Shown one piece after another: positions 1 through 33,748 of a DNA stretch of 33,748 bases (positions are counted from its first letter, which is position 1; the number at the start of each line of letters is the position of its first letter). The stretch lies in NCBI GenBank assembly GCA_009861545.1, contig VXME01000094.1:1-33748 (forward strand), in the 5' to 3' direction. Made by a program: the position numbers and the translations under genes. Under the pieces are notes generated by a model, which ran no database searches, had not been told where the DNA came from, and saw only the letters and a program-made list of their open reading frames with translations. This DNA comes from Acidobacteriota bacterium. Lineage in GTDB: Bacteria; Acidobacteriota; Vicinamibacteria; Vicinamibacterales; UBA8438.

Positions 1-19
1 GATGTCCGCCGGCTATCGG

Positions 20-493
20 TCATGATTCGACCATGCGCGCCGCTTCTCGATAGGACGCCAGTAGCGCCTTGCGGTCGATCCGATTCTTCGCCGCCTGCCG
101 ATCGATGGTCTCCGCCCGATCCTTGAGTGCCTCGAAGCGTTGGCTCACGGCGTCATCGCCGGCGAGGCCGCTGTCGATGTCGTTCCACAGGCGCTTGTAG
201 TCGCTGTGGATGCGTCCCCAGGACACGGAGAACTCGGCGAAGGTCGTCGCGCGGTGTCCGAGCCTCATCGTCCAGGCGATTCCAGCCAACACCGCCGACA
301 CGAGCGCCAGAACCGTGGTTCCGCCGGAAATTCCGCCGATCACGCTTGCGAAGGTGGCGCTCGAGGATACGAACAGCACGACGTGAACGACGTCGTCGGT
401 CGTTTTCGCGCGCGCCGCCACCCGCCCGAAGTACCGCTGGCGCATGTCGGAGAAGAACATCTCCTCCCAGACCAAAGCCCGCAGCTTCGTCAT
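20..493 (-). CDS. SLATT-like two-helix membrane protein
   Basis: This 157-residue protein is read from ATG at 493, chosen because a GGGGGAG Shine-Dalgarno lies about 8 bases upstream; a longer reading to 541 would run back across the promoter. It shows a short charged N-terminus, two closely spaced hydrophobic segments (about residues 36-75, with a Gly-rich turn GGISGG) and a charged alpha-helical C-terminal half. That layout matches the SLATT superfamily (SMODS/SLOG-associated two-TM effectors). Known SLATT proteins are predicted pore-forming effectors paired with nucleotide-sensing or synthesising partners; no such partner is visible, but the window edge is only 19 bases away. It has its own promoter, so it is not simply the tail of the nqr unit. 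Family call is moderate, as it rests on architecture rather than a diagnostic motif. Confidence 0.6.
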   Translation of the reverse strand: MTKLRALVWEEMFFSDMRQRYFGRVAARAKTTDDVVHVVLFVSSSATFASVIGGISGGTTVLALVSAVLAGIAWTMRLGHRATTFAEFSVSWGRIHSDYKRLWNDIDSGLAGDDAVSQRFEALKDRAETIDRQAAKNRIDRKALLASYREAARMVES

Positions 494-512
494 GGATGTG
501 TCTCCCCCTCTC

Positions 513-541
513 ACGATAGGCTCGCGGCGGCGGGTCGTCAA
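513..541 (-). promoter_or_regulatory. Promoter of the SLATT-like gene
   Basis: On the minus strand TTGACG (541-536) and TATCGT (518-513) are separated by exactly 17 bases. The expected transcript start near 505 leaves a short leader with the Shine-Dalgarno before ATG 493. The same hexamer pair and spacing recur upstream of the small gene at 2240, which strengthens both calls. Confidence 0.6.
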
Positions 542-596
542 ACCGCAACGCCCGGCGTCATCCGCGTCAACGCGCCAGTCCCTGCGGCGCAGACTC

Positions 597-1823
597 CTAG
601 CCGAAGTCGTCGAACAGAATGTTGTCGCGCTCCACCCCGAGGCCGTCCAGCATGTCCATGCACGCCTTCAGCATCATCGGCGGGCCGCAGAGGTAGTACT
701 CCACGTCCTCGGGCGCCGGGTGGTCCTTCAGGTAGTTGTCGTAGAGCACCTGGTGGATGAAGCCGGTCTTCCCGGTCCACCCGTCCTCGGGCAGCGGCTC
801 CGACAGCGCGAGATGCCACTCGAAGTTGTCGTGATCGGCGGCGATGGTGTCGAAGTCGTCGATGTAGAACGCCTCGCGCAGGCTGCGCGCCCCGTACCAG
901 AAGGTCACCCGGCGGTCGGTCCCGAGGCGCCGGAACTGGTCGAAGATGTGCGAGCGCATCGGGGCCATCCCCGCCCCGCCGCCGACGAAGACCATCTCGG
1001 CCGGGGTCTCCTTCGCGAAGAACTCGCCGAACGGGCCCGAGATGGTCACCTCGTCGCCCGGCTTCAGGCTGAAGATGTAGCTGGTCATCTTGCCCGGCGG
1101 CGTCCCCTCCGGCGCCCGCGGCGGCGGCGACGCGATGCGGATGTTGAGCATGATGACGCCCTTTTCCTCGGGGTAGTTCGCCATCGAGTAGGCGCGCGTC
1201 ACCGGCTCGTCGAGCACCGCCGTGTAGCGCCACAGGTTGAACTTGTCCCAGTCGGCGCGGTACTCCTCCTCGACGTCGTAGTCGCGGTAGTCGTAGGCCC
1301 CGGGCGGGGCCTCGATCTGGATGTAGCCGCCGGCCCGGAACGGCACCTCCTCGCCGGCCGGCAGCTCCAGGATCAGCTCCTTGATGAAGGTGGCGACGTT
1401 GTGGTTCGAGCGCACCTTGCAGCGCCACTGGCGGATGTCGAAGACCTCCGCCGGCAGCTCGATGGCCATGTCCTGCTTCACCTTCACCTGGCAGGACAGG
1501 CGCACGCCCGCGCGCTCCTCGCCGCGGCTGAGGTGGCTGCGCTCGGTCGGCAGCACCGCGCCGCCGCCGTCGAGCACCGTCACCGTGCAGACGCCGCAAC
1601 TCCCCTTCCCGCCGCACGCCGAGGGAATGAACAGCCGGTTGTCGGCCAGCGTGCCCAGCAGCGTGCCGCCGGCCGCGGTGCACAGCGCCTTGTCCGCGTC
1701 GCCGTTGACGGTGATGGTCACCTCGCCGGTGGCGACGAGCTGCCGCCGGGCGGCCATCAGCAGGCCGACCAGGGACACGATCACGAACGTGAACATCGCG
1801 ACGCCGAGGGTGACGGTGACCAT
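597..1823 (-). CDS. nqrF: Na+-translocating NADH:quinone reductase subunit F
   Basis: NqrF is the NADH-oxidising entry subunit of Na+-NQR: it passes electrons from NADH through FAD and a [2Fe-2S] cluster to the membrane subunits. The 408-residue protein starts at ATG 1823 with one N-terminal membrane helix (residues 3-24). A ferredoxin domain follows with cluster ligands Cys70, Cys76, Cys79 and Cys111, then an FAD-binding motif RAYS (210-213) and the NADH-domain loop GGGAGMAP (281-288); the CGPPMM motif lies near the C-terminus. Length equals the family norm. Upstream in-frame sequence to 1985 is Arg-rich and not conserved-looking, so the internal ATG is preferred. It is separated from nqrE by about 480 bases holding a small gene with its own promoter, which is unusual for nqr operons. 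Confidence 0.97.
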
Positions 1824-1831
1824 TTTGCTGC

Positions 1832-2240
1832 CTACCTGATCTCGTCGCCGAGCGCCTCGACGGACGCGCGGAGGACATCCTCGCCGACGACGTTGAGCAA
1901 CACGAGCGCCAGCCTCCGCGTCTTGGCCTCCATGCCGAGTTGTTCGTCCGCCTCCAGGCTCGCCGGACCGTGTTCGCGAACGCAATCGCGTTCAGGACGC
2001 ACCGGACCGCGCACGATCCCCCTGCGCCTGCTGGACCACGACTTCAAGTCCCATATCCTCCAGCCCGGCGACCGTGCGCCGGAAATCGGCGTCCGACGTG
2101 CCCGCGTTTACGAGATCGCGCAGGGGCATGACGCCCTTCATCTCCACTCGGGACCTGATCTTTTTCAGATTCTGCCGCTTGATCCGCTCCTCCCGCAGGG
2201 TGTCGAGGAAAACGCTGGGACCGATCACTCGTCGACTCAT
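1832..2240 (-). CDS. Small unknown gene between nqrE and nqrF, possibly frameshifted
   Basis: No family is recognised. Frame one runs from ATG 2240 (GAGG Shine-Dalgarno 6 bases upstream) to a stop at 1992, 82 residues, beginning [15 protein letters not shown] and rich in basic and helix-forming residues. It ends in [12 protein letters not shown] just after a run of five Gs (about 2017-2021). Dropping one G joins it to the adjacent frame, which stays open to TAG at 1832 and reads convincingly as protein (for example [19 protein letters not shown]). The joined product would be about 136 residues and would stop 8 bases before nqrF, giving normal operon spacing. Alternatives are two separate small genes, programmed slippage, or a sequencing or assembly error in the G run. 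Possible roles, such as an Nqr assembly or regulatory factor, are only guesses from position. Confidence 0.5.
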
Positions 2241-2265
2241 CACTCACCTCACCACGGCAAGATTC

Positions 2266-2294
2266 ACGATAGAACGACACCGCTGGCACGTCAA
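2266..2294 (-). promoter_or_regulatory. Promoter for the small gene and nqrF
   Basis: On the minus strand TTGACG (2294-2289), a 17-base spacer and TATCGT (2271-2266) sit just downstream of the nqrE stop at 2308. The predicted start near 2259 gives a short leader before ATG 2240. This suggests nqrF can be transcribed independently of nqrBCDE. Confidence 0.6.
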
Positions 2295-2307
2295 CGGAAC
2301 CGGCGGA

Positions 2308-2925
2308 TCAGAGCTGCACCCCGGCGAAGGCCATGAAGCCGAGCGCCATCAGCCCCACCAGCATGAACGTCAGCCCGAGGCCCCGCAGCCCCGCCGGCGG
2401 GTTCGAGTAGCGCAGCCGCTCGCGGATGCCGGCCAGCGCGATCACCGCCAGCGCCCAGCCGATGCCCGAGCCGAGGCCGAACACCGCGCTCTCGGCCAGC
2501 GTGTAGCTGCGCTCCACCATGAACAGCGAGGCCCCCAGGATGGCGCAGTTGACGGCGATGAGGGGCAGGAAGATGCCCAGCGCGGCGTGCAGCGGCGGCG
2601 CGAAGCGGTCCAGCACCATCTCGACGATCTGCACCATCGCGGCGATGGTCCCGATGTAGGAGAGGAAACCGAGGAACGACAGGTCGTAGGCGGCCAGCGA
2701 CGGGTGCAGCCACGCCATCGCGCCCGGGCTCAGCAGGTGCGCGTAGATCAGGTTGTTCATCGGCACGGTGATCGTCAGCACGAAGACCACGGCGCCGCCG
2801 AGGCCGATGGCCGTGCTCACCTGCCGCGAGACGGCCAGGAACGAGCACATGCCGAGGAAGAAGGCCAGGGCCATGTTCTCGACGAACATCGCCTTGACCG
2901 CGAGGCTCAGGTAGTGCTCCAGCAT
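2308..2925 (-). CDS. nqrE: Na+-translocating NADH:quinone reductase subunit E
   Basis: NqrE is a six-helix inner-membrane subunit. It is homologous to NqrD and packs against it in inverted orientation; the pair shares an iron-sulfur centre in the middle of the membrane. The 205-residue protein is almost wholly hydrophobic helices. It keeps the conserved cysteines in GMCSFLAVS (helix 1) and AVNCAILG (later helix), which are the known ligand positions. Start ATG 2925 overlaps the nqrD stop as TGATG, so the two are translationally coupled. Length is close to the usual 198. Confidence 0.96.
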
Positions 2926-3545
2926 CAGTCGGCCTCCACCTGATCGGTCTTCCAGCTCCGCAGCGCCCAGATCAGGAACCCGATGATGAAGAAGGCGGCC
3001 GGCGACAGCACCATCAGCCCGTTCGGCGTGTACCAGCCCGCCTCGCTCGCCAGCGGCAGCACCGTCGTCCCGAACAGGGTGCCCGAGCCGAGCAGCTCGC
3101 GCAGGAAAGCGGTGATCATCAGGATCACCCCGTAACCGAGGCCGTTGCCCAGCCCGTCGATCAGGCTCATGCCCGGCGGGTTCTGCATGGCGTAGGCCTC
3201 GGCCCGCCCCATGATGATGCAGTTGGTGATGATGAGCCCCACGAAGACGGTGAGCTGCTTCGACAGCTCGAACAGGTACGCCTTCAGCACCTGGTCGACC
3301 ACGATCACCAGCGAGGCGATGATCGTCAACTGCACGATGATGCGGATGTTCGTCGGGATCTGGTTCCGCAGGGCGCTGACGAAGAAGTTCGAGGACATGA
3401 TGACGACGACCACGGCCACGCTCATCACCAGCGCCGTGTCCATGCGGGTGGTCACCGCCAGGGCCGAGCAGATGCCGAGCACCTGCAGGGCGATCGGGTT
3501 GTTGTTGAACAGCGGGTCGATCAGCGCGTCGCGCGTCTTCGCCAT
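2925..3545 (-). CDS. nqrD: Na+-translocating NADH:quinone reductase subunit D
   Basis: NqrD is the partner of NqrE in the membrane core of Na+-NQR. The 206-residue protein begins [17 protein letters not shown], with the family's typical N-terminus. It has about six membrane helices and the paired conserved cysteines in GICSALAV (Cys26) and ITNCIIMGR that, with those of NqrE, hold the intramembrane iron-sulfur centre. ATG 3545 overlaps the nqrC stop (TGATG), and its own stop overlaps the nqrE start in the same way. The longer open frame upstream is antisense-like noise inside nqrC. Confidence 0.96.
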
Positions 3546-4321
3546 CAGCCGTCCCTCCGCGTCCGGAGCGCCTCCAGGTAGGGGCCGAAGCCCTGCTCGT
3601 CGAGCCAGAAGCGCAGCATGTTGGTCACGCCGCGGCTCGTCATCGTGGCGCCGGCGAGGCCGTCCACCCGGTACGGATCGTCGGCCGGCGGCCCGGCCAG
3701 CCCCTTGATGACCTCGATGGCCGGCGCGCCGTCGGGGCCGAACGCCTTGCGGCCGTTCCACAGGCTCTTCCAGCGCGGGTTGTCCACCTCGCCGCCGAGC
3801 CCCGGCGTCTCCTTGTGCTCGTAGTAGGTCAGCCCGCGGATGGTCTCCAGGTCGGCGTCGAGGGCCACGAAGCCGTACAGGATGCCCCACAGGCCGAGGC
3901 CGTGGACCGGCAGCACCACCAGGTCGAGCGCGCCGCCGTCGCCGCGCAGCTCGTAGACCAGCGCCTGGTCGGCCACCCGCTGCAGCCCCGCGTTGTTGGG
4001 CGGCGCCGTCTCGCTCGTATCCGGATCCGCGGCCGCGGCGCGCGGATCGAAACCGGTCGGATCGGCGCCGGTGGCCGCGCCGGTCTCGCGATCGATGACC
4101 ACCTGCGTGATCGGCGCGAAGCGCGCCCCGATCTCGTCCGGCTCCAGCCTCTCGTCGGGGGCCGCCAGCCCGGCCGCCACCAGCACGTTGCGCTGCATGT
4201 CGAGGGTCTGGTTGATCTCCTGCCGCTCGCGCAGCGCCACCGCGGAGGACGACACCACGATGGCGCAGGCCACGCAGACGACGGCCGCGAAGCCCAGGTT
4301 GTAGACGACGCTACCCTGCAT
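3545..4321 (-). CDS. nqrC: Na+-translocating NADH:quinone reductase subunit C
   Basis: NqrC carries a covalently bound FMN on the outer side of the membrane and relays electrons between NqrDE and NqrB. The 258-residue protein has one N-terminal membrane helix (about 8-30) and then a periplasmic FMN-binding domain. The flavinylation motif is D220-G-L-A-G-A-T226-M-T-S, with Thr226 as the expected FMN attachment site. The residue before GAT is Ala, where Ser or Thr is usual. The conserved region [15 protein letters not shown] and [10 protein letters not shown] are present. The start at 4321 overlaps the nqrB 3' end by 11 bases. The flavin transferase ApbE, which is needed to load FMN, is not in the window. 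Confidence 0.96.
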
Positions 4322-5531
4322 AGCGCGCCCTCCGCCGCCGCACGTTCATCCGGATCGCGGCGTAGTCGATCAGCGGCGCGAACAGGTTCATGAACAGGAT
4401 GGACAGCATCATGCCCTCAGGATACGCCGGGTTGACGACGCGGATGAGCACGACGAGCATGCCGATGAGAAAGCCGTACGCGAAGTGGCCCCCGCGCACC
4501 GAGGGGGCCGACACCGGGTCCGTGGCCATGAAGACGGCGCCGAACGCCCAGCCGCCGATCACCAGGTGCCAGGCGGGGCTCACGTCGAAGAAGGGATTCG
4601 TCGCCGACCCGATCGCGTTCAGCCCCGCCGCGGTCAGGAGCGTGCCGGCGGCGACGCTCACCATGATGCGCCACGAGCCGACGCCGGTGCCGACCAGCAG
4701 CGCCGCCCCGGCCAGGCAGGCGAGCACCGAGGTCTCGCCCATCGAGCCGGGCACGAAGCCGACCAGCGCCCGCCACCAGTCGAAGTCGGCCGCCATGTCC
4801 GCCGTCCCCCCGAGGGTGGCGACGGCCAGCGCGGTGGCCCCGCTGACCGCATCGGTGGACGTGTCCGCCGCTATCCAGACCGCGTCGCCCGACATCGCCG
4901 CCGGGTAGGCGAAGAAGACGAAGGCGCGGGACACCAGGGCCGGGTTCAGCACGTTCATGCCGGTCCCGCCGAAGATCTCCTTGCCGACCACGATGCCGAA
5001 CGAGATGCCCAGCGCCACCTGCCACAGCGGAATCGTCGGGGGCAGGACCAGCGGGAACAGCATCCCGGTGACGAGGAAGCCCTCGTTCAGCTCGTGCTTG
5101 CGCACCACCGCGAACAGCGCCTCCCAGAGGCCGCCGACCGCGAAGGTGACCAGCACGATCGGCAGGTAGTAGAGGCCGCCGTGGACAAGGCAGCTCAGCA
5201 GGTCGTCGGGCGCGAAGCCGAGGCCGAGCGCCTGCATGGCGCCGGTCTGCCAGGTCGCGAGCGGCGCCGCCCCGCCCGCAATGGCCAGGTTGGCCTGGTA
5301 GCCGGTGTTGTGCAGCGCCATCCAGACGCAGCCGGCCAGCGCGATGACGACCGTGATCATCATCCGCTTCAGGTCGAGCCCGTCGCGCACGTGGGACGGG
5401 CCGGCGGTGACCTGGCCGGGGGTGTAGAGAAAGCTGTCCTGGGCTTCCCAGAGCGGGTACAGGCGCTCGAGCTTGCCGCCCGGCTCGAAGTGATGCGCCT
5501 GCGCGTCGAGCAGGCGCCGCAGGAACTTCAT
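4311..5531 (-). CDS. nqrB: Na+-translocating NADH:quinone reductase subunit B
   Basis: NqrB is the largest membrane subunit. It holds a covalent FMN and riboflavin and forms the Na+ path and the quinone-reducing end. The start is ATG 5531 ([20 protein letters not shown]), which matches the family's N-terminus; the extension to 5729 crosses a terminator-like hairpin and is not coding. The 406-residue protein has about ten hydrophobic segments. Its flavinylation motif is DAVSGATAL, with Thr233 the expected FMN site. Typical loops HNTGYQAN and [13 protein letters not shown] are present. It heads the tightly coupled block nqrBCDE. In most genomes nqrA directly precedes it; here nqrA is 540 bases upstream. 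Confidence 0.97.
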
Positions 5532-5636
5532 GGCGCGATCCGCGCTTCGTGGCTCGTGGACAGGCGCGCCGCCGGCGTTTCGTGCTTCTCCGCGCGGGCG
5601 CCCGCTGCTTGTGATTTTTTTCTCAAGCGCGGCGTC

Positions 5637-5661
5637 AAAAAAAGACGGGGACCCGTCCCCG
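5637..5661 (-). terminator. Hairpin plus T-run between nqrA and nqrB
   Basis: On the minus strand CGGGGAC-GG-GTCCCCG (5661-5646) is followed after TC by seven Ts (5643-5637), an intrinsic-terminator shape. It lies about 410 bases past the nqrA stop and 105 bases before nqrB, so it could isolate the two units. The AGTTCGGGGACGGGTCCCCG form also resembles REP-type palindromes scattered in many genomes, so it could be a repeat element instead. The bases between it and nqrB (5532-5636) hold no gene; a weak TTGACG directly after the T-run might start nqrB transcription. Confidence 0.5.
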
Positions 5662-5756
5662 AACTCCTCACCATCGTACCGCCGGCCCCGGAGGCAAGTC
5701 AATCCGGCCGGAAATGCAAGCCTCTCCACCAGCGGAGGTGGCAGATTCCGCCACCC

Positions 5757-5785
5757 TTGACAACCCTTTGGCCGGCACGCATGAT
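5757..5785 (+). promoter_or_regulatory. Promoter of the small membrane gene at 5800
   Basis: TTGACA (5757-5762, a perfect -35) is followed after 17 bases by CATGAT (5780-5785, four of six matches to -10). The predicted start near 5792 would leave a very short leader carrying GAGG before GTG 5800. Confidence 0.5.
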
Positions 5786-5799
5786 GGACGTGAGGTCAC

Positions 5800-6054
5800 G
5801 TGCGGATGACAATCGAAGTCCTTACGATAATCCTGACGGGTGTGAGCGTCACGGCGGGCGTCCTGCTGGGCGTCTGGCGGATGCTCGCGCACTACGAATC
5901 CCGGAACGACGCCGCGCACGCCGAGCTCGGGAGGCGTATCGACGGCGCGCGCGTGGAGCTCGGCGCGCGGATCGACGAGATGGGCAAACGGATCGACCTG
6001 GTGAACGGCCGGATCGACCTCGTCTACCAGGAGCTCGTCAAGAGCCGCATCTGA
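5800..6054 (+). CDS. Small membrane-anchored coiled-coil protein
   Basis: The 84-residue protein starts at GTG 5800 (GAGG 4 bases upstream) or ATG 5806. One hydrophobic helix (about residues 5-28) is followed by a charged helix of heptad character with repeats built on GRRIDGARVEL, GARIDEMGKRIDLV and NGRIDLVYQEL, where the IDxxxxRID pattern places Ile and Leu on one face. No catalytic motif is seen and no family is assigned. It is transcribed against nqrA and nqrB and so breaks the usual nqrAB junction. Several other tiny proteins of the same build occur in this window (24120, 25242, 28895, 32054), although the sequence here is not a close copy of them. Confidence 0.65.
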   Translation: MRMTIEVLTIILTGVSVTAGVLLGVWRMLAHYESRNDAAHAELGRRIDGARVELGARIDEMGKRIDLVNGRIDLVYQELVKSRI

Positions 6055-6070
6055 CGCTCCGCGGGGGCGA

Positions 6071-7453
6071 TCAGCCTTCCGTCCGCAGCGTCTCCAGCAC
6101 GCGGCGCAGGTGCGGCGCGAAGTCGGTCTTCCCGGGATCGACGAACGTGCAGAGGGCGACGTCCTCCTCGTCCAGCTCCAGGCAGCCGAGCTCTTCGGCG
6201 CGCTCGACGTCGTGCATGACGAGCGCCCGCAGCATCGGGGTCGCCAGCAGGTCCAGCGGCATCACCCGCTCGTACATCCCGATGGGGACGATGGCGCGCG
6301 GCGAGCCGTGCGTGGAGGTGGTCATCGCGAACCGGCGGCCGGGAATCAGCCGCGAGGCGAACGTGCGGACCGTCGAGAACGTGTCGAAGCCCGGACCGAG
6401 CCAGCCCAGGAACTCGCGGTCGCGCCCCTCGGCGAGCACCGACACCTGCTGATGGTAGCGTCCCAGGTACCCGTGGACCTCGCCCGCGGCCGCGCGACCG
6501 GAGAGCACCGACCCCGAGACGATCCGGTGCTCGCGATCCGGATCGACCTCGCCCTCCAACAGCGTCGGGGTCGCGGCGCCGATGCGCGTGCGGAGAAGCC
6601 GCGGCCGGGCGACCGGCGGCCCCCCGAGCGCCACGACGCGCGAGGCGTCGAGCACCCCGGTCTCGAAGAGGCGGCCCGTCGCGATGACGTCCTGCACGCC
6701 GACGTGCCAGACGACCTTGCCGCGGTCCACCGGATCGAGGGTGTGGATATGCACGCCGGCCGTCCCCGCCGGATGCACGCCCTCGAAGACCTCGTGGCGG
6801 ATCTGGTTGGCGGCCGAGACCGGCGCGTGCACGCGGTGGCCGGGTCCCGTGCAGACGAACACCGGCCCCGGGGTCAGCCGCGCCAGGGCTTCCAGCCCGC
6901 GCTCGAAGGGACCTTCCCGGCCCTGCAGGATGGCCGCCACGTCGGGTGCGAGGGGATTGGTGTCGATGGCGGTGACGAAGATCGAATGCGGACGGGCCGC
7001 CGGATCCGCCACGCGGCCGAAGGGCCGGGCCCGCAACGCCGTCCACTGCCCCGACTCGAGCAGCAGGTCCCGGACCTCGCTCTCGGTCATGCCGCTGGGG
7101 TGACGCCCGGACCAGGCCGCGAACCCGGCCGACTCGGGCTCGCGCCCTTCCCGCTCGGCCCGGCTCGGCTCGATGACCACCGACTGCAGGGCGCGCCGCG
7201 CGCCCCGGTTGATCGCCCGGACCGTGCCGGCCGCCGGCGCCGTATAGCGCACCCCCGGCATGGTCTTGTCCTCGAACAGGAGCTGGCCGCGGGAGACCGA
7301 ATCGCCCACCGACACGTGCATCGTCGGGCGCAGGCCGACGTAGTCGGCGGCCAGCAGCGCGACGCGACGCGCCGGGGGGGCGTCTTCGATGGACGGCTGC
7401 GGGGCGCCGGCGATCGGCAGGTGCAAGCCGCGTGTGATCCGGTGGGTTGGCAT
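6071..7453 (-). CDS. nqrA: Na+-translocating NADH:quinone reductase subunit A
   Basis: NqrA is the cytoplasmic-side subunit without cofactors that contacts NqrB and has been linked to quinone binding. From ATG 7453 (MPTHRITRGLHLPIAG) the protein has 460 residues, near the family norm of about 446. Typical stretches seen are DYVGLRPTMHVSVGDSV, LLFEDKTMPGV, an N-terminal biotinyl/lipoyl-like fold, and the C-terminal MHDVERAEELGCLELDEEDVALCTFVDPGK region, which ends ahead of a short tail. A TTG codon at 7474 in frame is an alternative start. It stands alone, with the downstream nqrB block 540 bases away behind an opposite-strand gene and a hairpin. Confidence 0.95.
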   Translation of the reverse strand: MPTHRITRGLHLPIAGAPQPSIEDAPPARRVALLAADYVGLRPTMHVSVGDSVSRGQLLFEDKTMPGVRYTAPAAGTVRAINRGARRALQSVVIEPSRAEREGREPESAGFAAWSGRHPSGMTESEVRDLLLESGQWTALRARPFGRVADPAARPHSIFVTAIDTNPLAPDVAAILQGREGPFERGLEALARLTPGPVFVCTGPGHRVHAPVSAANQIRHEVFEGVHPAGTAGVHIHTLDPVDRGKVVWHVGVQDVIATGRLFETGVLDASRVVALGGPPVARPRLLRTRIGAATPTLLEGEVDPDREHRIVSGSVLSGRAAAGEVHGYLGRYHQQVSVLAEGRDREFLGWLGPGFDTFSTVRTFASRLIPGRRFAMTTSTHGSPRAIVPIGMYERVMPLDLLATPMLRALVMHDVERAEELGCLELDEEDVALCTFVDPGKTDFAPHLRRVLETLRTEG

Positions 7454-7479
7454 TCGCAGGCCGGGTGCGGTCAAGAGAA

Positions 7480-7485
7480 ATTATA
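7480..7485 (-). promoter_or_regulatory. Perfect -10 box of nqrA
   Basis: TATAAT occurs on the minus strand at 7485-7480 in otherwise very GC-rich sequence, 27 bases before ATG 7453. A transcript start near 7473 gives a 20-base leader, or would place the alternative TTG at the very start of the message. No good -35 hexamer was found at 16-18 bases. Confidence 0.45.
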
Positions 7486-7529
7486 GCCGCTCCCGACGCG
7501 CGCCTCGCGCCCGCTCGTCACAATCGCCA

Positions 7530-10500
7530 TCAGGGCCGCGGCCATAGTCGCTCCAGTCGGACCGCCGCGTCGAGATCCCGACGCGCTCCCGGGGGCAGGG
7601 CATCGCCCGCGCCGGCCGCCGGCTCCCACGATCGCCGCGGCCACAACGCCGTGGCATCCAGCTCCTGGGTAAACGACCACTGCACGTCCTCCGACCCGGT
7701 GTCGACCTCGACCTCGCTGCAGCCGGCCATCCCGTAGTTGCCGTGCGTGCCGTCGTTGCCCCACGACGTGCCCAGCAGCTCGTTGACCACGAGCTGCTCC
7801 CGCGGCGCCCGGCACCGGACGGAAAAATGCGCGCTGCTCCCCGAGAACGAGGTCCGAACCCACACGCGCGGGGTGTCGGCCGGCTTGACGAAGGACGCCG
7901 CCCCCCGGCCCGGCTGCGACCACGCCGCCGTTTGTCCGCGGGCGCCGTCGCGACACCGGATCTGGAAGACGATCCGGCCCGCCGGAAACTCCGCGATGCT
8001 GCCCCTGTCGCAGGCCGATCCCACCGCGGGAACGAACGTCCGCATGTGCCGCTGCTGCGACGGCACCGGAACGCAGTTGTACGCACGCGTCCCACGCGCC
8101 GCACCCTCGTGGTAGCCATGACACGTCAGATCCATCGTGAGCGGACTCGTCCGGACCGCGTTGCGGAGATACGGCTCCTCCAGGGCGTCCGCGTAGTCGT
8201 CGGGTGTCGAAGCGACCTTCCCCGGACTCGTCCGCCGCACGCCAGGGCCTCCCCAATCCCGCTCCAGCTCGCCCGCCGCGGCCAGATCCCGAAACGCGGA
8301 CGCGCCCAGCGCGCCGCCCGCGCCGGTCACCCGCTCCCACGAGCGCGGCGGCGTCAAGGCCGTCGCGGCCGGCTCCGGCGTGAACCACCAAAGCACGTCC
8401 TCCGGGCCGGCGTCCACCTCGACCTCGCTACAGCCGTCCAGCCCGTAGTTCCCGTTCGTGCCGTCGTTGCTCCACGACGTGCCGAGCAGCTCGTTGACCA
8501 CGAGATACTCCTGCGGCGCGCGGCACCAGACCGACAGATGCGCGCTGTTGCCGAAAAACGAGGTACGAAGCCAGACACGCGGGGTAGCGGCCGGCTTGAC
8601 GAAGGACGCCCGCCCCCGACCCGCGTACGACCACGCCGCGGACTGCCCGGAGCTGCCGTCGCGGCAACGGATCTGGAAGACGATCCGGCCCGCCGGAAAC
8701 TCCGCGATGCTGCCCTGATCGCAGGCCGAGCCCACCGCGGGAACGAACGTCCGCATGTGGTGCTGCTGCGACGGCCTCGGGATGCAGTTGTACGCGCGCG
8801 TCGGGCCCTCGTCGTAGCCGTGACAGGTGACGTCGAGCGTCGGCGGCACCGTTGGGCCGGGCTGTGTCGGTGGTTGGGGTTGGGACGCAACGGTCAGAGT
8901 CAGCCTGAACGTACCGGTGTCGCCCGTCGAGTATGAAGTGGCCTCGATGGTGTACGTGCCGGCCTGAAGCCTTCGAGTGATACGCGCGTCGGTTCCGCGG
9001 CCCCCGTCATCGTCAGAGGCCAGTTGCGAGCCGCGAACATTCGCGCCCCGCCGCAGGTACAAGAGCGAGTCGATGTTCGACGAGGTCATGTCAATCGTCA
9101 CGTCGGCTGCCCGAGCGAGCGTGAACCTGTAGAAGCGCGCCAGGTAGCCGCCGTCAAGGGTCGGCCGGTTCGGCGACACGCAGTCCCTTCCCAGAGTCCC
9201 GTTGCGCGCCCATGTCCCGCCTCCGGCGGACACTGTGCCGAGGTTGTGCAGAGTACAACGGCTCGTGGTGGGCGGGGGCGGGGGCGTGACGGAGGCCGTC
9301 GTTATCGCGAGGACGAACTCGTCATCTTGCCCGCCACTATATGTTGTAGCTTCGATCGTGTACGTGCTCCCCGCTGACAGCGTCAGCGAAGACAGCCTTG
9401 CATCGGTAGATGGACCCGAGTCATCATCCCGGTGCACGATGGACCCGTAGGGCCCTCCGTTTCGGATGTACAGGTACGTATCATTGCCGTCCCTTGAGCT
9501 CAGATCAATGGTATATCGCAGATTTGCCTTTGAAACAAAAGTGAAGTACCTGGAGTAGCTCCCATTGGTGGACCGCGCTGGTTCCTGAGAGGGGCAGGTG
9601 TGCCATCCGTTGACAGCATTACTATAGCCGGACCTATTCATCCCGGGAAAGATGTTCATGAGGTTGTAGGCACATGCTCCGTACGCCTCTTTCAGATTCG
9701 CGGTGTTGGAAGCGTTTATGACTCTCACGCCGTTACTGCTCCCGACTACTCCGGTTCGAACGCCCGCATGGTATCCATGCGGGTCGGAGAAGCGGGACAA
9801 CTCCTCGCAGTCGGAGCGGAAGGTGTCAAAACACTCCGTGGAGTACGCCATGATCGTCCTAAAGCTCTGCCTCGGGCTCCCGCCGATATGCACGTAACCC
9901 CGACCGTCACTATGGTGCGACGTTGCGCCGTCCTTCTGGAGCTGGTACCGATCGTGACTGAGGCCGAAGTTGTGTCCCAACTCGTGCGCAAAGGTGAGGT
10001 TGGGGCTCAAACATTCCGCCAGGGTAAGACCAGAGTGTCCGGGTATATAGGCAATTCCACATGTAGGATCCCCATCGCTGTTGGGAATGCCATCGCGGAC
10101 AATCAAATGCACGAGGTCAGCCCTGTATAGATCTCGGAGCGCCCGGACCGTGTCATCGTCCCGAAACGCGTCGAGCGTCTGTAACGTATTGCCTCGCTCG
10201 CTGAAGTAGCCAGTCTCTTCCACAAAAACGAGTTGGATCCGATGCGGAAGACCACCCGCAAGCAATGCGGAGTTGGTGTCCGCCACGGATGCCTGTATCT
10301 TTTCCACCATGAGAGTTCGGGCGGCGGCGGCATTCAACGAGCCCCCCAAGTCTCTCCTGGCTTGAGGGGTATACAAGACCAGGACGTCGACGCGAGAGGA
10401 GCCAGTGTTCGACGCCGGAGGCGGCGTCGGAGCGTCTTCGGGACGATCGGGAACGTCTCTGCTCCTCACACCATCGTCTCCCAGTGCTGGCGCCCTCGAC

Positions 10501-11069
10501 ATGTCGATCTGGCGGATGACGTGCACGCCATCTTCCATCGACTCCACTTCATACGTTCCTCCGGTCGTTCGCACGGTACCCCGGACAACGCCGCCGCTCA
10601 CAACCAGTGCTGCTGTACCATCGTACTCCGAAGTTCCCTCGAGGCGACCGAGCAGGGAGTAGCCACCCGTCCACGTTACCCGCGTTTCCTCGAAGATGAC
10701 CTGGAAGACGGCGTCGTCGAAGAAGTTCAGCGTCAACCCGACAGGAGTGCCGCCTTCTACGCTGGCGCGCGTATGAGCCAGCTCGTCGGCAGCAACCCTT
10801 ACCAATCGAGATCGAACCGTCGTGATGCCGGAAGCGGGAGAGCCCAGGCGTCGGTCGGAGGGTGCAACGCCTGCGACTCGTTCTGACTCGACCGCCAAGA
10901 ATAGACCGCTGCCAGGCTCTCCACCTTCTGGACTTTGGCGTAAAGCGGGCGCCGCAGCAAGAGGTGCCTCGGCAGCTTTCGTGGCGATCGGCATGCCGGA
11001 AAGGACTGCGACAAGAACGGTAGCCGCTATCGCTGCGGCGTTTACAGAAGCACTCTTGAACCTCTTCAT
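7530..11069 (-). CDS. Secreted reprolysin-like zinc metalloprotease with PPC domains and duplicated tail
   Basis: This 1179-residue protein starts at ATG 11069, with GGGAGG 7 bases upstream. The frame is open further back to 11987, but only through antisense of thiS and thiG. A signal peptide (about 1-33) is followed by a propeptide-like region and a metalloprotease domain (about 225-465). It has the metzincin zinc site HELGHNFGLSHD (His362, Glu363, His366, His372) and a Met-turn at IMAYS (Met407). Two pre-peptidase C-terminal (PPC)-like beta domains (about 500-590 and 604-727) end in YTIEATxYSxG. Two copies of a roughly 200-residue Cys-containing module follow (745-945 and 979-1179), each starting with DLTCHGY or DVTCHGY and containing RTFVPAVGSACD and GRIVFQIRCRDG. 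The role is likely extracellular protein degradation. The module family is not recognised. Confidence 0.9.
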   Translation of the reverse strand: MKRFKSASVNAAAIAATVLVAVLSGMPIATKAAEAPLAAAPALRQSPEGGEPGSGLFLAVESERVAGVAPSDRRLGSPASGITTVRSRLVRVAADELAHTRASVEGGTPVGLTLNFFDDAVFQVIFEETRVTWTGGYSLLGRLEGTSEYDGTAALVVSGGVVRGTVRTTGGTYEVESMEDGVHVIRQIDMSRAPALGDDGVRSRDVPDRPEDAPTPPPASNTGSSRVDVLVLYTPQARRDLGGSLNAAAARTLMVEKIQASVADTNSALLAGGLPHRIQLVFVEETGYFSERGNTLQTLDAFRDDDTVRALRDLYRADLVHLIVRDGIPNSDGDPTCGIAYIPGHSGLTLAECLSPNLTFAHELGHNFGLSHDRYQLQKDGATSHHSDGRGYVHIGGSPRQSFRTIMAYSTECFDTFRSDCEELSRFSDPHGYHAGVRTGVVGSSNGVRVINASNTANLKEAYGACAYNLMNIFPGMNRSGYSNAVNGWHTCPSQEPARSTNGSYSRYFTFVSKANLRYTIDLSSRDGNDTYLYIRNGGPYGSIVHRDDDSGPSTDARLSSLTLSAGSTYTIEATTYSGGQDDEFVLAITTASVTPPPPPTTSRCTLHNLGTVSAGGGTWARNGTLGRDCVSPNRPTLDGGYLARFYRFTLARAADVTIDMTSSNIDSLLYLRRGANVRGSQLASDDDGGRGTDARITRRLQAGTYTIEATSYSTGDTGTFRLTLTVASQPQPPTQPGPTVPPTLDVTCHGYDEGPTRAYNCIPRPSQQHHMRTFVPAVGSACDQGSIAEFPAGRIVFQIRCRDGSSGQSAAWSYAGRGRASFVKPAATPRVWLRTSFFGNSAHLSVWCRAPQEYLVVNELLGTSWSNDGTNGNYGLDGCSEVEVDAGPEDVLWWFTPEPAATALTPPRSWERVTGAGGALGASAFRDLAAAGELERDWGGPGVRRTSPGKVASTPDDYADALEEPYLRNAVRTSPLTMDLTCHGYHEGAARGTRAYNCVPVPSQQRHMRTFVPAVGSACDRGSIAEFPAGRIVFQIRCRDGARGQTAAWSQPGRGAASFVKPADTPRVWVRTSFSGSSAHFSVRCRAPREQLVVNELLGTSWGNDGTHGNYGMAGCSEVEVDTGSEDVQWSFTQELDATALWPRRSWEPAAGAGDALPPGARRDLDAAVRLERLWPRP
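7533..8135 (-). repeat. C-terminal module copy 2 of the metalloprotease
   Basis: This encodes residues 979-1179, a near copy of residues 745-945. Shared blocks include RTFVPAVGSACD, IAEFPAGRIVFQIRCRDG and LVVNELLGTSW. The DNA identity is obvious by eye in the matching blocks, so the duplication is fairly recent or kept similar by gene conversion. Confidence 0.85.
8237..8837 (-). repeat. C-terminal module copy 1 of the metalloprotease
   Basis: This encodes residues 745-945. It pairs with the copy at 7533-8135 in direct orientation; the two are joined by a linker of about 33 residues. Confidence 0.85.
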
Positions 11070-11112
11070 CGTTAGCCTCCCACCGCCACGACTGATTGAC
11101 CGTCGCCGACCA

Positions 11113-11262
11113 TCACGCCACGTCGCGGTTGGCCGCGCTCTCGACCGCGGCGTTGTAGCTGACCGACCCGCGGTCGCGCACGAGCCGGCACGCCTTGTCG
11201 CGTGTCTTGGCCGTCCACACGGTGGCCAGCTTGACCTCGCGGATCTTGGCTGAACCGTCGGT
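11113..11262 (-). pseudogene. ISKra4-type transposase remnant
   Basis: On the minus strand a frame without a start reads GSAKIREVKLATVWTAKTRD and then RLVRDRGSVSYNAAVESAANRDVA before TGA at 11115-11113. The order REVKL, a hydrophobic VxT, VRD, then S-x-x-Y-x-A-A-x-E-S/T-A matches the central region of ISKra4-family transposases as I know them. Only about 50 codons survive and no terminal repeats were found. It lies 44 bases upstream of the metalloprotease start. The rest of the gap up to the thiS promoter (11263-11526) shows no gene I can support. Confidence 0.6.
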
Positions 11263-11526
11263 CTACTTGCAACATCGCTGGGTCTCCTCGAATGCAAACG
11301 GGCAAGCGCGGCCAGATCTTCCGTGAACCACGCCAAGACGCCGGCGAGCGCTGCCTCCCCCCCTGAGGATCGCCCGCCCAAGGCCAAAGGACAGGGCCGC
11401 AACCTATCAAGGAGCGCCGTGACGGTCAACCCGGCAGCCGGCGGAGGTGAACGCCCGCGGATCGCCGCGGCCGGCGGAATGCGCGCCGGTGCGCTGGAGG
11501 CGACGACGGCGCGGGACGGCAGAATC

Positions 11527-11555
11527 TTGACCGCGCGCACGGCCGACAGTATGCT
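11527..11555 (+). promoter_or_regulatory. Promoter of thiSG
   Basis: TTGACC (11527-11532), 17 bases, TATGCT (11550-11555). The start of transcription is expected near 11562, only about three bases before the GTG of thiS, so the message would be leaderless. No TPP riboswitch can fit between this promoter and thiS. Confidence 0.6.
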
Positions 11556-11564
11556 GCCGGACTC

Positions 11565-11765
11565 GTGACCATCCTGCTTAACGGCGAGACCTACGAGACC
11601 GCGGGTCCGCTGAGCGTGACCAACCTGCTCGAAGGGCTCGGCATCGATCCGCGCCGGGTCGCCGTCGAGCACAACCGGTCCGTGATCAAGAAGGCGGCCT
11701 ACGACGCCACCGCCGTCCGGGAGGGCGACGAGGTAGAGGTCGTCAACTTCGTCGGGGGAGGCTAG
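11565..11765 (+). CDS. thiS: Sulfur carrier protein ThiS
   Basis: ThiS is a ubiquitin-like carrier whose C-terminal glycine becomes a thiocarboxylate and donates sulfur to the thiamine thiazole ring built by ThiG. The 66-residue protein starts at GTG 11565 ([12 protein letters not shown]) and ends in NFVGGG, with the required Gly-Gly terminus. ThiG starts 4 bases after the stop, so both are co-translated partners. There is no Shine-Dalgarno before GTG, which agrees with a leaderless message. ThiF, ThiH and ThiO are not in the window. Confidence 0.94.
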
Positions 11766-11769
11766 GACG

Positions 11770-12546
11770 ATGGCCGACCTCCCACTCGTCATCGCCGGCC
11801 GCCCGTTCCGCTCGCGCCTCATCGTCGGCACCGGCAAGTATCCGTCCGCCGCGGTCATGGAACGGGCCCACGAGGCGTCCGGCGCCGAAATGGTCACTGT
11901 GGCGGTTCGGCGCGTCGAGCTGAACCGGTCGCGCGAGTCGCTGCTCGACCACATCGACACCGAGCGGTACTTCCTGCTGCCCAACACCGCCGGCTGCTAC
12001 ACCGCCGACGATGCGATACGCACGGCGCGGCTGGGGCGCGAAGCGGGGCTCTCGAACTGGGTGAAGCTGGAGGTGATCGGAGACGAGAAGACGCTCTTTC
12101 CCGACAACGACGCGCTGGTGCAGGCCACGCGCGTGCTGGTCGGCGAAGGGTTCGTGGTCCTTCCGTACACGAACGACGACCCGGTCACCTGCCGCAAGCT
12201 GGAGGACGCCGGCGCCGCCGCGGTCATGCCGCTGGGCGCGCCGATCGGCTCGGGCCTCGGCGTGCAGAATCCGAACAACATCGTCCTCGTCAAGGAGGCG
12301 GCCGGCGTGCCGGTCATCGTCGACGCCGGGGTCGGCACGGCCTCCGACGCCGCCGTCGCGATGGAGCTGGGCATCGACGGTGTGCTCATGAACACCGGCA
12401 TCGCCGGCGCGGACGACCCGGTCGGCATGGCCGAGGCGATGAACCTGGCCGTGCGGGCCGGCCGTCTGGCCTACCTTGCGGGCCGCATACCGCGCAAGCG
12501 GTACGCCACCGCCAGCAGCCCCCTGGAGGGCGTGATCGGCAGCTAA
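11770..12546 (+). CDS. thiG: Thiazole synthase ThiG
   Basis: ThiG condenses 1-deoxyxylulose-5-phosphate, dehydroglycine and the ThiS thiocarboxylate into thiazole phosphate. The 258-residue TIM-barrel protein opens with [14 protein letters not shown] and [12 protein letters not shown]. It has the Schiff-base lysine in [10 protein letters not shown], the phosphate-binding [11 protein letters not shown], and [27 protein letters not shown] near the end. Length and motif order are standard. A methyltransferase-like gene fragment begins immediately after its stop. Confidence 0.97.
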
Positions 12547-12547
12547 C

Positions 12548-12859
12548 CGACGGTCCGCCTCCCTCCGCACGGCCACCCGCATCGCCAGCAAGGATGAGCT
12601 CACGCGCCTGAAGCGGGCGCGCGAAGCCGCGGATCGCGCGTACAACGACGCCCTGACGCGGGTCGATCGCGCGCTGCCGCCCCGGCCCGAGCTGCCCGAC
12701 GCGCCGGGCGCCCTCGATCAGCGGCAGCTCACCCCCGTCAACGAGGCCTGGCGCGTGGCGCCCGACGTCGAGCCCGTGCTGGGGACCGGGTGGAAACGCC
12801 GCCTGCGCGCCTGGGTGTGGGATCTCGTCGGCCCGATCGTGGAACGGCAGCAGCACTGA
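12548..12859 (+). pseudogene. Headless fragment of a methyltransferase-like gene
   Basis: An open frame runs from just after the thiG stop to TGA 12857-12859 with no ATG, GTG or TTG start at its head. It reads SKDELTRLKRAREAADRAYN, then ALPPRPELPDAP, LTPVNEAWRVAP and GWKRRLRAWVWDLVGPIVERQQH. This pattern (coiled start, NExW, GWxxRLRxxxWxLVGPxxERQQ) resembles the N-terminal region of a group of SAM-dependent methyltransferase or glycosyltransferase proteins in which ERQQ continues into a longer domain. Here it stops at ERQQH, so both ends are lost. Family memory is the only support for the product name; the coding character itself is clear. Confidence 0.5.
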
Positions 12860-12882
12860 TCGACAGCCCCTGGAGAAGCGGC

Positions 12883-12911
12883 TTGACCAATGCAAGGAAT
12901 TTCCTTACCGT
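12883..12911 (+). promoter_or_regulatory. Promoter of the MazE/MazF-type pair with embedded palindrome
   Basis: TTGACC (12883-12888), 17 bases, TACCGT (12906-12911). The spacer contains AAGGAA-T-TTCCTT (12894-12906), a perfect 6+1+6 palindrome ending on the first base of the -10. Such placement fits an operator for autoregulation by the AbrB-type antitoxin, alone or with its toxin. The predicted start near 12918 leaves about four bases before ATG 12922, so the message is probably leaderless. Confidence 0.6.
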
Positions 12912-12921
12912 GTGAGACGCC

Positions 12922-13140
12922 ATGATCGTCAGCAAGCTCACCACCAAGGCGCAGACCACGATCCCCAGGGCGGTACGGATCGCGCTCGGACTCGACCCCG
13001 GCGACGAGCTCATCTACGAGATCGACGGCGCAAGGGTCGTGCTGACGAAGGCCCGGCCCGGAGCCGTAGCCGACGATCCGTTCCGCACGTTCCGCGAGTG
13101 GGGTACCAAAGCGGACGCCGAGGCGTATGCCGACCTTTGA
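12922..13140 (+). CDS. AbrB/MazE-type antitoxin
   Basis: The 72-residue protein begins MIVSKLTTKAQTTIPRAVRIALGLDPGDELIYEIDG, a textbook SpoVT/AbrB swapped-hairpin DNA-binding domain (T-x-K-x-Q-x-T-I-P, then LGLxPGDxLxY). The short acidic tail DDPFRTFREWGTKADAEAYADL would bind and neutralise the toxin. It overlaps the toxin gene by 14 bases, the usual coupled arrangement of antitoxin before toxin. Binding to the palindrome in its own promoter is expected for the family. Confidence 0.92.
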   Translation: MIVSKLTTKAQTTIPRAVRIALGLDPGDELIYEIDGARVVLTKARPGAVADDPFRTFREWGTKADAEAYADL

Positions 13141-13468
13141 GCAGGGTGACGTCATCAAGGTTCCGTTCCCGTACACCGACCGAGCCACGCGACAGTCGCG
13201 ACCGGCGCTTGTGGTGTCGACGGACACTCTCGAGACCGCGCACGGTTTACTCTGGGTTGCGATGATCACCAGCGCAGCCAACCGCGGTTGGCCCGGAGAC
13301 GTAGCGGTCAAGGATCTCGCTCAGGCCGGGCTACCCGCTCCTTCGGTCATCCGCACCGCCAAGATCGCCACCATCGAGTCGTCTGACGCGCGCCGGCTCG
13401 GCCGCATTGCGGCCGCTCAGCGCCGGCAGGTCATCCGCCGGGTGGTCCGCATGCTCGGCGTCCGATGA
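13127..13468 (+). CDS. MazF/PemK-type ribonuclease toxin
   Basis: The 113-residue protein has the PemK/MazF beta-barrel pattern: FEQGDVIKVPFPYTD (loop with G-D-x-x-x-x-x-F-P), RPALVVS, then MITSAANRGWPGDV and PSVIRTAKIATI. Members are mRNA interferases that cut RNA at short sites and are held inactive by the co-encoded antitoxin. Arg in SRPALVV and Thr/Ser in MITS sit at positions used in catalysis in the family. Its 3' end overlaps by 38 bases a possible small gene on the other strand. Confidence 0.92.
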   Translation: MPTFEQGDVIKVPFPYTDRATRQSRPALVVSTDTLETAHGLLWVAMITSAANRGWPGDVAVKDLAQAGLPAPSVIRTAKIATIESSDARRLGRIAAAQRRQVIRRVVRMLGVR

Positions 13469-13619
13469 TCTGGCTGAGGCCGCCGATCGGCCTGCGGACC
13501 GTGCCGCTCCGGAGGAGCGTCACCCAAGGCAGGCCCTCGCCGAGGTTCCGCACGAGGGGCCACGCAGCGATCCCGGTGCCCGCAACAAGGCCGGTGACGA
13601 CGATTGCCGCCTCGAGCAT
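13431..13619 (-). CDS. Possible small membrane protein downstream of the exosortase
   Basis: A 62-residue frame from ATG 13619, 21 bases after the exosortase stop. It has one hydrophobic helix (residues 2-23, LEAAIVVTGLVAGTGIAAW) and a basic remainder with RNLGEGLPWVTLLRSG. No Shine-Dalgarno is visible and it overlaps the toxin gene end to end. If real it is the last gene of the exosortase unit; it may equally be the remnant of a longer gene. Confidence 0.35.
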   Translation of the reverse strand: MLEAAIVVTGLVAGTGIAAWPLVRNLGEGLPWVTLLRSGTVRRPIGGLSQIIGRRACGPPGG

Positions 13620-13640
13620 CGGCCCGTGATACGCGCGCGC

Positions 13641-15158
13641 TCAACCGGCCTGCGGCAGCGCGCGCGGCGGGACCGGCGACACGTCGATGACCTCGCGGCG
13701 CGCCGGGCGGGCGAGCCACCAGACGACGGCGGCGGGCAGGACGAGCGCCCAGCCCCGGATCAGGCCGACGTGCGGGTTGAAGCCGTAGTGATGGGCGAGC
13801 TCGCCGACCAGCACGCCCAGCACCGCCTGCGCCAGGACCACGCCGCCGAGCCCGAGCAGGGCGCGCCGCCACGATCGACCGCCGCCGGCCACCGCGATCC
13901 AGAGCGCGGTGAACAGGCCGACCTGGAAGGCGGGCAGGATGGCCCAAGCGCCCTGGTCGTCGGCGAAGGCGTGGGCCGCGCGGCCGCCGAGGGCCTGCCG
14001 GCCCGCCGCGGCGCCGCCCGCCATCGCGCCGAGCACCGGCGCCGCGACGAACGCGGCCACCGCGCCCAGTGCGATCGCCACACCCGCGCGCGCCGCGCCG
14101 CGCCGCGCCGCGCGCGCCGTCACGAACGCCGCCGCGGCGACCAGCAGGACGGCGACCAGCGTCTGCGAGAAGGCGTGGATGGCCGTCACGTACGATCCCA
14201 CGACCGCGGCCGGAACAGCCAGCACCAGCAGGCGCGAGACGCCGAGGGCGAAGAAGACGGCCGGCGTCGCCAGAAGCATGGCCGTCCGGCGCTTCCAGCC
14301 CAGGGGCGCGGCGAGGGCGCCGGCCAGATAGAGCGGGATGAGCGGGGTGAAGATGCACTCCTGCGTGACGACGAAGGCCCCATGCCGGGTGAAGATGAGC
14401 GCCTCGTGCACGTTCGCCCTCGTGCCCGCCGCGCTCAGGATGGTACCGCCGGCCATGGCGATCCACCCGGCGATCACGTCGACGGCCGGGCTCTCGTAGA
14501 AGAACGGGGCGGTGGCGAAGTAGGCCACCACGAGCAGGGCCGCCAGCAGCAGGAACCGCCGCGCCGCGGGGCCGAGGACCGCGTCGCCGGGCAGCGCGCC
14601 GGCCGCCGCCCCGCCGCCGGGGCCGCCGTCCGCGGCAGTCCCCTGCCGGCCCATCCAGGCGTAGACGAACCCGGCCGCCGCGAGAATCAGGACGCCGGGC
14701 CAGATGTAGACGTGCAGCAGATCGAGCAGCGCCCGGTCCTCGGCCACCAGCGACAGATTGCCGAGCCGGACGACGTTCAGGGCGGTGATGACGGTCAGGC
14801 CGACCACGGCCCCGCGCAGCCGCGCCCCCCAGGTGGCGGGATACGCGAGGATCGCTCCGGCGCACAGCGCCATCGGGTCGCCGCCGCTGCAGCTCGCGTC
14901 GGCATAGACGAGGTTCGACGGCGCGCCGGTGAGCTGGTCGGCCACCCCCTGCTGAAGCTGCGCGAACGGCGTCAGAAGCGTCCGCTCCACCCACGGCAAC
15001 CGCATCAGGCCGAACAGACCGACGAACCAGGCGCCGGTCACGAGCGTGAACCGGAGCATGCCGTCCGACGCCGGCCCGGCCGGCGCGGGGACGGCCGGCT
15101 TCCCGGCGGTCGAGGGCTCGAGCTCCGCCCCCGGCGCTGGTGTCTTCTCTGCGTCCAT
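13641..15158 (-). CDS. Double-domain exosortase/archaeosortase-family membrane protein
   Basis: Exosortases are inner-membrane Cys proteases or transpeptidases that cut C-terminal sorting tails of exported proteins; the catalytic set is Cys, Arg and His. This 505-residue, mostly hydrophobic protein shows that set twice. Core 1: Cys90 in ASCSGG, Arg113, Arg131 in ALNVVR and His149 in LLHVYIWPG. Core 2: Cys268 in TQECIF, Arg291, Arg309 in ALGVSR and His328 in AIHAF. From Cys to the second Arg is 41 residues in both, and a Pro and the first Arg also fall at identical offsets. Residues 350-490 add four more hydrophobic segments. Core 1 has the better canonical Cys-Ser-Gly; core 2 may be degenerate or specialised. 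ATG 15158 overlaps the methyltransferase stop (TGATG). Single-core family members are usually 180-300 residues. Confidence 0.8.
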   Translation of the reverse strand: MDAEKTPAPGAELEPSTAGKPAVPAPAGPASDGMLRFTLVTGAWFVGLFGLMRLPWVERTLLTPFAQLQQGVADQLTGAPSNLVYADASCSGGDPMALCAGAILAYPATWGARLRGAVVGLTVITALNVVRLGNLSLVAEDRALLDLLHVYIWPGVLILAAAGFVYAWMGRQGTAADGGPGGGAAAGALPGDAVLGPAARRFLLLAALLVVAYFATAPFFYESPAVDVIAGWIAMAGGTILSAAGTRANVHEALIFTRHGAFVVTQECIFTPLIPLYLAGALAAPLGWKRRTAMLLATPAVFFALGVSRLLVLAVPAAVVGSYVTAIHAFSQTLVAVLLVAAAAFVTARAARRGAARAGVAIALGAVAAFVAAPVLGAMAGGAAAGRQALGGRAAHAFADDQGAWAILPAFQVGLFTALWIAVAGGGRSWRRALLGLGGVVLAQAVLGVLVGELAHHYGFNPHVGLIRGWALVLPAAVVWWLARPARREVIDVSPVPPRALPQAG

Positions 15159-16030
15159 CAGGCCGCTCCTTCCCCGGCGGGCGGTTCCACCGCCCGCGCG
15201 CCGGCCGCCTCGTCCGTGGCGGGCCGCACCGCGACCGTCGCCAGCAGGTATCCATGCCGCCGCAGCCACGGCCAGCGGCGCGACGCCAAGTCGAACGGTG
15301 CGCACAAGGCGCCCGTCAACCGGCCGAGCGGCCGGAGCCACGTGTGGCAGGCGAGGTCGAGCATCCGCAACCAGCCCGGTATGAACAGGATACCGGTCTC
15401 GGCGGTCACCGTAAAGCCGGCCCGCTCCAGCATCCGGCGGAAGACGGGCCGCGCGTACGACTTCTCGAAGCCGTAGTCGTAGAGGCCCAGGTGGTAGAGC
15501 GCCGCCACCAGCGCCGGGCGCAGGAACGGGTCGCGGCGGTTCGGAACGCCGATCACGGCCCGGCCGCCCGGGCGCAGCACGCGGAAGATCTCGCGCAACG
15601 CGCCGTCGGTGTCGTCGAAGTGCTCTACGGTCCCCATCGAGTAGATCGCGTCGAAGCTGCCGGAGCGGAACGGCAGCTTCCGGACGTCGCCGCGCACGCC
15701 GCCCAGCGCGAGCCCGGCCGCGGCGAAGCCGGCGCGGGCGTCGGCGACGATGGCGCCCGAGATGTCCACGCCGAACGCGTGCGCCCCGCGCCCGGCGGCC
15801 CAGCGCAGGATGCGGGTGTTCCGCGCCTCGTCCCAGAGATCGGTCTTCAGCACCCGGCTGCCAGCCAGGTCGGGAAGGTGCGTGCGCAGCAGCCACTCCT
15901 CGTCCGCGCGGTACTGCGCGGTGGAGCGTGCGCCGCCCAGATCCGGGAAGTTGTTGCCGACGTCGGCCCAGAAGCCGCGGTAGCGCGCCTCGCTGTCGGC
16001 GTCGCCCGCTGCTATCGGCGCCCTACGCAC
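15158..16030 (-). CDS. Divergent class I SAM-dependent methyltransferase
   Basis: The start is taken as GTG 16030 (GGA 6-8 bases upstream, overlapping the speD stop by 8 bases), giving 290 residues; the longer frame to 16099 would lie inside speD. The Rossmann core is recognisable from GVDIS (motif post-I acidic end), RGDVRKLPFRSGSFDAIYSMGTVEHFDD (motif II) and EIFRVLRPGGRAVIGVPNR (motif III). The usual glycine-rich motif I is replaced by RVLKTDLWDEARNTRIL. A C-terminal region has amphipathic or hydrophobic stretches (ILFIPGWLRMLDLACHTW). Substrate is unknown. Coupling by TGATG to the exosortase and overlap with speD suggest a joint role. An aminopropyl transfer role is conceivable given SpeD, but the sequence looks like a methyltransferase. 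Confidence 0.85.
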   Translation of the reverse strand: MRRAPIAAGDADSEARYRGFWADVGNNFPDLGGARSTAQYRADEEWLLRTHLPDLAGSRVLKTDLWDEARNTRILRWAAGRGAHAFGVDISGAIVADARAGFAAAGLALGGVRGDVRKLPFRSGSFDAIYSMGTVEHFDDTDGALREIFRVLRPGGRAVIGVPNRRDPFLRPALVAALYHLGLYDYGFEKSYARPVFRRMLERAGFTVTAETGILFIPGWLRMLDLACHTWLRPLGRLTGALCAPFDLASRRWPWLRRHGYLLATVAVRPATDEAAGARAVEPPAGEGAA

Positions 16031-16412
16031 CGGCCGTCCGCGACGCGGAGGATCCGCCGGCGATCGCCAGCTCGCGCCAATCGGACGACCCGGGCGCAAA
16101 GCAGAGCGTGTCGAGCGCGTCGCGCAGCCGCTCGGCCTTTCCGGCGTTCGAGGCGCGGTAGTCGCAGACGTGGAGATCGAGAGTGGCCCGGTCCTGCTCC
16201 GGCCAGAGGTGCATCACCAAGTGGGACTCGGCCAGCACCCAGACCAGCGTGGCGCCGCCGCCGGGAAAGGGGACGGACTGCTCGGCAACCACGTTCAGCC
16301 CGGCCGCCCGCACCTGTGCGGCAACCGCGGCCAACATGCCCGTCGCCGCGTCTCCGGCCGCCCGCAGGTCGTCGGAGCGGGTTCCGCCCCCGACAAAATG
16401 ATGTGCAATCAA
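16023..16412 (-). CDS. speD: S-adenosylmethionine decarboxylase proenzyme-like
   Basis: Prokaryotic AdoMet decarboxylases self-cleave before a Ser, which becomes the pyruvoyl cofactor, and make decarboxylated SAM for polyamine synthesis. Starting at TTG 16412 (IAHHFVGGGTRSDD) the protein has 129 residues, and the key residues fall at Ser63 (AESH), His68 (MHLWPE) and Cys83 (HVCDY). These are the same numbers as in the well-studied Thermotoga enzyme, which is the main reason for this start over the upstream TTG or GTG codons near 16499. The whole pattern ESHLVMHLWPEQDRATLDLHVC is family-like. No spermidine synthase is adjacent; instead a methyltransferase and exosortase follow, so its role could be outside ordinary polyamine synthesis. 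A promoter lies just upstream. Confidence 0.85.
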   Translation of the reverse strand: MIAHHFVGGGTRSDDLRAAGDAATGMLAAVAAQVRAAGLNVVAEQSVPFPGGGATLVWVLAESHLVMHLWPEQDRATLDLHVCDYRASNAGKAERLRDALDTLCFAPGSSDWRELAIAGGSSASRTAGA

Positions 16413-16469
16413 GGGTAGTCGTTCCGGGATACCGGGCCGCCCGTCATCGACCAGCCCATGCGCGAGCAG

Positions 16470-16499
16470 AAGATAGCACAAGTCGCGCGCCAACACCAA
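16470..16499 (-). promoter_or_regulatory. Candidate promoter of speD-methyltransferase-exosortase
   Basis: On the minus strand TTGGTG (16499-16494) and TATCTT (16475-16470) are spaced by 18 bases. A start near 16463 would give a leader of about 50 bases before TTG 16412. It separates this unit from the glycosyltransferase gene that ends at 16610. Confidence 0.4.
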
Positions 16500-16609
16500 A
16501 GCCGCCCACGGCGGGCGGGGGCGCGCCGATCACGAGTCGCCATGGGACATTCGCAACGGCCTCGAACCATGTTTCGGTCGATCCGGACGGGAACATTACG
16601 GTTGGCCGG

Positions 16610-19117
16610 TCAGGGCGCGGGCTCCGCGGGCGGCGGGTCGACCAGCACGCGATACAGGCGCACGCCGAGATCACGCCGGTCCGGCGACGAACCGAAGGCT
16701 TCCGGCCGGAACGTCGTCGACTCGATCTCCAGCTCGATCGGGCCCGGGCCGCCGGTCTCCGGCAGGTCCATCCGGACCGCCTGCGGGGTCCCCGCCAGCG
16801 TCCACCGCCCGAGCACCCGCTCTCCGACCGACACGGTGATCTCGGCCGGCGCCACGCCGGGCGGGCGGGGGCCCGCAGCGACGAGCGTGACGGCGCTCGC
16901 CGCCGGCAGCCTGAGGGACGCGCGCGGACCGGTCCAGCGGAACGTCCGGCGGGTCGGACCCCGCTCGGGCTCGGACGCATGGAAGCCCCGCAGGTCGTAC
17001 AGGAGGTCGACGGCGGGCGTCCCGACGTCGACATCCAGCCGCTCGCCGTCCGCCGTCCCCGTGACCTGGAAAAACCGCAGCAGGATCGGCGTGCGCACGA
17101 CCGCCTGCGGGACCCGGGCGCGTGTGACTTCCAGGGTGCGGAGGTCGATCTGCGTCCGGCCGATCGCGGCCAACGCCAGGTCCGGCGCGAAGAACGAGAA
17201 ATCGTCCCGCCCGACGACGAAGAACACCGCCCGCCCGCCCGCAAGCCAGTCCCCGATGACGCGCCGCAGGACCCGGCCGTCGGGACCGGGCCCCTGGACG
17301 AGGATGGTGTCCACGTCATGGAGGTAGGCCAGCGACGTCGGGATGTGCGTGCCGGCCAGATCCGGACTCATCAGCACGACCGCCCGCTCGGGGAATAGCC
17401 GCGCCACCGGCGCGAGGGAATCGTCCCACAGCGGCTGGCCGATCAGCGCGAGGCTCGGGCGCGCGACCAGCCCCACGAGGAGCGCGCCGGCGGCCAGGGT
17501 CAGCCCCACCCGGTACCGGGGGGCGGGCACGCGGGCCAGCAGGCCGACCGCGGCCAGCGCGGCGAAGAGCATCGTGAGGGGAAGGACGACCGGCACGAAC
17601 CGCCGCATCGACCCGATCTGCACGCCCGTCTCCAGCGGGTCGTACAGATACTGCAGGCCGACGACGCCGAGCAGCAGGCCGGCAAAGACCAGCCCCGCCG
17701 GGGCGGCGCGCCGGACGAGTCCCAACCCCGCGAGTCCCGACACCGCCAGCCCCAGCCCCGCGAGGCCGAGCACCGGCCAGGAGAAGTACCACCCCAACCA
17801 GGAGATCGTCTCGTCGAGCCGGCCCGTGGTGGCCGTCACGTAGGCGGCGCCGTAGACGACGAGCCCGCCCGCCGCGGCCAGTCCCCACAGACGCCGGACC
17901 CACCGCTCCTCCGGCCGGCGGAGCCCGACGACGCCGGCAGCGACCAGCACCCCCGTGGCCAGGGCCACGCCTGCCTGCAGCAGGAAGGATTCCCGCAGCA
18001 GGCCGAGCACCTCGGACGTCCGCATCAGGTACGCCACGTACGGCCTGTAGTGCGAGTCGAAGGTAAGGTAATGCACGAGGTTGTGCGCCATCAGCAGGCC
18101 GAACGTCCCCAGCAGGGGCAGAAGCAGGGGCGGGTCGTCCGGCCGCGCGCGTCCGAGGAGCCGCACCGCGGCGACGGCCAGCAGGAAGACGCTCAGCAGG
18201 ACGACGAGATCGACCTTGGCGAAACAGGCCAGGCCCAGGAACCAGCCCGCGGCGCACGCCCACCGCGGGGCGCCGCGCGCGGTCGCCACCAGCCACGCGA
18301 GCACCCCGGCCACCACGAAACACTGCGCGACCGTCTCCGGCAGCGGGACCTTCGCGAACCAGATCTGCGGCATCGAGACCGCCGTCAGCGCGGCCGCGAG
18401 CCAGGCGGCGGGCACGCCGCCCAGCCGCCGCGCCACGCACCACAGGCCGATCAGGCTCAGGGTCGCGAAGAGGGGCGCCACGACCAACGCCCCCTGCGGC
18501 GAGACCAGCGTATGGCCCAGGGCCGTCAGGACCGGAAACAGCGGGGAGAAGCCCGTGGTCACCGTCGGATCGGCAATGTCCGGGATCAGGAAGCCGCCCG
18601 GGAAGCGCGAGTACGGCCGCCCGTCCAGGGCCACGCGCACCGTCCACACCACGTCGCCGGGCACCCGATTCAGGAACAGCGCGCCGCGGCTGTCGGCCGG
18701 CAGCCGGCGTACCAGCGGGTCCTCGAACTCGAGCGCGCCGTGACGAGCAATCTGCCGGCTGAAGTTCAGATAGACGGTAGCGTCGCCGGCGGCCATCTCG
18801 GTGTGGTACGGCGGAAGGAACAGCGCGGCGCATACCAGGATCCCGGCCGCCGCGGCCAGCGCAGGACGCCATCCGCCGCCGGACGCGGGGGGCGCGGGCG
18901 GAGCCGCGCGGAGGGAGCCCCACAGGCCGAACCCGATCACCGCGACCGCGAGCATGAACGCCAGCAGGCCCAGCCGGAGCAGGCCGAGCTCGGCGAGCAA
19001 CAGCGCCGACCACGCCACGATGCTCACGCCCAGCATCGCGCGGAGGAACCAGCGCTCCACGCGCGACGCGTACCCGCGGTCTTCGGTGTCGGGCCTTTCC
19101 GGCTGCGCCGCGGTCAT
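16610..19117 (-). CDS. GT39-like polytopic membrane glycosyltransferase
   Basis: The protein has 835 residues from ATG 19117, 5 bases after the gmd stop. An N-terminal half to two thirds of about 11-13 hydrophobic helices is followed by a soluble C-terminal part with beta-rich character (about 600-835). The first large extracytoplasmic loop holds YHTEMAAGDATVYLNFSRQIARHG, where the acidic residues are placed as in PMT/ArnT-type (GT-C) enzymes that transfer sugars from polyprenyl-phosphate donors. KVPLPETVAQCF and QPLWDDSLAP are other notable loops. Acceptor is unknown. Neighbours suggest glycosylation of exported proteins or of a lipid-linked glycan; the polyprenol-phosphate-mannose synthase at 29185 could supply the donor. 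The frame continues backwards through gmd antisense phase, but that is a shadow. Confidence 0.8.
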   Translation of the reverse strand: MTAAQPERPDTEDRGYASRVERWFLRAMLGVSIVAWSALLLAELGLLRLGLLAFMLAVAVIGFGLWGSLRAAPPAPPASGGGWRPALAAAAGILVCAALFLPPYHTEMAAGDATVYLNFSRQIARHGALEFEDPLVRRLPADSRGALFLNRVPGDVVWTVRVALDGRPYSRFPGGFLIPDIADPTVTTGFSPLFPVLTALGHTLVSPQGALVVAPLFATLSLIGLWCVARRLGGVPAAWLAAALTAVSMPQIWFAKVPLPETVAQCFVVAGVLAWLVATARGAPRWACAAGWFLGLACFAKVDLVVLLSVFLLAVAAVRLLGRARPDDPPLLLPLLGTFGLLMAHNLVHYLTFDSHYRPYVAYLMRTSEVLGLLRESFLLQAGVALATGVLVAAGVVGLRRPEERWVRRLWGLAAAGGLVVYGAAYVTATTGRLDETISWLGWYFSWPVLGLAGLGLAVSGLAGLGLVRRAAPAGLVFAGLLLGVVGLQYLYDPLETGVQIGSMRRFVPVVLPLTMLFAALAAVGLLARVPAPRYRVGLTLAAGALLVGLVARPSLALIGQPLWDDSLAPVARLFPERAVVLMSPDLAGTHIPTSLAYLHDVDTILVQGPGPDGRVLRRVIGDWLAGGRAVFFVVGRDDFSFFAPDLALAAIGRTQIDLRTLEVTRARVPQAVVRTPILLRFFQVTGTADGERLDVDVGTPAVDLLYDLRGFHASEPERGPTRRTFRWTGPRASLRLPAASAVTLVAAGPRPPGVAPAEITVSVGERVLGRWTLAGTPQAVRMDLPETGGPGPIELEIESTTFRPEAFGSSPDRRDLGVRLYRVLVDPPPAEPAP

Positions 19118-19122
19118 GGCGC

Positions 19123-20094
19123 TCAGGACCTGTCCGTCGCAAGCCGCTCGAGGTCCGCGTCGACCATCATCCGGACCAGTCCCTCGAAGTCGACGCTCGG
19201 CCGCCAGTCCAGCTCGGCCGCCGCCTTCGCCGGATCGCCGATCAGATGGTCCACCTCGGCCGGCCGCAGCAGCGCCGGATCCGTCCGCACGTGCGCGCGC
19301 CAGTCGAGGCCGGCGTGGGCGAACGCAATCTCGACCAGCTCGCGCACGGAACGGCTGGCCCCGGTGGCGATCACGTAGTCGTCGGCCGCCTCCTGCTGCA
19401 GCATCAGCCACATGGCCCGCACGTAGTCGCCCGCGAAGCCCCAGTCGCGCCGCGCGTCCAGGTTGCCGAGCGACAGCGCGTCGCAGAGGCCCGCCTTGAT
19501 CCGGGCCACACCGTCGGTGACCTTGCGGGTCACGAACTCCAGGCCGCGGCGCGGCGACTCGTGGTTGAAGAGAATGCCGGAGACCGCGAACAGGTCGTAG
19601 CTCTCGCGGTAGTTCACGGTGATGTAGTGGGCGAAGACCTTCGAGACGCCGTAGGGGCTGCGCGGATAGAAGGGCGTCAGCTCCGTCTGCGGCGTCTCGC
19701 GCACCTTGCCGAACATCTCGCTCGACGACGCCTGGTAGACGCGGATCGACGTGTCGACCTGCCGGATCGCCTCCAGGACCCGCGTGACGCCCTGCGCGTT
19801 GTACTCGCCGGTCAGCAGCGGCTGGTCCCACGACGCCGGCACGAACGACATGGCGGCCAGGTTGTAGATCTCGTGCGGCCGGACCTCGTCGACGAGCCGG
19901 ATGAGCGACAATTGATCGAGCAGGTCGGCCGGCCGCAGCGTGATGCGGTCCTGCAGATGGGCGATGCGCCAGTGGTTGGGCGTGCTGAGCCGGCGGGTAA
20001 CGCCGACCACCTCGTAGCCCTGCTCCAGCAGCAGCTCCGCCAGGTACGAACCGTCCTGCCCGGTGATTCCCGTGATGATGGCGCGTTTCGACAC
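19123..20094 (-). CDS. gmd: GDP-mannose 4,6-dehydratase
   Basis: This short-chain dehydrogenase converts GDP-mannose to GDP-4-keto-6-deoxymannose, the precursor of GDP-rhamnose, GDP-fucose and GDP-perosamine. The 323-residue protein starts at GTG 20094. It has the NADP-binding [15 protein letters not shown] at the N-terminus, the TRR arginines, [20 protein letters not shown], the catalytic SSSEMFG and YGVSK (Tyr and Lys) and [16 protein letters not shown]. All are diagnostic of Gmd. No reductase partner for the 4-keto sugar is next to it; the RmlD-like protein at 24368 is nearer to dTDP-sugar reductases. It heads the minus-strand run toward the exosortase. Confidence 0.96.
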
Positions 20095-20351
20095 GTGTTC
20101 TATGCCCCAGCGAGGCCGCGCCAGCCCCTATTGGGACGAGACCTCGGTGGCCTGTCGCCTCGACCTGTCACCGGCTACCGGCATGCTGCAGCCGGCGGAA
20201 GCGCGTGGATCGCGACGAGGAGGTCGGCTGGCGTCCGCTTCGGCCCACCGGACTCGCCCCGTGGTCCGTGAAGCTTCATCGCCATGATTTGCCCGATTCT
20301 ACCACGCGCCGCCATGCAGATCAGGACCGGAGCCGCAAAGCCGTGCCCCCC

Positions 20352-20381
20352 TTGACCCGGCTTTCCTGGTGATGGTAGGCT
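20352..20381 (+). promoter_or_regulatory. Promoter of the fibronectin-III sorting-signal protein
   Basis: TTGACC (20352-20357) and TAGGCT (20376-20381) are 18 bases apart. A start near 20388 gives a leader of about 270 bases before ATG 20657. The rest of the gmd-fnIII gap (20095-20351) shows no supported gene; on the minus strand a TAGAAT box near 20296-20301 and a 36-codon frame beneath it (20285-20175) could be a leader peptide or chance. Confidence 0.45.
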
Positions 20382-20420
20382 CCCCGCCATGCGGCGGCTG
20401 CGGTTCTGCTGGCTCACGGA

Positions 20421-20639
20421 TCGGTCCCGTCCGGTTTCAAGCTGCGGGGGGCTAAAGCTCGGCCTTGCACCGACCGACAATTGCTGGTAGGGTTGCCGAT
20501 GTTTTCGCGGATCGATGCTCACAGCCGCTTGAGGGGCGGTTCGGCTCCCCTGGAAGCGGAAAAGCTCGCATGGTGCGAGCGCCGGGCTCCTGCGGAGTCC
20601 GTGAATCGGGACCCGCAGGGTCCACCGTCTCTACGACGG
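20421..20639 (+). ncRNA. Highly structured 5' leader with a five-hairpin ladder
   Basis: Upstream part: TCGGTC (about 20421) can pair with GACCGA (about 20472) to close a multi-branch domain. Downstream part, five hairpins in a row: 20525-20559 (CCGCTT-AGGGG paired with CCCCT-AAGCGG), 20564-20580 (GCTCGCA-TGG-TGCGAGC), 20584-20600 (GGGCTCC-TGC-GGAGTCC with one G-T), 20609-20623 (GGACCC-GCA-GGGTCC) and 20625-20639 (CCGTC-TCTAC-GACGG). Three of them have three-base loops. The Shine-Dalgarno GGAGG follows at once. This could be a regulatory RNA, mRNA stabiliser or protein-binding leader. No known riboswitch was matched with confidence. Confidence 0.5.
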
Positions 20640-20656
20640 GGAGTTGGAGGACACAG

Positions 20657-22069
20657 ATGAGGAGCAAACGGCGATCAATCGTCGTCACTGGCGTGATGCT
20701 GTCGGCGCTGGTGTTCGGCTCGACGGCAGCTTCGGCGCAGACGGCGCCCCCCGGGGCCAGCGCCGTCGAAGTATCCGCCCTTGGTTACGATCAGCTCTTG
20801 GTGAGTTGGACGTCGGCCGCCAACAACACGGACCCTCCGGCGAGCGGCCAGGTTATCCGTGCCAGCTACCAGGTTGGCTACCTCAAGCACGCCTCCGCCA
20901 CCGCGTTCGGGGCGGGCTCGCCCATGACGATGACGGTCAACGCCGCGCAGTCGCAAGCTGTACTCACGGGCTTGGACGCCGGCTCGAGGTACGTGGTCGC
21001 GGTACGCGCCATTGCCGGCGCCGCGAATGCCGACGTGACGGACAAGGCGAACCAACCTTGGCAGTATCCCACCGCCGCCCCCGTGTCGACGTCGGCGGCG
21101 CCCATGCCCGAGACGATTCTCGAGCGCGACATCATGGTCACCGAGGGTGATATGGAGTTGGACGTCGAGTGGGATGCGCCCAGGCCGGACTCGACCTCAC
21201 GCACCTCCACCCTCACGATCACCGAGTACGAGGTTTCGTTCGGCGAGAAGGCGGACGGTTCCGACAGCAAGGTGTGGCCCGCTACGATCACCTCGCCCGT
21301 CGTGAACCTCGACCGGTTGAAGAACGACACCAAGTACTACATCGCCATCCGGTCGAAGAACAGCGCCGGTGGGTGGAGCATGTACGACTGGTCGGAAGCC
21401 GCGGAAGGCACGCCGATGGCTCCTGCGGAGCCGGAGCTCACCGCCCCCATGAACGTCATGGCGGATGCTGGCGATGGGATGATCGATGTTTCCTGGGATG
21501 CCGTTGAGGGTGCTGACTCCTACAAGGTGTCGTGGATGATGGCCGGTGGCAGTGCCACCTCCTCCGACACGGCGATGGGGACGTCCTACACCATCGAAAA
21601 CCTGATGAACGGAACGGAGTACTCCGTACAGGTCAGTGCCATGAAGGGCGACATGGAAGGCCCGATGTCGACGGCTATGATGGCCACGCCCATGGCAGAC
21701 CCGCTTGACGCCCCCATGAACGTCATGGTGGAGGCTGGCGATGGGATGATCATGGTTTCCTGGGACGCCGTAGATCGCGCTGACGACTACAAGGTGTCCT
21801 GGACTGCCGGCGGTGTCACCGCCAGCGCCATGACGATGGGGGCTACGTCCTACACCATCGAGAACCTGATGAACGGCACGGAGTACTCCGTGCAGGTCAG
21901 CGGCATGATGGGCGACATGGAAGGCCCGATGTCGACGGCTATGACGGCCACGCCCATGCCGGTGGAGCCGGTGCCTGCGTTGCCGCTGTTCGGCATGCTG
22001 GCCCTGGGTGCGGGTCTGGTGGCGGCCGGTCGCCGTCGCCTGCACGCGCAGCGGCTGCTGAAGAACTAG
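20657..22069 (+). CDS. Secreted fibronectin-III protein with exosortase-type C-terminal signal
   Basis: The 470-residue protein starts at ATG 20657 (GGAGG 7 bases upstream). A signal peptide (1-27, ending ASAQ) is followed by about four fibronectin type III-like domains: 34-130, 148-253, 262-346 and 352-434. The last two are near copies (APMNVM..AGDGMI.VSWDAV, YTIENLMNGTEYSVQVS) and very Met-rich. The C-terminus is VEPVPALPLFG (to 446), a hydrophobic helix (447-458) and RRRLHAQR. This tripartite tail is the layout of exosortase sorting signals; VPALPLFG fits the pattern of the IPTLxxWG class (hydrophobic-P-x-L-x-x-aromatic-G). It faces the exosortase operon and is a likely substrate. Function beyond being a surface adhesin or matrix-like protein is unknown. 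Confidence 0.88.
   Translation: MRSKRRSIVVTGVMLSALVFGSTAASAQTAPPGASAVEVSALGYDQLLVSWTSAANNTDPPASGQVIRASYQVGYLKHASATAFGAGSPMTMTVNAAQSQAVLTGLDAGSRYVVAVRAIAGAANADVTDKANQPWQYPTAAPVSTSAAPMPETILERDIMVTEGDMELDVEWDAPRPDSTSRTSTLTITEYEVSFGEKADGSDSKVWPATITSPVVNLDRLKNDTKYYIAIRSKNSAGGWSMYDWSEAAEGTPMAPAEPELTAPMNVMADAGDGMIDVSWDAVEGADSYKVSWMMAGGSATSSDTAMGTSYTIENLMNGTEYSVQVSAMKGDMEGPMSTAMMATPMADPLDAPMNVMVEAGDGMIMVSWDAVDRADDYKVSWTAGGVTASAMTMGATSYTIENLMNGTEYSVQVSGMMGDMEGPMSTAMTATPMPVEPVPALPLFGMLALGAGLVAAGRRRLHAQRLLKN
21447..21956 (+). repeat. Tandem copies of a fibronectin-III module
   Basis: Two direct copies, about 21447-21692 and 21713-21956, encode residues 264-346 and 353-434. Long stretches are almost identical at DNA level around the GDGMI, TIENLMNGTEYSVQV and EGPMSTAM blocks, showing recent duplication. 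Confidence 0.8.
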
Positions 22070-22105
22070 CCGCGCCTGAAGTTCGTCGGATTGCGTCCTC
22101 ATGGA

Positions 22106-22140
22106 GCCGGAGCAGGTTCGCCTGCTCCGGCTTTTCTTTT
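22106..22140 (+). terminator. Strong intrinsic terminator after the fibronectin-III gene
   Basis: A perfect 11-base-pair stem GCCGGAGCAGG/CCTGCTCCGGC (22106-22116 with 22121-22131) with a TTCG tetraloop is followed by TTTTCTTTT. It lies 37 bases after the stop codon and marks the left edge of the decayed duplicated segment. Confidence 0.92.
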
Positions 22141-22159
22141 GGACGCCGCCGCGCGCGTT

Positions 22160-22545
22160 CGCCGGCCGCCGCGAGCTTGCGGTTCGACAGGGCGCAAAAG
22201 CGCGGGCGCGGGGCGCGCAGGTTCAGCTCGTCGAGGGTAACGCCGCGGATTGTGGGCTCCACGCCCAGCTCCCCCGCCAGCGCCGTCGCCACCTCGAACC
22301 AGGTGGCGTGACCCGACCCGACGCAGTGGTACAGCCCGTGCGCCGGCGCCGCCCGCAGCAACGCCGCCGTGGCCGCACGTAGGCCCGCGCCTCCTGCGCG
22401 AACGGCCACCGCCGCGCGCACCCGGGCTTCGTCGGTGATGTCGAGATCCGCACGGGTCAGCGGCACGACGTCGTGCTCGGCCGCCGAGCACGCGCGCCAC
22501 CACTTGGCCGAGCTGGCCGCCCGCGCCGGTGACCAGCGCCTTCAC
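22160..22545 (-). pseudogene. Decayed copy of the RmlD-like reductase gene
   Basis: This is a broken duplicate of the gene at 24368-25234. It opens with the same GTG-MKALVTGAGG start, then gains one extra G after VARVL (frameshift). It loses two internal blocks (corresponding roughly to 24652-24810 and 24838-25095 of the intact copy) and lacks the last 20 or so codons. The surviving part TLDELNLRAPRPRFCALSNRKLAAAG is nearly identical to the intact copy, so the duplication is recent or the region is still recombining. Confidence 0.85.
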
Positions 22546-22551
22546 CGCGCG

Positions 22552-22715
22552 TTCATGTTCTCCCGCCAGCCGGCGGGCCGGCGGGCGGCTCGTCCGGCGC
22601 GTCGGGGACGACGCCCGGCGCCGGCGGCGTAGGTTGCCTCATGCGGCTCGCCTGCCGGTGATCGACCCTCACCGCGCGCGTTCCTTCACCATCGCGCGGG
22701 CCTCGCGATCACCCT
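22552..22715 (-). pseudogene. Remnants of the coiled-coil gene and smpB tail
   Basis: At 22552-22629 the sequence matches the 3' end of the coiled-coil gene at 25242. After a short scrambled stretch, 22669-22712 matches the last 14 codons of smpB (DREARAMVKERAR and stop). The middle of the coiled-coil gene (about 450 bases) is missing. Order and orientation equal those of the intact block, which proves one segmental duplication rather than separate events. Confidence 0.8.
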
Positions 22716-22760
22716 TGAATGAACAGCCCCCGTATTCAAGGATAATTGCTATCCTTGAAT
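22713..22760 (+). promoter_or_regulatory. Inverted-repeat operator over the fic start
   Basis: Three copies of the sequence CCTTGAAT are seen: direct at 22713-22720, inverted in ATTCAAGGAT (22734-22743), and direct in ATCCTTGAAT (22751-22760). The last two form a perfect 10-base inverted repeat with a 7-base spacer, and the final arm covers the ATG of fic. A -10-like GATAAT (22741-22746) lies within it, so a bound protein would block transcription and translation. The Fic protein has a winged-helix tail and could be the regulator. Confidence 0.6.
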
Positions 22761-24066
22761 GACCGGCATGGCCAGTCTGGACAAGCGACTGTGGGAAGGC
22801 GACAACGCCGGGTTGACCCGGCGTGACCGGCGATCCTGCGCCTACGCGGTCTACTTTCCCGATCGGTTGACGGATCGGCGGTTCGTCCTCGACGGCGACG
22901 TCGCCGCCGACGTCGCCGATGCCGAGGCTGCGCTCGTGAAGCTCGACGCGTCCGCGGCCGCACTCGCGGGGACCGAGGCCCTCGCACGCCTGCTGCTCCG
23001 CGCCGAGTCGGTCGCCTCCTCTCGTATCGAAGGCCTCGAAGTGGGAGGCCGCCGGTTGCTCCGTGCCGATGCCGCGCGACAGCTCGGCGAAGATCCCCGT
23101 GACGTAACGGCGACGGAGGTGCTCGGAAACATCGACGCCATGACCTGGGGATTGGATGCCGTCGCGCCCGACGGCTCCATCGCCTTGGACACCATCCTGG
23201 AAGCCCACGGCCGCCTCCTCGCGGGAACCCGCCAGGCGGAGCACGCAGCCCGAATCCGTACCGTGCAGAACTGGATCGGCGGCAGCAGCTACAACCCCTG
23301 CTCGGCCGACTTCGTGCCGCCGCCCCCGGAAGCCGTGGCCGGCCTGCTGGACGATCTGCTCGCCTTCTGCAACGACGGCTCGCTCCCGGCGCTGATGCAG
23401 GCGGCGATCGCGCACGCACAGTTCGAGACGATCCATCCTTTCGTCGACGGCAACGGCCGCACGGGACGAGTCCTGATCCACCTGGTCCTGCGCCGGCGCG
23501 GGCTCGGACTGCGCGTCCTGCCGCCTGTTTCCCTCATCCTCGCGACCTGGTCGCGGGACTACGTCGACGGCCTGATGGGTACGCGCCATGTCGGCCCTCC
23601 GAACTCTGCCGAGGCACATGCCGGGATCAACCGCTGGATAGCACTGTTCGCCGGGGCGTGCCGGCGGGCGGTGCAGGACGCCAGCCGCTTCGAGGAGCAG
23701 GTGCGCACTCTGCAATCGTCCTGGATCGAGCGGGCCGGCCATCCGCGCCGCGATTCGGCAGCGCGCCTGCTCATCGAGAAGCTGCCCGCCGCGCCCATGC
23801 TCACCACGTCGACCGCGGCCACGCTGATCGGCCGATCGTTTCAGGCCGCGAGCCAGGCCATGGACCGGCTCGTGCGAACCGGCGTGCTCCGGCAGGTCGG
23901 CGTCGGCCGGCGCCATCGCGCTTTCGAGGCCTCCGAGTTGATCGAGGCGTTCACGGCCCTGGAGCGACAACTCGCGAGCCCCGGAGGCGACACGCGCGCG
24001 TCCGCTCCAGCCCGTCATGTCCCCCATCCACGGGACGGATCCAGGGTTTGGCGGCCTGCCAAGTGA
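22759..24066 (+). CDS. Class II Fic AMP-transferase with C-terminal winged helix
   Basis: Fic enzymes transfer AMP (or related groups) to hydroxyl side chains of proteins. The 435-residue protein has an N-terminal helical Fic_N-like domain containing the inhibitory motif SSRIEG (S87-x3-E91-G92), which in class II enzymes blocks ATP use through the Glu. The active-site loop HPFVDGNGRTGR (226-237) is complete, with catalytic His226. Residues about 345-420 form a wHTH (LTTSTAATLIGRSFQAASQAMDRLV, GVLRQVGVGRRHRAFEA). ATG 22759 is used; ATG 22768 is possible. No Shine-Dalgarno is seen and the -10 is very close, so the message may be leaderless. The gene sits between the two arms of a duplication, on the opposite strand to the operon, as expected for inserted cargo. 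Confidence 0.94.
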   Translation: MTGMASLDKRLWEGDNAGLTRRDRRSCAYAVYFPDRLTDRRFVLDGDVAADVADAEAALVKLDASAAALAGTEALARLLLRAESVASSRIEGLEVGGRRLLRADAARQLGEDPRDVTATEVLGNIDAMTWGLDAVAPDGSIALDTILEAHGRLLAGTRQAEHAARIRTVQNWIGGSSYNPCSADFVPPPPEAVAGLLDDLLAFCNDGSLPALMQAAIAHAQFETIHPFVDGNGRTGRVLIHLVLRRRGLGLRVLPPVSLILATWSRDYVDGLMGTRHVGPPNSAEAHAGINRWIALFAGACRRAVQDASRFEEQVRTLQSSWIERAGHPRRDSAARLLIEKLPAAPMLTTSTAATLIGRSFQAASQAMDRLVRTGVLRQVGVGRRHRAFEASELIEAFTALERQLASPGGDTRASAPARHVPHPRDGSRVWRPAK

Positions 24067-24072
24067 TTGCAC

Positions 24073-24101
24073 TTGACGACCGGCCACGGCCTTGGTAGCT
24101 T
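24073..24101 (+). promoter_or_regulatory. Promoter of the small membrane gene at 24120
   Basis: TTGACG (24073-24078), 17 bases, TAGCTT (24096-24101), starting 7 bases after the fic stop. Transcript start expected near 24108, leaving about 12 bases before ATG 24120. Confidence 0.55.
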
Positions 24102-24119
24102 CGCAGGACGGCGCACGGC

Positions 24120-24308
24120 ATGAGCACGGACACCAAGTGGATCGTCGGAACGGGCGTAGCGATCATCCTCGCGGCCGTGGTCGGGGCATGCACCGGTCTG
24201 GTGTCTGCCGTAGGCGTGCTGGTAGTCAACGGCAAGGTGGACCGGCTCACCGGACGCGTGGACGAACTGAGCCGCGCCTTCAACAGTCACGTGAACGCCA
24301 GCCACTGA
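24120..24308 (+). CDS. Tiny membrane protein with a short coiled coil
   Basis: The 62-residue protein starts at ATG 24120. A hydrophobic segment (about 8-37, with a small-residue break AVVGACTG) is followed by a heptad-like stretch NGKVDRLTGRVDELSRAF. No family is recognised. It follows fic with its own promoter and lies within the same inserted block. Its stop codon touches a 40-base fragment homologous to the coiled-coil gene at 25242. Confidence 0.55.
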   Translation: MSTDTKWIVGTGVAIILAAVVGACTGLVSAVGVLVVNGKVDRLTGRVDELSRAFNSHVNASH

Positions 24309-24350
24309 TCCCTTGCAGGCGTGCGAGGTCCTTGCCGTGGTCGTCGAGCT
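24309..24350 (-). repeat. Fragment of the coiled-coil gene
   Basis: On the minus strand this reads LDDHGKDLARLQGI and matches 25372-25412 of the intact gene with few differences. It lies between the tiny membrane gene and the 3' end of rmlD and looks like a scar of recombination within the duplicated region. Confidence 0.7.
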
Positions 24351-24367
24351 ATTGCGCCCAGTCGGTG

Positions 24368-25234
24368 TCAGCGCCGGCGAAGAGCTCGCGCGTGGCGCGC
24401 CACCGCGTCCCGCCAGTGGGGCATCTCGACGCCGGCCGCCGCGAGCTTGCGGTTCGACAGGGCGCAGAACCGGGGGCGCGGCGCGCGCAGGTTCAGCTCG
24501 TCCAGGGTGACGCCGCGGATAGTGGGCTCCACGCCCAGCTCCCCCGCCAGCGCCGTCGCCACCTCGAACCAGGTGGCGTGACCCGACCCGACGCAGTGGT
24601 AGAGCCCGGGCGCCGGCGTCGCCCGCAGCAGCGCCGCCGTGGCCGCGGCGACGTCGTCGACGTGGCTCGGCGACACGACCCGGTCGACGAAGGCCCGGAC
24701 CTCGCGCCCCGCGAGCAGCGCGTCGGCCATGCGAGCGAGGCTGCCGCCGGCTCGGCGTCCATCGGCGCTCGGTCCGTCCACGGCGCCGAACAGGCTCTCG
24801 ACGCGCAGCACGTAGGCCCGCGCCTGCTGCGCGAACCAGTCCCCCAGCAGCTTGGACGCGGCGTAGACGCTCTGCGGATTGGGCGCGTCGTCCTCGCGGT
24901 ACGGCTCCGACGCGGTCCCGTCGAAGACGAAGTCGGTGCCGTAGTGGACCAGCGTGGCGTCGGTCGCCGCCGCCGCGCGCGCCAGCGCCCGGACGCCGAA
25001 CGCGTTGACCGCCAGCGCCGCAACCGCGTCGTCCTCCGCGTCGTCGACGGCGTTGTAGGCGGCGCAGTTGACGATGACGCCGGGACGCGCATCGGCCACC
25101 GCCGCGCGCACCCGGACCTCGTCGGTGATGTCGAGCTCCCCGCGGGTCAGCGGCACGACCTCGTGCTCGGCCGCGAGCACGCGCGCCACCACCCGGCCGA
25201 GCAACCCGCCGGCACCGGTGACCAGCGCCTTCAC
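24368..25234 (-). CDS. RmlD-like NAD(P)-dependent sugar reductase
   Basis: RmlD reduces dTDP-4-keto-rhamnose to dTDP-rhamnose. The 288-residue protein starts at GTG 25234, 7 bases after the coiled-coil gene stop. It has the Rossmann loop GAGGLLG at 7-13, LDITDEVRV, VIVNCAAYNAVDDAE, YGTDFVFDG (usual STDYVFDG) and the catalytic pair in YAASKLLGD. The C-terminal RGVTLDELNLRAPRPRFCALSNRKL is typical. The other rml genes are absent, so a related deoxysugar reductase role remains possible. A decayed copy lies at 22160-22545. Confidence 0.88.
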   Translation of the reverse strand: MKALVTGAGGLLGRVVARVLAAEHEVVPLTRGELDITDEVRVRAAVADARPGVIVNCAAYNAVDDAEDDAVAALAVNAFGVRALARAAAATDATLVHYGTDFVFDGTASEPYREDDAPNPQSVYAASKLLGDWFAQQARAYVLRVESLFGAVDGPSADGRRAGGSLARMADALLAGREVRAFVDRVVSPSHVDDVAAATAALLRATPAPGLYHCVGSGHATWFEVATALAGELGVEPTIRGVTLDELNLRAPRPRFCALSNRKLAAAGVEMPHWRDAVARHARALRRR

Positions 25235-25241
25235 CGCGCGT

Positions 25242-25739
25242 TCATGTCCTCCCGCCGGCCGGCGGGCCCGCGGGCGGCTCGTCCGGCGCGTCGGGGACGA
25301 CGCCCGGCGCCGCCGGGAGCGTGCCCGGAGAGCCCACGGTGAAACGGTGCGGTTCGTACGTCCGCTCCACGATCCCTTGCAGGCGGGCGAGGTCCTTGCC
25401 GTGGTCGTCGAGCTTCTCCTCGAGCCGCCGGCGGTCGTCCCGGGCGTCCGCGAAACCGGCCTGCACCTCGACGAACCGGCGGTCTACCTCGGCGAACCGG
25501 CGATCGATATCGGTCCTGACTTCGGTGAACCGGCGATCGATATCGGTCCTGACTTCGGTGAACCGGTGATCGATATCGGTCCTGACTTCGGCGAACCGGC
25601 GATCGACCTCGGCGAACCGGCGATCGAGACGCAGGTAGAAGAAACGAAGCACGGCCACCAGGATTCCGAGCGAGGTCAACTGGAGCGTCACCAGGCCGGC
25701 GACGGTTCCCACGAGTACGGCTGGATCGATAGTCGTCAT
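25242..25739 (-). CDS. Membrane-anchored hendecad coiled-coil protein
   Basis: The 165-residue protein starts at ATG 25739. One N-terminal membrane helix (about 8-32, VGTVAGLVTLQLTSLGILVAVL) is followed by a long charged helix of 11-residue repeats built on RRFAEVRTDID, a hendecad pattern (right-handed or straight coiled coil). A further helix [27 protein letters not shown] and a Pro/Ala-rich tail follow. The 33-base DNA repeats (about 25498-25600) are nearly perfect. No family is assigned. It is co-transcribed with smpB and rmlD. A paralogue without the repeats is at 28895 and scraps lie at 22552 and 24309. Confidence 0.8.
   Translation of the reverse strand: MTTIDPAVLVGTVAGLVTLQLTSLGILVAVLRFFYLRLDRRFAEVDRRFAEVRTDIDHRFTEVRTDIDRRFTEVRTDIDRRFAEVDRRFVEVQAGFADARDDRRRLEEKLDDHGKDLARLQGIVERTYEPHRFTVGSPGTLPAAPGVVPDAPDEPPAGPPAGGRT
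25490..25625 (-). repeat. 33-base tandem repeats coding 11-residue units
   Basis: Units of 33 bases containing CGATCGATATCGGTCCTGAC recur three times with near identity, flanked by shorter diverged units. They stay in frame and encode RTDIDRRFTEV-type hendecads. Copy number is likely to vary between strains. Confidence 0.8.
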
Positions 25740-25798
25740 GCCGCAACCTGAAGCAAGGCGCGTGCCGGCGATTCTACCGGATTCTCCCGTTCCAACCC

Positions 25799-26284
25799 TC
25801 ACCGCGCGCGTTCCTTGACCATCGCGCGGGTCTCGCGATCGATCTGGCGGCGCTTGATGGTCTCGCGCTTGTCGTACGACTTCTTGCCCTTGGCGACGCC
25901 CACCGTCACCTTCACCAGCCCCCGGCTGAAGTACATCCGGACCGGCACCAGCGTGAAGCCGCGCTCGACCATCTTGCCGATGAGCTTGCGGATCTCCCGC
26001 TTGTTCAGCAGCAGCTTGCGCCGCCGCAGCGGCTCGTGCGCGGCGTAGCCGCGGTGGCTGTAGGGGCTGACGTGCAGGTTGTGCAGGAACACCTCGCCGC
26101 CCTCGACCTTGCCGTAGCTGTCCTTCAGGTTGACGCGCCCCTCGCGGATCGCCTTCACCTCGGTGCCCAGCAGGACGATGCCCGCCTCGTAGGTGTCGAA
26201 GACGTGGTAGTCGTGCCGCGCCTTGCGGTTGTCGGCGATCAGTTGGGTGCCCCCGGCGGCGTCGGCGCGGGTCGGCGCTGGCAT
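25799..26284 (-). CDS. smpB: SsrA-binding protein
   Basis: SmpB binds tmRNA and brings it to stalled ribosomes for trans-translation. The 161-residue protein starts at ATG 26284. It has LIADNRKARHDYHVFDTYEAGIVL (family YEAGI), GTEVKAIREGRVNLKDSYG, the NLHVSPYSH segment, LLLNKREI and the basic tail KGKKSYDKRETIKRR that enters the mRNA channel. Length is normal. It starts 11 bases after pdxA. The tmRNA gene itself was not found in the window. Confidence 0.97.
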   Translation of the reverse strand: MPAPTRADAAGGTQLIADNRKARHDYHVFDTYEAGIVLLGTEVKAIREGRVNLKDSYGKVEGGEVFLHNLHVSPYSHRGYAAHEPLRRRKLLLNKREIRKLIGKMVERGFTLVPVRMYFSRGLVKVTVGVAKGKKSYDKRETIKRRQIDRETRAMVKERAR

Positions 26285-26295
26285 GGAAGGGCCCG

Positions 26296-27189
26296 TCAGC
26301 CACTCACCGCCGCCGCGGGGCGCACGGCGGCGAGCCGCGCCGCCAGCCGCACGGCGGCGATCATCGCCGCCGGATCGGCCACACCCTTGCCGGCGATGTC
26401 GAAGCCGGTCCCGTGATCCACCGACGTCCGCACGATCGGCAGGCCCAGGGTGACGTTGACGGCCCGGCCGAAGGCCAGCAGCTTGATCGGCAGCAGGCCC
26501 TGGTCGTGGTAGCAGGCGATCACCGCGTCGAACTCGCCGTCGGCGGCGCGGCGGAACACGACGTCGGCCGGCACGGGGTCGCTGACGTCGATGCCCCGCG
26601 CGCGGCAGCGCTCGACCACCGGCGCGAACACCTCCTGCTCTTCGTTGCCGAGGAGGCCGCCCTCGCCGGCGTGCGGATTCAGGCCGGCCAGGGCCAGCCG
26701 GGGCCGCGCCACCCCGAAGCGGGGCAGCTCGGCGTGCGCGAGGGCGATGGTCGTCTCGAGGCGTTCGCGCGTCAGCAGCCCCGGCACGTGGGCGAGCGGC
26801 ACGTGCACGGTGGCCAGCACCACCGACAGGCGCCCGGCGTGGAACATCATCCGGACGTCGCCGGCGCCGGTCAGCTCGGCCAGCAGCTCGGTGTGCCCGC
26901 GCCAGCGCAGCCCCGCCAGCGCCCACGCCTGCTTGTGGATGGGGCCCGTGACGATGGCGTCGACGCGATCCGCCAGCGCGTCCCGCACGGCGCGCGTGAC
27001 CGCCTGGTAGGCCGCCCGCCCGGCCGCCGCCGACACCACGCCCGGCCGGCAGGCGCCCGCGCCGGGCGTCGCATAGAGGACCGGCTCGCACACCGCCCGC
27101 ACGCCGGGGTCGCGGGCGGCCCGCTCGGCCACCTCCGGGCCGATGCCGGCCGGGTCGCCGGCGGTGATGCCGATGCGGGGAAGCGCCAT
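26296..27189 (-). CDS. pdxA: 4-hydroxythreonine-4-phosphate dehydrogenase
   Basis: PdxA oxidises 4-phosphohydroxy-threonine in the deoxyxylulose-dependent pyridoxal phosphate pathway. The start is ATG 27189 (MALPRIGITAGDPAGIGPEV); the longer frame runs into ricT. Metal-binding histidines are in RGHTELLAEL, NPHAGEGGLLGNEE and CYHDQGLLPIK, and VTGPIHKQAW and RTSVDHGTGFDIAGKG are standard. At 297 residues it is about 30 shorter than most, because the region after the N-terminal motif (PVLYATPGAGACRPG) is condensed; activity is still expected since all ligands remain. Confidence 0.95.
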   Translation of the reverse strand: MALPRIGITAGDPAGIGPEVAERAARDPGVRAVCEPVLYATPGAGACRPGVVSAAAGRAAYQAVTRAVRDALADRVDAIVTGPIHKQAWALAGLRWRGHTELLAELTGAGDVRMMFHAGRLSVVLATVHVPLAHVPGLLTRERLETTIALAHAELPRFGVARPRLALAGLNPHAGEGGLLGNEEQEVFAPVVERCRARGIDVSDPVPADVVFRRAADGEFDAVIACYHDQGLLPIKLLAFGRAVNVTLGLPIVRTSVDHGTGFDIAGKGVADPAAMIAAVRLAARLAAVRPAAAVSG

Positions 27190-27209
27190 GGAGAAGGACC
27201 GCCCGGCCC

Positions 27210-27995
27210 TCACGCCGAGCCGCAGTTCCCGCAGCCGCCGGAGCCGCAGCCGCCGCCCGAGCCGGCGCCGCACGAGCCGGTGCGGCTGCACGAGCCCTCG
27301 TGGGCGCAGCCGGCGAACTGCTCGCCCGCCGCGTTGGGCAGCTCGTAGCGCAGGCAGCACTTCAGCCGCCCGCACAGGCCCGACAGCCGCGACGGGCTCA
27401 GGCTGAGGTTCTGGCGCTTGGCCATCTTGATGGAGATGGGCTCGAAGCCGCGCAGCCACGTCGTGCAGCAGAGCGGGCGGCCGCACGAGCCGTACCCGCC
27501 CAGCAGCTTCGCCTCGTCCCGCGCGCCGATCTGCCGCATCTCGATCCGGCAGTGGAACTCGGTCGCCAGGTCGCGGACCAGCTCGCGGAAGTCGACCCGT
27601 CCGTCGGCCGTGAAGTAGAAGACGAGATAGGCGCGGTCGAGTTGCTGCTCGGCCCGGATCAGCTTCATCGGCAGGCGGTGCTCGTTGATCTTCAGCGCGC
27701 AGATGCGATGCGCGTCCCGCTCGCGCCGCCGGTGCTCGGCGCGCGCCGCGACGTCCCGCGGCGTCGCCCGCCGGACCACCCGGTCGGCCGACTTCGGCGG
27801 CGGCGCCACCCGCTCGGCCGTCTGCGGAATGGTCGGGGCGACGGTGGCGTACGCGCGCTGGTCGCCGCGGGCGACCACCAGCTCGTCGCCCGGCTTGAGC
27901 GGCGGCTCGAACTCGACCCCTTCGAGCAGGAAGCGCCGGACACGGCCCACCGGGTCGAACTTGACGCTGACGAAGGACGTCGCGGGAGTGCTCAT
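27210..27995 (-). CDS. ricT: PSP1-domain protein RicT (YaaT) with Cys/Gly-rich tail
   Basis: RicT is part of the RicA/F/T complex in Bacillus, which carries Fe-S clusters and affects RNase Y; in many phyla it lies beside holB and tmk. The 261-residue protein has the PSP1 core with INEHRLPMKLIRAEQQLDRAYLVFYF, RIEMRQIGARDEAKLLGGYGSCGRPLCC (cluster-type cysteines), MAKRQNLSLSPSRLSGLCGRLKCCLRYE. It ends in an unusual tail CAHEGSCSRTGSCGAGSGGG plus CGSGGCGNCGSA. The tail's extra cysteines could bind metal; I do not know it as a fixed family feature. Here holB is 3 kb away, beyond an inserted plus-strand cassette. Confidence 0.92.
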   Translation of the reverse strand: MSTPATSFVSVKFDPVGRVRRFLLEGVEFEPPLKPGDELVVARGDQRAYATVAPTIPQTAERVAPPPKSADRVVRRATPRDVAARAEHRRRERDAHRICALKINEHRLPMKLIRAEQQLDRAYLVFYFTADGRVDFRELVRDLATEFHCRIEMRQIGARDEAKLLGGYGSCGRPLCCTTWLRGFEPISIKMAKRQNLSLSPSRLSGLCGRLKCCLRYELPNAAGEQFAGCAHEGSCSRTGSCGAGSGGGCGSGGCGNCGSA

Positions 27996-28067
27996 GCTCC
28001 AGTCCAGTCTACGCCATTCCCGGCGCGAACCGGCCGGCGGCCGACAGCTTTCCGGCTCCCGGCGCCG

Positions 28068-28145
28068 CGGCCACCGCCGTGCGCATCCGCGCTTCCTCGT
28101 CCGCTATACTGCAAAAACGACAACCGGGAGCCGGTGAGCCGGCCA
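28068..28145 (+). repeat. Promoter cassette, copy 1
   Basis: A segment with CCACCGCCGTGCGCA and CCGCTATACTGCAAAAA (TATACT at 28105-28110, a good -10) is repeated at 28735-28785. A second block, 28125-28145 (starts CGGGAGCCGGTGAGCC), is repeated at 29146-29166. In copy 1 the two blocks are almost adjacent; in copy 2 they flank the small gene at 28895. Copy 1 thus looks like a deletion derivative that kept the promoter and the last codons of a lost small gene and now drives the Uma2 gene. Confidence 0.65.
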
Positions 28146-28169
28146 TCCACGAACCGGAGAGGCACCGAC

Positions 28170-28727
28170 GTGGCCACCACGCAACCCGTCGTCAAGCTCA
28201 CCTACGAGGACTACCGCACCACGCCCGACGACGAGCGCTACGAGCTGCTGGACGGAGATCTGGTCATGGTTGCGGCCCCGAACCTGAAGCACCAAACGGT
28301 GCTCCTCCGACTGACTCAAGGACTGGGTCAGTTCATCGACGAACACAAGCTGGGCAAGCTCTTCTTCTCGCCGTGCGATGTGGTCCTCTCCGACGCCGAC
28401 GTCGTCCAGCCGGACCTGCTTTTCGTTTCCCGGGAACGCGAGCACCTGCTGAGCACCGGCGAGAACGTGCAGGGCGCGCCCGACCTCGTGGTCGAGATAC
28501 TCTCCCCGGCCACCGCCGACCGTGACCGCGGCTACAAGCGGAAGCTCTACGGCAGGCACGGCGTGAGGGAGTACTGGCTGGTCGACCCGACGGTCGAGGC
28601 CGTCTCGGTCCATCGACAACGCGGGAGCACGCTGACCCACGCCCGCACCTTCGGCCGGGACCAGACGCTCCGCTCGTCACTGTTCCCCGGCCTCGAGATC
28701 GACCTCGACGACATCTTCGCGTCTTGA
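28170..28727 (+). CDS. Uma2-family (DUF820) PD-(D/E)XK nuclease-like protein
   Basis: The 185-residue protein starts at GTG 28170, with GGAGAGG 7 bases upstream. Family signatures are KLTYEDYRTTPDDERYELLDGDLVMVAAPNLKHQ, then VVQPDLLFVSRER, the nuclease-core PDLVVEILSPAT, KLYGRHGVREYWLVDP and FPGLEIDLDDIF. Uma2 proteins have a restriction-endonuclease-like fold with acidic Asp and Glu in QPD and VVEIL. Their cellular role is largely unknown; they are common, mobile and often multicopy in cyanobacteria and related genomes. Transcribed from the TATACT cassette. Confidence 0.92.
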   Translation: MATTQPVVKLTYEDYRTTPDDERYELLDGDLVMVAAPNLKHQTVLLRLTQGLGQFIDEHKLGKLFFSPCDVVLSDADVVQPDLLFVSREREHLLSTGENVQGAPDLVVEILSPATADRDRGYKRKLYGRHGVREYWLVDPTVEAVSVHRQRGSTLTHARTFGRDQTLRSSLFPGLEIDLDDIFAS

Positions 28728-28734
28728 CGCGCCT

Positions 28735-28785
28735 CGGCCACCGCCGTGCGCACCCGCGCTCTCGTCGTCCGCTATACTGCAAAAA
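28735..28785 (+). repeat. Promoter cassette, copy 2
   Basis: Near-identical to 28068-28115, including the TATACT -10 (28773-28778) and following A-run. It lies 8 bases after the Uma2 stop and drives the small gene at 28895; the leader of about 110 bases has no other gene that I can support. Confidence 0.65.
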
Positions 28786-28894
28786 ATGCGGCGTTGACGG
28801 GCCGATGGACCCGCAACGGCCGCAGCGGTTGCCGCCGCACCCCGTCCAGCAGCGGGGCGAATCGCCGGCACGCACCTTGCTTCAGGTCGCGGGC

Positions 28895-29158
28895 ATGATG
28901 ACTGTCGATCCAGCCGTACTCGGAGGCGCCTTCGTCGGCCTGGTGACGCTCCAGTTGGCTTGGTTGGGGATCCTCGTGGCGGTGATCTGCTCCTACTATC
29001 GTCGCCTCGACCGCCGCCTGCAGGGGATCGTGGAGCGGACGTACGAACCGCACCGCTTCACCGTGGGCATGCCGGACAAGCCTCTGCCGGCGCCGCCCGC
29101 CGCCCCCGCCGCGCCGGGCGCGCCGCCCGCCGACCCGACGGCAGTCGGGAGCCGGTGA
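28895..29158 (+). CDS. Small membrane protein, short paralogue of the hendecad coiled-coil protein
   Basis: The 87-residue protein (ATG 28895 or 28898) has the same N-terminus as the protein at 25242 ([36 protein letters not shown]) and the same C-terminal block [17 protein letters not shown]. All coiled-coil repeats between are deleted, so one membrane helix is followed almost at once by a Pro/Ala-rich tail. The upstream DNA (CCTTGCTTCAGGT) is also shared with the 25242 gene. It confirms that this gene family is moving or recombining in the region. Function unknown. Confidence 0.7.
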
Positions 29159-29184
29159 GCCGGCCAACCGCGATCGCACGGCGC

Positions 29185-29892
29185 ATGAACGTCACCGTCG
29201 TCATCCCGACCTACAACGAGCGCGACAACCTCCCGGTGCTGATCCCGGACGTGCTCGGACAGGGCGACTACCGCGTGCTCGTGGTCGACGACGACTCTCC
29301 CGACGGCACCGGCGCGGTGGCCGACGCCCTCGCCCGCGCGCATCCGGGGCGGGTGGACGTGCTGCACCGCCGCGGGCGCCGGGGCCTCGGCCGGTCCTAT
29401 GTCGAGGCGTTCCGGCGCGTGCTGGCGGGCGACGCCGACCTGGTCTGCCAGATGGACGCCGACCTGTCGCACGCGCCCTCGTACCTGCCCGCGCTGGTCG
29501 CGGCGGCCGAGACGTTCGACGTGGTCATCGGCTCGCGCTACCTGCACGGGGTCAGCGTCGTGAACTGGCCGCTCCACCGCATCGCGCTCAGCGCGGCGGC
29601 CAACCGCTACGTGCGGGCCGTCACGGGCGCGCCGGTCGCCGACTGCACGAGCGGCTTCCGCTGCTGGCGCCGGGACGCCCTCGGCCGCATTCCCCTCGAC
29701 CGGCTGGTCTCCAACGGGTACGCGTTCCTCATCGAGACCCTGCACGAAGCGCTGCGCCGCGGCGCGCGCGTCGGCGAGGTCCCCATCGTATTCGTCGAGC
29801 GCCGGCACGGCCACTCGAAGGTCTCGCGGCAAGTGCTCGCCGAGTCGCTGATCATGCCCTGGCGGGTCCGATTCCGCCCGCACGTGCGATGA
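29185..29892 (+). CDS. Polyprenol-phosphate-mannose synthase-type glycosyltransferase (GT2)
   Basis: This enzyme transfers mannose (or glucose) from a nucleotide donor to a polyprenyl phosphate. The 235-residue protein starts at ATG 29185 and shows [26 protein letters not shown], the DxD in [24 protein letters not shown] and [26 protein letters not shown] and [15 protein letters not shown] at the end are typical of soluble Dpm1-like members. There is no C-terminal membrane domain. Its product could feed the GT39-like enzyme at 16610. Its stop overlaps the next start (ATGA). Confidence 0.93.
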
Positions 29893-30995
29893 GCGACCCG
29901 ACGATAGACGTCGCCGTCGTCGGCGGCGGGGTGGTCGGCCTGGCCGCCGCGTGCGCGGTGGCGGCCCGCGGTCACGCCACGTGCGTGATCGAACGGCTGC
30001 CCCGCCCCGGCCAGGAGGCGAGCACCCACAACAGCGGCGTCGTCCACGCCGGCATCTACTACCCGCCCGATTCCCTGAAGGCCGCCCTCTGCGTCGAGGG
30101 ACGCGATCGCCTGTACGCCTTCTGCGACGAACACGGCGTGCCGTGCGCGCGGTGCGGCAAGCTGATCGTCGCCGCGGGAGCGGACGAGATCGGGGCGCTC
30201 GACGCGCTGGCGGCGCGCGGACACGCCAACGGGGTGACGGACCTCGAGGTCGTCGACCGGGCCTTCGTCCGCCGGCGCGAGCCGCACGTCGAGGCGGCGG
30301 CGGCCATCTGGTCGCCGTCGAGCGGCATCGTCGAGGCGGAGGCCTACGTGCGCGCCCTGGCGCGGGTGGCCGCCGCGCGCGACGTGGCGCTGCTGCCCGG
30401 CGCCGGCGTCGACGGCGGCGCCGCCCGTCCCGACGGCCTGACCGTCCGGACGGCCCGCGAGACGATCCTCGCCCGCGTCGTGGTCAACGCGGCGGGCCTG
30501 TACGCCGACGACGTCTCGGCCGCGCTCGGCGGCGAGACCTTCACGATCCACCCGGTCCGGGGCGACTACGCCGAGCTGGCGCCCGCCGCGCGGCATCTGG
30601 TGAACGGCCCGGTCTATCCCCTGCCGGACCCGAGCGGTCACGGCCTCGGGGTGCACCTGACCCGGACCACGTGGGGCAGCGTGACCCTGGGCCCGACCGC
30701 CCGCTACCAGGCGCGCAAGGACGACTACGAGTCGGACCGCGAGCCGCTGGCCAGGTTCCACGCGGCGGCCCGCCGGCTGCTGCCCGCGCTCCGGCTGGAT
30801 CAGCTCCGCCCCGGCGGCAGCGGCATCCGGGCGCGCGGCGCCCCCGCCGAGCGGACCTTCTCGGACTTCCTGATCCGCCGCGACCGGCGGCAACCCCGGC
30901 TCGTGCAGGCCGCGGGCATCGACTCGCCCGGCCTGACCGCGTCGCTCGCCATCGCCGAACGCGTGGCGGACCTGGTCGACGAGACGCTGCGGTAG
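29889..30995 (+). CDS. lhgO: L-2-hydroxyglutarate oxidase/dehydrogenase (FAD)
   Basis: This flavoprotein oxidises L-2-hydroxyglutarate to 2-oxoglutarate, passing electrons to quinone or oxygen. The 368-residue protein has the FAD-binding [18 protein letters not shown] near the N-terminus, [27 protein letters not shown] (family signature), [36 protein letters not shown] and [20 protein letters not shown] at the end. It is translationally coupled to the glycosyltransferase by ATGA, an odd functional pairing. It may clear side products of metabolism. Next gene (holB) converges from the other side 28 bases away. Confidence 0.93.
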
Positions 30996-31023
30996 CGGCG
31001 GGACGCCCGCGCGAGTCAATCGC

Positions 31024-32046
31024 TCACAGCCGGCACGCGACCCAGTCGGCCACCACCTTCGGACTGACGTTGCGCTCCACCGCGTCGAGCGCTTCGTCGA
31101 CCGCGGCGAACGCCCGCGGGCCGCGCGCACCGCCCCAGGCACCGGCCAGCTCGCGGAGCGCGCCGTCGAGGTCGGCGTTGGCCAGCGGCACGGCGTCGCC
31201 GGACGCGACGGCCGAGACGTCGCGCAGCAGCGAGGCCAGCATCCGCAGCCGCGCGCGCAGCTCTTGCCGGTCCGCGGCCGGCGCGCGCTTCGAGCCCCTG
31301 CCCGCGGCGAAGTCCTTGGCGCCGGCCAGGCGCGCCCGCGCGTCGCGCGCCGCCGACACCGACCGCAACAGCCCGATGGCCGCCTCGCGGGTCCCCTCGC
31401 GGCCGCTCGACGCCAACTGCAGGGCGCGGCCGGCGCTGCCGCCGGCCCCCGCGGCGGCGGAACGGGCGGCCGGCTCGTCGATCCCGGACCGCCGCAGCAG
31501 AATGCCGACGACCTCGTCGCTGCCCAGATGCCCGACCCGCAGGCGGGGGCAGCGCGAGCGGACCGTGTCCAGCAGCATGTCGGGCCGCGCCGTCACCAGC
31601 ACGAACTGCGCCCGCGGCGGCGGCTCCTCCAGCGTCTTCAACAGCGCGTTCTGGGCCGCCGGAACCAGCAGATCGGCATCGTCCACGACGATCACCCGCC
31701 GGCGCCCCTCGAACGGGCGGTAGCCCACCTGCTCGACCGCCGCCCGTACCTGGTCCACGGTGATCGAGCCGCCGTCGCCGGGCGTGAGAACCACGACGTC
31801 CGGGTAGATGCCGTCCGCGATGCGCCGGCACGCCGAGCAGCTTCCGCAGGCGTCGAACGCGAGGCCGGATGCGTCGCGCCGGGGGGCGTCGCAGTTGAGC
31901 GCCTGCGCGATCGCGTCGGCCACCAGCCGCTTGCCGACCCCGCCTGGGCCGGTCAGCAGCACGCTGGGCGGCAGCGAGTCGCGCGCGACCGCCTGCGCGA
32001 TGCGCGAGATCACCGCCCGATGGCCGACGACTTCACGGAATGGCAT
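31024..32046 (-). CDS. holB: DNA polymerase III delta' subunit
   Basis: Delta' is the stator of the clamp loader that places the sliding clamp on DNA. The start is ATG 32046 (MPFREVVGHRAVISRI), with AGGAGGG 3-9 bases upstream overlapping the preceding gene's stop. The 340-residue AAA+ protein has GPGGVGKR (Walker A), a zinc knuckle CGSCSACRRI, VIVVDDAD (Walker B form), ALLKTLEEPP and the sensor SRC in VRSRCPRL. The C-terminal oligomerisation region is Ala/Arg-rich and less conserved. Usually adjacent to ricT; here separated by the cassette at 28068-30995. Confidence 0.95.
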   Translation of the reverse strand: MPFREVVGHRAVISRIAQAVARDSLPPSVLLTGPGGVGKRLVADAIAQALNCDAPRRDASGLAFDACGSCSACRRIADGIYPDVVVLTPGDGGSITVDQVRAAVEQVGYRPFEGRRRVIVVDDADLLVPAAQNALLKTLEEPPPRAQFVLVTARPDMLLDTVRSRCPRLRVGHLGSDEVVGILLRRSGIDEPAARSAAAGAGGSAGRALQLASSGREGTREAAIGLLRSVSAARDARARLAGAKDFAAGRGSKRAPAADRQELRARLRMLASLLRDVSAVASGDAVPLANADLDGALRELAGAWGGARGPRAFAAVDEALDAVERNVSPKVVADWVACRL

Positions 32047-32053
32047 CGCCCTC

Positions 32054-32230
32054 CTATTGCGTGCCGGGCTGCGCAAAGACCCGCACCAGCCACGTGATCA
32101 GGCCACCCGCCCCGCCCGCGATGCCGCCACCGGTCAACACCCAGACCTTCAACTTCTGGATGTCCTCCTTCGTAGCCATATGCGCCAGCGTGCTTTCGAT
32201 GCTGGCGAGCCGTTCCTCGTTCGTACGCAT
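32054..32230 (-). CDS. Small membrane protein upstream of holB
   Basis: 58 residues from ATG 32230. A charged N-terminal helix (MRTNEERLASIESTLAHMATKED, split here at heptad-like positions) precedes one hydrophobic helix (VLTGGGIAGGAGGLITWLVRVF). The order is the reverse of the other small proteins in the window: coil first, membrane helix last, similar in layout to phage XhlA-type small proteins. Its stop lies inside the Shine-Dalgarno region of holB, so translation is coupled. Function unknown. Confidence 0.6.
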   Translation of the reverse strand: MRTNEERLASIESTLAHMATKEDIQKLKVWVLTGGGIAGGAGGLITWLVRVFAQPGTQ

Positions 32231-32341
32231 CCCGCACCCCACCGCGCCGCGGCGCACGTCACCTCGGCATTCGATCCGGCGCCAAGTGGATCCACGATAC
32301 CACGGTTTCCAACGACATCCGCTTTCTCCGCGCGGCGCGCG

Positions 32342-32917
32342 TCAGGCTCGCGCGTCCGGGCGCCGCAGGACCCAGCTCGCCGCGTCCATCAGCGTGTCGA
32401 CGACGGCGTCGGCCCGGAGGCCCGCCGGCGGCGCCTGCTCCTGGCTCCGGCCGTAGCCGGTCCTGACCAGGACGCCGCGCGCGCCGGCAGCGTGCGCCAG
32501 GGCCACGTCGCTCCACTTGTCGCCGACGACGTAGGAGCGCTCCAGGTCGAGGTCGAGATCGCGGACCGCGCGGTGGACGAGCCCCGGCAGCGGCTTGCGG
32601 CAGTCGCACTGCCGGCGGTACGCCGCGACCGGCGCGTGCGGCTCGTGGGGGCACTGGTAGTGCCCGTCCAGACGCTCGCCGATGGCCTCCAGGCGCCGGT
32701 CGATGACCCGCCGGACCTCGTCGACGAACGCCTCGCGCACGAAGCCGCGCGCCACCCCGCCCTGGTTGGTCACCACCACGACGGCGTACCCGGCGCGGCG
32801 CAGCAGGCGCACCGCGTCGAGGCTCCACGGAAACAGCCGCAGGCGCTCCAGGCGGTCGAGGTAGCCGACGTCCTCGTTCAGCGTCCCGTCCCGATCGAGG
32901 AAAATCGCGGGTCTCAT
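32342..32917 (-). CDS. gmhB: D-glycero-D-manno-heptose-1,7-bisphosphate 7-phosphatase
   Basis: This HAD-family phosphatase acts in synthesis of ADP-heptose (LPS core) or GDP-heptose. The start is ATG 32917 (MRPAIFLDRDGTLNEDVGYL), where DRDGT carries the nucleophile and acid Asp. VVVTNQGGVARG, the zinc-binding cluster CPHEPHAP...CDCRKP, GLVHRAVRDLDLD and SYVVGDKWSDVALAHAAG follow in family order. At 191 residues it is of normal length. No other heptose gene is in view. A histidinol-phosphatase role is less likely because the zinc loop is of the GmhB type. Confidence 0.92.
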   Translation of the reverse strand: MRPAIFLDRDGTLNEDVGYLDRLERLRLFPWSLDAVRLLRRAGYAVVVVTNQGGVARGFVREAFVDEVRRVIDRRLEAIGERLDGHYQCPHEPHAPVAAYRRQCDCRKPLPGLVHRAVRDLDLDLERSYVVGDKWSDVALAHAAGARGVLVRTGYGRSQEQAPPAGLRADAVVDTLMDAASWVLRRPDARA

Positions 32918-32967
32918 CGAATCACGCTGCATCCCTGTTGCAAAATCGCCGCGCAACCGACAATGCT

Positions 32968-33192
32968 ATGCGAATGAAAGACACACTCTTCGTCGCGACG
33001 GTCGCCGCGCTCGTCCTCCTCGTGATCGAACGGCCGGTCGAGGCCTACCTGGACCCGGGCAGCGGCAGCATGCTGCTGCAGGTCCTTCTCGGCGGCTTCG
33101 CGGCGGTCGGCGTGGCGACGAAGCTGTACTGGCATCGCCTTGTGGAGCGCTTCGGGCGGAAGACAGACGCGCGCGACAGGCACCAGCGGTGA
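32968..33192 (+). CDS. Small membrane protein upstream of a methyltransferase-like gene
   Basis: The 74-residue protein starts at ATG 32968 (MRMKDTL) or 32974. It has an N-terminal helix or signal, then AYLDPGSGSMLLQVLLGGFAAVGVATKLYWHRL, a pattern I associate with small membrane proteins that sit next to methyltransferase or phosphatase genes in polysaccharide loci. The basic tail ERFGRKTDARDRHQR should be cytoplasmic. The GTG of the next gene overlaps its stop (GTGA), so they are translated together. Confidence 0.75.
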   Translation: MRMKDTLFVATVAALVLLVIERPVEAYLDPGSGSMLLQVLLGGFAAVGVATKLYWHRLVERFGRKTDARDRHQR

Positions 33193-33748
33193 CGTCGAGC
33201 GGCTCTCCACGCTTCGAACCCGGATCCTTCCGCGATCCCGACACCAGGGTATTCCACCACGAGGGCGCGGTGTTCCGCGCCCTCACCGAACCCGCCCTCG
33301 CCGACTGGCGGCGGCTGGCGGACACCCGCTTCTACCGTCGAATGAGTGGGGAGGGCCGCCTCGTCGGCACGCGGGAGGTGACCGGCCGGGAAGATCTCCC
33401 CGCGTTGGCCCCGGCGTGGGCGGGGGTGCTGGAACATGCCCGCGTTCCGGTCGTGTCGTACCCGTACGAGTGGTCCTTCGGCATGCTGCGGGACGCGGCC
33501 CTCCTGCAGCTCGACCTCACGCTAGCGGCGCTCGACGAGGAGATGACGCTGAAGGACGCCACCCCGTTCAACGTCCAGTGGCACGGCGTCCGCCCGACGT
33601 TCATCGACGTCGGCTCGTTCACCGCCTACGAGCCCGGCGACCCGTGGACCGGATACCGCCAGTTCTGCGAGACCTTTCTGTATCCGCTCTTTCTCCAGGC
33701 CTACCGCAACGCGCCGTTCCATCCGTGGCTGCGCGGGCGCCTGGACGG
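33189..33748 (+). CDS. Methyltransferase-like protein, 3' end outside window
   Basis: A GTG start at 33189 overlaps the upstream stop and the frame stays open to the window end (186 codons seen). Text includes FRDPDTRVFHHEGAVFRAL, LEHARVPVVSYPYEWSFGML, AALLQLDLTLAALDEEMTLKD, FNVQWHGVRPTFIDVGSF and GYRQFCETFLYPLFLQAY. This N-terminal region resembles a group of proteins annotated as class I SAM-dependent methyltransferases; KDATPFNVQW...PTFIDVGSF also recalls a kinase-like ATP-site layout. The methyltransferase core itself would lie beyond the window, so the product name rests on family memory. Confidence 0.7.
   Translation, partial: MTSSGSPRFEPGSFRDPDTRVFHHEGAVFRALTEPALADWRRLADTRFYRRMSGEGRLVGTREVTGREDLPALAPAWAGVLEHARVPVVSYPYEWSFGMLRDAALLQLDLTLAALDEEMTLKDATPFNVQWHGVRPTFIDVGSFTAYEPGDPWTGYRQFCETFLYPLFLQAYRNAPFHPWLRGRLD

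Follow-up and report, generated by a model that had tools for sequence, protein, structure and literature searches.

The gene at positions 13641-15158 of the window (the whole 33,748-nucleotide stretch of DNA analysed here) raises the question of whether one polypeptide can carry two exosortase cores and, if it does, what an enzyme of this type would do with two active sites. A preliminary description of this DNA had noticed that two segments of the 505-residue product align without gaps from a catalytic Cys to a second Arg, and had proposed that they were tandem catalytic cores, leaving their division of labour to several readings. The gene and its parts are as follows.

13641-15158, minus strand: double-core exosortase, 505 aa, with ATG at 15158 and stop at 13641
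14643-15053, minus strand: core 1 (residues 36-172), triad C90, R131 and H149; C-x-G, N-x-x-R and W153 kept; nearest to exosortase H
14109-14567, minus strand: core 2 (residues 198-350), triad C268, R309 and H328; three short beta strands ahead of the Cys, as in exosortase H; canonical Gly and Asn replaced, Gln kept
13707-14108, minus strand: C-terminal membrane region (residues 351-484), predicted helices 351-390, 404-424, 430-458 and 464-483; D400, Q402, P409, Q412, R468 and P475 invariant in the 27-copy alignment described below

Homology and predicted fold of the two cores

All of the residues claimed for the two segments were present, both in core 1 (C90/P107/R113/R131/H149, with offsets of +17, +23, +41 and +59 from the Cys) and in core 2 (C268/P285/R291/R309/H328, offsets +17, +23, +41 and +60). 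The gapless match from the Cys to the second Arg was recovered by profile-profile alignment of core 1 with core 2 (hhalign, 92% probability, E 5.6e-7), and the profile score of 45.5 exceeded those of all 100 block-shuffled core 2 controls, the best of which reached 35.8. Scanned separately, both halves matched exosortase models: the N half matched XrtH (3.7e-14) together with exosortase X and XrtM, and the C half matched XrtX (5.3e-5), pacearchaeosortase (6.7e-4) and exosortase Y. In a scan of the whole protein, residues 251-347 matched pacearchaeosortase at 6.7e-6. Furthermore, each of the XrtH, XrtX and exo_archaeo models finds two matching stretches per protein in more distant relatives, and four of these loci (L056, L061, L070 and L071) have two stretches matched by XrtH and other exosortase models. 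The separate matches of the halves, the score above the shuffled controls and the double matches in relatives indicate that the likeness between the cores is due to homology, and rule out a chance match in low-complexity membrane sequence. The gene product is thus almost certainly an exosortase with two cores. It passes the superfamily cut-off of the exo_archaeo signature TIGR04178 (23 bits) with 36.2 bits for the N half and 33.8 bits for the whole protein, and scores 45.8-53 bits on the XrtH model (TIGR04177), below its cut-off of 86; a distant homologue, L056, reaches 88.4 bits on that model. The double-core protein therefore belongs to the exosortase superfamily and is akin to exosortase H, though below the cut-off of that family.

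Whether the second half folds like an exosortase was checked on an AlphaFold2 model built from 26 sequences (mean pLDDT 82.7), by comparing the order of predicted elements, not by superposition. Core 2 is modelled with helices 197-221 and 224-243, three strands within 248-263, Cys 268, and helices 273-283, 288-320 (with a one-residue break) and 323-348. A reference single-core exosortase H of the same phylum (AlphaFold, pLDDT 88.7) has helices 8-55 and 57-81, three strands within 87-101, Cys 106, and helices 109-121, 126-157 and 159-189. The two share one order of two helices, three strands, the Cys and helices spanning approximately +3/5 to +15, +20 to +52 and +53/55 to +80/83; in each of them the Arg is at +41 and the His at +60. 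Core 1 shows the same helices after Cys 90 (93-105, 110-137 and 142-172) and no strands. In both cores of the model the triad residues lie at the ends of successive membrane helices, and helix order together with the positive-inside pattern suggests that the two triads are exposed on the outer side of the inner membrane.

In the same model the last three helices of the C-terminal region prolong the helix pattern of the cores. A third exosortase repeat was considered for residues 351-484 on account of this similar helix order; the score against the cores (20.3) stayed below the best shuffled control (22.9) and homology was not supported, and no family matched these residues in the profile scan. 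Fold searches of the PDB gave generic helical matches only, with no Foldseek match at E <= 0.001 and a best Z of 6.9 in the VIA search, below the level deemed meaningful for helical bundles. A PDB sequence search with the double-core exosortase returned no match, and no solved exosortase structure was matched in any of these searches.

Distribution and possible specialisation of the cores

Homologues with the same double layout, for which the preliminary description had proposed a survey, were found across Vicinamibacteria, a scan of a species-level genome collection giving full homologues of this layout in MAGs of Acidobacteria and Vicinamibacteria. Whole-genome searches placed the family in 27 of the 162 genomes of the window's order, in at least nine families and in several cases as fragments; a 28th listed genome (G126), with a single-core match, was left out of this count. 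One double-core genome (G223) belongs to another order of the same class, and the plasmids searched gave no match. In a sample of 396 genomes from the rest of the phylum, the profile matched mainly single-core proteins, through its N half, and most of the matched proteins tested were genuine exosortase H (above the 86-bit XrtH cut-off) with a single core of approximately 150 aa, in agreement with the earlier statement that exosortases are otherwise single-core enzymes. Within the window's taxonomic family, every intact double enzyme is the sole exosortase-signature match of its genome, and the genomes that do not carry it have none.

This distribution bears on whether two neighbouring single-core genes could have been fused by an error of assembly or annotation. 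One MAG, G017, does carry the two cores in two overlapping frames, but the same fusion occurs in more than 20 genomes, including G006 (three contigs, one of 6.1 Mb), with conserved core boundaries, so that an artefact is refuted for practical purposes and we assign it next to no probability.

Several individual copies depart from the common layout. The break in G017 (L038:6289-7652) lies in the inter-core linker and represents either a frameshift error or a truly split gene. A second, partial copy in G011 (L008:1606-2727), with core 2 and no core 1, and an N-terminal fragment with an in-frame stop on contig 94 of G026 (L025) look like decayed extra copies. A MAG assigned to Limnocylindrales (Chloroflexota) carries a Vicinamibacterales-like double exosortase, a SpeD-like gene and an IPTL-CTERM protein (L007:1-5219). 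It was not counted as spread to another phylum: its core 1 nests among Vicinamibacterales sequences and the MAG contig is 5.2 kb long, so mis-binning is likely.

In a tree of 94 columns, core 1 formed one clade (100/100) within single-core exosortase H sequences, and core 2 formed a separate, deep and fast-evolving group with long branches. Within the limits of these few columns and long branches, the position of core 2 gives no support to its origin by recent tandem duplication of core 1.

Conservation was analysed in an alignment of 27 copies, the window and 26 loci, nearly all from class Vicinamibacteria; it includes the possibly mis-binned L007, an internally gapped locus (L063), one ending at a contig end (L062) and two copies from G105. 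Both triads, C90/R131/H149 and C268/R309/H328, were invariant wherever the column was present (26-27 of 26-27 copies), as was N128 of core 1. Judging from this alignment, the triad of each core is intact under strong purifying selection. Among the landmarks first described as shared by the segments, the Cys, the Arg at +41 and the His are thus invariant, whereas the Pro at +17 and the Arg at +23 of core 2 (7 and 13 of 19 copies, respectively) are not generally conserved.

The residues around the triads were compared in 19 double-core copies and 13 single-core exosortase sequences. Core 1 keeps the Gly of C-x-G in 18 of the 19 copies and the Asn of N-x-x-R and the Trp after the His in all of them, and has Pro in place of the exosortase H Gln in 19/19. 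In core 2 the Gly, the Asn (now Gly or Ala) and the Trp are all lost, and the Gln is kept in 19/19; the C-x-G and N-x-x-R superfamily motifs are therefore satisfied by core 1 and not by core 2. Such complementary losses are the pattern expected if two once-equivalent sites had specialised, and the cores look as if this had happened.

The Gly of C-x-G and the Asn of N-x-x-R were described as invariant in the first alignment of EpsH, an exosortase (PMC1569441). Having lost both, core 2 might work by a different chemistry or serve as a structural or regulatory half. In the latter case only core 1 would cut, and core 2 would be a non-catalytic pseudo-core, there to hold the substrate or, as one half of an internal dimer, to make the fold complete. 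The loss of these residues, the fast-evolving deep branch and the grouping of core 1 alone with exosortase H are consistent with such a role, but none of C268, R309 and H328 varies in any copy with the column, and the exosortase H Gln, lost from core 1, is retained in core 2. Pseudo-halves usually lose such catalytic residues. We regard a pseudo-core as rather improbable, and the invariance of both Cys-Arg-His triads weakens the earlier suggestion that one half is catalytic and the other only holds the substrate. From the conservation pattern, both sites are probably catalytically active.

Candidate substrates and partner genes

The genes of the window that may be connected with the exosortase are as follows.

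15158-16030, minus strand: SAM-dependent methyltransferase of class I, with a stop codon that overlaps the start of the exosortase gene (TGATG)
16023-16499, minus strand: protein of the pyruvoyl decarboxylase family, SpeD-like (AdoMet_dc), which retains the catalytic Ser, His and Cys; overlaps the start of the methyltransferase gene
16610-19117, minus strand: polytopic PMT_2-type glycosyltransferase, 835 aa; a homologue adjoins the exosortase in two relatives
19123-20094, minus strand: GDP-mannose 4,6-dehydratase
20693-22069, plus strand: secreted-looking Fn3-repeat protein, likely substrate; tail VPALPLFG-hydrophobic-RRRL (IPTL-CTERM-like)

The Fn3-repeat protein ends in EPVPALPLFGMLALGAGLVAAGRRRL. 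Its VPALPLFG tail lies below the IPTL model cut-off (NCBIfam and Pfam models give no call) and was detected by a custom profile built with that tail. Similar tails are found on neighbours of the double exosortase in G011 (L030), G019 (L031) and G023 (L029), and a neighbour in G043 (L037:10272-11054) has the same tail type, VPTLPQW, with no IPTL call. IPTL-CTERM tails are called by NCBIfam on ice-binding-like proteins adjoining the gene in G031 (L036) and L007, and tails over the cut-off are encoded no more than a few kb from the enzyme gene in G031, G060, G063, G072 and G076; weaker tails are present in G106 and G141. In the window's order, 11 of the 13 genomes with motif-including, over-cut-off IPTL-CTERM matches have the double enzyme (p = 2e-8, in a test that ignores shared ancestry). 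The custom profile gave 17 matches in G008, eight in G013, three in G006 and two, one of them weak, in the window's genome; the 17 VPALP-type tails of G008 stand alongside a single exosortase, the double-core enzyme. Altogether, IPTL-like surface proteins are very probably the substrates of the double-core exosortase. A nearby 1485-aa metzincin reading frame was rejected as a substrate, no C-terminal signal being seen in it.

The same data bear on a reading in which the cores would be two parallel proteases, each serving its own sorting signal or substrate class. The motif residues flanking the triad differ between the cores and several tail variants exist (VPALPLFG, VPTLPQWG and IPTL), as two specificities would predict; however, only one tail class tracks the enzyme in the genomes checked, and template-based searching found no second signal class. 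We consider independent cores unlikely.

With respect to the partner genes, the SpeD-like gene, the methyltransferase and the exosortase follow each other in this order in the window with overlapping ends, which suggests translational coupling. The SpeD-like gene lies directly or two genes upstream in approximately 18 copies, and nine or so copies have no SpeD-like neighbour. The catalytic Ser, His and Cys are kept in nine aligned SpeD-like proteins, with what we take to be the Thermotoga maritima SpeD sequence used only as a ruler for the catalytic positions. Among the 28 genomes of the window's taxonomic family, the methyltransferase orthologue occurs in exactly nine, which are the nine whose double enzyme is intact; the SpeD-like gene occurs in these and in two incomplete genomes besides. 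The pair stays together even when unlinked from the exosortase, except in G008, and in G106 (L064:1408-3627) the methyltransferase is fused to the C-terminus of the double exosortase in one 740-aa reading frame. In addition, the polytopic glycosyltransferase neighbours the double exosortase in some loci.

The SpeD-like protein and the methyltransferase could be operon co-travellers unrelated to sorting, for instance in polyamine metabolism: feeding spermidine synthesis is the normal role of SpeD, and the methyltransferase belongs to a generic class I family. Against this, in the window's taxonomic family both track the exosortase even when unlinked (G008, G011, G019, G023 and G026), G106 has the exosortase and the methyltransferase in a single fusion, and the window's genome has no AdoMet_dc gene besides 16023-16499, so that its sole gene of this family, placed in the exosortase operon, may not be the usual polyamine enzyme. 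We therefore find mere co-travelling doubtful, and it is likely that both proteins act in the same pathway as the exosortase. A specific action on the acceptor, proposed by analogy, is a tentative suggestion that we would hold somewhat below an even chance.

Other features of the window were recorded. A MazE/PemK-like toxin-antitoxin pair (12922-13468) lies between ThiG and the exosortase gene. A Na+-translocating NADH:quinone reductase (Nqr) cluster occupies 597-7453 on the minus strand, with NqrA and NqrB assigned by Pfam, NqrF-like domains, and the other subunits assigned by position only. Two proteins (25242-25739 and 28805-29158) with no Pfam match have a common 16-residue stretch near their C-termini and are possibly products of duplicated genes. 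A similar kind of small protein, with a single membrane helix and a coiled coil, is found many times over in the window (5806-6054) and in its relatives (L028:1467-1739, L028:3917-4240, L033:4976-5293 and L030:15889-16236).

Proposed reaction and relation to known systems

The best-supported reading is that of a sortase-type enzyme with two working Cys sites, both triads being predicted on the outer membrane face. We hold it to be probable that the protein is an exosortase of the exosortase H (IPTL-CTERM) type with two active sites, working on VPALP/IPTL-tailed proteins. Surface proteins with a C-terminal signal of this type (short motif, membrane helix and Arg cluster) would be exported by Sec and stall in the inner membrane, where a Cys thiol of the enzyme would attack the motif on the outer face and form a thioester, from which the protein would be handed to an amine- or glycan-bearing acceptor. 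Both sites would take part, the first cut being most likely made by core 1, where nearly all of the motif residues of exosortase H are kept, and the divergent core 2 would either complete the transfer or process a second substrate or strand. The co-inherited SpeD-like decarboxylase and methyltransferase would most likely make or modify the acceptor, a role proposed from the analogy with archaeosortase A and PssA/PssD.

More specific versions of this scheme are held at lower strength. A sequential relay between the two sites is conceivable and, in our judgement, improbable. Still less probable is a division of one reaction, in which core 1 would cut the signal and form the first thioester and core 2 would join the protein to a dedicated amine acceptor supplied by the co-inherited decarboxylase and methyltransferase. 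If this were true, the enzyme would be a relay transpeptidase with two sites, and the anchor of its surface proteins would be of a new type.

In many bacteria and archaea, the anchoring or release of surface proteins is the work of exosortases and archaeosortases; for the bacterial enzymes, the paper describing the family called the acceptor unknown (PMC1569441). The decarboxylase and methyltransferase inherited with the double enzyme are candidate members of the pathway to this acceptor, and a natural two-site enzyme with complementary motif losses offers a built-in route to which residues bind, cut and transfer. The open-access literature searched holds no description of a two-core exosortase, and little on exosortase H, and none of the family models matching the window protein spans two cores. 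An enzyme otherwise seen with one site thus occurs here in an apparently undescribed two-site form that is conserved in relatives.

One of the closest known systems is exosortase H (XrtH, TIGR04177). In the tree, core 1 falls with the single-core XrtH of other Acidobacteriota; core 2 has the predicted element order of XrtH, and IPTL-CTERM proteins (TIGR04174/PF18203) adjoin and co-occur with the double enzyme; however, XrtH is a single core of approximately 160-200 aa, whereas the window protein adds a second core and a C-terminal membrane region to reach 505 aa. Exosortases X and Y (NF046081 and NF046083) and pacearchaeosortase (NF033505) provide the best profile matches of core 2, but these are single-core models of 167-168 positions and core 2 scores far below their cut-offs. 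Fusions of exosortases to EpsI or CAAX-protease-like domains have been described (PMC1569441), and they resemble the present protein in joining a core to another domain, although their partner is not a second exosortase core. Finally, archaeosortase A needs homologues of phosphatidylserine synthase and decarboxylase (PssA and PssD), with archaetidylethanolamine as the proposed nucleophile (PMC7157517). Sorting in that system, as proposed here, depends on a lipid-amine pathway that includes a decarboxylase and is sometimes gene-linked; archaeosortase A is single-core and PssD acts on archaetidylserine, whereas the partner of the double-core exosortase is a protein of the AdoMet decarboxylase family.
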